From positions 62,001 through 126,000 of the forward strand of contig JAWWNJ010000143.1 in NCBI GenBank assembly GCA_037176885.1: a stretch of 64,000 nucleotides of DNA, written 5' to 3'. The notes beneath the pieces are model-generated. The model was not told the DNA's origin, did no database searches, and saw only the letters and a program-made list of their open reading frames with translations. The position numbers were made by a program, and so were the translations under genes. This DNA comes from Favolaschia claudopus (Eukaryota > Basidiomycota > Agaricomycetes > Agaricales > Mycenaceae). This document shows, one piece after another, positions 1-64,000 of the stretch. Numbering within the stretch: position 1 is the first letter of the stretch; each line of letters begins with the position of its first letter.

Positions 1-109
1 GCAAGTCCACTGAAACGAAGGTATAGGGTATGCCTTTCTCTGCCAGCGTCATCGCGACGGTCGCTGTTCCTCCTAGCGGGGCAGCGAGTCCATACAAAGT
101 GAGGACCAT
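1..109 (-). CDS. Glutathione S-transferase, N-terminal fragment
   Basis: Only the first 36 codons are in the window; the gene runs off the left edge. The start at 109 has a near-perfect Kozak context (GCCACC before ATGG). The peptide begins MVLTLYGLAAPLGGTATVAM and continues with TLAEKGIPYTFVSVDL. This is the beta1-alpha1-beta2 start of the thioredoxin-like GST N-terminal domain, which binds glutathione. The LYG motif and the small-residue turn before helix 1 fit fungal phi/theta-like GSTs used in detoxification. The substrate cannot be judged from this fragment. Confidence 0.8.
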   Translation of the reverse strand, partial: MVLTLYGLAAPLGGTATVAMTLAEKGIPYTFVSVDL

Positions 110-1453
110 GGTGGCGGGAAGGAAGAGAGATAGATACGTAGGTGGCTAGATAGACGTGAGTGAGTCAGGAGAGCGCAGCGGACGTCGTTAATGGGGGCTA
201 TAAGTATGTTGCTGCCTGTTAAGTATCTTGTGCTTACATGGTCATAAGTGGCGGGAATAAGAAGAGCTTGTGCGTGCGCTGATCATCAGATTTAGGGTAA
301 TATTTTCATCCTTGCTGCTTGAAGATGCGGCCTTGGACAACATCCGAGTCATCGACGAAAGTGGGACTTAAGCAGGTGCGTTGCTTATCGTAGAATCGGC
401 CGAGAGTAGCGTTTCGACGGTGATTTATCGACTGGTAAGAGCCCAAGAACAGATTCCCCACAAGCTCCAGAGCTGTCTGCCCACGTTTTATATTTGGCGG
501 ATGCTGGCGACGGAGACAGGCCATACTCGCTTCTTTCATTATCATATCGTTACAACACCTGTCCGTTTCCTGGAGAGAGACAGTCCTGAGAGACGCCTAG
601 ACAGGTCCTCACCCAAGCAATTGGTCCATAGATAGTAGACCCTCACAAACAAGTCCTAAACCGTTCGAAAGCATCGATATTCCGGAGATAGAAGCCAAAT
701 GAGCTACAAGTACCGGCAGATAGAGACCCGAGAGTGAGGAAAGCTGGCGAATGGACGAGCCTGCATGGTGGTAGATGAGAAGAAGATGAGAGCACCTCAA
801 GGTTGTTTCCGGCCCGAGAGACACGTGGCAGCCACGTGGCCCTTCACGTGGGAATTAGTTGAACAATTTGCGGCTGTTGGCTAACAGCGACTGCCTCTCT
901 TGTTCCCAACTGTCATCGTCCACATGAAAGAAAATATCAATGGGGTGAAAAATTTGAGTACTTATCGGAGATCACCACGATCTCACCTCTTTTGCGCTTG
1001 TGTCTGCTTGTGTACTTATGCCGCATCTTCGTCAACCGCGGCCGCGCTCATGAAAATCCCCTATTCCGCTCGATTGCGGTGTGTCGTAGAACTGAAACTT
1101 GACACTTTCTTATCTGGTCTCAATTGTTTATCTAGCTTCATCAAACTTTCGTGTGTTCCGTGACTGTTTTCGTTGAACGGAGCGAACGACGAAGCCTTGA
1201 ATGGATGATGGATTGCTTTACTTTGGGTCCTTTCACAGTTTTTTTTTCCCTATCAATGCTTGACCTCTCTGGCGGCGCTTGATACTTACTCCGTTGCTTT
1301 AGGTTGTTGCTTTAAACTGCTGAAACGCGCAAAAGTTCAACAAGTTTGGACCCGTGACCGTGGGAGCATCATATTTGACATCATTGTTTTGCCGCATCCC
1401 CGGCATCGCACTTTGCTTTCCACGCTCACCGTCTACCAATCGTCTACAGTGGT
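110..1453. other. Intergenic, no recognised gene
   Basis: The short ORFs here resemble no family I know and show no spliced continuation. The stretch must contain the upstream regions of the GST gene (minus) and the F-box gene (plus). The one structured item is the CACGTG cluster at 822-850. Confidence 0.5.
822..850. promoter_or_regulatory. Three evenly spaced CACGTG E-boxes
   Basis: Perfect CACGTG palindromes start at 822, 833 and 845, so they are 11 and 12 bp apart, about one helical turn. CACGTG is the core site of bHLH regulators such as Cbf1 and Pho4 types. The cluster lies between the divergent GST and F-box genes, about 600-700 bp from each, so the target gene is not obvious. Confidence 0.5.
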
Positions 1454-2617
1454 ATGTCGGCATCTCGCGTTTTCCCCCCAGAGTTATTGGAAGAAATCAT
1501 CGACCACCTATCCGGATCCACTGTCGATCTTCTTGCCTGCGCTCGTGTCTGTCGCGCCTGCGTTGACCGTGCACAAAAGCACCTGTTTCGCTTAATCGCG
1601 GTAGGCGACGAGTCTGACGACGAGGACGCAGCTTGGGTATGCGCCGGACGGCTCGGCAATGCTCTCTATGGAAATCCACGCCTCGTCGCTTACGTTCGCG
1701 AATTGCACCTACGGCGATGTAGTGACCATATTGTGCGGCCGCTTGCTCGAATTGCGTGGACTCGGCTCTTGGTTCTCTCCCTTGGGAAAGGAGTAATCTC
1801 TTCTCCTGAAGTCCTCTTCCCCCTCGTTTCCCTTTCTTGTCTTCGCGATCTATGCATTTACGCTGGGTTGATGAGACCCAGCCAACTCCGCATTTTGCTG
1901 GGCAAGTGCAGCCTCGACATATCACGCATTCAACTGAATACGTTACTCTTCACGGATGCCCCACTCTACAATTCGCCACTTTCTCCGAAGCGGGACGCTG
2001 CTGTGCGACGAAACAGCGATGATCCATCTAAAATTACGCACCTGGACTTTGAGCAGAGTCGAGGTGCGCTTGGCGAATTTCTGCTTCATCTCAAGTCGAT
2101 TCCGGAGCTGCTTGATGTGCGGCATATTCGCGGGCGGGACGATCGCTGGTCGTGGCTCCCTTTTATTCTTCATCAGGCTGGCGACGCGGTTCAAAGTCTA
2201 GACATAGATGGAGGCGGTAAGCGTGCCTAATTGATATCATATTCATTCAAAATCTCACCGATAACAACGGCATTAGACCCTTCACTCGAACACTTGAATT
2301 TTTCTTTGCTTCCTAAGCTCTCGCACCTCACAGTGTGCGGGGTTGGCCGACCTCTAGCGTCCGTCCTGCAGCAATCCGGCGAAAATCCGATTCAGATGGT
2401 ATCGTATCTTCTTGGAGGCGGAGGGCAGCCGGATCTTCATGACCTAGAGGAAATGATTCTTTCCGCTAGAATGCCTTTGCTGCAGAAGGTGGAAGTGCGC
2501 GTGGTGTTGAAGGATTTTTGCGTAAGAGGTGCTGGTTACGAGGAATGCGTATCCTTCATCGAGGCCCAGATGCCTCGTGTATTTGAACGAGGGCTGCTCA
2601 CTGTGGTACTTGATTGA
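1454..2617 (+). CDS. F-box protein
   Basis: Two exons, 1454-2216 and 2277-2617, with a 60-bp intron (GTAAGC...TTAG) and phase 1 conserved, giving 367 aa. The N-terminus holds an F-box at about residues 6-45: FPPELLEEIIDHL, then LLACARVCRACV and HLF. F-box proteins recruit substrates to SCF ubiquitin ligases through Skp1. The rest is leucine-rich and LRR-like, as in the very large agaricomycete F-box expansions. The substrate is unknown. The gene converges on the PPxY membrane-protein gene downstream. A fragment of the same F-box arrangement recurs at 12960-13222 next to another PPxY paralogue, so this pair was duplicated together. Confidence 0.8.
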
Positions 2618-2852
2618 TTTTTTGACCGGACATGGGAAGGATTCGAGTCTTCTTGTGCAAAGGCAAGGTCTTTTTCTTTGGTCACTCACTCTCTTAGCTC
2701 ATGTGAATTCATATAGTAAATTGCTTCTATGCACTGATTTCACTGCTTCACATTGAATTAACATAATGAAACCCAGCAGATCTACATAATTGTCTGGGGG
2801 GTCCGACTCTTTCCCTTGGGTTCCTCCCTCGTGAATACTCATCAACCTCTGT

Positions 2853-4051
2853 TCACGCGAAATATCCCGGAGGCGGGCAATCATTCCCACCCTGCATCGA
2901 TTCTACGACACCCTCCTGCACTCCCCCTTGGGTCTCATCCCGCAACCCAGGCGGTCTGTGCCGCGGCGAGGGATTGGAATGTCGATTGTTACTGAAGGAA
3001 ATCTGCAATGCTAGCGGCTGGTAAGGCCTTTTCCGCGACAAATTCTGATACGCCGCACTACTCCAACTTTCTGGCGGCAGATACGGTTGTAGGACATTCG
3101 CGTGGTGTTCCCTCCTCCTCGCCCACCATCGTCTACACCAAACGAACACTGTGATCATGATTGCAGCGCCGAATATAAGTCCACCAATGGCACCGCCCAG
3201 AATTACCGCAATGTTTGTCATACTCTTCCTGGAGCTCGGTGATGCTGGTGGGGTGGAAGGGAGCGATGATTGGGAAGTTGATGCGGTGCTCATCGAGCCC
3301 GCTATGTCGCTCGTCGAGCCCGCTACGTCGCCAGTTAGTGATGGTTGAGGGCTCAATATTGATGTGGTGCTGCTCCTGCCACCCACATTTCCTATTGAAT
3401 CGCTACTCGCGGTGGGAATAGGTTTCAACGGATCTGAACTTCCATCATCGATTCTGAGAGTCAGAGGCGATATCATCAAAAGTCAGTTGCATTTCAGAAG
3501 CGGCAGAGACATGAGGCAGGCATACGTGTGTATGAGCTTGTCGACCAGGAAAGATTCCGTTGAAGAGATGATGAGAATGTGTGAATTGTTTGATAGCGAA
3601 TCGCGGAAAAACCCGAGGGGGAGAATACTGGTTTGCTTGCTTAAAGGTTGAAGCGTACCCGTGTCGACAACTTCAATTTGACAACCGGGGGGTGTGGTAC
3701 AAGAGAGAAATGCATATATGGCGGTTCCTTGGAATAACGTGACAATTTAGATTGGGAGAACAGACCTGAGCCGCGCGACTACAACTGACCGTTAAAGGGC
3801 ACTTGCAATGAGCAACTATCGAATGCCGGCGTAACAATGGCGAATGTCTGATTTTGAACACCATTCTCGTTACACGGGTCGTGTTGCCTAGAAGTGGCGT
3901 CGCAAGCGGTGATGGTGCAGCCGAAGTTTACGATATCGGAGTTTTCGATTGTGCGATTCAGGAGTGCGGCTCGTGCGCCGTTTTGTAAAACCAGAAGAAC
4001 AGCAAAGGCTATTGCTACCACGGGCTTGAGATGCAACGATGGAGGTATCAT
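2853..4051 (-). CDS. Single-pass membrane protein with PPxY tail, paralogue A
   Basis: Three exons, 4051-3790, 3727-3526 and 3453-2853, phases 1 and 2, giving 354 aa. There is a signal peptide (AIAFAVLLVL...A) and an ectodomain with the family markers NRTIENSD, CDAT, NGTAIYAFLSC and FLVDKLIHT. A long Ser/Thr/Pro stalk leads to a TM helix (NIAVILGGAIGGLIFGAAIM) followed by basic residues (RRWWARRR). The cytoplasmic tail ends in PPGYFA, a PPxY motif three residues from the stop. PPxY motifs bind WW domains, for example of Rsp5/Nedd4 ligases, so endocytic control is a reasonable inference. The ectodomain resembles the beta-sandwich ectodomains of many basidiomycete serine-rich TM proteins. Ligand and role are unknown. 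Confidence 0.78.
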
Positions 4052-4129
4052 CTCGCGGTCGCTGGCAGTCAGGATTAGCGAGTCCGGCGGGGGGTGCAGT
4101 TGGGGTGCAGCTCAGGAACAAATTGTGTG

Positions 4130-4310
4130 GGATGATCATTATAAGTGAGAGACCGAGCTGATATTCACCGTTCAAGTGCTGAGTGCTGGTCTGTTGTGCG
4201 GCGATTATAGACAGCCCTGGGAGGATTTTCTTTAGGAAACGTACTAAATGTAGTGCATGATCCTGCGGCGGCAGAGCTTTTGCAGGGCGCTGTTGAAACG
4301 ACTGGTGCAT
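4130..4310 (-). promoter_or_regulatory. Conserved upstream block of PPxY gene A
   Basis: This stretch is clearly alignable with the regions upstream of paralogues B (8404-8535) and C (14590-14715). Shared items, read on the minus strand, are a TATA-like CTTATAAT near 4140, a GCGCC/CAGCGC stretch and AAAATCCTCCCA. Conservation of a noncoding block in front of three paralogues suggests a shared promoter, although recent duplication alone would also explain it. Confidence 0.45.
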
Positions 4311-5404
4311 GTTTATGGTAGGACTCGAAACTCAAGGACTAAGAAAATGCAATAACTAATTGCGTGTGGCTTTCTTGCGAGAGGAAAAGTAAAGAGACAA
4401 GGGAAAACCCGAGGTACTTAGAATTCTTCTCTTGGCGCAAATATTCCTCGCTCCACATCTCCTAGTCTCGAATCACTCCAATGGCCATAAGATGTCTGTC
4501 TCTGAGTTCATCGTCCGACCCGAATCGAAGCCCTGCCTCTCGCGTGAACGCGTTCTTCAATTATCCGATCCAAACATCAACTTTATTATCAACACTCCTG
4601 CAGGCCTGTGCGCTCCGTAATATATCATTTAATATCAGAGGTACAGCCAGACCACTGGCGGCCAGCACTTCGTTCACTGATTTACAGCCCTAAGGCCCTT
4701 ATCTATCTTTGATAGATAAGGATAAGTAGGTGGAGGGGAAGTGTGCAATAATCCGCTTTGTCCGTTACATGACTCAACCGAATTTTGTGTATCGCCATAA
4801 CTTTGTACATGGCTCCTTTGTATGGCCTCTGAGCGGTAATTATCCTCATGGGTTCATTTCTAATTTTCTATCTCCGACAATCCTCAAAGTCTTAGATCAA
4901 TCTGAATCCAGTGCCTCGACATCAAGATAATCTCCTCAATTTGGATTTATCAACAATCTAATCTTGTAATCTTTTGTGCCTCGCCGGAACCTCCAGACTC
5001 CGGCTCGGGCTACTCGGACAATAAAGATGGTTGAAATCAAGATTCCGAATGTTCTCGGGATGTTTCTCCACTGAGATATCTGAAGTTTGAACACCCTTCA
5101 TCTGCTTTTCCGCAGTTATCTGACTAGATCTGACTGCCTTCAGTCAGAATTGCTTGTGATACCTCGTTCATGCTGCAACAACTCTCCTCGGCCCAACCTC
5201 GGCCGATTTGTCCAGCCGCCTGCCAGTTTTTACTTTATATCACTTTATAAGGACTTCCTTCATCGTCGCCGAACTTCCTGAAAAAACGGCCCACACATCG
5301 GCTCCTAGGTTGCTCCTAGGCCTTGTGATGATAAATCGGTGCCTCGGAAACGGTTCGACTTGTAAGTTGGACCGATGGCGGATCAGGGTCCCTGATCCGA
5401 TTCA
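4311..5404. other. Intergenic, no recognised gene
   Basis: Only short unspliced ORFs without family resemblance. No tRNA-like cloverleaf, TIR or LTR was noticed. Confidence 0.4.
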
Positions 5405-5989
5405 GGGGAGGCAGCCAAATATAGACAATGTCAGCCCGTCTCCTTGACTCGATCCTCCACGTCGTCATCATCTCATTCAAGTATCGTCTATCTGCATTGC
5501 GAATCATTTACGGCCAGTGGACATCGTTGGCTCGATGAAACCTAGCTAGCTGGTCGGTGCGTGCTGACTTTCTTTGTCTTTGATTTGGGCGGAACTCGTT
5601 GACGAGGTGTATAGGACCTATCTAATAGACTATCTATCTCAAGACGCATACAAGCTTGGAGAGAGGTATTGGTTACAAGATAATAACACAGGTGCGTTGT
5701 GCTGCCTTTTTCTTGAATTACCTTTGTATTGACTTGATCATGAAAGCGCATTCATCCACTCAATTTCGTTTCCTTTCAATCACAAATCACTATTCACTTC
5801 AAGGACTAGACCAGCACCACACACGATATCTTATCTTCTTCATCATAATCTACCGCGACGACGCTATCGTATTCCTTTGTGTTATCGTTATTCGACATCA
5901 CCCCAACCTGCGCAGAGCTATTCATACCACTTCTGTGCGTCCCCTTCAGCATGTTCTGCCAGTCGACCACTCATTCCTCCTCTTCAATC
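5405..5989 (+). repeat. Duplicated upstream region of the BCAS3-like gene, copy 1
   Basis: This matches the reverse complement of 22383-23070, the region upstream of the intact BCAS3-like gene. It includes GCAGCCAAATATAGACAA, the CTCCTTGACTCGATCC block, the ACATCGTTGGCTCGATGAAACC block and the run into the ATG (GAGTCGACCACTCATTC). The same block recurs at 12170-12560. It is therefore a segmentally duplicated promoter/5'UTR carrying a TATA-like AAATATAG. Confidence 0.7.
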
Positions 5990-6660
5990 ATGCAGCACGC
6001 CCAGCAACACGACTATCTCCCCGACATCGACGGCAGGATACCTAGTTCGAATTCGGTGTCACACTGCCCCCGCGCAACCGGCACCCATCCACCTCTTTAC
6101 CCTCAACTACACCGTCGACCCCAATTTCACTCGCGACCTCCCCGCCCGCCCCTGCGACAGGCTTGACTCAACGCCAGCAGCGCCAGGCGTTGCGGATCAA
6201 TCGCCCTTCGTCCACCCATCCCAATCCTACTCCTCCTTCGACGTCTACGCCTGTGTCCCTGCCCACCGCCGTTCCACTCGAAAACGCGGAGGACTCGCTG
6301 TTGACAGGGACAGAGGGGATACGGATCATGCGCGTCGCTGCCTCGACGACGTCTGTAGCTCCGGATCTAGCTCCTCACGGCGGAGGCGGCAGAGATGTGC
6401 ATAGAAGGAGAGCGAGTACACTGCACTGTTGCCTGACGGGGACAAAGATGAGGAAGAGGGAGAGGCGAGGCTCCGCGTGTAGTCGAAGCAGGAGCAGAAG
6501 TGGAGGGAAGAGGGGAAAGTGAATCGGAGGCGGACGCAGGCGTGGTTGAGGTGGCGGATCTCGAGGAATCGGAGACGCACGGAGGAGCGGGAGGGGGAGT
6601 AGTTGGTGGACATTGACGTGGATGTGGAGCCTTCGCCTCCGTCTCCGCGCCTGCAGCAGC
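5990..6660 (+). pseudogene. Truncated copy of BCAS3-like exon 1
   Basis: It begins with ATGCAGCACG like the parent at 22382. It carries the same landmarks in shifting frames: ACAGGCTTGACTCAACGCCAG, GCGTTGCGGATCAATCGC (peptide QALRINR) and EGIRIMRV at about 6320. Another match is GAGGTGGCGGATCTCGAGGA near 6557. Indels shift the frame repeatedly, exon 1 is cut short near 6650, and all WD40/BCAS3 exons are missing. It is a non-functional 5' fragment. Confidence 0.72.
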
Positions 6661-6689
6661 ACGGGCCGGGAAGGGGGCAGGCAGGTGAT

Positions 6690-7060
6690 GTGCATTGGAA
6701 CTGGACTGGATTGGATGTCTTCGCGTGCGTGCGTTCCATGGCCATGTCGATGTCGTACGCAGCTCCGTTCGTAGGCTATGGACGCGGATACCTGGTCGCC
6801 GTCGATGGCCCATGTGCCCGAGGTGGACATGGATGTGGATATCCCCGCCGATTGATTATTGCTTCCTCCGCATCTCTTTCCTTTCTTCTTCTTGTCTTTT
6901 CTTTTCTATATGCCTCTTTATTCTTTTCGTCTCTTCGTTTCGTGTCCGTCTCCTAGTGGATGGCGATGACGAGGGGGACCTGGACGTGGAGCTTTGTCGT
7001 CGTTTGCTAGGGACGGGGGAGGGAGACGAAGCTTGGGACGCAAGCGCGCGGTCTCCATTT
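6690..7060 (+). repeat. Copy of the long BCAS3 intron-2 segment
   Basis: This matches the reverse complement of about 19950-20440, inside the 1.56-kb intron 2 of the intact BCAS3-like gene. Shared are GCGTGCGTGCG, ATGTCGATGTCGTACGCAGCTCCGTTCGT and GACGTGGAGCTTTGTCGT-type stretches. A third copy lies at about 12760-12870. Copy 1 jumps straight from exon 1 to this intron segment, so an internal deletion happened after duplication. Confidence 0.65.
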
Positions 7061-7148
7061 GGCTGGTGGGGGTCGATGCTTGGTGGATTGTTTCGGGAAG
7101 GAGGAGGAGGAGCGACTGGGATGAATATTCGTCTGTTTCAGCCTTCCT

Positions 7149-8347
7149 TCACGCGAAATATTCCGGAGGCGGGGTATCATTCCTTCCTTGCATCGATGCT
7201 GCGACACCATCACAAACTTCCCCGTGCGCGTCGTCCCGCCCCTCCGGCGGTCTGTGCGGCGGCGAGGAATGGACATGCCGGTTGTGACGAGCAAATATCG
7301 GCAATACGGACGGCCAGGGAGTCTTCCTCCGTATCGTACTCTGATACGCCGAAGTACTCGACATTGCTGGCGGCAGGTAGGGTTGCAGAACATTCAGGTT
7401 GTGTTCCCTTGTCCTCGACCGCACTCGTCTGCACCAAACGACTGTGATAATAATTGCAGCAATCAATACAAGTCCACCACAAGCACCACCCAAGATCACT
7501 GCAATGTTCGGTGTACTCTTTCTGGGGCTCGGCGATGGTGGAGTGGAAGGGAACGATGATTGAGAGGTCGGTGCAGTGCTGGTCGACCCCATTACATTGC
7601 TTGTCAGCGATGGGGAGATTGATGAAGTGCTGGCCACACTTGCTACAGTGCTTGTTGATCTACTGCTTTCCAAGTTTTCCTCGATTCTGGGAGGCGAGAA
7701 TATTATCAAGCGTCAGTTACGTTGCAGAAGAGGCAGGGATATGAGAAAGGCATACGTATATACGAATTTGTCCACCATCATAGACGAACCCCGCACAGAA
7801 ATGATGAGAATATGCGGCCCATTCGACAGCGAATCGTTGAAATACGCGAGGGGGAGACCATTAGCAGGGTTGCCACCTTCGCGGGGAAAACCGTTCGAGA
7901 GGACGGTGGAATCGATATCGATCGCAAAAGATTGGTCCGTGTTATCAAGTGAAGCGTCACATTTATCGTTGCAGGAGAGGAAGGCATATATGGCAATTCC
8001 TGGGAATGACATATTTCAGATCTGGAAACCAAACCTGATCTGCGCGACTATAACTGACCATTAAAGGGCACTTTCACTGAACCAGGGCCGATGGGGGTAC
8101 CCGGGCCCCTGATTTCTTTGTCTGTAACGATGCTGAATGTCTGATTATTGAAGCCAGTCTGATTGCACGGGTTTTCTTCATTGGCAGTCGCGTCACAATC
8201 GCTGAGATCGCAATCCCCGTAGTCCATTACGGTATCGAAATTTTCAATTGTGAGATTGACAAGTGCCGCTTGTGCATGCATTTGAAAGACAAGAAGCCAG
8301 GCGAGGGTTATAGCTGCCCCAGACCTGAGGAGTAGTGGAAGAACCAT
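7149..8347 (-). CDS. Single-pass membrane protein with PPxY tail, paralogue B
   Basis: Three exons, 8347-8059, 7999-7756 and 7686-7149, phases 1 and 2, giving 356 aa. The start at 8347 is chosen because it gives a proper signal peptide (MVLPLLLRSGAAITLAWLLV); the frame is open upstream, so 8413 or 8533 are alternatives. Ectodomain landmarks are NLTIENFD, CDAT, GIAIYAFLSC and MVDKFVYT. A Ser/Thr stalk, a TM helix (NIAVILGGACGGLVLIAAII) and basic residues follow. The C-terminus is PPEYFA, again PPxY at the very end. Exon 2 carries an insertion relative to A and D. It belongs to a four-member local family and converges on the broken BCAS3 copy. Confidence 0.78.
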
Positions 8348-8399
8348 ACAGATAGTGTTTATCGGTGGATTGACAGGGGAGTCCGGGTCGGGAGGCTTG

Positions 8400-8740
8400 T
8401 GTGGGATGGCCATTTTAAGCGAGAGCCAGAGCTCTTGTTCACTGTACAAGCGCTGGTCGGTGGTCAGTTGTGCGCTGATTGTCACTAGCGGAAGCGACAG
8501 GCTTGGGAGGATTTTATTTAGAGAACATACCAAACATGGTTAGTGATCCTTCGGTGGCGGAGCCTTGTTCTACGTTCTGAAAGACTTTGTACTGAGTATG
8601 AATGGCGTGCAATCTTGGAAAGAGTCTGCAGTAATACTCGCAGCTATGCTTTGCCAACTCGTTATCCAACCACGAACAAAAGGATTCGATTTCGGTGAAG
8701 GGTAAACCAACTGTGGGCATGATGATTCGGTATCCGACTT
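8400..8740 (-). repeat. Duplicated upstream block of PPxY gene B
   Basis: This aligns with 4130-4310 and 14590-14880: GCGAGAG, CACTGTACAAGCGCTGG, TTGGGAGGATTTTATTTAG, TGAGTATGAATGGC and GATTCGATTTC. It carries the same TATA-like element, so it is probably the promoter of paralogue B plus older duplicated flank. Confidence 0.5.
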
Positions 8741-10387
8741 TCTTGACGGAGATTCTCTTGGCGTCGGTGATTAGTCTCTTGGAAACAGACGGAACAACAC
8801 GAGAGTCCTCGTACCTGCGGTGTGTTGTGGTCTGTCAACACCCTTTGATCGCCGGTTGGAGGGTCAGCTTATTACCTAATCATCAAAACACGACACGTCG
8901 ATGCAGCTCATAGCGCGCGTCATTTAAAATTTTAGACCACCCACCATAATCTTGACCTTTGCCTCATTGACCTACGCGCTTGAACGGACGAAAAAGGTAG
9001 AGAAACGGCCGACATCAAAATTGGTTCGGTTAATGCCGGTTGGCTGCAAACCAGCGCAAAGGTTGAGTTTAGCACACTCCTCAGCCAAAATTGAGAGTTC
9101 TAAATTAACAGGGGTGCTAATATAACTTACCCAGACTATATCCCATAGAGAACTAAGGCAGAATCGATGCTGCCGCTTGAATATAGCGGAAATGGCGTGT
9201 GGGAAACTCTTTCCATTTCGAAATGTTTACATAATAACCCGACCCTCCTGACAGCTGTCGCGCGGTAAACTACAGACTAGTCGGTGATCTCTGACTGTTG
9301 ATTGTGAACCTTGGTCCTTGTTCTCGTTTTGTAAATTCCTTTGTCTGAGTTATGTTGTACTCGGGCTGCCTTTATTCCTATTTTGCTCGTTAAATAGACG
9401 CCTCTTCATTGAACGTGGTGGCGAGCCACGACTTACCTATGGCATCGATTCGCACTTGACCGCTACCGATTTTCTGGAGAGTTGGAGACGGAGACGTTAT
9501 TATTAGTAAAGATCGACGGATTTCAAGGAGCTTACCGCAAGATGAACTTGAAACGTTATTCACTTTTTGCTACCAAGTGTTTGCGGGAAAAGGCTCACGG
9601 TGGTTGAGAGGATGATAGTACCAGTTATCATAGATTTTCATAGAGTGTGACTTGCTGAGACTAGCAAGTTCGATCTATCCATAAAAGTGGTTTGATATTG
9701 GAGATCGTTCCGTTAAATCACTGAGAGGTGATTTTTGCGGCGTATTGGTGCACACCTTTTTACATTATAGGTGGATGTATTTGTATGAACAGTGAATAGT
9801 GAGTGAGGAGCATTGAGAAGCAAGCGTTGCAGTGTACTTGCTAGAATGAGTCCGTTCCGAGTGCAGTGGAGCTGGTAGAACCGCGGATGCGCACAGGCAA
9901 GGACTTCAGTGGCAAATTCAAACATCTCACTGCTAGTGGCGGAAGCGATTTTTCGTATTATCTACCCCCGCACACCACTAAGTACCTTGACTGATGCAGA
10001 TGATGACCTGGACGCGCCATCGGACAGTTTGCAACCCAGTTGGAGCATGACCATCCCCGGCGTTCCGGCGAATGCACCCAGCAATGCAACCACGGTTAGG
10101 CCCCCAAGGGCCGGTGAGGACACTCAACCCTCATATCCCGCGGAATATGGGAATTCTCTCACTGATAGATACGAAATTTAAAGATACGATAGACACGGCC
10201 GATTGAGAGCTTTTGAAGGTGACATATCTTTTTCTCTCATCTCTAATCCCCTTGGCATTTGAATCACAGTAGTAGCCACGCAAGGTCTGTTCAATATTGA
10301 TTCAATTAGCCGTAGGAGTGAGCGCTGGATTGGATACGAATTAAACAGAACAACAGACAAGATGTTAAATTGCAAGAGAACGACCGC
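8741..10387. other. Intergenic with one duplicated block, no firm gene
   Basis: Positions 9275-9420 match 14918-15040 and 15455-15620 (TGATCTCTGACT, CCTTGTTCTCGTTTTGTA, CCTTTGTCT, TTCCTATTTTGCTCGT). A 90-codon plus-strand ORF at 9909-10181 shows no family resemblance and is not called a gene. Confidence 0.4.
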
Positions 10388-11546
10388 CTACGTCCTCGTC
10401 CTCGGCCTAACCCTCTTCCCTTTCTTAACTTCATCCAACGGCCGCTTCACCAAATGCAACTTCTCATAAATACCACAACCATTACAGACCTGATTCCCCT
10501 GCGAATCCCTTCGCCACACACTTGTCTTCCTTGCGTGGCAATGGCTGCACTCCGGCTCCTGTCCTCCTCCTTTAGACGCAACTTCGCTTCCCTCGTCCTC
10601 GGCGCCCAGATCAGCCTGAATAAGCTGCTGTGCACCGTGCTGTTGAATCCCATTTTTAGCTTTATACGACGGCCGCTTCACCCCGTGCAAGATCGTATAA
10701 AAAGCACAATCATCGCAAACTGTATCCGTGGTCTCCGAATCCCTTTGCGATGGAGACGTATGCCTCGTATGACAATTGCTGCACTCCGACCTTTGTTTTC
10801 CTTGTTGAGACGCAGCTTCGCTTCCCTCGCCCTCGGCGTCGCAGACATTATCGATAAGTTCTAGCGGGTCGCTGGTCCGAAGGTCAGATTTTCCGTGCAT
10901 GACGAGTGGTCGAAAGATGAGTTTCCACCCACCAGCTCTGCGTATACGCGTTTGCCGCAACTTCGTCTCTCCATTCTCCAATGCTCTCAGCAGATGCGTT
11001 AGATCCAGGGGGAGAGCCTGCGGCGGCCATGGTGGATGATGTATCGGAACCTGAATACATTGACTGCGGTAGTTTTATTCAATGCGATTCAGCCTATATA
11101 CAGAGCAGGAGATGGCGCACCTCATTTAGACTCTCAAGAGATTGATTGTATCTCCGTGTCAGACGTTTCTTCCTTCTGACCTCCGTCTTCTTGTTGTACT
11201 TGTCAATGGGACTTTTCAACCACGAAGCGGTCTTGTAGCGATCGAGGGCTCGGGAGTACTTTCTTTCTGTCTTTATGGCCCTTCGGACAAAGATTTCATC
11301 GCTCGATTCTGAAAGTTTGCCTAGTGCAACTCACTCGGCTCTGGATTTCCAGAATAGTCTTTCCTCTTCACCCGTGACATCTCCGCTTTGGAGGTTCTCC
11401 ATGAAGTCGGCGGTACTTTTCTTCGTCGCCTGAATCTCCTCGCGGAGGCTATTTTCATGTCGTCCGGTGAAGCCTACTCCAGCTGCAAGAGTGGCGGCTC
11501 CCACTGTAGCGGCGGCGCCTAGAAATCCTGCGGCGGCCTCAGCCAT
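10388..11546 (-). CDS. GATA-type zinc-finger protein with duplicated finger module
   Basis: Four exons, 11546-11372, 11308-11121, 11063-10933 and 10871-10388, all phases matching, giving 325 aa. Finger 2 (about residues 273-297) is a canonical GATA finger, C-x2-C-x17-C-x2-C, with CSHCHARKTSVWRRD and CNGCGIY. Finger 1 (about 195-220) is degenerate: x18 loop, SPSQRD instead of SVWRRD, and CDDC. The whole module, including the preceding GSEAAS/GSEVAS and the following VKRP stretches, is an internal duplication. GATA factors bind (A/T)GATA(A/G) and often act in nitrogen, iron or light responses in fungi. The N-terminus (AAAGFLGAAATVGAATLAAGVGF) is unusually hydrophobic and glycine-rich for a transcription factor. 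Joining of the 5' exons to the finger exon rests on splice signals only. Confidence 0.7.
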
Positions 11547-12169
11547 GCTTGATCGTGGTGAGGGGGGGAGATGGAAGGCGAGATCAAGATCGAGAGAAAT
11601 ACGAGGAAAGCTGAAAGCTGTTAACACGAGGTAAAAAGACAAGAAGCTGTCGTGATCGCCGTGTTGCCGTTCAGTTCAACAGAATCAGAGCAGCCCCGAC
11701 TCTTCAAGGTTGCTTCCGAATATTCAGAAAGAGTCAGCACAAGAAGTATGTTGTTCAGAAGACACATGCGCCCGTAACAGTCTACGAGCAAGATCATGCA
11801 GCCACCGTCAACGACGAGTAATACCTATCGTGGCTGAATTTGAGCGTGATGGACGAGCAAAATCGGAGAGTTTTCATTCGATGTCGATTTGGAATCTCGG
11901 AAATTTGATACGTTGATCAACTAGGAGGATCGCCAGGGAAAGTGCAAGAAGATCGTGCCATGGTCGACCCAGAGCTTGCCGAGAGCCGCACTATAGTAAA
12001 AGATTCCAAGAGTTTCCAGTCAAGCAACACCGGATATTCTTTGCCACAGATACAAGCCAAGCCAGAGCGTCAGAGCAGAAGTTTACGCTTGCTCGCTGGC
12101 CACCGCGCAGCGCCGAGCATGACCGTTCGAGACAAGGAGTTGATCCCCGGCAAAGTCGGACCGAGGGCT
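11547..12169. other. Intergenic, no recognised gene
   Basis: Upstream region of the GATA gene. No motif, repeat or convincing ORF was seen. Confidence 0.4.
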
Positions 12170-12870
12170 GATGGGGAGGCAGCCAAATATAGACAATGCC
12201 AGCCACCCTCCTTCTCCAGTCTCCTTCACTCGATCCATCCACTCGTCATCAATCGCCAATCTCATCCAAGTATCATCTGTCTGCAACATACTGTACCTCG
12301 CCAATGGCCCGGGGACTCGATGAGCGTAGCCAGTTGGTCGGTTCGTGGATACTTACTTCGAAAGCTCGGACTCGTTGGCTGACTGTGACAACCACTGTTG
12401 AAAAGAGGGCTTTGGATGATCGGCCTTTGACTTGAATAGAATTCGACTTAATATCAGCATCCATCTCTTCGACGCACACAAGTTCAAGGAGAGGTAGCGT
12501 AGAAAGCGAGAAGGAAACAGACGAAGATAATAACACCAGTGCGTCGTCAGACTCAATTTTCATTTGCAGTTTTGGTTCTCGTTCGTTTCCTCGAGACCGG
12601 GTCGGCCTTTTGGGAGGATACTTGGGGAAGGGGCAAGCAGTAAGCAGTTTATAGAGAGGAGAGGAGAGGAGAGCGGGGCATGCTCCTTCTTTGCCTTCTT
12701 TTTGGAGGGCGGGGACCGGGGGAATGAATTCGATTGCACAGCCAGTGGATATGGATGGTGATGTGGATCTTTTTGCGTGGGCGCGTCTCGAGGCGATGGT
12801 GACGTCGATGATCTCGTACGCACCTCCGTTCGTGGGCTATGAATGCGGATACTTTCCTGGTCGCTGGCAA
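12170..12870 (+). repeat. Duplicated BCAS3 5' region, copy 2 (promoter plus intron segment)
   Basis: Positions 12170-12560 match the BCAS3 upstream block (GGAGGCAGCCAAATATAGACAA, TCACTCGATCCATCC, ATAATAACACCAGTGCGT). After a jump, 12590-12870 match the intron-2 region of the intact gene (GGGTCGGCC, TCGATGATCTCGTACGCACCTCCGTTCGTGGGCTATG). Exon 1 is missing altogether, so no protein can come from this copy. Confidence 0.62.
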
Positions 12871-12959
12871 TGATTCAGCTCCAGCTCGAGCATGAGCATG
12901 TGGATATCCGCTCTATTTCCTTGCTTGCTCCATGTATAGCACGTCGAGATCCGACCCTC

Positions 12960-13222
12960 CTGATTCTTTTTCAAGCGATTTGGGATGAATCTGACTGTGT
13001 GGCTGGATCCACCGTTGATCTTGCGCCTTGCGAGCTCGTGTGCCTCGCATCTGCTCAGCACGTGGAGCTACGAGGACAAATTCTGGCACAATTTCCGTGG
13101 CCGATTTATCTCATCCGCCGGTTCGTCAATGCAGGGACGAATATGTGCGGTCCCTGGTTTAAATCGCCTTGACTCATCTACCGAATGGCTGCGCGTATTC
13201 ATGAATCCCTCGTTCGCCTAAT
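12960..13222 (+). pseudogene. F-box gene fragment
   Basis: Around 13009-13080 the sequence encodes GSTVDLAPCELVCLA followed by SAQH, recognisably related to GSTVDLLACARVCRA of the F-box gene at 1454. The DNA also matches (GGATCCACCGTTGATCTT). The F-box start and the leucine-rich body are missing. Like the intact gene it sits directly downstream-facing to a PPxY membrane-protein copy. Both pairs share the intergenic stretch AACATAATGAAACCCAGCAG, at 2759 and, slightly changed, at 13272. It is a relic of a duplicated F-box/PPxY gene pair. Confidence 0.5.
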
Positions 13223-13338
13223 GCGATTCCTTCGATGCACCAGTGATATATATATATTCTTCAATCGGGTCAACATAAAATGAAAACCAGCAGATCTACA
13301 TAATCGGCTGGCAAGTATTCGTCTCTTCCGCCCACTGC

Positions 13339-14511
13339 TCACGCAAAATATTCCGGAGGCGGGGAATCATTCCCTCCCTGCCTTGATACTGCGACACCCT
13401 CTCGAACTTCCCCTTGCGCCTCGTCTCGCGCCTCAGGCGATCTGTGCGGCGGCGGCGAGGGATGGGCTTGTCGATTGCTACTAAAGGAACTAAGGGAGAT
13501 CCGCAATGCTAGCGGCCAGCGAGTTTTCCTCCGCGACGTACTCTGATACGCCTCACTGCTCCACGTTGCCGGCGAGGGATACGGTTCAAGTAAAACATTC
13601 GCGTTGCGATTACTCGTTTTCAACCACCGTCGTATGCGCCGGGCGAGAACAGTAATGATGATTGCAGCACAGAATAGAAGTCCACCCAGAGCACCGCCCA
13701 AGATCACCGCAATCTTCGTCGTACTCTGCTTCGCGCTCGGTGACGATGGGGTGGACGGGAACAATGGTTGGAAAGCTGATGCGGCGCTGGTTGACTGCCC
13801 TACACTGCATGTTAGCGACGATCGAGAGATCGATGTGGCGCCGATAGAGCTCGCTCCATCGCTTGTAGGGTCACTGCTTCCCGCGGTGGGAACAGGTTTC
13901 AACGGATCCGAAATTCCATCATCGACTCTGGGAGGGGAGGATATATTCAAAAGTCAATCGCGTTGCAGAAGCGGCAGGCATACGTGTATATGAACTTGTC
14001 AACCATGAAAATTTCCGCCGTTGAAGAGATAATAAGAATATGTGCCTGATTCGGTTGTTGAAATATCCGAGGGGGGAATAGTAGTAGCGGGATCGGCTTG
14101 ATCGATCTCAGAATGCTGGCCCATGTTATCAACTTCAATTGTGCAACCAGGGAGGGCGGGACAATAGAGGTAACTATATATGGCGGTTCCTTGAAAAACT
14201 CTAGGTTGAGAAATAAAAACTGAGCTGCACGATCATAACTGACCGTTGAAAGGCACTTTCACAGAACAACCCTCCGATAGTGGCGTGACAATAGTGATTG
14301 TCTGCTTTTCATAACTTTGCTGGTGGCATGGATTGGGTACACTGGAAGTGGCGTCACAAGTGTGAATAGTGCAATTGCCATAGTCCACCGCAATATCGAA
14401 ATCCTCGATTGTGTGATTTACGAGAACCGCTTGTGCGTCATTATGAAGAACAAAAAGACCGACAAGGGCTATAGCTGCCACAGATTTGGGAAGTAGCGAT
14501 TGGGGTGCCAT
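13339..14511 (-). pseudogene. PPxY membrane protein, paralogue C, frameshifted in exon 2
   Basis: Exons 14511-14244, 14189-13984 and 13927-13339 are all recognisable with intact splice sites. Exon 1 has signal peptide, NHTIEDFD and CDAT; exon 3 has the stalk, TM (KIAVILGGALGGLLFCAAII) and tail PPEYFA. Exon 2 is 206 nt, where the other copies have 202, 220 and 244 nt, all 1 mod 3. Relative to A and B it lacks about 8 nt (1 nt in a C run, 7 nt before AHILIISS), so the frame breaks and TGA is met just before the VDKFIYT end. It is probably a pseudogene; a base-calling error or an unusual intron cannot be excluded. Confidence 0.68.
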
Positions 14512-14589
14512 CTTGCAGTTCGAACTGGTAGTTTGGGGATTGGCGCAAGTACACGGGTGCAGGTTAGGTAAGGAACCTCAGTGTGTGTA

Positions 14590-15640
14590 CTGGGCATTAT
14601 AAGCGAGAGGCCGAGCTGTTGTTCACCGTACAGGCGCTGGGCGCTGGTCTGCTGTGCTGCGATTGTCACTGGAAGAAGAGACCGTTTTGGGAGGATGTTA
14701 TTTGGGGAACATTCCGAACGTAATACGGTATGATGCCCTCCTTCGGCGGCGGTGAGAATGTTCAGGAAGACTTGGAGTTGAGTATGAATGGCTTATAAGT
14801 AATTCGCGAGAGGATTTTTGTTTTCCTGTCCTGGTCCACTCGTTGTCGAGCCGTGAATGAAGATTATTCGATTTCAGTAACGGTTGGCTCGTTGTATACC
14901 TCGGCAGATCCCGGCCTCGGTGATCTCCGACTCATTGGTTGAACCTTGTTCTCGTTTTGTAGTTTCCCTTTGTCTTGGTAGATTTGGCTCGACTTCCTTT
15001 CTTCCTATCTCGCTCATGAAACAGACTAGACGCCTCAAGCATGTGCAATCCCGCGCCCCGATGCTTCAGGTTGTCAATGGTACCATGGTGATTCAGATAA
15101 GTAGTACTTAGGACTCCGGGAAAGTTTGTATGTACTAAGCGGCAGCGTTGTTATCATGAGCGTCTGCTGCGTGGCATCTATCACCAAAATACAACACAGT
15201 CTTGACTCTTGAGACGATTCAACCCTTGCTTTTACTGTAGAGAACATACGGAAATCTTGAACAAATCTTGAAGGATGATCTCTGGCGGCAGACAGTTCTG
15301 AGGAAAACATAGTGTCAATTCTGACTGGGTTTGTACGCGCGAGACTGTTTGTGTCATTCCCCCATTTCCTTTCAATTCACCTGTTATTCAACCATGGACA
15401 AAAGTATTCGATTTTGTTGACGGTCAAGTGACTTTAGCCACGTTCGATGCCTCGCCGGTGATGTCCGAGTCATCAGTTGAGCCTTGTTCTTGTTTCGTAG
15501 TTTCCTTTGTCTTAGTTATTTTCACTACTAGTATGAGGAGGAGGAGGAGCCTGAGGATGTATTAACCGGGGTCCTTTGTTCCTATTCCGCTCGTGAAACA
15601 GGCCCTCTCACAGGCTCTCAGAATTGAATCGAGTCTTCTC
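14590..15640. repeat. Duplicated flanks of the PPxY genes
   Basis: Positions 14590-14880 match the upstream blocks of paralogues A and B. Positions 14918-15040 and 15455-15620 are two copies of the block also present at 9275-9420 (CCTTGTTCTCGTTTTGTAGTTTCC, CTTTGTCTT, TTCCTAT...CGCTCGTGAAACAG). Positions 15245-15310 resemble the AACATAC...GATGATC...GGCGG stretch found just upstream of the other copies. The tract looks like the remains of at least one further, now gene-less, duplication unit. Confidence 0.5.
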
Positions 15641-15839
15641 CCGCGACATGCTCTGATACGTCGCACTGAGCATTGTCGTACGACTCGTAAGTTGTAGCCA
15701 GCCTGCCCACCACTTGCAACGGGTTTTACAGACTCCGAACTTCGTAAAATAACGGTGGATACGTCAAATTGTCCCTCTACAAATATACATGTACAAGTGA
15801 TATTACATTCGATATTTAATTGCTTTAGATTTCAGTTGG

Positions 15840-18800
15840 TCAATTTCTCCCCTTCTTCCCCCGCGAACCGCGCTTTGCGCCCTGACGGCGCGCCTCCTCT
15901 GCCTGCATCGCAGCCTGTTCCTCATCCAAGAAACCCACCACGGATATATCATCAAACCTTTCCGCCTCCTCCACGGCCTGCCTGTCCTCCGTCGCCCATC
16001 CAGCCCACTCGCCCTCGCCGTCTGCATCAATTATCGCCGTCGTACTCGTGGCTATATTCGTTTCGGTCGTAGCATCTGTCCGCAGTTGCTCATCCTCGGG
16101 GTGTGTGCTCGTCGCAGGTGTCGATACGGATGCAGGAACAGATTCTTCGCCAAGTCTGGAAGCAGTGACAGACATGGCATCATCGTCCTCCCCGCGATCA
16201 GCATGTATACGAAGATACGTATCGTCATCTTCTGGCTTTGGAGCCACAGTGAAATCTTCGTCTTCCTCGTCAAACTCCAGCGGCACAGACGCCTCAATGT
16301 CGTCTCCGCCTGTGCGATTCGGCGGTGACCTCGCCTGCTGCTTCTGCCTCTGATGACGCATCTCTCGACGCAGCCTTCCTATCCCCTCAGCGACGTTATC
16401 CCCAAGGCCAGCTACAGCGCGCGCAGGCATGCGGAATGCAGACGAAGACGCCGGCGAGCCGTTCGGCAACATCGGAAGGACAGGCGGTGGTCGTGCATCG
16501 CGATAATGACCCCCCGCAGCCAACGCGCTCGACAACGGCTCTTCAAATGAGGATGACACTACACGACTGCGTCTCCGAATCGCACGAGGCGATGAAGACG
16601 AGTTGCCGTATCCTTCGACGAACGCTTCGCCGCTGGCACTCGCCCCTGGATCGAAGGAGAACGCGCTGACTTCGACCTCTCGCCGTACTTCGATCTTGAC
16701 CCCTCCAATGGCAAGCTGATACCGACGGAGGAGAGCGTGATAGTCCTCTCCGAGGGTATAGAAAGCAAATTGATGACAAAGGTATATCGGTCGTGGAAGG
16801 ACACGCCGCACATTCGAGAATGTCGACAGTTCTGCCTGAGCGAGCCAGCTGTATCTTTATCAGTATCAGGAAAGGATATGATAGCCGATAACACTCACTC
16901 CTCCTTGACATGTCTCCCTTCAGCAGGAACAACGTCACCTTCACCCTCCTCCGCACGTCGAATCTCCGGCCATCCACTCCGCCTCCCCAACTTCCATGTC
17001 GCCACCACCGACTCCTTCCCGACCAAGTCTCCTGCCACCGAATCGACACCCGTTCCTCCACCACCCGCACCCCTCTGCTGCTGCTGTGCATAGGAAGGCG
17101 GACTCGCACTCATACTAAGCCGACTAACTGCCGCCGCAGGCAACGATACACTAATCGGCCCCAACGGCACCTCCACATTCGCATAGGGGGCCTCGACCCC
17201 AACCGCCACCCTCCGCAAACCCAGCATCCCATCCAAAGGATCAAACACCAATACATCCTGCGCCCCACGAGCGCGACCTCCTCCTGGCCCACCACCGCTA
17301 TTACTACTCGGCGAAACCGGCGTCGTAGGCCGCAAGGCAGTCGACGCCGCCGACGACGCCGACGCGGGTATAAACGCAATCGCCAACGGCGCAGGCAGCA
17401 CCGGCGCAGGCTCCCCTTCCTTCGGCTGAGGCACAGCCGGCAACCGCAACCTCACCAGCGCATGTACCTCCGTAGGCCGTTCCTCCCCCGCCGCCGTGGC
17501 ACCAACACCGTCGAGCAGAGGCGCGGCATCCCAGACCTTCTCCCCGACATGACTTCTCACATCCGCACGCCCTCCATACGAATTCACCGCAAACACATGC
17601 ACCGTCCTCCTCCTCGTCGCGAGCGCGACGTATCGCCCGTCCTGCGCTGCATGCACGGCTTCCACCACCGCTCCCGTTCTCCCGCGCTTTAACGCGTACA
17701 TGGGCGTCGGCGCAGACGCATCTTGCGAAGGATGCAAGGAACGGAGAGGCGAGGGCGTCGGACGAAGTGCATACATCGATGCACCAAGCCCATCCCGCCG
17801 CACGGCGATAAGTTTCGTCCCGTCCGCTGTGAAACTCAGTCCACCAAGCGGCGCCCGTCCCGCCTCGAATACATATACATCGCGAGGCACATCGCGACCC
17901 GCCAGATCCACCACGCGCACCCACGAACCTCCTCCATTCGTCCCAATACCACCCCCGCCATTCCCGCTCCCACCTCCAGCTCCACTAACCCCCGCAGCAG
18001 ATGCAAGCGACGGCAATGTGCCCGCAAACACGCTCGCCGCCGCCGGCGCACTCCGCGAGAAGAACCTTCCGATACTCCGTCCCCAGCTCGCCACACCGTC
18101 GCCGATGCTGCTGCCACTTCCCCCGACGAGCGGCGGGGAGGCGTGGCCGAGGGACGGCGAGGCGAGGGGCGGCGGGGAGAGGAATGCGAGGAGACGGTTG
18201 TGGAGCGCGGAGACGGGGATTGGGGTGAGCGGTGAGTTGGGGGATGTGTTGTAAGGAGAAGTAGAAGAGAATGCACGAGGAGGAGAGCCGTAAGGAGGAG
18301 AGGTGCCGGTACTGCTACTGTGCGTTGGCGACGTAGAGCTGGATGGCGGAGGGTAGACCGCTGCGAGCTCAGCAGCGGGGAATACATGCAGAACGCGAAG
18401 TGAAGGGCGAGCGAGGACGATAAGAGCAGGCGGGGAGTGTGTTGTCTGTCAAAGAGATCGTCAGTACGGACGAGTAAGGACTGAACGCGAAGAGCTATAT
18501 ACTCACCACGACAATGACCTCCTCCCCGACCTCAAACCCATAAGGCACACCGCTCACCACTACCGCATCCTCGCGGGAAACACCATACCCATACTCCTGT
18601 CCCCTCCTCCCCGACCCTCTTTCCCGCTTCCCACCAGACGCCGCAAGCGCAAGCGGAAAGCCCACCCGCGCGCTGATCCGCCCCGCATGGAGAGCGTACA
18701 CGTACAAGGCGTGTGGCGTTCTGTCGTGATTCAGTCAGACAAGAAGAACAGAAAACAAAAGCAATTGAAAGAAACGTACAAAACGCCAAGCTCAATTTCC

Positions 18801-21800
18801 CCATCCCCATCCCCAGCAACTCCAAGCTTCCCACCCCGCAAAGGTGGCAAAATCGCAGCACTCAAAACCGGGCCATACATCTCCCCATGTCCATCCCCCT
18901 CTGACTCACCTCCACCGGCCTTCGCCTCCACCTCTCTCGCCCCCTTCATCGAATCCCGCCGCTGCCGATCCCCCGCCTCCACCGCCCTCAGCGTGTCCAC
19001 AGAAGAGCGAGGGACACCCGCGAAAACAGACGAGGCGGGCGAACGAGGATGCTGATGCGAACGAGATGGAGATAGAGGGAGATTCAAATTCACGACCTCG
19101 CTGACGCCGCCGAGATGCGTGGCGTCCCAGACTTGGACGCCGGTCGTGTAGGTGAGGGTGAGGAGGCGGCGGGTGGTGGTGGTGGTGCGGCGAGAGCGAG
19201 GTTTCGAGTGGAAAGATCTACGAAAAAGGAGAAGAAAGATTAGTAAAGAGATGATGAGGAGGAGGGTGAAAGCGAAGAAGGATGAAATACAAGTAAGTAA
19301 GAGGAAGATAGGGAGAACGAGAAGAGTTAAGATGCAGACTGATGCCAAAGCGATTCGGACGACGACAAAACACAATCGCCTGCTGTCAAAGTCGACCGCG
19401 TTCCATCCATCCAGACAACTCGGAACCGTACACGCGCAGCACCCTCCTCGTTCTCGTCCGCAATCGACGGCTTCCCTGCCCCTGAAAGAAAGCGAAAGCA
19501 GCGGGTCGTCTGTCGCTCGTCGCAAGACCCTGACGCCGACGAGCGTTCTCCTCCATCTATCTTTCTTCCCCATCTCCATTTCGGCCTAGAGCAGCTTCAC
19601 CATCAACGCCGAACCCAAGACATACGGACAGACAAAATAAATCCAGCCAATCTGGCACCGCCTGGTGGACACGGCTGGTGGACGACCGCATCCACATGAA
19701 TAGCGACCTCGGTAGCCGCATCCAAGCACTGTCTACCAAGACCGGCGACACTCCCCCGTCTTCGCTCGACGACGACGAGGTAGGCGCACGCCATCCAATC
19801 CGATCCGATTCAGCGTCAAAAGAGAAACGATCGAAGCGAGCTCGACGACAATCACGTTTACTACGAGCTCCCTCAAAAGAAAAACGATCAAAGCGAGCTC
19901 GACGACAATGACGAGCACAATCACAGTTACTTCATCCCAGCCGCCCCTCCTCCTCCTCCTTCTCCGGAGAAAATATCCACGGTGCTCATGCACTAACCAC
20001 CAGGCGCCGCTCGTGCCCCAGCCTCGACTCGTCTCCCTGCCCGTCCCCAGCAAACGAAAAACGACAAAGCTCCACGTCCACGTCCCCTTCGTCATCGTCG
20101 TCGCCATCCGCGCCGTCAAGATGATCACACGTAGCCGCTCCGCCAACACCTCGCCCCGTACGCGAGTCGCGCGAACGGAAGAGAGAAAAAACGAGACGCG
20201 GTGAGGAAAGGAAAGGAAAAGAAAGAAAAGACAATAAGAAAGGAGGAAAGAGACATGGAGCCAGCAACAAATCGACACAGATATCCACATCGCTGTCGTA
20301 CTCGTGCTCGTGGTGGACGAGCACATCCACCCGGTATCCACATCCATAGCTAGAGCCCACGAACGGAGCTGCGTACGACATCGACATCGCCATGAGCCGC
20401 ACGCACGCAAACGATATCCACCTCCAATCCACACCACTCCCCCCGCCCCGAAAACGCGCTCGCAAACAGGCCCCCTCCTCCCCTCGTCTCCTCTACTCCC
20501 CTTCACCTCTCTTCTCCCCACCTCATTTATCGCGTGACTGTCCTCTGCAGCCTGACAGACTCTCGCTGGGGCCTTGTCCACGTCTCCTCAGACACCCTCG
20601 TCTCGTCCCAAACGGCCGACCCACAAAAAAAGCGGAAACGGAAACTCCAGGCAAAGACAAAGACCAAAGCTCAAAAGAAAGAAAAGCGACCGAAGACGAA
20701 AGCTCCAAGCAAAAGAACGAAAAATGAAAACGAAAACCAAAGCGAAGAATGAATCGAAGAAGAAAGATTAACTCGCACCCTACCCCTCCGCGCACACGAA
20801 CCTCATCCCACCGTGCTTGTACGACTCTCTCCCCCTTCTCGTCATCCCCATCCCTATCCCCATGTCCTCCATCTTCCCGACCCATCCTCTCCTCACCATT
20901 TCTCCTCCCACCAGCAGCAAACGACGAAGGACCCTTGGGAGAAGAAGGAGACCCATACGCATACGCATACGCCTGCGTCGACGTCGACGCCGCCACGGCG
21001 CGCAGGGCCGAGAGCGCGGAGAGGGCGCGTGTGGGTGCGGGTGCGGGGGGAGGTCTGTGTGTGAGATGAGTAAGGTATATTTGAGATGTATGATAATAAT
21101 AAGTAAGTAAGAGTGGGGAAGACGAGGAGGCGGTGGGGAAGGAAGGAAGGGGCAGATAGGGTGGGTAGACAGGAGAGCGGGCGAGGACGAGGAGAAGAGG
21201 AGAAGGGCACACGGGGGCGAGCGGGGGATGGGATAAGGGGAGAAAAAGGGAGGAGGAGAAGTGGGTGGAAGTGGAAGCGAGGGTGCACGAGAGGGAGTAG
21301 GGAAGAACGATGAAGGGCGGGGAGGAGGATGAAGAAGAAACGGGGGCCGTGGGAGAGAAGGACAAGGAAGTAAGGAGTACGAACGACAAACAAAGAAAGT
21401 AAAAAGAAAGAACGAAGGAAGAAAAGACATACCGCGGCGCCTCAGGTACCCTACGATGTCCCGAAGATACCCGCCTCTCGTGTCTTTCCTGCCCCTCCTG
21501 CCCCTCCAGCGTCTCTTCCCGTCTCTGGTGGGGAGACGACGAGGCGCGGGGCGGATGGGTATCGGCTTGAGGTGGAGGTGGATGGCGAGTAGGAATTGCC
21601 GCGGCCGACAGTGGTGGTGACGTCTCGCGGTGTGGGCGGGGAGGAGCCGCTGGCGGTGACGTCTCTCGTCGTTGCTGCTGTCGTTGTCGTGGTTGCTGCT
21701 GCGCCGGTCCGCGAGCAGACGCAGGCGGAGGCTCCGCCCGACGAGGAGACGAGGGCTCCACATCCACGAGCGTCCCAACTGGCACTCCATGCCCCGGCTC

Positions 21801-22382
21801 CTCGAGATCCGCCACCTCAAAGACACCGGCCTCTGCCTCCACTCCTTCCCCCCTTCCCGCGTCTCCCACAGTCGGCAGCTGTACTCCCTCCTCATACTCG
21901 TCCTCGTCCTCGTCGGGCAACGGCGTAGGGTATTTGCTCGGCGACGCGCGTTCCCGCTCTCTTTCTCTGTCCATCTCTGCTGCCGCCTCCCTCTCCACAC
22001 CGCCCAACCCAAGATCCGGATCTACCGCCGAAGACGACACCCGCATAATCCGTATCCCCTCCGTCGGCGCCGAGGCGGGGGACGTCCCCGTCGATGGCAA
22101 CTCCTGCGCGTCTTCGTGGGGGAGGCTGGCGGGGTGGAATGCAGGCGTAGACGTCGCGGAGGTCGAAGTAGCAGGAGCAGCGGAGCGATTGATCCGCAAC
22201 GCCTGGCGCTGGCGTTTCGTCAACCCTGTCGCGGGTGGAGGGGCAGGTGGGGAAGTCCCGGGCGAAGAGGTGGTAGAAGGTGAAGAGGTGGAGGTGGGTG
22301 GGTGCCGGTTGCGCGGGGGCATATCTCTGTCGGCGTGAATCTCGTTGTCAATGTCGCTGGATACGTCGATGTCGTGCTGCAT
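15840..22382 (-). CDS. BCAS3-domain WD40-like protein (PROPPIN/Atg18-related)
   Basis: Six exons: 22382-21433, 21054-20779, 19217-18780, 18720-18507, 18445-16899 and 16848-15840. All phases close, giving 1,477 aa; Met-21 (22322) is an alternative start. The N-terminal third is Pro/Ser/acidic low complexity (LTKRQRQALRINR, EGIRIMRV). A beta-propeller follows, marked by ARWDEVRV, RRLLTLTYTTGVQVWD, HALYVYALHAGRI, LIVLARPSLRVLHVFPAAE, GGLSFTADGTKLIAV and HVFAV. The C-terminal BCAS3 domain shows DWLAQAELSTFSNV and PIYLCHQFAFYTLGEDYHAL. BCAS3 proteins are linked to phosphoinositide binding and phagophore association. Intron 2 is 1,561 bp, huge for this genome, and contains a repeat also found at 6690 and 12760. 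The 5' end has been copied twice elsewhere in the window. Confidence 0.82.
19950..20440 (-). repeat. Repeat segment inside BCAS3 intron 2
   Basis: Minus-strand sequence with ATGTCGATGTCGTACGCAGCTCCGTTCGT, GTGGATATC-type steps and GACGTGGAGCTTTGTCGT. Related copies lie on the plus strand at 6690-7060 and 12760-12870. It can be translated (MAMSMSYAAPFVG), but no copy has a consistent longer frame. I treat it as duplicated intron sequence rather than a gene. Confidence 0.55.
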
Positions 22383-23070
22383 GATTCAAGGAGAATGAGT
22401 GGTCGACTCAGAGAACATGCGTTGAAGGGATGTTATAAGGACGCACAATAGGATGGTATGAATAGCTCGGCGCAGTTTGCAATGTTGTGATGTCGCCGAA
22501 ATACAAAGGAATACGATTGGATTACGAAGATGAAGAGGATGGATAACAAGAAAAGGTCGTCTTGGTCTTGGTCTAGTCGGTGAAGTGAAGTGTGCGGTGA
22601 ATAGTTATTCTTATTGGAGTGGAAATGGAATGAATGCGCTTTCATGAATAGTGAAGTCAATGCAAAGTCAAAGAAGACAAGCAGCAGCACACACTTGTGT
22701 TATTACTATTAGCTTTCTTTGTTTCTCTCTTGTTGCTAGACCTCTCCCCAGGCTTTGTATACCTCGAATCGATGGATACTAAGAGTAAGATGAAGTGTCC
22801 TATAGGCTATTCATCAGAGCCTCTCGTCAGCCTTAGACAAAGAAAGAAAGCCTCCACGCACCGCACAAAACTAGCTGGGTTTCATCGAGTCAACGATGTC
22901 CCCTGGCTCTCGCGATGTAGGGAGGTAGCAGACAGACGATAGAGTGATGACGATTGAGTTGATGCAGTGGATCGAGTCAAGGAGACGGGATGCTTGTCTA
23001 TATTTGGCTGCTCCCTCCATCAACCGTCGGCCCGAGTGCCGGGGACCCGCTCTTTGTCCCATGGGCCAAA
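22383..23070 (-). promoter_or_regulatory. BCAS3-like gene upstream region, original of two duplicates
   Basis: This upstream block is conserved at 5405-5989 and 12170-12560. On the minus strand it contains CCAAATATAGACAAG (TATA-like) at about 22990-23005. It also carries TCACAACATTGC...GAGCTATTCATACCA and the GAGTCGACCACTCATTCTCC run before the ATG. Part of the block may be a 5'UTR intron (AACACAAGTGTGTG donor-like). Confidence 0.5.
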
Positions 23071-23129
23071 CGGTCATGCTCGGCGGTGTGCTGGGGCCAG
23101 CGGGCAAGTATATCACTCTAGCTCTGAAG

Positions 23130-24210
23130 CTTCGACCCTTATCGGACGATTGCGACTCGAACGCCCATGACTCTCCAAACACAGCGGCCTCAGGAGCCCG
23201 CGAACGTGGCACAACCTTCTCGCTCTTTCTCGGTCTCCTCGTCAGCTCGTCAGCCAACGTGTATCAATTTGAATCTCCCGAACCTCCGGCGTGTCTTTGG
23301 CGCAGAAAGCCTCTCGAAGAACACGACTACAAGCCTCCAAGCCGTTGCTTCCGAAAATCTAAGCAATCTTTACGTCGAATACTTGATACTTTTCGTGTCG
23401 ACCGTTTCTCTGATCCGACGGGTATTGTACTCATACAAATTCAGACGAGGTCTTTGTCGATGCTGTACTGTATCACTCTGTCGCAACCTACGGTACTCTC
23501 ACCGCACGTTGACAAGATATTCTCTGGACGACAATTGCTCACCGCAATCTCAACCCAAAGCTCGGGTATATATGATAACTACCATCTCTCAACGAAACAG
23601 ACAGCAGTCATCAAATCATAACTACAAGCCTGCACCCACTCCCGAGAATCTACTCGACATCTCCGGAGTCGACGATTTCTCAGGCTCTACTCATCCAAAT
23701 TCAGACGGAATCTTGGTCGATGCTGCATGCAAGTACCGCTCTGTCCCAACCTACACTACATACGTTTATCAACTCAAAACTCGCTCCCCAATTCGATGTC
23801 TTGACTCCCACAAACAAGACGTCTTCATCTTGTCTAAGACTTCAACGCGATGTACTGAAAAACCTTCATCACACTTGCTAGGCTGCAATACTATTGTATA
23901 TCATATCATCCAAGCGGACCCTCCCGGGACCGCACACAGCCCTACCAGGTCAGCTGAACGCTGAACGCTTCAATCCCTCTGAGTCCGACTCAATGAAAAA
24001 TCCTCTCAAGCCTCTCTTCTTCCGCTCATACTCTCCCACCCATCTGGCAGGACTCAGACATGATCATGATTCATTCAATCGCGAACATCGACTCTCATGG
24101 CTCCCTCCTACACATAAAGATATAAACTCCTATCTCATCCTCATCCTCCGCCCCCACCCCCCGGCTCATCCGAAGTTAAAACCACAGTCCCCCCACACGC
24201 GAACCTTCAT
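23130..24210. other. Divergent intergenic region with a weak direct repeat
   Basis: It separates the BCAS3-like gene (minus) from PPxY paralogue D (plus). Positions 23325-23480 and 23620-23760 are loosely similar (AACTACAAGCCT, GTCGACGATTTCTC/GTCGACCGTTTCTC, AAATTCAGACG, TCTTGGTCGATGCTG/TCTTTGTCGATGCTG). A 265-codon plus-strand ORF (23167-23964) spans it but looks like repeat sequence, not a known protein. Confidence 0.4.
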
Positions 24211-25390
24211 ATGCTGCCTCTCGCACCGCTTATCATATCCATAGCGGTTACACTTCCCCTCCTCCACAACTACGCTCTAGGAGCCCTTACAAACCGTACC
24301 ATCGAAGATTTCGATGCCGCGGTCGACTATGGCAACTGCACCATCGCCCACTGCGACGCCACTCCAACTCAACAAAATCCGTGCCTGCTGCCTGGTTTCG
24401 ATGGCCTCACACTCACCAACGTCGAGCCATCAAACGGACTTGGCTGTCGCGTCAAAGTTTCTTTTACCGGTACTGCGCATTGTGTTTTGACTTTACTTGA
24501 TTTTATTGATAACTTAATAAATTTTTCATTTCAAAGGAACCGCCATATACGCATACCTCGGCTGCCCCCCTTCCGGCAATTGTCAATTCCAACTCGACAA
24601 CACCGCCCCACAGGCGAATATCAACGCCACCAGCAACGAAGATATCATCGCCCTTGCATATTCCAACGCTTCCCTCTCAACCTCGAACAGCCCCCACACT
24701 CTGCTCATTTCCTCAACAGGCGACACACAGTTCTTAGTTGACAAGTTCATCTACACGTACGCATGCCCTCTGCACCCATCATCATGATCAGAAACCCACA
24801 AACATCTGACAATTAATTGTGTACTTAGATTCGACGATGGATTAAATCCAACTTCGGCATCCATAACCATGCAGTCGCAATCCAGCGTGCACCCTAGCAC
24901 TATCAATCCCACAACCAACCCAACTCCATCATCTCTCGCCTCGCAATCTTCATTGCCTCCTACTCCCGCACCATCATTGACACCAAGCAATCACAGTAAC
25001 TCTCATATTAATATCGCCGGAATTCTGGGCGGCGCGATCGGTGGAATTCTGCTCGGTGCCATAACAGTATTCGCCTTGCACAGACGCTGCTGCCTGTCAA
25101 AGAAAACGCACAACGGATCGCACCTTGAGCCGTATCCACCGGCGTCGAGTGCTAGTAATACCAGTAGCGCGGCGACTCGGAATCAGAGTTCATACGCATC
25201 CCGGTGGACGAAGCCACGGCGGCCAGTTTCCTTTCGTGATCACGATATCGATATTAGCTCCCTCGACGTCCCACAGGCACATGAGCTTCCTGGGGAGCTC
25301 GAAACGCAAGAGGGTTCAGTGCGAGTCGGATCGACGCAGCGAGTAAATTCAAGTTTGAATGGTCGTCTGCCGCCGGAATATTCCGCTTGA
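24211..25390 (+). CDS. Single-pass membrane protein with PPxY tail, paralogue D
   Basis: Three exons, 24211-24469, 24537-24756 and 24829-25390, phases 1 and 2, giving 346 aa. This is the best preserved copy: signal peptide (LIISIAVTLPLLHNYALGAL), NRTIEDFDAAVDYGNCTI, CDAT, then GTAIYAYLGC and FLVDKFIYT closing the ectodomain. A Ser/Thr/Pro stalk precedes the TM segment (INIAGILGGAIGGILLGAIT) and basic residues. The tail ends PPEYSA (PPxY). Exon structure is identical to A-C. Unlike them it is divergent from, not convergent with, BCAS3 sequence, so an inversion accompanied the duplication history. Confidence 0.8.
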
Positions 25391-25866
25391 GCACTGGAGG
25401 TTGTCTTGGAAGTTTCGGGAGTATACAGGTTGGTACTACCAGGTTTGTGTTACTGGATGTACATTAGAGAGTGCTGTACGGCTGAGCATTGTGTAGGATC
25501 TTTCCCAATTGATCGGCAAGCATAGCCTCAGGATGACGGGACTGGGTCAAGGAGAACAACAGAAATAAGTAACGTCGCCGTATGGATGCTTTGAGTTGCT
25601 TTGAGCCTCTGAGTACTTGGTTCCTCAGGCTGACATTCTGTAGCACTGTAAGATACCACTGGGCATTGTACGAGTTTGACAAGAATGCGAATCGTTGTAC
25701 GATAACTAGATAATTCAACACCAATTTTGATTTTAGAGCGACTTCGGTACTACTAGTACTTAAACGCGGCGGACCGGCCCGGTTTCCATGGATTGTCGGT
25801 GTAGGGTCACATCATGTGATCGTGATCGTCACGCTTCCTCTTTACCTTCTCCCGCCATCCTCGTCC
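25391..25866. other. Intergenic
   Basis: Holds the 3' flank of PPxY gene D and the promoter of the next F-box gene. No motif or repeat was recognised. Confidence 0.4.
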
Positions 25867-27100
25867 ATGGTGCTGACTCGCAGAGCCGCCAGCGCGGCCA
25901 AATCCATAATCCGATGGCTCCCAAACGAAATACTGGCCACTATAATACAGGGCCTACCTGTAGCTGACCTTTACGCAATCTCTCTTGCTTCGCGTCTTCT
26001 CCGTAACATTGCCACCCCGTTTCTGTATCGCTGTGTGCACCTTTCAACCAGTTCCAAGCTCAGACTCCTTATACGCACGATGAAGCAACGAACAGGAGCC
26101 TCTCTCTCCTTGCATGTTCGACATTTTATCCCACCGGATAACGACGACAACGTGTGCGAAATTTCTTTGCCTCCAAGAAAGGTTCTGACGCAGAGCCTCA
26201 GAAACATGCAATATAAGCCTTCTATTGTGAAAGAACTCACCACTGTCCTCACCCAATTTTCACGCCTAGAGGCGTTGGATCTTTTTTGCACAACGGCCGT
26301 TGATTTCAGCCAGCTCCTCGAACAGGCTCGCTTTCCTCAGCTAACAGTTTTCCAATACACTCTTGGATCCGAGGCATCGTCATTGGTTGCTTCCTTCCTG
26401 AATCGCCACAAAACTCTTAAAGTTCTGTCACTCCTTGAGAGCCAAGCATGCGATCTTCATGGTCCGATCCATCTTCCCCATCTCCACACGCTCAATCTCC
26501 CCCATAACTACTACGCGTCGTTCGTCCTAGATGATGTACAGCTCGAATCAGTCACGCTCATGGTTTACAACCCCCACTTTGACTTTGAACCGACCTGGCG
26601 CGTGCTCGGCGCATCGCCACGGTTGACAACTGTAGAAATTCTGTGCGGGGTGCATCACTTTGACGACGCAGCTGAGCTCGGAAACATCGCCAAACATCTC
26701 CCACATATTCACACCCTATCCGTTGGCAGGCCTGCTTCTGGTTTAGAAATTCTTTCTCTGGTACGCCTACTTCTCGTTCATGTTCTCGGCGATGCCGCTC
26801 CCTGTTTCCGTTCTCACTCTAATTGCAGGATGATTCCAACGCGATCGTCCTTCACCTCACAAAATTCTCGTCTCTTCACTCTTTGGATCTGGACTCCCAA
26901 TTCAACGTTACCTATTTCAAGGGAATCGAGGATGAAGTCCGCCGCTGGTCTGGTGCATGCAAGACGCTTGTCGAAATTGCAATCGGTGTGTTTTAAACTC
27001 GTTGAACGTAGCATGTATTGAGTTATGCTGCTTTTCAGCTGGCGACCAATGGAACTGGGATAAAGAAAAGCAAGACTGGGTACATAGTCCCCGGGCCTGA
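25867..27100 (+). CDS. F-box protein
   Basis: Three exons, 25867-26760, 26829-26985 and 27039-27100, phases 0 and 1, giving 370 aa. The start at 25867 has CCATGG context; the frame is open from 25816. The F-box is at about residues 15-55: WLPNEILATIIQGLPVADLYAISLASRLLRNI, then PFLYRCVHL. The remainder is made of repeated hydrophobic beta/loop units (LPHLHTLNLPHNYY, LESVTLMVYNP), typical of the leucine-rich substrate-binding part of agaricomycete F-box proteins. The C-terminal exon gives a Trp-rich end (DQWNWDKEKQDW). It is expected to be a substrate adaptor of an SCF ligase; the target is unknown. It is only distantly like the F-box gene at 1454. Confidence 0.78.
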
Positions 27101-27316
27101 CGTTACACACTGGCGTAAATAATCACAATGAATTGCGTCTCCTTGTTGTTCCCCAGTCGGAAAACCATTGGTCTTCTGACCCCTCCCTCCGTGAGCCATC
27201 GGTCCGCCATCAACCGCCATCACGATGTCTCCGGGGTTCTTCCGCACCACCTGAGCCAACGCACGACATAAAAGCTCGTCAGGATTCATCTCCGGCACCC
27301 CGACTTTCATCCAGCT

Positions 27317-28974
27317 ATGCTACTACTAGTAGTACGTCTTTCCCGACTCGCTTTCATAGCATCTTCGTTGTCTTTGGTCGATGGCTTTAACCCTACTGCA
27401 ACCTCGAGCCAGAGCCTACGGCCGGCATATTGGTTCAGCTTGTCGGTATCTCGCTATTCAATATTTATCCACTGAAACGCAATTCAAATCAAATTGACTT
27501 TTGATTCAATTCTTTCAGCGGCGATTCCTACACTCAGACTGGATTCAATATCACCACCGGACCATTACCTTCGCCAGGAAATCCGCTGGGGAATCCTGCG
27601 TACCCCGTGCGTCTACCTTCAATCATCTTTTCTTAGGATATTCTGCTGACCCCTGTTAGGGCGATACCGCAACCCCAGGCGAAAACTGGATCGACGTCGC
27701 CACTACAAAGTCTAACCATTCGCTCGTTTTGACGTGTGTCTATTTATCCCTCTGACGCCATCTCTCTCCCTATTCTGTTTTGGATCGACAAATGCAACCC
27801 GATTGAATATCTCTCCTTCAGATTTAACTTCGCTTTTAGCGGTGCCACAGTCTCGCGCGACATCGTCCCTCCTTACGCCGACTTTGTCAGAACTCTACCT
27901 GACCAGATCGATGAGCTTGTTGCTTGGGATAACGGGAACACAAAACGGGTTTGGAGGAGCGATGATGCATTGTTTTCTATCTGGGTGAGTACTTTCGAGA
28001 GTCAACAATCTCTGCCTTCGACATCGGCCTCGTGTACTCAAAGTTCAAACACTGACCAAGCTGTTATTCCATGTAGATCGGAATCAACGACATCGATTTG
28101 AGCTATGCGTCGGATGTTAATCATACTGCGTACGTCCTCGTGCAATGCTTACTGCTCTTCGGGATGGTTTGTGCTAATTCACGCAATGCACTAGATTGAC
28201 AGACAAGCTGATAACGCGGTACTTCGAACAAGTTGAGGACCTCGTGCGTTTCCTACTCGTTTTATGCGACCATATGTTTCCAAATTGATCATACTTGCAG
28301 TAGTGAGCCTTGCTTTCTCTTGACCACCAAATCTCGAATTATTCGTTATTGACAGTAACCTTGGTGCCCGCAACTTCCTCTTCATCAACGTACACTTTCA
28401 CTCTTTCCCTCCACTCTTTGTTCCGAAACAATCTTAACCAGGTTCCCCCACTCAACCGCACCCCATCTCTCCTCGGCCAACCCGCCTCCGTGCGCGCCAA
28501 AGAGGCAGGCATCATAGCGTATTACAATGCCCAGCTCCGGGAGGGCGTCCGTGCGTTTCGACAGCGCAAGCGGCATCAAAAACGAAGAGAAGTGAAGACA
28601 TGGGAGTACGACGCGTACGAGGCGTTTACGAGGGTGCTGGATCGGCCTGGTGAGGTGAGTGTCGTGTCGTTTGAAGCCTGGGTTTGTATTAGATTTGAAT
28701 GTGCGCTGATGCACTCATTCTCGTCAGTACGGCTTCAACAATGTAACAGGCGACGATGGTACACCGGGACAATTTTGGTAGTGAGTGCACATTCTCAGCT
28801 CTCGCTCTCTCGGACACTCTCTATCTTGCTGCGTTTCGCCTCCAAGATCAGGTCTTCGATTTTGCAGATATGCTGACAAGTGTTTCCGCTAGCAACTGGC
28901 TGCACCCCGTTTCGGCCGCACAAGTCATTTTCGGTAGGGAGATTGGGGAGCTGCTGGCTGGGACGCCGTGGTGA
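27317..28974 (+). CDS. CE16-type GDSL/SGNH acetylesterase, secreted
   Basis: Eleven exons: 27317-27441, 27519-27606, 27660-27733, 27822-27984, 28077-28129, 28195-28243, 28301-28302, 28356-28389, 28442-28654, 28728-28780 and 28893-28974. Every phase closes, giving 311 aa. There is a hydrophobic leader (VVRLSRLAFIASSLSL). Block I is FGDSYTQTGFNITTGPLP with the nucleophilic Ser of GDS. NFAFSGATV follows with the oxyanion Gly, then IWIGINDIDLSY (block III Asn), NLGARNFLFINVPPLNR, and FWYNWLHPVSAAQ with the catalytic His. CE16 enzymes remove acetyl groups from xylo- or other oligosaccharides outside the cell. Exon 7 is only two nucleotides (TA), yet it is needed to give LYNLGARN. The number of exons is high but usual for this family in agaricomycetes. 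Confidence 0.82.
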
Positions 28975-29667
28975 TGGCGGGCTCAGGGCGTCCTGTGTCG
29001 ACGCACAGATCAAAGAAACGATGTCAGCTCTTTTGTTATGCTATAAAAGGCCGACCGAATGTTCAACGTTCAGAGTGTCATTTTACTTTCAATCGATGTG
29101 ACCTAGAAAGACGACACGAGCTATTTTTTGAGATACGGCTGAAACACAATGAAGTAAAGGACATGGGTGATGTAAGTATGCTAATAAGACAGAAAAGAAC
29201 TTGAAGCCTGAGACCAGGCAGTTAAACAACACAATACGTTCATATAATCGTGTAACTACTGCTAAAAACTCAATTCTTTGTGTCTTTATCCCACTTCAGC
29301 CAGCTTCCCAGTTTAGGTGCGGTTTGGATGAAGCGACATGAAAAATCTGTGAAAAATTGTGAAATGTGCCGGCATGTCACAAAGATCTCATCAGGGAAGT
29401 CACTGATGATCTCCTCTTGCCTTCCACCGTCATCTGCCCCGTTGGCAAGAACCTACTAATCCACGAACGCATTTCTTTCATCCCTTTTCTCCGAAACTCG
29501 AATTTCAATGGGCCTTTGCTTATCAAGTTTCCTGACATCGGGTCCAGCATTAGTCGTTGGTTGAGGACATTATTAAGCACCGCTCAAGGGTTAGTCAGTC
29601 ATCACTCGTCCGCCTACTTAAAGTCGCATTCATCCTCTCACTCATCATTCACTCTCAATACAATACA
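28975..29667. other. Intergenic
   Basis: Tandem plus-strand genes on both sides. Nothing recognised except the probable promoter just before 29668. Confidence 0.4.
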
Positions 29668-31329
29668 ATGGCCCCAGTAACCAATGCTCGAGTTCTCTTT
29701 GGCAGCGTTCCCAAAGGTGAGTATGAAGCATGGTGGCCTGAGCGTACCCACTCGCCAATTCGGATTCTCATATCGTTTTTTAGATTTCCCGATTCCTGGC
29801 GAAACGACTGTGTATGATACAAGCCAGACCATCGATCTCGACAACGCACCGCTCAATGGTGGATTCCTCGTCAAGACGCTCGTACTTTCGCTGGACCCGT
29901 ACATGCGCGGAAAGATGCGCAGCCCGGAGAAGAAATCCTACTCGGTTAGATCTCTCTCCTTCAGCGGCACTTTATAATTCCGATGCCATCCCAGCCTGCA
30001 TTCATTCCTGGCGAGCCCCTCTACGGCCATGGCGTCGGCGTCGTTTTGCGCTCCGAGAATCCTGTGGTGCCAGTCGGGAAATACGTCTATGGGCAATTCA
30101 GTACGCCAGATTTTTTATATATTCGAATATTACGGCGATAGACGTGTTTCCTTGCAGATCACCAGCAGTATCGCATCGTCGAAAGCACTGACAAGGTGGA
30201 GTTAGAAATCCTCGAGAAGCACCCCAAGCTTCCATGGACAACGTTTGTTGGAGCTTTAGGAATGCCCGGTACACCGAGAAATTTGATTTCTCGCTGTAAA
30301 TGTAGCTCATCAACATCTACAGGGAAGACGGCGTTTGCCGGATGGAGGGAGTTTTCCAAGGCCAAGACGGTACGTTGTCGACAATACCCCCACCAATGTT
30401 TTCTAACGTAAAATGCGTAGGGCGAAGTCGCCTTCATCACCACCGGAGCAGGTACTTGCTTTCGCTGTCCTTATATTTTTACCCGTACTAAATTAATCGA
30501 ACAGGTCCTGTCGGCTCGTACGTCCTTCGCACTTCTCATTCCCTCTTTACTCCTAATTAATTATCACCCTCCCCCACAGCTTGGTCATCCAACTCGCCAA
30601 GCGTGACGGCCTCAAGGTCATCGCATCTGCCGGGTCAGACGACAAAGTCAAATTCATGAAAGATATCGGCGCGGATGTGGCGTTTAATTATAAGACCACG
30701 GATACACGCGAAGTTTTGGAGCGGGAAGGACCCATTGATGTGTAAGTGTTCCGTTTGTTCTCCTCTGTCGTGTGTATGTTCATTCACGGACTGAAGATAT
30801 TGGGACAATGTTGGCGGCGAAATCCTCGAAGCTGCTTTGGATAATGCTAACATAAATGCTCGGTTTATCGTGCGTTCATCTGCCGCTTGACATGCCCCTG
30901 CCAATTTTCTGACCGTGAAGCTAGGAATGCGGTATGATTTCAGGTATGTCCATCCTCCCACTTCTGAAATCGTATAACGCTGATTTGTTCTTGCGATCGC
31001 TAGGATATAACACCGGCGATCAAGGCGTCAAGGTACTTTTTACCTCACTCTTAGCATTCTCTGCTCAATCTCCGTGCCTTTCCTCCACTTCACAGAATCT
31101 ATTCCAATTATTCGCTAAATCGATCACTCTCTATGGTTTCTTATTCTCCCGCCTGCACCACAAATACGACGAGGAATTCTCCCGCACCATTCCCGCGGCC
31201 TTGGCGTCCGGAGAGATCAAGTACACGGAAGAGGTACATTACGGGCTGGATAAGGTTGGCGATGCGATTTTGCGGATCCAGAAGGGGGAGAATGCGGCGA
31301 AGGTCGTTGTTGTGGTTGCGGAGGAATAG
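29668..31329 (+). CDS. Zinc-less MDR oxidoreductase (NADP-dependent, LTB4DH/prostaglandin reductase-like)
   Basis: Twelve exons: 29668-29716, 29784-29944, 29995-30100, 30158-30268, 30323-30369, 30421-30451, 30505-30517, 30580-30741, 30797-30869, 30925-30943, 31004-31032 and 31096-31329. This gives 344 aa with all phases closing. Family marks are VLSLDPYMRGKM, YGHGVGVVLRSENP, GALGMPGKTAFAGW and the nucleotide-binding AGPVGSLVIQLAKRDGLKVI. YWDNVGGEILEAAL, GMISGYNTG and the C-terminal HYGLDKVGDAILRIQKGENA also fit. No structural or catalytic zinc ligands are seen, so it should reduce double bonds of alpha,beta-unsaturated carbonyls with NADPH in the cytosol. Several exons are tiny (13, 19, 29 and 31 nt). 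Confidence 0.85.
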
Positions 31330-31750
31330 GTATGAAGTCGGACAGAGAAGCGAGGAGAGCGGCATGAGGTGTATAGCTATAGTATGTGGTTTATTCTTGT
31401 TGTCAATTCGAACCGAAGGAGGAACAATGGATTGCATTCATCGATTTCATAGGCTCAGCACCGAAAACTTGGGGGCTCAAGAAATTCAGAGTACTCTCAA
31501 GAAAGTTTTTTTAAATCTCACTGCTGTACAGACTCTCACCGCGCATGGTTACCATACCCTTAGGCCACTGGTAACTCCCGAATACAGGTACGGTTGATGT
31601 GGGATCGACAGTCAAGGGTATTCATAGATCTCGAAGCGGGTCTATCCAAATATAATACAAGACATTTCCGAAGGCGGTACGGTACGTCGTCTTCCAGATC
31701 TACACTTCGCGCTCACCATCAATCAACTTTGTGATGTCGCTTTCCAATTT
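31330..31750. other. Intergenic between convergent genes
   Basis: Shared 3' flank of the MDR gene and the Zn2Cys6 gene. No structure noticed. Confidence 0.4.
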
Positions 31751-32601
31751 TCAGGAGTTGAAGTTCGCTCCGCAGCAGCATGGGGTTCCCGGAGGGCATA
31801 CACAGGGTCTGCAAATAAGAGTCGATTTTATTTGTGAGTCAATACAGTAATAATTGAATAGGATTCGAATTCATCACGCACAGAGGTTGAGGCCACGAAG
31901 GATATCCCAATGTTCCTGCTCCCGGCTGCATAGGCTGCGGCGCCATATTATACGCTGCGTCATACTGCTGTGGATAACCGCTGTACTGAGCTTGATGGTA
32001 GTATTGCGACTGCTGATTCATGCCCATTCCACTCGAGGGAGGAGGGTAATATTGACTGGAGTCCGGGATGGCCGGAGTCCCCGACGCGATGTACGATGGC
32101 TGCTGCTGCTGCTGGGGTGTCTGCTGTGACCTTGACTTCCCCCCACTACTACTGTTCGCAGGCGCGTTGCGCGGCTGGTAGGGATACCGCGGGGTCGAGC
32201 TTTGTCTGGCACTTTTTCCTGTGGCGGAAGCGCTGCTTCCGCCGCCGAGAAAGTCGTTGATCCCGGCGGAAGGCGGAGTGATTGTCTGCTGCCCCCAAAC
32301 TTCGTCTCCGTATCCTCGCCCATGAGAAGTGGGGACGTTGATCTCGGGGGGTTGTGGTGTCCCTGGTCGTGAATCAACATAGTCGTCGGGGACGGCGAAG
32401 TATTCGCATTTTGCGCCTTTGATAGCGCAACGTGTGCAGGGGGTATATTCAACTTCCGATGTGCGGACGCACTGAGTTGCAAGACAGCTTCAGTTGGTGC
32501 TTTGGATGTAACAAAACGGAAGAAGCTCGTACTTTAACTTTTTTCAACCTGCAGTTGGAACATGCAACATATGCTCTGCGCCGTTTGGTGAAAAGGTTCA
32601 T
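31751..32601 (-). CDS. Small Zn2Cys6 binuclear-cluster protein
   Basis: Three exons, 32601-32533, 32471-31882 and 31808-31751, giving 238 aa. The cluster sits at the very N-terminus: CSNCRLKKVKC, ten residues, CTRCAIKGAKC. This fits C-x2-C-x6-C-x10-C-x2-C-x6-C of fungal Gal4-type regulators, and the intron falls inside it just before Cys3. The rest is Pro/Gln/Tyr-rich and disordered (QQQQQ, SQYYPPPSSGMGMNQQ, YSGYPQQYDAAYN), resembling an activation region. There is no fungal-specific TF middle-homology region, so it belongs to the short basidiomycete type. If the last intron is not removed the protein ends at 31839 instead. Likely a nuclear transcription factor binding CGG half-sites; targets unknown. 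Confidence 0.75.
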
Positions 32602-33973
32602 CGCGGACGAGGAGGAAGTACTAGTTATATCCGGTGAAGTCCGGGTGTTCTTTCGTCGTTTCTGACAGTGGGTCTCTTATATTTCACCTTCAGTAAGTTA
32701 ATTCCACTGCATTCGTATGTTTCAAGCAAAACAGCGGAACTTCGTCCACGCATGGGATGCAAGCAGAATCAAACCACCTGAACACAGCGCGCACTTGATA
32801 CACTGTTCAACTTCATGAGCAACTCTCCATCGCTCGTTTTACTCTCGAGGCTGCGGTAAAGCATTGCAGGCGAAACATCCCCGAACACTAGATCACACTG
32901 ATTGCTTTGGACTGTTTCCTATTATGACTTCACAGTGCACTGAAGCTCGAAAATACTGGGAACCCCCGCCTGAAGGCATCATTCGAGGCATGCCTTCCTG
33001 TCGCGTTCATCGCACTAACCACATAGCTGAGGCAAAAGAATCAATATCAAGGAGGGCCGTTTCGGGCGAGCATGAGGGAAGGGAGGAGGACTGCGCGACC
33101 TCCGGGAAAAACAGGTTGAAGCAACATCTCCGCTGCCTTCTCAACCCTAGATGATGGGAGCCACGCAGGCGGGATCTCCTTGTTGAGGCGCTGCACTCAC
33201 CGACGGGTTTTGATGCGGTCGGATCAACCAAAAGTCGATGTCGGGGTTCAGATTAGAAAGAGAAAACTTGTCCTAGAGGACTAAATTCCAGACAGGTTCG
33301 AAATCATTCCAGAGCGACAGGATTCAAGTTCCTCCCTCCACCTTTTTTTCCCGATTTCATATCTACACTTCAATCAGTCAACCCAACTCGTTGACAAGAC
33401 ACCGAATCGGTGATATCAATGACGGCCGTCGACCCGGTATCGTATGCATCCCAAATGGTTTCTGGATGGCTCACAGCACAGAACCCGAACATCGCTTATG
33501 GGCTCCGAGTAAGTACTTACGCAGAGATGTCGACGAATCACGGCTAGGTCTTTTTGGATTGCACGAGCTTACTTAATGAAAATGCATCGACTTAGTTCGG
33601 AGAGAGGGATCCGTTGCTTTTCTTGCTCTTTTCGATGCGCTGGACTGGTGTGTCGCAACGCTTCGTTCGAAGTTCAACTTCTTTGAACCTGGGAAAACAG
33701 CTGTGCCGTGATGACGGCAACTGCTCGGCACAAATCGGGCCGCAACATCACTTTGCCGGACTTCCTTCCGTTGATGAAAATGAGCGGCTTGACGATCAAA
33801 AGTTTCCTCTAGAGCTCCATAAACTGTACGGTGCTATATTTTTAAACATCGATGCAGTGTGATATCGTCGCTACCTCCGTTCTCCGACTCATGGTTTTAG
33901 AGAAATCTTTAACCTTCAGGTCAATTGTACGAACGCTTCAAGTTCTCTGCATTTCAACATCTCAGTTGGACGA
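32602..33973. other. Intergenic, no recognised gene
   Basis: Short ORFs only (largest about 113 codons), none with familiar motifs or sensible splicing. No repeat shared with the rest of the window was noticed. Confidence 0.4.
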
Positions 33974-34689
33974 TTATCTCAGTTCAAGCAAAGAAACATC
34001 ATACGAACCCAAACAATCCCCCGTAAACACAGGAGCCTTGACCCTCCCCGCCAGCGCCGTGAAGGTCAAATCATGCAGCACGGTCCACGAATCATACGCC
34101 GCAATGGGATTATTCGAACAAGCGTATGCCCTGGCATCAATCAAGGTCGCCTGCCCTCCGCAAATACTCTCGAAGCGGAATGCTTCTGTATAGCTGTAGA
34201 GCTTCACCGAAGATCCGAAATTGACTCCTTGCCCCGAAGCAGTGAATCCTTTGCCGTGATACGCATACGCGAGGGCATCGGCGTGCGAGGTGTACATGGT
34301 CAAAGTTTCGTTGAAGTGAATACCGCCGACGTCTCCGGCGCGAGTGGCGCCGGGAACGTTGTCGATACCAGTGGTATTTGACACTATGGTGCCCTCCTGA
34401 GAATGAGTGAATGAGTACTTAATGTGTTTGCGTCGCGCGGGATATTGAGTATTCGGTACTGAGTACTTACATACCAAGATTCGTCGAAGAACGACTTTGT
34501 CAAATTCGTGAATTTATGCAACGGAGCATAGTATTTGTAGGTGTTCAATATGAAGCTGGTGTGCGCGTTCTTGTCGCAGTGGATGTCGCTAGATATATAC
34601 GGCGAGTAGCCACCAGTTGCGTTGACCAGGACAAACACAGGGATTGAGACGAGGCAGAGAAGGAGGTGGAGTACCCGTGTAGAGAGCAT
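33974..34689 (-). CDS. Secreted protein of unknown function
   Basis: Two exons, 34689-34471 and 34396-33974, phase 0, giving 213 aa. There is a clear signal peptide (VLHLLLCLVSIPVFVLVNAT). The mature part has potential N-glycosylation sites (NLT, NTT, NET) and four or more Cys (HCDKN, ESICGG, AYACSN, GDCLG), which suggests extracellular disulfides. I do not recognise the family. The alternation of beta-type stretches (SVKLYSYTEAFRFESI, WTVLHDLTFTAL) suggests a small beta-rich fold. It lies near the secreted GH47 enzyme, but spacing and strands do not indicate co-regulation. Confidence 0.65.
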
Positions 34690-35295
34690 TGAGGTGAGGG
34701 AGTTAATGGGATCCCAAGCTCGAGCCCACTTCGTTTATGTAGCCACCGATAGTGCAATCTCCGTCAAGCGCCGAGCAGTCATTAATGAGGGGCAAAGTCG
34801 GGTCCTTGGGGGCAAAATCAAAAGAACCTCGACTTCATGCCGGGATGCAGAATTAATGTAGGAATTCCAGGCGAGAATTGGGTGCTCGGGCTTGACTGGA
34901 TCCGAATCGCTCCAAAGGAAATATGATGGGTGTGATGCAACGTTCCAGAGAATCGCCAGAACCGCGATAAGGGGCTCAAAGAACGGACTTTGTCGGAAGC
35001 AGAAACCCCAGCTAGAAGCTACCTGCTGAACAATGCAAAATCACACAGCTCCCACTCGACGGGATTCAACGGGGCTTCAACGGGTTACCGTCGGGCATCT
35101 CGGTAACCGGACATGTCCCCGAAGCTTACTAGTCAGGAATACTTAGCCTAAATACGCTGCACACGCCACCCAAGTCGGGGACGACAAGGAAATAGTCCGG
35201 ACTATATGGATACATTAAGTCATTGGTTTACAAAGCTTTGATGATTACAGTGTCCTTATCGTGTGTCATTGGTTCAATCTTCTTCTGTCTAAGCT
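34690..35295. other. Intergenic
   Basis: Promoter region of the secreted-protein gene (minus) and 3' flank of the DUF6593 gene. Nothing specific was recognised. Confidence 0.4.
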
Positions 35296-36019
35296 CTATG
35301 AGGCGATGGAACTGGTAATAGCAGCGTTCCTCGCTACTCGCGCTTGTTCCTAGAAATGTTCAGTAATGAGTGAATCAAATCATCAAAACCACGAAGTCGC
35401 GAGAGATAGAGAGAGAGAGACTCACATCCTGCCGATGCGTCTCTGTATGCAATACCGCCATCAGAATAAACATCCTCTCGATCTCGTCTTGCATTTGGTA
35501 TGGAAAGTATATCATGGCGCGGTCGTTGTCGTGGAAGAGATGTGGGTGAGAAGTTGTGAATCGGACAGTGTCTGCAATGTTGCCGGCGAGGGGAGTCGCC
35601 TGCGTGTAGTTGAGCAGTTACTCTGACATATTGAAATAGTATCAGACGCACTAATAACTCCTGATGCGAGTCGTGGTATTGCAGTTTGAACGGTCGATTC
35701 GCCCAATTCCATTCCCGCTCTCTAGCCCACACATAATCCGCTTTGGAAGTCGAAAGAAAGCAGGAAATAGCACACACGAGCTAAACAAACCCCCCGAACG
35801 TGACTTCAAGTCATCCCAGGACCTCGGCACCCCATTGATAACAAACGTCTTGTCTCGCCAGTTGATGAACCCAATGATTCCGCTCGCAGCCCCTATCGTG
35901 GTGATCTTCCTTCCGCGTAAGCCGCTCGTCGTCGTAGTGGTGTAATGCAAGGTGCCGTCAGGCCCAATGACGGCTGTGTCGAGGAGTTTCTTGTCTGCGA
36001 AGGTGAGGGCGAGGGTCAT
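35296..36019 (-). CDS. DUF6593-domain protein
   Basis: Four exons, 36019-35778, 35721-35652, 35599-35426 and 35349-35296, all phases closing, giving 179 aa. The domain is recognised by GRKITTIGAASGIIGFINWRD near residue 40, followed by REWNWANRPFKLQY and ATPLAGNIADTVRF. HLFHDNDRAMIYFPYQMQ and DEIERMFILMAVLHTE lie at the end. The family is abundant in Agaricomycetes, with a tubby/LURP-like beta-barrel suggested for related proteins; the function is unknown. No signal peptide or TM segment. The final short exon (EQARVARNAAI) is predicted only from the splice acceptor. Confidence 0.72.
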
Positions 36020-36770
36020 CGTCGTCGCTGTGGATGGCGTGGAAGGCTATGTCTCAGTCGGGGTTATTTATTTGAGGCGCGGCTTCAGCCGGAGATGCCC
36101 TGAAACGCTGAGGCCCCACCGCGCTCACGAGTCACGACTCCGAAGAACCCCTCTCAGCCTCTTGTGGGCTTTCTCTGCACAATTTACGTCGTTTGTTAAC
36201 GTTAGAACTTAGCAGTGAGTTAGAAGGTCGAGATGCTGTCATGCGACCGGATTTTTGAACTTACCTGTTCCTTGCAAACGAGCGTGTGTTGGTACATAAT
36301 CGTAAGGGCGGAGAAACACGAGACGGAAATACAGCAGCAAATAACAGATGCCGCGCAAATCTGCCGACGGATCAGCCCGGCAAGTTCTCTTTGCTAAGGT
36401 TTGCTTTACAAGTTCAAGCCGGAGTTCGAACCACTTATCTCCAAGCTCCCCGTTCCGGGGGTTGTAGGGTGCATTTGGCGGCATGTCTGTGAAGGATTCA
36501 ATCAACACAAAAAACCCCAACTGAGTGGATCCAGGATGGATTTACCTCGGTTTGCAAAATAAAATCACGAGCGGACTGGTTGAATTGCGCGCGGTATATG
36601 GTTCAAACTTTTGCACCGCTTGCCATTGCCAACGTCCAGGCCATGAGCACTGATGTTCACAAGTTTCCGATCCAATTCCCGAGAGGACCTCGAGAAACAT
36701 GTGACTTATCCGCGTTACTTGAGCTCTACCTCCTGAAGCTCCTTCAACTCCACCTTTCATTTTTCACCCC
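36020..36770. other. Intergenic
   Basis: A 93-codon minus ORF (36239-36520) is present but lacks family resemblance. Otherwise nothing was seen. Confidence 0.4.
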
Positions 36771-39571
36771 TCACCACTTCCTCCCAGCTCTTGGCACTCC
36801 GGACACCGTCGCCGCCGGAACCTCGCCGTGAGTCGGCCACACTTTCCACGGCTTCCAAGGAAGCCATCCACCCGAGCCTTTGTACGAGGGCAACGCAGGC
36901 GGGGCTTTGAATGGCGAGCATTCTGTGTTGAAAACGTCTAGAGTTTGTGTTAATTCGCTGTGCAAGAATGAATGCTGTGAAGAAATTGAACGGAACGTAC
37001 AATTATCAAGACTGATATGCTTCGGATCGTCAAACGTGAGGTACCTGCCGTCAATTCAAATTTCAGCATCAATAGTTCCATATCGATTTCGAAGAAGTGA
37101 AAACCCACAAATACTTCAACGTCTCCGCATACCAAAAGCTGTCCGCGATATCCCAATACCCAGCGCCGGGATCCATCACGTCGTTCAACCCCGCATACCC
37201 TCCACTCGGCACGAGCAGGTATCTGTTGAACGCGTCGATGGCAGCGCCGGCGCGGTCGAGGTATTTTGTATCGCCGGTGGCGCGCCAGGCGTAGAAGTTG
37301 CTTTCGAGGACTGCGATATCAATCAATAGTCAGATTTAGTTGCTGATTGTCTCATTGAAGGAGGAAGAGAGCAAGAAAGAGAGAGACACGCACCCTCCGG
37401 CCGAAGGACATAAAACCCAATAGTCTCATAAAATCCATGTTGCTCGTAGAACGCAAGCTGCTCTGCGGTGGGAGCGGGATCGCCTTCGCCTGTGAAGTTG
37501 CCGTCGGGGGACGCGTAGGCGAAGCGTTCTGGGCCGATGCCGGCGCTGTTTGTTTGCAAGAGATTAGCGTTGAAGTGAATCAAGAGGGGGCGACAGACGT
37601 AGTACTAGCGTAGGTGTTCTATGAAGCAGTCGCGTTTCAGCAAGATAGAATGAACTACAAGGGGAGATCAAACGCACCCAACATCCCTCCATCAACTCCA
37701 ACCCGTAGTTCACTATCGTTTGATTCTGCACCAGTTTCCCGCCTGCATCACATCTCAGCTCAAGATGACGATATGGATTTGGAGCAGAATTAAGAAGAAT
37801 CTACCGTAGATCCAGTTTCCTGCATGGAAACACGCGAGATGGCTGTGAGACGCAGAACTCAGAATCAGAATAATACGGAGTAAAAGAAAAGGAAGATGAG
37901 AAGGAGAGACGTACGACCCGATATGCAACACCCTCCCCTCATCGTCCAAATCCGCGAGGTAAGTGTGATTGCCGACAGTTGACTTCTTGAGGAGCGAGCG
38001 GATGGAGGAGTCGACAGCGGTCTGCGAATGTGATATATGATGAATCTTGTAACGATACTGCAGGGAAAGGAAGAGAGTTGTGCTCACCTTCCACGTATCA
38101 ATATAAATATTATCCCAAGTATTACTCAACCTCGCGTATTTGATTAGATATTCAAAGTAGGAGTCGGATTCGCTGCCCCAGCTCTATGCGGCACGGTCAG
38201 CGTCAGTTCAACTTCAGTACAGATAGAGAAGGATGAATCAAGGGATGGGGAGGGAGGAGAAGAGACGCACGACATATCCACCAACGAAATTCCCCGTCGC
38301 TGGGTCGATAACTTGTGCGGCCAGGCCAGGGAGCGGCGCGGGCTGTCATTTTGTTCAGTCGGTCCAGAATCCAATCAATACATTCGAAAACAATTAAAAG
38401 GAATAGACGAAGAAGACGTACGAGATTCGCAATATGCTTCATAGCTTTCGTCGCCAGATTAACGTACTTCGGATTGAGAGTGTATTTACTGAGACGGGAC
38501 CATTCGAGGAGGAGGGTGCCTGCTTCCGCGATGTTAGACTACAAGCGTTGGCGTTAGCGTGATTTTATCAAGATGCAGAGCGGGGAAGGGAGGGGATAGG
38601 GACGACGTACGGTACCATTTGTTGGCTGGTTGGTGGTGAAGTTGAGAAAGCTGTATGGGATGGGGGTGTCCTGATGTTATCGTATTATGAAACAGTAACG
38701 AAGAGAAAGAAAAGCCGAAGAGAGGACGCACCCCAACCCACGCATGAACGAGCTTATCCGCCGACTGCTTCGCCTTTGCGAGGAGGACAGGGTGTTTGAA
38801 GTTGCTAAGCTCGTAGGAGGCGAGAAGGGGTCCGAGGAAGCGGATCGTTGTGTCAAAGACGCTGGAAGAAGTCATTCAGATGGGGCAAAATTTGAAAGCG
38901 GAGGAGAAGCGAGCAAGGAGGAGAGACGCGCACTTGACAGTATCGCCGGTCTTGGATTGGGTGAAGTCGACAGAGGCGGCGAATTTGACTGCGTCGTTGA
39001 AGAGGTCCTTTGTGAAATCGTAGATAAGTAGGGAAACAGAGATGGAGGGAAGGAAGCGCACAGTGAGACCCATGATGTACTACGATGACGGGTCTTCATG
39101 AATTTTATTCGATACGGGCGGGGCGAGATATACTGACCATGGTAGGCTAACGCAGAGAGATACAAAATCAGCCAAGTTGACGCAGAAATATTGCGTCCAT
39201 ACCATGGCATCTATAACAGAGGCGCCCCACTGATCTGAATGAGTTTTTTTCAGTCAGAGAATGACAAAGACATCCGACAACGACACAACACACGCGTAAA
39301 GTCCCAAAATCCGGTGCTCGAAGGGGCCAAATCGTCGTGCGGAAACGCGTACTTCCTATAACGCGGGGTCAGCGCGGGAGTAATTGTATGGAATTTATAT
39401 TGAAACGCACATGTACGCCCCGTAACTCGACTTGAACATATCCTTCACCTGGTCGCGACGCGACGCATATTGTTCGGGCACGTTAAGACCAGACTTTTGC
39501 ACGGATACGCCAGCCAACGAAGTCGACGCAAGACCGAGAACGAGAACACTACTCGAGACACAGACACGCAT
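36771..39571 (-). CDS. GH47 alpha-1,2-mannosidase, secreted
   Basis: Many short exons run from 39571 to 36771. The start is set by a signal peptide (MRVCVSSSVLVLGLASTSLA) followed by DQVKDMFKSSYGAYM, the usual start of GH47. Further landmarks in order: HDDLAPSSTGFWDF, WGASVIDAM, AASVDFTQSKTGDTV, TTIRFLGPLLASYELS, AEAGTLLLEWSRLS, WGSESDSYFEYLIKYARL, DTWKTAVDSSIRSLL, HLACFHAGNWIYGG, GFYVLRPEVLESNFYAWRAT, YWDIADSFWYAETLKYL and FNTECSPFKAPP. The Thr of NTE is the calcium ligand in this family. Such enzymes trim alpha-1,2-mannose from N-glycans in a calcium-dependent inverting reaction. The fungal secreted subgroup can act outside the cell. No broken exon was found. Confidence 0.87.
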
Positions 39572-42330
39572 TCTTTCGTCCTTCGAGAGGTCTTGGAAAG
39601 CGAGGTCCTTTATAATAGTTTTTTGCGCCGTGTGTTGGCCGAGAATCGAGAGAGGCCACGAGACCGTGATGTTCGGAACGCGTTCCTGAAGGTTATAGAG
39701 ATTTCGAAAAGCTTGGGCATCTGGTGACTACGCGATGTTTGTATGCGCGGCGAAACAGACCGGGTAGAATTCAAGACGCGTTTTCAATCTGATTTGCAAG
39801 AAGTCTCAAAGAAGTCTTGGGTCATGTGGCATGCGCGTCGGTTTGGAGCGGCATCGCGACGGCGGCCGCACGACGTTGTTGACCGGGTCATAATTAAGAC
39901 CATCCACGGATGCGTTCGCATTCAGCAGAGTCGGAAAGCGTCATGGTGGGGAAGAGCAAGAGGAAAAATAGATTGTCACGAAACTGTCACAGATCAAAGG
40001 CCGGTCCGACTGCCGAAAGTTCAACATGACGTCATGTTGAAATGATTTAAACTAAATCGCGCATACAGTAGAGGCCTATTCAGCATGAGTTCGGTCGGGA
40101 AAGTGTCAACAAATATATGCAGCCAAACTCTGTACAAAGGCTACTATTTTCCTGAGAAACATTCCACTTTAATTTTTGTCTGTTTAAATGACAAGAGCCT
40201 CAAGGCGCTTCGCAGTGGCATCGCTGAGGTCGGAGAGCTAATTACCAGATTGATACAGATGCTCTGTGCTCTCATCAGCCAAACATCGGCATCATTACTT
40301 ACCTTTATTCTACGACGAAAAGAATTTCTTTGCGAAATCAATATTTAGTTGGCCCCGGTAGTGTGGGAATATGATGAGGATGTTGCCAAACAAACAATGT
40401 AGCCTCCTGCTTTCTGCCACATCATGCTTACCGGATTGATACTGTACGCTCCGCCCGTACTGAAACTTGCTGCTTCCGACTCGTATACAATCGAGATGTT
40501 TCAGGCTTATTTAGACTGACCTCCAAGGCCAACAAACTCTCGAGTCTCGAGCTGCTGCACGCGATTTCAAAATTCAGAGGCAAACTTGAAGGCGACCCCG
40601 GACCCGGTCCTCAAGCTTCCTGACACGCTGATATCTTAAATTGCGGAGTTTCGGATCTCTATTTGTAATATATATCTCATCCGTGGAGCAAGATTGAATC
40701 CACTACACAGGGAGGTCAAATTTTTGAACAAGAGTAGTTTTCTACGGGTTTGGGCGAGATGCAAAATAAAGTGAAGCCCCGCCGAAGAAGGTGCAGGGGT
40801 GTCGAGGTTTATCCGCTGGGCGATGAACTGGGCGTAAACTGATTTGCACCAGGTTCCTCTTTCGAGTTTGAGCGAGGTGCATTCTGAGCTCACGTAAGGC
40901 TTCTGGGCTGTTCTCGCCCTGATCGGAAACGGTTCCGAAACACCCCGATCTCCGCTCGCTCAGCTCACACCCCTGCTTGCTGCTCCCGGTCCCAAATGGC
41001 TGAAAGTAACAGAATATAGGCCACATATCATATGTACTACATCCAGACTGTGCACGACCCAGCCCCGCTGGGGGCCACACCCTCTCCTCCATTTAACCCA
41101 TGCTCTGAATGGCGACGCTGCGAAAGCAATCCGCAATCAGTGTGGTGAGGAGACGGTGAACAGGAGAACATACCATTTCCTTCCAACCCCACCCCCCGCC
41201 CGACACACCGGAAGTCCTCCGTTTGCAACCTCGACGTCTACGTTGAAGCAACCCGAAACCGGAGGCTTGAAGAGACTTGGCGTCAGAGGATTCAGCTTGA
41301 GCATTGCGCTTCGAGGACTTGAGGGGAGACTTGAATAGTGACTGGAAGCACCTTCCAGAACTTGCGTAAGGACTTGATAGCAACTTGGAGCACAAAGTGC
41401 CTTGGATCTTGAGGCTTGAAGCTCGAAGGCAGTTGATGGCGACTTGAGACACAAAGAGCCTTGAACCTTGAAACTCGAAGACAGCAGTATACTTGATCTT
41501 GAGTCGAGAGACTCGAAAGAGACGATCGGGACAGAATCCGCAAGCTTGAGGTTCGCGCGGGAGATAAGTTGCGGGTGTGCGGAGAGATTCGAGTTCTTGA
41601 AACCGGGAGGTAGAGAAGATTGGAGCGGCCTCTTGAGGCCTTGAGGTTCCACGCCTAACGGTTCCGAGAGGAGGAAGGGGGAGAAGGCAAGAGGCAATAT
41701 CAACTTCGTCAAAACAAAGCCACAACAATGATGCCATCGATCCTCTGTGAGTCTCAGACAGCGACTTGAAAGTTGAATGAATGATGCTCAACGATGAGCG
41801 GGGCAAGGTGTAGAACGATAAACGGGAGTCAAGTGAGGCAAAAAATGAGTGTGGTTTGTATCTGATTTAGTACTACGCAAATTCGAAATATTTTGAATCT
41901 AGGTCAAACAAAAGAGTGCGCAGTGCAAACTCCGGATCAACTCTCGCTTGATTTCTCAGTAACGCGCCCTGCACATCCGAAGGTCTGGCTGTGTACCGAA
42001 AAACTTCGAAGTTGGTCGTCTGCAGCTGAGCAGCAGCTCCAACATCAGGAAAAAAATAGGTACCTATGACACGCAACGTAGCCAATGTAGCACCGGTAGC
42101 CCTGTCGTTACCCCCCTAAATTATAGTCCGCTGTAGTAGCTCGGCGGTACCACGATGACCTACCATAGTTGCTGTAGTTCCCACCTTCATCTACTATTCT
42201 TCGTAGTTCTGTAGCATGATAGTCAATATAGCTCATTGTAGTGGAGAATAGTACTTAGTATCCCGCAAGAAAAAGAGCAGAAGAAATAAATAGAATTTGA
42301 AAAACAGCCTGAGGTACAAAAGGAAATAAT
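39572..42330. other. Gene-poor stretch, one orphan ORF and a short repeat
   Basis: No known gene was recognised. A 237-codon minus ORF (41093-41806) is open partly because it contains a short tandem-like repeat (41366-41520), and it has no family resemblance. A 70-codon ORF at 41873-42085 is likewise unrecognised. Confidence 0.4.
41366..41520. repeat. Imperfect tandem repeat, unit about 55-60 bp
   Basis: Units read roughly as GACTTGA-(TA/TGG)-GC(A)ACTTG-GA-CACAAAG(T/A)GCCTTG then TTGAGGCTTGAAGCTCGAAG. They are visible at about 41370-41430 and 41430-41485, with a decayed third unit to 41520. The GACTTGAA/CTTGAG steps continue weakly on both sides (41290-41350, 41630-41645). Confidence 0.5.
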
Positions 42331-42887
42331 CTAATCGTCGTCATCATCGCTGTTGCCGTTCTCGCCCTCTGTCTCTGTATCCGAATCCTCTTCACATTCC
42401 TGGATGGCCGCCCGCACATCCGCCATCTGTATAACCGCCCTAGGAATCAAAGCCGTGGGCTCCGCACCGGAATGGAAGCTAGAAACAATATTGTGAGCGG
42501 AATTGTAGAAAACAGTGATGTGAAGACTCACCGGCCGACATTGTAGAGCCGGGTTTGGATGAGGTCGACAATGCCGTGTTTCTTGGTGTGAGCGTCAAAT
42601 TGATCCAATGCCTTGAGATGCGAGTCGTAGACTTCGCGGTAGTCATTGGCAGTGAAGGCGACGTCAGCTCGAACACCGGTAACCCATTCGTCGATGCAGT
42701 TCTCAAGCTGATGATGTGTTAGTATCAGTTGGTTTACATGAAAAGGGGACACACGATCGTCAGGATGAAAGCCATCGCCGGTTTCGGGAAAGGGCTGAAA
42801 ATCTCCGGGAAGGAAGGGCCTTCGTCCCGCCGGTTGGCAAAGAACAGGTCGTTGGCGAGCTTCTGGATGGCGGGGTGCTTGTCTGTC

Positions 42888-42949
42888 ACCCGCTTATGAT
42901 TGCTTAAGTTTTTCCCATTAAAATGTGCGCGAAGCTTAAGCTGCTTAAG
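42888..42949 (+). repeat. Left terminal inverted repeat
   Basis: Begins ACCCGCTTATGATTGCTTAA and ends CTGCTTAAG. It pairs with 44776-44837 on the other strand with four mismatches over 62 bp. The outermost 5 nt (42883-42887) do not match the opposite end. Confidence 0.85.
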
Positions 42950-43191
42950 ACTACCTGGTATTTGATACACTTTTGTGGCTATTACTACGACTATATACAT
43001 ACTGGCGTAAGCAAACTTAAGCTACTCACTGCTTAAGCCCTCCGAGCACATGTCCTAGAGCACTTCTCCTAGAGCTCGCTTGAGCCGCTGACATAAACTT
43101 AAGCAAGCTTGAGTCACTGAGCAAATGTGAGTCGCTTGAGCCAGCTCAAGTATCATAATCGGCTTAAGCAAAAGCAGCAAGTTTGACGTAC

Positions 43192-43821
43192 CATGCTAGA
43201 CGAGTGGCTCACGAACAGAGGAATCCCGGGTCTGTTTTCCCTCCTCAACAGCATCCCCATCAAGCCGATGTATTCCACGCACGGGTTATCTTCGTGGTTG
43301 TGGTTATGACCGAATACGTCGCGGACAATACCTTTGAACGTGTAATGTTTTTCAGAGCGCAAAAACAAGACAAGACGGCAGAAAGCATCGAACACATTGA
43401 CGCCGGTCAAAACGAGAGCAACGAGGAAGATGGTGTACCCGTGTCGCGCATGTGATGAGCCAGCATACCTAGCGCGAAATTAATATCAACATGTTGAGAG
43501 CCCGAGGTGATGATGAACACGCACATATCAGGTGTAAGCTTTCGATACACCGAACTAGCCGCACACGGGAGAATAAACGAGGCGTAGAAACCGAAGACGG
43601 CGACTCTGTGCCAGCCGTGATTTAGGGTACGCAGCGTGATGGCTGCAAGTCGCGGGGGCGGGTGTCAGTATACTGCCACAAAGCCATGAGATGGTGAGCT
43701 CACCTGTGGGCAAGAAACCGAAGAACGCAAGAGACGTGAAGACGGAGTGCGTGATAATCAGACTAGGATGGCGGGAGCCGGGTGTTTGGTCGGAGTCTTC
43801 CCAGTCGATGGTGTAGTACTA
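43192..43821 (-). pseudogene. Captured fragment of a polytopic membrane-protein gene (DUF2427/YTP1-like)
   Basis: Reads on the minus strand as at least three exons with proper introns. The first is TIDWEDSDQTPGSRHPSLI then THSVFTSLAFFGFLPT (donor GTGAGC). The second is AITLRTLNHGWHRVAVFGFY, ending YRKLTPDM. The third is YAGSSHARHGYTIFLVALVL, VNVFDAFCRLVLFLRS and YTFKGIVRDVF. Phases match across both introns. The HGWH...YRKLTPDMYAGSSH pattern resembles fungal DUF2427/YTP1-type or cytochrome b561-like membrane proteins. Start and end of the gene are missing. It lies wholly inside the TIR element, so it was captured from the host. Confidence 0.55.
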
Positions 43822-44775
43822 CGAGGGCTGAGTAGTTAGAGCACAAAGTGCGGTGGTTTGGCGTCCCGTTCAACTTGGGTACAGTGGGACAGGTGCAATG
43901 AGCGAGATTGAGATCATAGTGGCGTGTGGCAAGATGCGTTGGTCACGCGAGCAACCTTTGTTTACTTACTTTGATGGCTCTGTTCCGTTTGAGGTCCGAT
44001 CGTCCGATCCGAGTCACGAAGCCACCGTGACACAGAGTGACGATCGCCTTTCTCTCTTTCTCTTTACCTCTGCTTGCTCGACACCATGGTCTACTCATTG
44101 TATGCCACTGGACCGGCTTATCCTCACAATGCATCAAGACCTCATTGCCTCTCGTCGCAAGTTCATGGTTACTGTATCCAGGGATCAAGATCCTCGCCCT
44201 CGAGATCATGATTCACTCGTCTCAGCAGTCAGATTCAGACTCGACGCTCAGTGGCAAGATTGTTGCCGTCTATGATCTCAGTGCCGACATGTGGAAGTTT
44301 TGACTCATCTTGCATCCAGGTCTATTCTAATTACAAGCGCCCCGGATCTATCACCTCTCTCTAGCGGTCCAGTCTAGTGGATTTTCACCCATCCCGTCTC
44401 GACTCTCGAAGGTCAGTGGCCGAAAAGCTGCCTTAAATTAGGATGCCGACGCTTCGTTAGATTTTTCCTTCTCATAGCGCGCCGTTGCATCATTCTTGCG
44501 CAGCAGCTGTATCATGAATGGTTTCTTCCTTGTAAGATCACTTTCAATTTTCCCGCTGATACTGCTGGTTGCTCATTCAGCCAGCTGGAGCCAGCTTAAG
44601 CTGAGGCCGGCTTAAGTTGTGGCCGGCTTAAGCTGCCTGCAGCTTAAGTTGCTGGAGAATTTGATCAATGGTCACTTTTGATCTTCTTACGCTGGCTTAA
44701 GCGGTGACTGTTCATAGTCGCACTCAAGATGTGTATCACATACTGTATATATGTATCCTAGGCGAGCCCAGCCGG

Positions 44776-44837
44776 CTTAAGCAGCTCAAGCTTCGCGCAC
44801 ATTTTAATGCGAAAAACTTAAGCATTCCTAAGCGGGT
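44776..44837 (-). repeat. Right terminal inverted repeat
   Basis: The reverse complement begins ACCCGCTTAGGAATGCTTAA and matches the left TIR at 58 of 62 positions. It is followed by 5 non-matching nt and the TGCTTGT target duplicate. Confidence 0.85.
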
Positions 44838-47266
44838 TTTATTGCTTGTACATGCCCTTGCGGGCCTTTGGATCCTGACAATATATCAGCAAGAGGCGAC
44901 GACATCAGCTGAGAAGAGACGTACCTTGAAAGTGAAGGTGAGGTCTTCTTTGAGCTCCTCAGCCAGCTCTCGATTGTACTTGATGGTTTTCTTATTCTGT
45001 CCACTCTTGAATCCATAGCTAAGCTCGGTGATGGGGCGGCCCTCGGTTTTGCCCTCACCGCGGAGGTGGGAACCCCGGCCGCTGATCTGAAAGTAAATGA
45101 GTAAGAGATGTAAGGCTCCAGGAGCGCTTACGAGGGTCACTGTCGAACGGGATCCCTGGCGGGAGTGGAAAATGCCTTATATTGTGGAAAGACCCTTAAT
45201 TGACGGTCCAACTCGCAGAGAACTACTTGGAGACGAATACTCGTGCTCTCAGGATAGTAGTCTCCTCAACCTCTCGAATTCTCGCAGAGGTTGGAGTGAA
45301 CTGAGGGTCGATCTGTAAAGATCAGTAGCAAAGCTCGTATAAATCAGACAAATAATGCCTCGCGCCTAGTGCCTCGAATAGGGCCCAGGCAAGGCAAATA
45401 CAAGTCAAACAGGCACCCTTGCCTCTATCAGGGTCTCGGAGGAACTCGACGAGGCACTGGAGGCTAGTTTGGGTGATATTGTTTGAAGTAAAGATGATAG
45501 TGATCATGTGACTCGAGTACATGTGACTTGTAGCTAAAGAGTAACTAAAATAGGTAAACGGTCCCTTACAAGAGAGATGAAGCGAGGTAGAAGACATACC
45601 AATTTGCTCAAAGTGGCTGACAGCTCCATTGCGACGCTCACCTTCCGACACGACTTTGACCAACTTTCACCCACCCAATCAACCTCGGTAGCGTGGTCGG
45701 GAAAGGCGTGGCGAGTGGCGACCAAGCATCGGAATCCTTTGATGGCGATGGCGAGCAGCTCCTGCGTCAGGTCGTCGAAGTCCCGAGCTTTGGGACGGGA
45801 GCTGGTGGATGTGCGCTGTGCTTGTACAACACGCAGGGCGTCATCAGTTGGGGAGCGGGGTCGTTTATCACCAGCCACCGGGGACGGAGAGCGCTGCATG
45901 GGACGGTAATAAGCTGCTGCAAATCAGCAGGAGCTAAAGCACATACATCGGCCTCAGGCGAGGGAGAGCGCCGCTCAAGCCTCCGACGTGGAGCAGGAGT
46001 CGCAGAGTGACGACGACGTGGAGCTGGAGAACGAGAGCGGCGGCGCACCGGAGAGCGAGAGCGGCGGACGGGACTCTCGCTGTTGGCTCGATGGCGGTGT
46101 TCGTGAACGGGCGACTCGTCATCTTGGAACAGATTGAGAGCGAGACGGCTGGGAACCCGCCCACCATTGATATTGTACATCTTAGACTTGTCAGTCAACA
46201 CTCAGAGATGATTGCCCGAAGAACATACCTCTGGGGAGGGGGTGCGCGGTGGGTGCTCTGGACTCATGCCGCGGAAATGGACAGGGCTGCGTGAATTGCG
46301 GCGGCAGTGATGATCATCTTCATGACGGTCACGACGACCACGCGAGACGTTGGCGGGTGAGGTGTGGCGATCTCTCACATGGCGCGGTGCATCAGGGACC
46401 TTGCTGGCGCGTTGTACAAGAGCTTTGGTCACGGTGGGACGCGATGGCACCACGCGCGAGGTGAACTACACAGATATCAGAGAAAAGAAGACAAGGTAGG
46501 ACTGATTACATACCGTATCATCTGTGCGAGGCTGTGGAGTGTCCTCGTCGCTATCACCTTCATCCCCTGCTGCCACCGCCTCGCGGCGCTTGGCGGCTTT
46601 TGCGGCCTTCACTTGCTGGGCAGCTTTGCGAGCCTCAGCCGCTGCAGCTTCGTCGTCTAGGAACCCGGTCAGACCAATTGCGGTCATGTACTAGATGGCA
46701 AATTACTAACCAAGCTGCTGCTGTCGCGCTGTAGGACGGCGCTCTGCCGCACGGCGAGTGCGAGGGCCGGCATCCAAATCTGTAAAGCAGTAAGCAGAAT
46801 GTTGAGTGTTCGGGGGTTAGTACCTACCAGGTCCATCAGCGGCAGGGTTTGAGGTGTGTGAGGAAGTGGTGGACTTCACTCCGTTACGTGCGTTGTCTGC
46901 AAATAAAATCAGCAATTGGGTAACTCGACTCGGGATAGGGAATGTACGATTCTCTTTGTCAGGGCCGGTGGCGGAGGCAGCGGGTTGAGTCGATGTGTTG
47001 GCGCGGCGGGTAGTGCTAGATTGCTGGGAGGCAGACATTGTGCGAGGATGGTAGCTGAGCGCTAAACAAACGGTTGCTGTAAGCACGATAGTGGGGCTCA
47101 AAAGAGTGACTTGCCTGGACATTGTGTGGCCGCTTATATAGAGACGCGCGGCGTTGTACTTGTTGTGCTTGATTCAACAAACGCGAAAGCGCGTTTGTTG
47201 AGAGAACGGAGCGCGTTGGTGGTGGTGGTTAGGGAGAAAGAGGTGCTGGTTCGTTTTCAATCACGG

Positions 47267-48633
47267 TGAAACGCTGACTATGGGGCTACGGTGGAAATAA
47301 ACCAAGATAATGCACAGAATTTAATCCACACAAAATCCTAATATAAAATCCTAACCACTTCTAATCGACGTGCGAGGTTCGGGGTTCCAGTCCAGTATAG
47401 ACTGTTGCAATCCAACCAATACTAACTTCAAAATATACTAACTCGAGGCTTTCGCGATAGCTCGTTCCGACCGTCCTGGTACTGACTATCCTAGTTTTTG
47501 ACACCGGAAGGTGCGTTTAAACAGGTGATTGAGATGTTTTACTCTTGGTAGAGGTTTAGAGGTTTAAGTTGTGTGTGCTCGTTCGCAAAATGAGTTTCCG
47601 CGGAAAGTATGTTTGGACTGATTCCGTTCTCTCAAAGGTCCGTGTCAGGCTCTTATAATTCCACGCGCTTGTACTAATTCTCAATAAGATGTTCACGCGT
47701 ATAATTCAAGATATGATCCAACAGACAGTATATTGCAACGAAAACAAACAAAAGAAACAAATAAGCTTCTGGAGTTTATCTCGAATGAAGTCCAACGTCT
47801 TGTTATTCACGAAGCCAATACTGGCTTGACGCTCACAACGAGAGGGGGGAATCCACTAGAGCTCCAGTACATGATATAGTGCTTTATATACATTCACAGC
47901 AATAAATATGAGATGACAAACAAACAATCTTATGGGTATAATATTGGTAACCCCGGACCCTCTTGGCCCAGACCTCATTCAGTTTTACTTGTTAAAGGTT
48001 TTCCTCCGGTACTGGTGAGGGATTTACGCCTTTACCTCCGGCATCCGCTAGATACCATTGTTCTACCTCCGGCACCCTCTTGGATACCATTGTTCATCTG
48101 GCTTGGCCAGCGTAGATCTTCCCCGTTTGTACTGATATCTCCGGTCATGAATCAATAGCTCTCTTGCTATCCAATCGATGATCTACTTGCTCCAAGTAGT
48201 ACTGTTTGAATAAGGGATATTCTCTCCCTACAGGTCGCTAGCGATCCTGAGTTATAGCTCCGTCCTAGACCTTTCCGCGGAAGCCTCCTGCTCCTGGTAA
48301 CACCTCTCGAGTTCCAACGAGTCCCAAACGGAATGTCCTTCGATGTACGCCTTTGTTCCTGGAGCACTAGGTAGCTCCCAATCCTATTCCGGATGGTAAG
48401 AGACCTATCGCGGAAGCTCATGTCCGACTTATTGTAACTCTGACACTTTGCAGTGCCATTGTAAACGAACCCCAGAGCTCCCACCTGTGTATTCTCCTTT
48501 GACTGACCGCCCAGGCAGACCTCAGTCCTTATTGAGACCCATTCACTGAGTATTGTAGTACTTTATTAATAGTACTGTTGTAACTAGCCTGAAAATGAAT
48601 AAATTCAGGCGTAGCCCAATACCAGGTCTGTCA
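47267..48633 (-). repeat. 3' LTR, complete (1,367 bp)
   Basis: In element orientation it starts TGACAGACC (48633) and ends CGTTTCA (47267). The inner boundary is fixed by the adjoining purine tract, the outer by the end of identity with the right LTR. The five bases outside are CACGG (47262-47266), the candidate target duplicate. It contains two perfect TTCCGCGGAA palindromes (47596, 48273). Confidence 0.8.
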
Positions 48634-48646
48634 TCTCCCCTTTTCA
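48634..48646 (-). other. Polypurine tract
   Basis: On the minus strand GAAAAGGGGAGA lies directly before the TG of the 3' LTR, as needed for plus-strand DNA priming. A near copy occurs at 53988-54001. Confidence 0.7.
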
Positions 48647-49097
48647 TAAATTGAGTGTCCCCACTCAACCATGTCTTTATCAGGACTCATTTTATCTCTT
48701 TATTCTTGGTGCTTCCCACAATCATTCGGCTATCTCGGATATATTTCCCAATTAGGCGTCCGCCACCTGGAAATTTGGTTCCGTTGATGGACAGCGGGAT
48801 CTTCGCTAAATGACGAGAGATCCCCTATAAAACGTTTCCGCTATTGCCCTTATCCCAGCGCACCTCTGCACCTTTGTTTGCTCGAGAATTTGTAAGTGGT
48901 CCGTGCGTTAGACTGCGGGACACGTGATCCATGTTTGTTTTGCAGCGCTTTCCGCCCACTTTTCTCTTGCTTTCTCCCACAACAACCCGCTACCGCGAAT
49001 ACTCAAGCACTCTCAACTCATATCCTAGGTGCGTGTAGGAGTCATATTGGGGTTCCTGGACTCACGATTCGACCATTTTGACTGTTTCACAGACAAA
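48647..49097 (+). promoter_or_regulatory. Upstream region of the first antisense gene
   Basis: Lies between the 3' LTR and the first plus-strand gene. The start ATTGAGTGTCCCCACTCAACCATG resembles the stretch before the third antisense gene (54001-54030, TTTTAACTGTCCCCAGTTAA): both have a small inverted repeat around TGTCCCCA. CTATAAAACG at 48824 is a good TATA box, about 270 bp before the ATG. Confidence 0.45.
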
Positions 49098-52000
49098 ATG
49101 TCGTCTCCCATCTCCCAATACTTCAGCTTCTTCCAGATGATGTCGGGCACCCTTGTCATGGAGGAACTCTCTGTCGACGAGTACACCCAGGCTCGTAAGG
49201 ATGGCATTCGCGTCATTCCTTACAGGATTAACGATGCCCACGTCGTTAATCATATGTCGCGCCCGTTCATCCCATTGGCTCGCACCGAGCTGATGGATAG
49301 GCCGACGTTTTCTCGCGCGGACTTGGAGTGTTTTATCCTCCTCCAACATATCTCCACTGTGCGCCTGATGCAGTTCATTCGCATCCCATCACACCTTTCA
49401 AGGACCAATCCTACGTACATCGCGCACCTCCTCGAGCAGTTCAAACCCGTTTCGGTAAGCTTCCGCGGAAAGTACCAGCCTTCCATTTCTGGAGTTCTGA
49501 TGTTTACTTTAGCAACTTATCAAACGTTTCTACTGGCAGCTGGAGATTACGCCCGCTTTCGACCGCGTCCTGGTCGGCGTTAGCTCGATAGCGCTGTGGC
49601 TCCAAACCAACTTCTCCGACGTTTGGGCTGAACCGTACGACGTCCTTCCTCAAGGATTTGATATGAACAAGGTCGTTTCGGTATGTCGCTCTTTTACACT
49701 TGTACACTCTTCAGTACTCATTCCTTTAACAGCTCTCCGTCATGGATCAGGGCTTCACTATTCCCGACTCTTTGGAATACTATGCGAGTTTTCCTCGCGA
49801 AGTGTTGAAGCCCAACGCTTTAGAGCACCAGGCCCTTTACAACCTCCGCGACGACCCTTACTTCCCAGCCCTCCTCGAGGCATGCGTCGAGAACGCCAGT
49901 TCGGCGGCTGGAGCGGATGTGAGAACGCCGCTCCCCGACTCCCGTCGTTCCAGTATTCGCCGGCTAATCAACAGTTCGGTCATGACTCTGGTAAGAAGCC
50001 CTTTTTTCCAACTAGCTGTACTTCAACTTATGAATTCCACGAAGCGGTTGGCGAGGTCGAGGACCGACCTTTCGCGGATGCCGTCCTCACTTCCGTCGTC
50101 TTATTGGCGTCACGGATTCCTGAGGACGAGCGTCCCAAGGCTTGGGACCGAGCTATTCCTATCCCCACTCGCCAGCACCTTCTTATCCCAATTTTCTTTT
50201 CATACCCGACTTCCGAATTCGTCCCTCCAGGCCAGTTTCTTCCTTGGTGCCAAGTCGGCCAGGAGGACCCTGTGGAAGACGCGTGGCGTCACCACAACCC
50301 TCCTGATTCGCCTGCTAGCCCTACTGGTTCAGGTCTCCAAACGCCACAGGTCGCACCGTCTACACCAGCAATCGCGGAAACTCCCCGCGCTGGTCCTAGC
50401 GCTTTATCCGGTTCAGGGATACCTGGTAGCGGGCTTTCTTTTGGAACGCCTGGTCCAGCGCTTTCTCCTCCGAAGCCAGCGGTATCCACACCGTCTGTTT
50501 CTCACCCCGTAGATGCCTCAGCCGCATCTATTTTAGAAGGTATAAGTCGTTTCTCTCCAGTTCCAAACTGGTATCGTTCCGATGGACCTCCGCTTATTAT
50601 TTCTCCAGGGAAGACCGTTATTCCATCCACTGGGAACGCGGAATCCGGTCCATCGGGCGAGGGGAACGCTTCCGCGGAAGATCCTTTCGTGGATCCTACG
50701 CCCGCCTCCTCTGCTACTGCGGCGCTGGTCATGGCCGCGCTTACTTTATCAACCCAAACGGTACCTAGCGCAAGTCCTCCGGGGCCCGCATCGCCCATTC
50801 AGGTCGATCCTCCCCAACCCGAGCCTGAGTCGAGTGCTCCTGAGCTTCCCACTAACGAGATATATGCTCATGGTGGTGGAGGCGGGGGAGGAGGCGCTGG
50901 TTTTTATGTAGACGTGCCCTCTGCGCCTCCAGCTGCTCCGTCTGTAAGTGCCCTTTCTCTTAACACTTTTCCATTACTGACTTAGATCTTTTTGTAGTCC
51001 AGAGGTCGTTCCGCGTCTCGCTCACGTGGTCGCGGTAACCGCGGTACTTCCGTCGCAACCCGTCGGAGCACCCGTGCCAAGACCAAGGTACGTTATAATT
51101 ACTTCTTTCTCTTTGGAATATTTCCTTATTCAGCCTAATTAGCCTGACCACTCTCTTGAGGCGGCCGCGACTGGTATCGAACCAGAGGAATCTTCCGCGG
51201 AAACCAAGTCCAAGCGCCTCTCAAAGCGTCGCCGCGAGGAACTCGAAGAAGCCGACGACGAGGAGTCTAGTTCTGACGAAGACGGCGAACCTGAGGTCTC
51301 CCCGCCACCTAAACGTCGCAAGGTCTCCCAAAAGGCTTCCGCGAAAGGTAAGGGGAGGGCGCAATCCGAGCCGTCGGACGACGGGTACGTGTCGCACGTC
51401 CCCAAACTTGTCAAGAAGACTCGCGGGGTGTCTCAAAAGAACAAGGAGGACCCCTACGTCCCCAACTTCGATCCTGTCATCTTCGACCAGGAGTTCGCCA
51501 CCATTGCGATGAACAAACTCGAGACAGACTTCCGCACCCTGTTCAAGAACGGAAATAATGTCTTGGTGCGTCTTCCTTTAGTCTACTTCTATCTTCTCGT
51601 TTTCCTCATTCTTTTCTCTAGCAATTAGCGGGCTGCGGGAATTGTATCCTCCGCAATCGCAAGTGCCATAGGTCCAAGTACAACAAGGACTGCCGTTCCT
51701 GCAAACGGGGAAAACTGTCTCATTGCTCGCACAAGTTCACCCAGATGGACGTCATCCGGATGATCGAAGGCTTCGCGCCGATTACCGCTTTCTCCAATGC
51801 TAGTACGTCTATTTATTCTTCTTATTCTGGGTATCTCTTATATCCGCGTCTTCTCTCCCTAGACTGGAATCGCGTCTTTACTGAGTTGGTAGAGGCGCGC
51901 CAGATGCAACTCGTGAGCCATGCTCAGTACACCGTCGCCAACCGCCGACTCTTTCGTGCGCGGGACGCGCTTCTGACACTCATGGATGGCTACTCTGCCG

Positions 52001-52416
52001 CCATGGGTAAGGAAGCCGTCCCTACCATCGCTGGTGTGGAGGATCTCGAGGACCCAGACAAGTTTGTCTTCCACGAGGTTTACCAGAACTGGCAACAGGG
52101 GCTGCGGAGGGGCTATTGGATGGAGGACGGTCACCGCGCCGATGAATACTACGACATGGTGGACTCCGAGGACTCGGAGGACGAAGCTGTCGCTCGTTTC
52201 CGCGAGGACAACCCCGATATGGACACTGATGCTCAACCTGACATGGATGTTGATACTCAACAAACCATCCTTGAGTCTTTGGATACCGCTCCTCCAGGTA
52301 AGCTCTTTATTTCCCTTGATTTTCAGGAAATTGACGCTTCCGCGGAAGGTTCTCTTCTTCCTCCCGCTCCGTCTGCTCCCGTGGCTGGCCCGTCCAAGCC
52401 TCGTGCTAATCCGTAA
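49098..52416 (+). CDS. Element-borne antisense gene 1: large protein with Zn2Cys6-like cluster
   Basis: Eight exons: 49098-49454, 49513-49680, 49733-49918, 49954-50943, 50998-51087, 51143-51565, 51622-51802 and 51863-52416. Phases all close, giving 982 aa. The N-terminus (to about 235) is an ordered region (YWQLEITPAFDRVLVGVSSI). It is followed by a long Pro/Ser/Ala linker, a Gly run, an Arg-rich SRGRSASRSRGRGNRG stretch and a KR/acidic segment with NLS-like KRLSKRRRE and PPKRRKV. At about 743-774 is CGNCILRNRKC, eight residues, CRSCKRGKLSHC. This is C-x2-C-x6-C-x8-C-x2-C-x7-C, close to a fungal Zn2Cys6 cluster. A helical region and acidic tail follow. It lies antisense to the retroelement. 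Function unknown; nuclear DNA binding is an inference. Confidence 0.72.
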
Positions 52417-52810
52417 TTAGTCCCCTTTTTCATTGCTATTCACTCGCTGATCCGCTTTTCTTAGATAATTTCAGTAAACGTCTATTTTCGCGAACACTTG
52501 CAATGCTTCCACTTAGATACCACTTGTATCTGATTCTCTTTCAATTTCTTTTTACTACTCTTGTACCTTTGAATAGTCGCAATGTGATCTCGCTATCCTG
52601 CTCCTACCTCGTGTGACCTGAGCAATTCAAGCAACAGACTACCGTCTTTTCCTCGTGGCTGGTTTATCTCCGTCTGATAAGCCATTGTCCAGAGTTATCG
52701 ATATAGGCCGGCTCTTTCGCACCGGGCTCCTATATCGGGAATTTTCCCACAGAAACTCTATTTAAGAGGCTTCCGCGATTACTTGGATTTCCAGCTTGTC
52801 TTTTACCACT

Positions 52811-53552
52811 ATGTCGGACGTAGCTCCTGCTCTCCCTCTCCTTCTTGGAACTGCGACGGATGACGACTTTCCTATCCTATCGCCTTATTCCTATCGGGTT
52901 TTTCCCAGCCTTGCTGGTCGCGAACGACTTCTCTCATTGGCGAGTCCCCTCTTCTCTGTCCACTTCGTATTCCTTATCCCATTATTCAGAACCCTGTTCA
53001 ACGACCGCTCGACGTTGTCATTAAAGACAGCTGCCGTCGTTCCAACAGTTTCGTTCAGTGGGGAATCCCTTGTTTGACCTGCGTTGCTGCTGGTACCAGC
53101 ACTGCTTGTTCCTTTTGCAGTCGCTTGGCCTTTGTCGAACTCTTGGAGAGCGAAAGGCTTCAAATCGAGCGTCTAGCTATGCAAGATCCTGTCGATCCTG
53201 GTGCGTTTTGCTTATTTCTTAGCAACCGCGGAAGCTCAATTCAGCCCTTTTCTCAGCTTTTGCCTATGCTAGGGAAGAGGCCACGTTCTTCGCCAGCTGC
53301 CATGCAGCTTTCCGCAAGTTCGACTCGCGCGCATCTCCTTGGAGAAACCCCCGTATCTCCCTTCTTAGCCAGGTCGATGCTATTGTTGACGAGCATCGCC
53401 TCAGCTACCTCGCTGGTCTTTTCCCTTTCTATAACTTTCCAGTCGAAGTTCAGACTGTCGTTCATACTAAGCTTAACGCTTTCTCCGCTGTTAACGCCTT
53501 TCTCAGAACTGAACTAGCGATTGACGAGTTCCACAAGCTCTCCTTAGCTTGA
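52811..53552 (+). CDS. Element-borne antisense gene 2: small Cys-containing protein
   Basis: Three exons, 52811-52939, 52990-53200 and 53245-53552, giving 215 aa. The first intron would be GC-AG (GCGAGT...TTCAG, 50 nt); without it the frame closes early in VSFSGESLV. Exon 2 gives NPVQRPLDVVI then WGIPCLTC, eight residues and CSFC, a compact C-x2-C-x8-C-x2-C pattern. Pairs of this kind are common in agaricomycete proteins of unknown role near transposons. Exon 3 is alpha-helical (LFSAFAYAREEATFFASCHA, VDAIVDEHRLSYLAGLFPFY). Preceded by a 394-bp spacer after gene 1 on the same strand. No known family. Confidence 0.6.
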
Positions 53553-54052
53553 ATTAGCTTATGGTCTTAGGCTTAGTTTACTTAGTAACGTTCCTTAGGC
53601 ACTTTTGTCCTCGTGGAATCAATTACTCCTTTAAGACCCATAATCTATCGATTTATTGAGCAATCGCGAAAGCTATCTTTCACTTTCTATTCATGCCCGC
53701 TCTTGGCCATGACCAATTACTCCTTTTATCCATATTCCCGCGCCCGTGTTTCTGTCGTTAAGTCATAGTCCCGACGGCTGGTGCGGTCCTCATGGGAATT
53801 TCCCCTTTTAGACTGAAGCCCGGACGATCTATCACGACTTCATCCACATCTTTTGGAGTTAAATCCGAGAACAATGGATTCTTGTTGCGCTATTTTTGCT
53901 GTCTTCAATTCTCCCATTGTTCTCTTCTCCTTTTGTATCTCCGGAATGTCTTGGTAAATTGTTGCGTCAGGGCCTTTGTACTATATTCCTCCCCTTTTCA
54001 TAGATTTTAACTGTCCCCAGTTAATTTCTTCGAGCGAGAGTCGTACTTCAAT

Positions 54053-55686
54053 ATGGCGCCCACTGCTACAGTACCGACGTATAAAACCTTCCTGTATTAT
54101 ACGCCTTTTACCAGTACATTCGCTGAATACCCCACACTCCTTAACATGGCTCCTCGCGCTTCTCTTACAAAAGCCCAGCATGATGCTATATTGGGCGTCG
54201 CCGACATTGTTTCGGCAACCAAATACCCCGACCGCAATAAGCAGCGCGCCTTCCTTGATCAGCAGGCTGTGACCTTGGTAAATTCCGTATTTGGACTTTC
54301 CGCGGATGCTCTGACCTGGATTTTTCAGGAAGCGTTTGCACCTCTTATCGGCGAAATCGCCAAGGACAAAGCTCTCTACGACGCTTTCTATAGTGTCAAG
54401 AACAGCTACCACCAAAGCGCTGTCGGCGCAAATGGTGTAATTGGCGGGCGCTATCCCGTTATCCTTGATCTCTGTGCCAAGATCAGGAGTGAGCGCGAAC
54501 TCCTTCGTGCTAACGTCGTTGCTGGCCAGCAGGCGCATCGTACAGAGCTGGAAGATGCTCGTGCGCAGGCGGAGGACCAAGAGTCTCGCACATCTCGCAA
54601 GTCCAAGGCCACTCCCAAACCTCGCGTACGTTATTGCCTCTCTCCTCATCTCTCGCCTGATTATGCCTATTTTAGAAGGAGCCCAAGGCCAAGAAGTCTA
54701 AGGCCATTATTGAAGACGGAGATGAATCTCCTTTCGATGATTCTGAGTTGCCCGCTGAGCACGACGATGCTATGGTCGTCGACGACTCAGTGAGTTCTCC
54801 AACTCCTTTCTCTCCGTTTTTCTAATTGGGACTTACAGAATGACGCAGGTCCTTCAGGCCATCGGTCGACTCAATCTCTCGACGACCGTAACAGTGCGGT
54901 GAGTCCAACTTTGACTTTCCGCGAATGCTACCCATTGTCGTTATTATTGTTGACTTCTTCCCCTAGAGTCAATCCCAACCCGGAAGTACGCGTCCTTCAT
55001 CGGTACGCCTTTCCTTCCTTCGCATGAAAGGCCTTGACCGAGGAGCGCCCCAATATCTTAAGGCTATGGCAATTCTCGCTTGTACTGACCCTCAATCAGC
55101 GTCAGGCCCCGTCGTCGAGGACTTCCCAGTTCCGCCCCCACGAAAACGGGCTCGGCCATCGCAAAACTTCGCCCACGAAGACTCTGCAGACCAATACGCA
55201 GGTGAGTTAGCTTCCGCGATTGCTATTTATACTTAATTCTAACAATCGTTTAGCCACAGACTTATCGGTTAACAATGAAGCAGTCCGCCAAACTGTTACC
55301 GAAGCACGCAACGCCGTCAAGGGCGCCCCGGCCGATTCGATCGGTTCCCTTCGTCTCCAAGAAGCGGACCTCCGGTCCCGCGTCGGGTTCGAGAATGCCC
55401 AACTTCGATACCACCTCGAGCATCGCGAGTACCTCCTCACCGACCTTCGGCAGGTTCTCGACGCTCAACACACGCGCGAACAACCTCCAGCAGCAGCAAA
55501 CACCCAGCCAGCGTCGCAGGTAAGCCATGTTTTAGCTTCCGCGGAAAATCCCTGACTTAATTTCTCAGTGATTCTCTAGCCGAACTCGCCGAGCGCGATC
55601 TGGATGCCTTCTTTGGAATCCAGCGCCCCACTGCAGAATGTCCCCATTGCGCTAGCCATACCCATCCTTCTACTTCTTGCTTTTAG
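54053..55686 (+). CDS. Element-borne antisense gene 3: helical protein with nuclear-type linker
   Basis: Exons 54053-54625, 54676-54789, 54839-54898, 54967-55201 and 55254-55519, with phases closing, plus an unresolved last exon. Met-32 (54146, MAPRASLTKAQ) is an alternative start. The N-terminal 190 aa are helical (DALTWIFQEAFAPLIGEIAK, ELLRANVVAGQQAHRTELED). A Lys-rich/acidic segment follows (KEPKAKKSKAI, then DDSELPAEHDDAMVVDD) and PPPRKRARP, which is NLS-like. The region EAVRQTVTEARNAV through RYHLEHREYLLTDLRQVLDA looks like a coiled coil. After a good intron (GTAAGC, branch CTGAC, CTCAG) the expected phase gives an immediate stop. Another frame to 55686 would give ECPHCASHTHPSTSC, a zinc-knuckle-like end. 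The 3' end is therefore uncertain. No known family. Confidence 0.6.
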
Positions 55687-55808
55687 GGTTATGTCTTTCC
55701 CTTAGCTTATACCACACTCCTTAGTCCAACTCGCCGTCTGTCTTTACTCTTTTCCAACTTAGCGTCACTTCTTTGTAACCGCTATTTCACGCTCCTTCAA
55801 TCAACGTT

Positions 55809-56255
55809 TTATGTGGCTTTATTCCTCCTTGACCGCCTTGGTTCCTCTTTATAGGAAGTCTCTTTCCTTATTTCGTCTAAGTCCAAATCAGGAACTTCAT
55901 CACTTTCGTAACCATCCGACTCTGATTCCTCGGAGTGTTCTTTAGTTTCCGCGGAAGGCTCCAATTGATTACTAAGACGAATTTTATGGAATTGTAAGTC
56001 CTTCCCTAGGAATGGGTCCTTATCAGCGTCATCCTCAGCCATTTCATCAAGCGTCTCCTGCGACAAGTCGATGAGATCCAGTATATTATCTGGGAGCTGT
56101 ATCGCCTGTCTTTGTTCGAAAGGTATCACTCTGAACTGAGCAATTCTTCCTTGTAACATAGAACCATCCAGCTCGCAGAGCAGATACGCTCCCCCCTTTG
56201 TACGGCGCACCACAATGTACGGCCCTAAATATCTAGGATCCATTTTACTATTCAA
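55809..56255 (-). CDS. Integrase C-terminal GPY/F module and tail, separate frame
   Basis: The frame is open from about 56303 down to 55809. It carries MDPRYLGPYIVVRRTKGGAY and LLCELDGSMLQGRIAQFRVI, the GPY/F module that follows the integrase core in many Ty3/Gypsy elements. It ends in an acidic then basic tail (EEPRRSRRNKAT). It is in a different frame from the preceding integrase ORF; the change of frame lies in the TTTAAA run at 56301-56306. This looks like a single-base deletion, or else a recoding site. Confidence 0.72.
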   Translation of the reverse strand: MNSKMDPRYLGPYIVVRRTKGGAYLLCELDGSMLQGRIAQFRVIPFEQRQAIQLPDNILDLIDLSQETLDEMAEDDADKDPFLGKDLQFHKIRLSNQLEPSAETKEHSEESESDGYESDEVPDLDLDEIRKETSYKEEPRRSRRNKAT

Positions 56256-56281
56256 AGACTTCTCTGTCTCTGTGTTCCTTA

Positions 56282-59227
56282 CTAGAACAAGTGCCCCTGG
56301 TTTAAATCGAAATCCTTTATGGTGTTTTTATGGATATCAATATACCGCCGCACTAACTTCCTCTTTTCATCGCTAACACGGATTCTCATTTCCTCTACGT
56401 GCTGAGAATGTTTTGCAAGGGCTTTAGCCCTTAAACCAATGAGTTCTGCAGTGGTAATAGGTTCACCAGGGTATTCAACAAGCCAAGTCGCTTCTTCCAC
56501 ATCAAGAGGTAGGATGGGATGGGCTCCTGAAACCGCAAAGAAAGGGGAACAACCCATTCCTTTCCTTATAGTTATTCTATCCGCCCACAATACCTGGTGC
56601 AAGAACCAGTACCATTTCTTAGTATCACCTCCCGTTGCTTTGTATAACGACTGCCTCAAGTCCCAATGCCCCCTCTCTACAGGACCATTAGCTTGGGAAT
56701 TATAAGGAGATATCTTTATTCCTCTAATCCCGTATTTAGACGCTAGCCATTTTAGAGCAGCCACAAATGCTGGTCCATTGTCGGTGACTATTGTCTCTGG
56801 ACATCCCCATCTACAAATGACTTCCTCCAATAGGAATTTCCCAATGGATTCTGTGTTCTCTGACCGCAAAGGTCTCCCTTCGACATACCGCGAAAGCGAA
56901 TCTCTTGCCGCGACAACATTCCTATACCCGTTGGATACTACTCCCATGACCATAGCGTCTGCATGTACTTTTTGGAACAAGCTTGGAGTATGCGTAGGTT
57001 TTGGTGGGATCCTAAGTAAGGTCTTTTGTCGATGTTGGCATATCTTGCAAGTATCTATGAACCATTTAACGTCTCTTTCCATTTCTGGCCACCAGAAACG
57101 CAGTTCTAATAGAGACTTGGTTGCAAATATGCCCTTGTGACCCAAGGAATTATGTGCCGCTCTCATCATGTACATTCTATGCTCTTTCGCGATTACTAGC
57201 TTATGCATAGAACCTTCCCCTCTACGGTATAACTTTCCTTCTTTACTCAAGAAGAAATATCTCGCGAACTTCATGAACCTTTTGAAGTCCTTATTGACCA
57301 TCATCCCTTCTGGCCTAACCATGGGATTCTTGAGCCATACTTTTACTAGCTCAATCCGCTCGTCCTGCGCTATTCCCGCACCTGTACGATGCTCCTCTGG
57401 GTAAGGCTCTCGTTTATCTGGACTATCTCTGAATTCTCTGCTTGGTAGCTGGGGTTCTGTAGGCTCCGCAACGTTCACATTAATGTATTGAGGCACTACT
57501 AGTCCTTCTCCAACGTATACCTCCTTTACCCGGTCGGAAATCAGTTTTTCCTGAACTTCCGCGGAAAGTAGTTCCTCCGCGAATTCATCAATGCTGCTTG
57601 CTGTGCCAGCCATAGACTGCAGGTATCCACCCCTTTCGTCTATTTCGTCTTTGAATTCGTCAAAATCCAAGGGCTGCTCACAGTTATAGTCCCAATCTTC
57701 ATGGTTCCCAGGAATCGGGTTCTCATCCAAACCTTCTTCATTGTTCGGGAATTCTTCATCCCCTGGCTGGGCTTCTCGTCTAGAGAGACCATCAGGAGGG
57801 AAAGTGGCTCCTTTTACGTGTTTCAACTTGAAATGGAACATTAGGATTTGTTCAATCCAACGGTTGATCGTGGCATTCGGGCCCATACCGGGGTTGTTCA
57901 ACATTCCTTTGATATACAGCGCATCAGTTTCCACGACTAGCCTCCTGCACCCTAGCAGCCAGTACTGCATTGCTTCCAAGGCCCTCTTTAGCCCATACAA
58001 TTCCCTCTTGGGTTGTGAAAACCTGGATTCTCGCCTGTTGAGTGTGATTGAGGCAAACTTTGCGTAATGCCGTTTCAACTTATCAATTATATCTATCTGA
58101 TATATTTGAATCCCAACAGCCATCCAAGAAGTGTCGACCGCGAGAACTATGTCCGTATCCCAGTCGTAATTTAGCGGACGTAGGGCTGGACAAGTCCTCA
58201 CCGCATGCTTTACTGCCTCCATGGCTGCCTCTTGTTCAGGTCCCCAAACGAACTCTTCATCGTTTCGAGTTAACTTCGCAATAGGCCTACTCATATCTCC
58301 AAATCCCTTTATAAACATCCGCAGCACTCCAACTACTCCAAGGAATTGCCTAACTCCAGAAACATCCTTGAGGGGCCCCCAACGGATAATGACACCAACT
58401 CTATCCGTACTGGGACGACGGCCTTCGTAAGAGCAGATATGTCCTACTACTGGGAATACATCCCAGCATAGTACTGACTTGGCTCCTGAAAAAGTTCCCC
58501 CGCAATATTTAATTCTTTGAACTATTCTGTTCAAATTCTGAAAGTGTTCCCAGACAAATCTCCTTATCCCTGAGTTTTCGCGGATGGTCTCATACGTCCC
58601 ATGTTTATTCTGATACCTTGTACCAGGCCCTCTTATAGGTACATCATCAATGTAGGGTATAGTTACATGTGGGATCTCATCTCTTAAGATGAAAGTCACA
58701 TCATCGTGGAATATAGGAACCGAATTCGTCCAACCTTGGGGTAGCTTTACCAAACGCAGAGCCCCGTAAGGAGTTTGGAACGTCGTGTAGTCCCTTGAAC
58801 CTTCCGCGATATCCCTGTGATCATAACCTGAATAGAGATCTAAACTGGCACCCCAGGCTCTTCCCGCGAAATGATTAGCCAATTCGTCTGTGGCTGGTGG
58901 AACCCCAGAGTGAGCGATGGTTACTGCATTTAAGGGCTCCAACGCGTGGACTAATCGGATACTCTTTCCATCTTTCTTCACAACTCCAAAGAACTTGCTC
59001 CTGTAGGAAGCGTTCGATGGTTCATAGACTCCAGCGTCTATCTTCTTCTTTATTACTTTGCAGAACTCTTCCAATTGTCCTCTTGGGATTGGAATACTTC
59101 TTTCTACCCATGTCTCATGTTCTACTACAGGAAATTCAACTGGCGGGAAGAAATCATGCCTGAAACTGCCCCTTTCGGAATCATCCCAAGCGAAGGCTTG
59201 TTCCTGTCTCATCATGAATTCATGCAT
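56282..59227 (-). CDS. Gypsy pol: reverse transcriptase, RNase H, integrase core
   Basis: 981 aa from the first in-frame Met; the frame is open to about 59300 (RKAIIDELHDGDFLWPEERK). RT: SIPIPRGQLEEFCKVIKKKI, first catalytic Asp in LDLYSGYDH, LPQGWTNS and PYIDDVP at about 190-195 (YxDD form). RNase H: LAVDTSWMAVGI near 363, RELYGLKRALEAM and VVETDALYIKGM. Integrase: HH-CC zinc motif (HNSLGHKG...CKICQ, about 687-727), then DDE residues in HADAMV, TDNGPAFVAA (about 810) and NGPVERGHWD (about 849). It copies element RNA and inserts the cDNA. Catalytic residues look intact. The C-terminal GPY/F part is out of frame downstream. Confidence 0.9.
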   Translation of the reverse strand: MHEFMMRQEQAFAWDDSERGSFRHDFFPPVEFPVVEHETWVERSIPIPRGQLEEFCKVIKKKIDAGVYEPSNASYRSKFFGVVKKDGKSIRLVHALEPLNAVTIAHSGVPPATDELANHFAGRAWGASLDLYSGYDHRDIAEGSRDYTTFQTPYGALRLVKLPQGWTNSVPIFHDDVTFILRDEIPHVTIPYIDDVPIRGPGTRYQNKHGTYETIRENSGIRRFVWEHFQNLNRIVQRIKYCGGTFSGAKSVLCWDVFPVVGHICSYEGRRPSTDRVGVIIRWGPLKDVSGVRQFLGVVGVLRMFIKGFGDMSRPIAKLTRNDEEFVWGPEQEAAMEAVKHAVRTCPALRPLNYDWDTDIVLAVDTSWMAVGIQIYQIDIIDKLKRHYAKFASITLNRRESRFSQPKRELYGLKRALEAMQYWLLGCRRLVVETDALYIKGMLNNPGMGPNATINRWIEQILMFHFKLKHVKGATFPPDGLSRREAQPGDEEFPNNEEGLDENPIPGNHEDWDYNCEQPLDFDEFKDEIDERGGYLQSMAGTASSIDEFAEELLSAEVQEKLISDRVKEVYVGEGLVVPQYINVNVAEPTEPQLPSREFRDSPDKREPYPEEHRTGAGIAQDERIELVKVWLKNPMVRPEGMMVNKDFKRFMKFARYFFLSKEGKLYRRGEGSMHKLVIAKEHRMYMMRAAHNSLGHKGIFATKSLLELRFWWPEMERDVKWFIDTCKICQHRQKTLLRIPPKPTHTPSLFQKVHADAMVMGVVSNGYRNVVAARDSLSRYVEGRPLRSENTESIGKFLLEEVICRWGCPETIVTDNGPAFVAALKWLASKYGIRGIKISPYNSQANGPVERGHWDLRQSLYKATGGDTKKWYWFLHQVLWADRITIRKGMGCSPFFAVSGAHPILPLDVEEATWLVEYPGEPITTAELIGLRAKALAKHSQHVEEMRIRVSDEKRKLVRRYIDIHKNTIKDFDLNQGHLF

Positions 59228-59273
59228 TAATTTCCTCTCTTCAGGCCATAAGAAATCCCCATCATGTAGCTCA

Positions 59274-59927
59274 TCAATGATAGCTTTTCTCTCCTCCCCC
59301 TGGTACTGGGTTTAGCTCTGGCATTTCTGCTAACGGATCACCTATGATTTCCCGTTTTATCCTGAATTTCTCAGGTAGCTCAGTATATACCGGACGAATT
59401 TTCAACCCTACTGGCTTGTACTTCTTGCCAGCGTACACAGAAACAGGATCATCTTGATCCTCCTCATCTTCCGCGGAAGGTGGCTCCTCCGATATTTCTT
59501 GAGAAAGAGTCGGATGAATGAACTCCGCTGAGTCGCAACAGGGACAATGAACTCCCTGATTTAGAACATGCATAGTTCTAACTTCATTCCGAGTATACCG
59601 TGGTGCAGGAGGGATAAATTCCCCAGGTTTATTCTTCCCTTTTCCTGACTCTACGGGCCCTTCCCTCATACTCCAAGTGAAAACTCCGTATGGCTTTCGC
59701 TTTACTGGCGTCTTTTTAGACTTTTCGCGGAATTCATTGAACAAGACTCTAGCTTTCTTGTCTTTCCGCATGTTCCTCGCCCCTGTAGAGGCGCTAACAT
59801 ACGCCTCAAGAACCTCTGTCTCCGAGAATGCCAATCCCTTTGGCTTATAATATCCTTCAATCTCCAGTTCTTTATCTTTATTAAAGCCGAATTTCAACGC
59901 CAACTCTCCTCGTTCATGCAGTTGCAT
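59274..59927 (-). CDS. Gypsy pol linker ORF (between protease and RT)
   Basis: 217 aa. Its ATG overlaps the stop of the protease ORF by one base (TAATG at 59929-59925), a termination-reinitiation arrangement. The protein is basic in the middle (KKTPVKRKPYGVFTWSMREG) with a CPCCDS motif, then acidic (SAEDEEDQDDPVSVY). It ends VYTELPEKFRIKREIIGDPL, which resembles the segment before RT in related fungal elements. It then leaves frame at a GGGGG run near 59305, after which the RT frame begins. Probably part of the pol polyprotein rather than an independent protein. Confidence 0.6.
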   Translation of the reverse strand: MQLHERGELALKFGFNKDKELEIEGYYKPKGLAFSETEVLEAYVSASTGARNMRKDKKARVLFNEFREKSKKTPVKRKPYGVFTWSMREGPVESGKGKNKPGEFIPPAPRYTRNEVRTMHVLNQGVHCPCCDSAEFIHPTLSQEISEEPPSAEDEEDQDDPVSVYAGKKYKPVGLKIRPVYTELPEKFRIKREIIGDPLAEMPELNPVPGGGEKSYH

Positions 59928-61147
59928 TAAGTCCTCGAAGTTTGACGAAAACCCTGCTTCGATTCTGGGTCAGCAGTCTTTTCTGGACGCTCATCTTCCT
60001 CTTCGACCGTCACAGTAGGCTTCCGCGATTGCTCTGTTTCCTTTCCTCTTTGAATAGTGGTCAGGGTGCAACGCTTGCCGGTGTTTGGATCTCTGATTGT
60101 GATGGTCTGGGATTCGTCTCGACTATTGTTGACTTGGCATTCTGTTAATACCTCAAACGGTCGACCCAGTAGCACTTTATACGCCGGTCCTTTTATAATG
60201 TGGACTTGCAGGTACACTGTTATGTCTCCGAATTTGAAAGGCACATTCCTTGCTAAGCCAACAGCTCTCTCCATGGTACTATTGGCGCTCTGCATCCACA
60301 CTCTTACATCCGGATCCCAGCTAAGTTTTAACTGAACCGCTTGTTCAAGAGACATGGACACAATTTGGGAGCCAGAGTCTAATACACACTCTACCCGCCC
60401 TTGTTTATTTATGGACGGAAATAGTACTCGTAGATTAGCCGAGTCTCTTCCCACGGTTGAATTCCGCGGATCCATGTATACCTGTTTAGGTTTTTCATCA
60501 GGACTCAGGGACTCTAAGTACTGAACAAATGGATCTGGAATTGATACCGCTCCTTCCGGTAATTCATCCGTTTCAATCGTATTGACATACACAGAGGAAA
60601 TTTTCGGAAGTTCATCCAGGTTGAGTGCGTCATACTCCAGGCTTTCTTCTTCCTCGTCTGGGAAGGGTAGGTCTAGTTCTTCTTCGAACATAACCTGTTT
60701 AGCTCCCGGAGCTTTCACTACTCTCCTTATCTTTGTGAAGTCGCGTTTGAGAGTCTCCCTAACTTCTGGAGAAACCCCAACTAGGTCTTTGACACCCAAG
60801 GTGACTTCCGAGTTCAGAACAGCATCCGCGATTGCTCTTCCCAGTCCATCTTTTTGTACTGGAGCTTTCAGCTGGTATGCCTTCTCTTCCACTTCTTTAG
60901 CCTCTTTAATCTCCTCAACGTCCTGGTCTCTCTGCCGGTTTACCACTGGTTTGACCTGCCTATATGGGAGTTCAACACCAACAGCAATCTCCCGCCTTGG
61001 TCTCGGTTCTTCCTTTTCCCAGGCCTGAGACCTTTCTACTTCATTGGCAGCCCTTGCCCTCCAATCTTTACTTTTGTCCGCGGAACTTTTATCGGTACGG
61101 TCCTCAGGAGGCTTTTCTAATTGTTTGGTCCGCGAGATTGCCTCCAT
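59927..61147 (-). CDS. Gypsy aspartic protease ORF
   Basis: 406 aa. A charged N-terminal region (EEIKEAKEVEEKAYQLK) precedes the retropepsin domain. The domain is marked by VECVLDSGSQIVSMS near residue 254 (catalytic DSG), then VWMQSANST, GDITVYLQVHI and VLLGRPFEVL, the usual hydrophobic-hydrophobic-G-R flap end. It processes the Gag and Pol polyproteins. The first Met (61147) lies 12 nt after the gag stop and in another frame, so it is expressed by frameshift or reinitiation. Its stop overlaps the ATG of the next ORF. Confidence 0.78.
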   Translation of the reverse strand: MEAISRTKQLEKPPEDRTDKSSADKSKDWRARAANEVERSQAWEKEEPRPRREIAVGVELPYRQVKPVVNRQRDQDVEEIKEAKEVEEKAYQLKAPVQKDGLGRAIADAVLNSEVTLGVKDLVGVSPEVRETLKRDFTKIRRVVKAPGAKQVMFEEELDLPFPDEEEESLEYDALNLDELPKISSVYVNTIETDELPEGAVSIPDPFVQYLESLSPDEKPKQVYMDPRNSTVGRDSANLRVLFPSINKQGRVECVLDSGSQIVSMSLEQAVQLKLSWDPDVRVWMQSANSTMERAVGLARNVPFKFGDITVYLQVHIIKGPAYKVLLGRPFEVLTECQVNNSRDESQTITIRDPNTGKRCTLTTIQRGKETEQSRKPTVTVEEEDERPEKTADPESKQGFRQTSRT

Positions 61148-61158
61148 CCCTGAACCCT

Positions 61159-63075
61159 TTAGAAATTTGAAGGCGAACCTCCCCCTTGTCTGGACACATT
61201 CCTAGTAACCGCAAACTGTTCTTGTGGCTGAGCATCCACAGCACTTAGTCCTTTCAACAGTAACGCATGTAATGCGTTAGTCAAATCGGCCTGGCTGGCG
61301 GCTGGTTGAGCAGCCGCGATTGGTTGCATCTGTGCCATAAAAGTGGGTTGAACCACTTGGTTAGCCTGGTGAGTTTGTTGGATCTGATTATACTGCTCAG
61401 CTCTCCTGAGCCGTACTTTCAGAGTCTTTATCTCATCAGCTTGAAGCTCAGGGTCATAATGACTCCCTTCTCCTTCGCCGTTATAGTAGGAGTCTACTAC
61501 ATTCCAGTTTTGGCTAGTAGACTTACTCTTCCAATAGTTCTCTACTCGAACTTTCTGGCTACTGGTTCCGGAAGGAATCCAGTTTCCATCTCCTAGCTTA
61601 TGCTTCCCATTTTCAACCACTAAGTGTCCCTTTTGAATGTGCTCATCTTTATACGGACACTCACGAGAGTAATGCCCGGCTTCTTCGCAGTAAAAACATT
61701 CTCTATCGTTTTCGCGGAAGCTCCGTCTCTCATTTCTTTCTGGCCCTCCAGCCTTCTGACTAGGGCCTTGAGAATTGTAGGCGAAACTGGAACGGTTGTA
61801 GTCCCTGTTCCCACCAAAGTGAGGCGGAGGATCCTTTGTGAGTTGTTGCATCGACTTGAGCAACTCGTTATGCCTTTCGTCGTACGTCTTTTGAGTTAGA
61901 GAGTACTGGTCCCTTAATTGGGCTATAGCACCTTCTATGATCTCAAATTTCTCGTCCAACGGCTCGTTCTTCACAACAGTGTTAGGCGGAGCAAGATGTA
62001 CCCCAGGAGTAATCCTAGTTTCCTGCTCAATCGTCACACTTGGTGCTTCATGTTCGTTTGCGGCCAACATTTCCGCCAATTGGATAAGATCTTCCAACTC
62101 TATTGGATCTTCTTTCCTTGCGTCTGGCTTAGCTGCTTCCGCGCCAGCTGCTGCTGCAGCTGGTTTCTTTGCCAGATTTGGAAATTGTGCTTTCATTAAT
62201 ACAGAATTCGCGATTGCTACTTCTAGTATAGATTTAAAAGCTGCTTCCAGAGTATCAAGATACTGCTTGCAAGCTACTTGGTTGGTTAACAATGCCGGTG
62301 CTTTGTACAACTTTTTAACCTCTGTGAGATATTCTAAGTTGAACCGTCGAAGTTTCCCTTCCTCGTACACCGTAATTCCTCTATTACGCTTGCAGAGTCT
62401 CTTAAGATTTTCAACGGTCCCTGCTCGGTCCGTTTTTATCTCAGGGTAGCTCCTGTATACTTCAGCCAAAAAGTCATCGTATGACCCAGTTGAATATGTC
62501 GCAAGAGACCTCCACTGCTCTTTCTTTTTAGCACTGAGATAATTCGTCAGATGGACCTTCCGCGTTTGGTCCTCTGTTATTCCAGCCAATTCTAGGATTT
62601 GACCTACGTGATCGATGAAGGTCTTTAGATCCTCATAGTCCTCAGTCGTGAACTTAGGTGCGTTAGAGTCCCACGCATATGGAACTTTGAAACTAGCGAC
62701 CTTAGGTCCTTGATTTTGGTTTTGGTTTGGATCAGCCATCGTACTAGTCGATGGTTGAGAAGGTAAGGTTTGTGAAAAGGTAGGAGAAGTAGGAGAAGGG
62801 GTTTTATCCTCTTCTTCTTCTTCTGATAAGGTTTGTGAAGCCGTCTGACTTTCCGCGATAGCTTTCTGCTTCGACTTAAATGCTGTAACCCTGGCTTTTG
62901 TTCTAGCCTTAGACTGAGCTCTGCCGGCTTCAGTCGCACTACTCCTTTTCTTTTTAGGAAGAGGAGATAGATTAACTGGTGTTTTCAACCGACTAGACCT
63001 CCGCACTCTGGGTCTTTCAAACGAAGTGGAAGCAAGTTCACCGTCCGCAGATATTTCTTCCGACTCTGGTTGCAC
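61159..63075 (-). CDS. Gypsy Gag
   Basis: 638 aa. The N-terminal 110 residues are basic and low complexity (RRSSRLKTPVNLSPLPKKKR). The capsid-like domain follows (KVASFKVPYAWDSNAPKFTT, DYEDLKTFIDHVGQILELAG, YLSAKKKEQWRSLATY), similar to the retrotransposon gag family. At about 456-470 is the zinc knuckle CFYCEEAGHYSREC (C-x2-C-x4-H-x4-C), which binds RNA. The end is Gln-rich (IQQTHQANQVVQ). It forms the particle in which reverse transcription occurs. The start at 63075 is the first Met of the frame; about 180 nt of leader separate it from the PBS. Confidence 0.85.
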   Translation of the reverse strand: MQPESEEISADGELASTSFERPRVRRSSRLKTPVNLSPLPKKKRSSATEAGRAQSKARTKARVTAFKSKQKAIAESQTASQTLSEEEEEDKTPSPTSPTFSQTLPSQPSTSTMADPNQNQNQGPKVASFKVPYAWDSNAPKFTTEDYEDLKTFIDHVGQILELAGITEDQTRKVHLTNYLSAKKKEQWRSLATYSTGSYDDFLAEVYRSYPEIKTDRAGTVENLKRLCKRNRGITVYEEGKLRRFNLEYLTEVKKLYKAPALLTNQVACKQYLDTLEAAFKSILEVAIANSVLMKAQFPNLAKKPAAAAAGAEAAKPDARKEDPIELEDLIQLAEMLAANEHEAPSVTIEQETRITPGVHLAPPNTVVKNEPLDEKFEIIEGAIAQLRDQYSLTQKTYDERHNELLKSMQQLTKDPPPHFGGNRDYNRSSFAYNSQGPSQKAGGPERNERRSFRENDRECFYCEEAGHYSRECPYKDEHIQKGHLVVENGKHKLGDGNWIPSGTSSQKVRVENYWKSKSTSQNWNVVDSYYNGEGEGSHYDPELQADEIKTLKVRLRRAEQYNQIQQTHQANQVVQPTFMAQMQPIAAAQPAASQADLTNALHALLLKGLSAVDAQPQEQFAVTRNVSRQGGGSPSNF

Positions 63076-63252
63076 CGAAATGTTGAACTATGTCAACGGT
63101 GCTTTTTAGGCTTTTAACGAAATTCGTTCTTCCTGGAATAGTTCCAAGGTATAATCCTGTTATAGGAAGTGTAGGAAGACTAGTTCAGAACTAAGCAGTT
63201 CCAACGAGAGTACGAAGTTCTCTACTTTGAACTAGTAATTGGTCAAATGAAC

Positions 63253-63270
63253 CCCTCGCGGTGGGCTCCA
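63253..63270 (-). other. Primer binding site
   Basis: On the minus strand TGGAGCCCACCGCGAGGG lies two bases after the CA end of the 5' LTR. It starts with TGG, complementary to a tRNA CCA end. Which tRNA has the 3' end ...CGCGGTGGGCTCCA cannot be decided from the window. Confidence 0.7.
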
Positions 63271-63272
63271 GA

Positions 63273-64000
63273 TGAAACGCTGACTATGGGGCTACGGTGG
63301 AAATAAACCAAGATAATGCACAGAATTTAATCCACACAAAATCCTAATATAAAATCCTAACCACTTCTAATCGACGTGCGAGGTTCGGGGTTCCAGTCCA
63401 GTATAGACTGTTGCAATCCAACCAATACTAACTTCAAAATATACTAACTCGAGGCTTTCGCGATAGCTCGTTCCGACCGTCCTGGTACTGACTATCCTAG
63501 TTTTTGACACAGGAAGGTGCGTTTAAACAGGTGATTGAGATGTTTTACTCTTGGTAGAGGTTTAGAGGTTTAAGTTGTGTGTGCTCGTTCGCAAAATGAG
63601 TTTCCGCGGAAAGTATGTTTGGACTGATTCCGTTCTCTCAAAGGTCCGTGTCAGGCTCTTATAATTCCACGCGCTTGTACTAATTCTCAATAAGATGTTC
63701 ACGCGTATAATTCAAGATATGATCCAACAGACAGTATATTGCAACGAAAACAAACAAAAGAAACAAATAAGCTTCTGGAGTTTATCTCGAATGAAGTCCA
63801 ACGTCTTGTTATTCACGAAGCCAATACTGGCTTGACGCTCACAACGAGAGGGGGGAATCCACTAGAGCTCCAGTACATGATATAGTGCTTTATATACATT
63901 CACAGCAATAAATATGAGATGACAAACAAACAATCTTATGGGTATAATATTGGTAACCCCGGACCCTCTTGGCCCAGACCTCATTCAGTTTTACTTGTTA
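63273..64000 (-). repeat. 5' LTR, partial (cut by window end)
   Basis: The 728 bases are colinear with 47267-47994 without gaps. The only difference seen is 63511 (A) versus 47505 (C). The remaining roughly 640 bp should lie beyond the window. Confidence 0.88.

Follow-up and report, generated by a model that had tools for sequence, protein, structure and literature searches.

A dispersed palindrome and a candidate zinc-cluster reader in a Ty3/gypsy-like retrotransposon of Favolaschia claudopus

Introduction

Why should one short palindrome recur through every part of a retrotransposon, and what might read it? The question is raised by the mushroom Favolaschia claudopus, in a window (the whole stretch of DNA analyzed here, 64,000 nt) in which 47,266 nt of host DNA (1..47266) is followed by an LTR retrotransposon of Ty3/gypsy-like type that carries, besides gag-pol, additional genes in antisense orientation to it. 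On balance, we lean towards the reading in which the Zn2Cys6-type product of one of these genes, gene 1, reads the palindrome along the entire element, in an anti-silencing role like that of the plant VANC proteins.

The Element and Its Genes

The repeat unit of the element is 16,006 nt, and its LTRs are a direct repeat at offset 16006, with 1 mismatch over the comparable stretch. The left LTR (47267..47994), which is the 3' LTR relative to gag-pol, is at least 728 nt long, as judged by comparison with the right copy (63273..64000, the 5' LTR relative to gag-pol), which is truncated by the end of the window. The LTRs, gag, protease, reverse transcriptase, RNase H, and integrase are found in the order expected of Ty3/gypsy elements. 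On the minus strand, these include gag with a CCHC zinc knuckle (61159..63087; Pfam zf-CCHC), the aspartic protease region (59927..61201; gag-asp_proteas and DUF4100), and pol, with reverse transcriptase, RNase H, and integrase (56282..59311; RT_RNaseH, Integrase_H2C2, and rve above the cut-off, and RVT_1, at 27.3 bits, slightly under its cut-off of 29.6).

Extra ORFs recur across the copies on the opposite (plus) strand. Gene 1 (49098..52416), the candidate reader, was delimited by splice borders and translation, and has eight predicted exons (49098-49454, 49513-49680, 49733-49990, 50056-50943, 50998-51087, 51143-51565, 51622-51802, and 51863-52416), encoding 972 aa. The deposited protein P0001 (947 aa) is 96% identical to this prediction, with some differing exon borders. 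Gene 2 (52811..53552), which is Cys-rich, is based on ORF 52864-53517 and a weak family C match, and gene 3 (54053..55687), which ends in a Cys/His-rich tail, on ORF 54011-54793 and matches in copy A2 and family C; the borders of both genes are approximate. A gene 1 match is present on all nine of the family A contigs found with pol, and the gene is also present in families B and C.

A Palindrome Dispersed along the Element

The initial annotation had reported eleven perfect copies of TTCCGCGGAA in the element and none in the 47 kb of host DNA, and both counts stand, with 0 copies in 1..47266, although the eleven represent 10 independent sites, because the LTR site at 47596 recurs at 63602 (offset 16,006). 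The near variants that it listed are also present, within 0-3 nt of where it placed them. When the flanks of all 89 CGCG words of the element are aligned, TTCCGCGGAA emerges as the central part of a longer, imperfect palindrome of 16 bp, AGCWWYCGCGRWWGCT, whereas the flanks are flat around the 222 CGCG words of the host part.

The sites are found in the LTR, in spacers, in an intron, and in exons on either strand. Each LTR copy holds two, TTTCGCGATA at 47450..47459 (second copy at 63456..63465, offset 16006) and a perfect TTCCGCGGAA at 47596..47605 (right copy at 63602..63611). The interval between the left LTR and gene 1 contains a perfect copy (48273..48282) and TATCGCGGAA (48406..48415), with TACCGCGAAT (48991..49000) before the gene. 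Within gene 1, perfect copies lie in intron 1 (49461..49470) and in exons 4 (50670..50679), 6 (51193..51202), and 8 (52338..52347), accompanied by TTTCGCGGAT (50070..50079, lost in copy A2) and AATCGCGGAA (50370..50379) in exon 4, AACCGCGGTA (51037..51046, also lost in A2) in exon 5, and TTCCGCGAAA (51337..51346) in exon 6. Spacers carry TTCCGCGATT (52771..52780) and AATCGCGAAA (53662..53671), the gene 2 region AACCGCGGAA (53224..53233), and the gene 3 region TTCCGCGGAT (54298..54307), TTCCGCGAAT (54917..54926), TTCCGCGATT (55212..55221), and a perfect copy (55537..55546).

On the gag-pol side, many sites can be followed into family B. A perfect copy at the downstream end of the pol side (55947..55956) has a family B TCGCGA 3 nt off. 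In pol, TACCGCGAAA (56886..56895) is TATCGCGATA in family B, TTTCGCGATT (57185..57194) is TTTCGCGACA, and TTTCGCGGAT (58576..58585) is TATCGCGAAT, while a perfect copy (57557..57566) and TTCCGCGATA (58802..58811) are lost there. In ORF 59274-59969, a perfect copy (59469..59478) is replaced by TGTCGCGATA and TTTCGCGGAA (59723..59732) by TTTCGCGAAA. ORF 59927-61201 contains TTCCGCGATT (60021..60030; TTTCGCGATT in family B), TTCCGCGGAT (60462..60471; lost in both A2 and B), and ATCCGCGATT (60824..60833), and the gag ORF contains TTTCGCGGAA (61710..61719), ATTCGCGATT (62206..62215), and TTCCGCGATA (62851..62860).

This dispersal exceeds what composition predicts. The window has 20 matches to TTCCGCGGAA with at most one mismatch, where 2.57 would be expected and the maximum in 100 shuffles was 8; three of the 20 lie in the host part. 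The broader form WWYCGCGRWW has 34 sites in the 16,006 nt of the element and four in the 47,266 nt of host DNA, so that the equal density that would have spoken against a cis-code is not seen; Markov models of 2- to 5-mers gave means of 0.9-6.3 and a maximum of 13 (200 runs each). Perfect palindromes of 10 bp number 18 in the element, and 10 of these are TTCCGCGGAA. Sites occur about once per 470 bp over the entire element, never less than 133 nt apart, exons included, and their spacing is more even (CV 0.515) than under random placement (0.96), an evenness equaled in none of 20,000 simulations. The four gag-pol ORFs hold 13 sites, in all three frames, where 1000 synonymous shuffles gave a mean of 0.65 and a maximum of 4, which bears out the earlier suggestion that coding bias does not account for them. 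The palindrome is thus, as judged from sequence, a feature of the DNA under selection, rather than a product of codon choice.

In the whole genome, TTCCGCGGAA occurs 584 times, against 166 for a reversed control. As far as seen, this excess is mostly not of the dense type found in the element, given that the first 15 of the 584 places (L001-L015) have merely 1-2 motif sites per 3 kb.

Retention and Concerted Change among Copies

If the sites were neutral, they should decay in diverged copies like other sequences of the same kind. In a copy with 89-92% identity, every letter is unchanged at 23 of the 30 sites compared, whereas the same holds for 17 of 49 CGCG 10-mers outside the motif (p 0.0004), and CGCG itself is kept at 27 of 30 sites against 29 of 49 (p 0.004); 27 of the 30 have the motif in both copies. 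Loss at the neutral rate was thus not found.

Family B is 74% alike to the element, and most of the compared sites persist there, with YCGCGR changed in concert to TCGCGA. In the alignable part of one family B copy, TCGCGA lies within 6 nt at seven of 10 sites, while none of the seven other CGCG words is kept. Of the outer positions, 44 of 68 carry C/G in A and none of 24 does so in B (p 4e-9, for sites that are not independent), a shift visible site by site. The motif is absent from the family C relatives. The sites are under selection, with family-specific concerted change, and the dispersed cis-code that the initial annotation had proposed is supported, as one under selection, by the shuffles, the retention in diverged copies, the concerted change in family B, and the motif-poor flanking host DNA.

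A Zn2Cys6-like Cluster in Gene 1

The Zn(II)2Cys6 consensus, that of a fungal class of DNA-binding clusters, is CX2CX6CX5-12CX2CX6-8C, a six-cysteine pattern that is fitted by the spacing CX2CX6CX8CX2CX7C in families A, B, D, and F. The cluster lies in exon 7 of gene 1 (51622..51802, plus strand). It reads CGNCILRNRKC..CRSCKRGKLSHC in A, CGNCMIRNRKC..CDACVQSGMSRC in B, and CLPCLQSSRDDC in C, in which the third cysteine is shifted. Exon 7 is the best conserved exon of the gene, with protein 96.7% identical at a DNA identity of 83.4%, against 80-91% and 80-88%, respectively, in the other seven. The Pfam Zn_clus profile does not match the family A cluster even at E 10, and scores the family B cluster below the cut-off of 21 (15.5 bits, E 0.018). 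The UniRef name is Zn(2)-C6 for five of the seven proteins found, and the wording "Zn2Cys6-like" is adopted here in view of both this name and the Pfam results. The predicted structure (pLDDT 56) is too poor for judging a Gal4-like fold.

Families B and D have a common cluster type and a common motif, A differs from them in both, and C combines an altered cluster with the absence of the motif. The similarity between B and D is 85-90% in the cluster, though 38-40% in the N-domain, and the B-type 14-mer accompanies eight of eight D copies and none of 19 C copies among the contigs listed. The RNRK loop also occurs at locus C8:1687127, yet the strict 14-mer is absent nearby, in a 14-mer list that is complete for the contig. 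The clusters compared are those of A, B, D, and F and of a minority of the C copies, and because the first four families have a common origin, no more than two independent contrasts (A versus B, and C) back the link. Within this scope, the gene 1 cluster co-varies with the type of motif.

What May Read the Motif

Under the favored reading, the motif would be a putative binding site, maintained by selection about once per 470 bp throughout the element, and its most likely reader would be the protein that the element itself encodes in antisense gene 1. A zinc-cluster dimer may sit on a pair of half-sites that abut, as CCG.CGG in family A and TCG.CGA in family B, and would coat every copy, LTR included, holding it in an open, transcribable state, as the VANC proteins do in plants. 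Site and reader would drift jointly in each family, so that the protein acts upon its own family. We infer both the binding by gene 1 and the anti-silencing effect. The interpretation given in the initial annotation is partly supported, in its form rather than in the effect it proposed, and for the suggested resemblance to plant anti-silencing motifs there is now a specific candidate as reader, the Zn2Cys6-like protein encoded by the element. More tentatively, and with rather less confidence, there may be a lineage of fungal LTR retrotransposons with a self-recognition code against host silencing, in which an element zinc-cluster protein and a palindrome form co-evolving, family-specific pairs.

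It is less likely, but worth weighing, that gene 1 reads the motif for other ends, such as the activation of the LTR or antisense promoter, nuclear retention of the cDNA, the steering of integration, or the limitation of copy number. The two sites in each LTR would fit such roles, and zinc-cluster proteins are described as transcription regulators, several of them autoregulating, in the cited part of the literature (PMC5082525). Against the favored reading, the gene 1 product has further parts besides the cluster. CpG transitions among the copies give anti-silencing no support from methylation, as they are not rarer in the motif families (ratio to other transitions 1.20 in A2, 1.90 in B, and 0.89 in C), and 14 of the 21 lost site cells of family B are CpG transitions, so that there is no sign of methylation protection. 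An even spread over 16 kb, coding exons included, nevertheless exceeds what a promoter would need.

A reader supplied by the host, a transcription factor of the zinc-cluster class whose PDRE-like sites the element collects, is improbable. Pdr1, a Zn2Cys6 protein, binds TCCGCGGA, according to the part of the source cited (PMC8211738), and the motif is present in the LTRs; it nevertheless varies by element family inside one host and tracks the element's own cluster exon, and a single factor is not expected to yield family-specific variants. Small palindromic insertions that spread, or a mutational bias, in either case functionless, are very improbable: the unit is indeed a short palindrome, and some copies have common flanking letters, but the retained homologous sites of A and B align gap-free, with letter-by-letter changes and one exception shifted by 3 nt, and retention is higher than that of other CGCG words. 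Selection at the protein or RNA level, for a Ser-Ala-Glu peptide or a splicing signal, for example, is scarcely credible: several exon sites do translate as SAE or IAE, but the sites occur in all three frames, in ORFs of both strands, and in LTR, intron, and spacers, the perfect site reads alike on the two strands, and the synonymous shuffles speak against it.

Known Systems and Significance

The VANDAL elements are Mu-like DNA transposons, and VANC is not known to be a Zn2Cys6 protein. Unlike them, the present element has LTRs and a reverse transcriptase, RNase H, and integrase. In the cited part of the Arabidopsis work, VANC is an element gene with a short, family-enriched motif, and related families have related proteins and different motifs (PMC5735166). 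The two systems share the element-borne gene, the own-family motif (A and B differ, and C lacks it), and a protein with conserved and fast-changing parts. The VANC targets are described there as tandem repeats confined to non-coding DNA, whereas the present sites are dispersed, exons included, and the loss of methylation was measured for VANC (PMC5735166), while the present analysis is one of sequence.

The half-sites also have precedents, in the parts of the sources cited. Pdr1/Pdr3 and the PDRE TCCGCGGA have in common with the present system the 8-bp core, the class of cysteine cluster, and abutting CCG/CGG half-sites (PMC8211738, PMC5082525), although they are host drug-pump regulators acting at promoters, rather than a retroelement gene with sites over 16 kb. 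AflR, a Zn2Cys6 factor, recognizes the palindromic TCGN5CGA (PMC9031554), so TCG/CGA half-sites, which the family B reader would have to recognize, are within the reach of zinc clusters, but those of AflR are 5 nt apart and those of family B abut.

The gene layout is that of the LTR retrotransposons Grande, RIRE2, and Retand, whose additional ORFs lie between pol and the 3' LTR in antisense orientation to gag-pol, with some nuclear products, and the fungal Boty brtn appears among such cases in the reference list of the same source (PMC7264820). The function of these plant ORFs is described as unknown in the cited part of that account, which describes no cognate motif (PMC7264820), whereas the fungal gene has a cluster of DNA-binding type, for which candidate sites are proposed. 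The question is testable with one purified domain, because gene 1 offers both a recognizable cluster and ready candidate sites. Fungal DNA transposons encode TET/JBP dioxygenases, with none reported on retrotransposons in the cited part of the source, and for them, too, a defense against silencing or mutation of the element itself has been proposed (PMC12730594), by means of an enzyme, unlike gene 1 on its LTR retrotransposon.

If the favored reading is true, an antisense extra ORF would acquire a function, and a VANC-like system would have arisen independently in another kingdom, transposon class, and protein fold. Sequence-specific self-protection would then have evolved at least twice, and the family-specific pairs of reader and site within one genome would constitute a natural series on the change of zinc-cluster specificity.

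The Retrotransposon and Its Palindromic Motif

The right end of the window (contig JAWWNJ010000143.1, positions 62,001–126,000, in an assembly of 264.6 Mb) is occupied by a Ty3/gypsy-like LTR retrotransposon, with LTRs that start at 47267 and 63273, that is, 16,006 nt apart, and differ by one mismatch over 728 comparable bases. The gag (CCHC), protease, and RT-RNase H-integrase regions were recognized by Pfam on the minus strand, and further genes lie on the plus strand, in the interval between pol and the 3' LTR. A Pfam scan of six plus-strand ORFs returned no match at an E-value of 0.1. The right LTR is adjoined (63250–63272) by the reverse-strand sequence TGGAGCCCACCGCGAGG, a likely primer-binding site.

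The 11 perfect copies of a palindrome reported in the initial annotation are all present in the element, 10 of them independent, and the observation of their scatter is both real and strong. The flanks of the 89 CGCG tetramers of the element align to AGCWWYCGCGRWWGCT, a wider pattern centered on the perfect copies; those of the 222 CGCG in the host part of the window are flat. The element contains 34 instances of the 10-mer WWYCGCGRWW, against four in 47,266 nt of host DNA, and Markov resampling that preserved the 5-mer content yielded at most 13 sites in 200 runs. The sites are also evenly spaced, with gaps of 133–1,019 nt (mean 467 nt) and a coefficient of variation of 0.515, against 0.96 for random positions, an evenness that was reached in none of 20,000 simulations.

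An effect of codon usage, which the annotation had already rejected, does not account for the sites: when the codons of the four gag-pol ORFs were shuffled synonymously (1000 runs), the mean was 0.65 sites and the maximum four, against the 13 observed, which fall in all three frames. The motif is not dense throughout the host genome, given that 15 loci with TTCCGCGGAA elsewhere contain only 1–2 sites per 3 kb, including the seeding site. At the level of the sequence, the analysis establishes the motif as a strand-symmetric, family-specific DNA word under selection all along the element.

Retention and Concerted Change of the Sites

Within family A, to which the element belongs, a second copy, 89–92% alike (L048 and L017), served for comparison and covers 30 of the 34 sites of the window copy. 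The motif is conserved between these diverged copies, with 27 sites retaining it in both, three in the window copy only, and two in the other copy only. The 10-mers are letter-identical at 23 of the 30 sites, against 17 of 49 other CGCG-centered 10-mers (p = 0.0004) and 30 of 60 10-mers taken 25 nt away on each flank (p = 0.02). Among eight A2 copies, every copy has an intact site in nine of the 13 columns, seven copies do in three columns, and six in one, although this count adds little because the copies are 99% alike.

A 3-kb pol query was used to score 40 of 596 candidate places, and 30 loci, including that of the window, were then compared. The 40 places comprise the window itself, eight copies at 93%, 16 at 75–76% (family B), and 15 at 71–72% (family C). 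Per 6 kb, there are 12–13 sites in the A copies, 4–7 in the 16 B loci, and one in each of five C loci. The B sites are nearly all TCGCGA among the words listed, and the alignment of homologous sites reveals changes from A to B such as TTTCGCGGAA to TTTCGCGAAA, TACCGCGAAA to TATCGCGATA, TTTCGCGGAT to TATCGCGAAT, and TTCCGCGATT to TTTCGCGATT. Between 55,800 and 60,800, an interval with 10 A sites that excludes the three before 55,800, where the two families cannot be aligned, CGCG is kept in place in the B copy L028 at six sites, TCGCGA lies within 6 nt at seven, and three sites are lost, whereas none of the seven other CGCG is kept. In the 34 A sites, 44 of the 68 outer positions are C or G; in the 12 B sites, none of the 24 is. 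In these alignments, the change has the form of a recognition code shifting as one unit.

The word AGTCGAG was considered as family C's own motif, given its 17 occurrences in 12.6 kb, against 0.12–0.2 per kb in A, B, and the host, and it stays a weak candidate because the identity of its sites between two C copies (six of eight) is at the background rate.

The Candidate Reader

Gene 1, an antisense gene of the element (49098–52416), has eight predicted exons encoding 972 residues, and its deposited twin (P0001) is named as a Favolaschia claudopus (Mycenaceae) protein. In family A, exon 7 begins with six cysteines, CX2CX6CX8CX2CX7C, a spacing shared with fungal Zn2Cys6 clusters, and the third cysteine is preceded by a basic RNRK. 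The family B cluster has the same spacing and RNRK, and that of family C, CLPCLQSSRDDC, is longer by one residue and has no basic run. Between A copies, exon 7 has a protein identity of 96.7% at a DNA identity of 83.4%, a pattern absent from the seven other exons.

Pfam Zn_clus matched the B cluster below the cut-off (E = 0.018) and did not match that of A, while five of the proteins matched (P0001, P0002, and P0005–P0007) carry Zn(2)-C6 names in UniRef and two (P0003 and P0004) are uncharacterized. The AlphaFold model of the 60-residue cluster exon has a pLDDT of 56, and a PDB sequence search with this exon recovered nothing beyond weak hits in unrelated proteins (best E = 0.2). A protein search with pieces of the family C gene 1 found no match at an E-value of 0.001, and two further searches, scored among approximately 8,000 candidates sharing most words, recovered only Favolaschia proteins (four and three).

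According to published work, zinc-cluster proteins typically bind CGG repeats, with Pdr1 binding TCCGCGGA (PMC8211738), and the target of AflR is TCGN5CGA (PMC9031554). The CCGCGG of A and the TCGCGA of B fit abutting half-sites of the Pdr1 and AflR kinds, respectively.

In searches of the genome for the N-domain of gene 1, a B query found 111 places and a C query 70. Families D and B are 38–40% identical in this domain and 85–90% in the cluster exon. The genome contains 213 occurrences of the B-type word GCAATCGCGAAAGC and none of its reversed control. Among the first 100 places listed, the word lies at offsets of −3 to +14.5 kb from gene 1 in eight of nine B copies, two of three B-like copies (C12:2757042 being so grouped by its 52% identity to B), eight of eight D, two of two F, and four of five A, and near none of the 19 C, two E, and one unassigned copies. 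Proximity to gene 1 accounts for 49 of the 100 places, and the remainder may be solo LTRs. The shared ancestry of the families means that this association does not represent many independent events. The genomic comparison demonstrates that an element gene of predicted DNA-binding type co-varies with the motif.

A number of individual loci deserve mention. At C49:506538–508969, the N-domain is 63% and the cluster exon 100% identical to family C, which suggests that the DNA-binding exon was exchanged between lineages. In the intron before exon 7 of families D and F (L050 and L052), the B motif reads GCATTCGTGATAGC, a form whose CGCG core carries a single CpG transition. A further cluster, 44% identical to B and containing CGNCMIRNRKC, lies at C8:1687127–1687303, with no strict 14-mer motif nearby. 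A gene 2-like ORF of family C (L047:1169–1288) encodes a second Zn2Cys6-like cluster (Pfam Zn_clus, E = 0.0029, below the cut-off), which may be the DNA-binding protein of this family.

Proposed Function

The product of gene 1 would bind the motif word as a dimer, and as the sites cover the entire element, beyond the promoter, they point to a possible chromatin role, by analogy with VANC. VANC binds short motifs and brings about the loss of methylation throughout the VANDAL elements (PMC5735166). By membership, the present element does not belong to the VANC system, being an LTR retrotransposon without tandem arrays and with sites in its exons. The CpG transitions are no rarer in the motif families, with no sign of protection from methylation, and CpG transitions account for 14 of the 21 B site cells lost, which also counts against such protection. 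Transcriptional self-activation by the gene 1 product is a serious rival, set against the distribution of the sites beyond the promoter.

The initial reading of a cis-code, akin to the motifs of plant anti-silencing proteins, was of the right kind, and a candidate for the reader can now be named, while the binding and the anti-silencing are still what we infer. A literature search, with most subscription journals outside its scope, found no paper that matched in full on a retrotransposon-encoded zinc cluster, on a Zn2Cys6 anti-silencer, or on Favolaschia transposons.

Two DNA Transposons

Nested in a family C retrotransposon is a DNA transposon (L047:2277–7159) whose inverted repeats are 1,038 nt long (96%), and its arms contain repeated CAGCTGA and AATATTAT words, which were rejected as family C words, being mostly within the nested transposon. 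In the window, a putative DNA transposon (42888–44837) has 62-nt inverted ends, 94% complementary, with clustered GCTTAAGC palindromes just inside both, and is, to judge from these features, another element with a short palindrome of its own.
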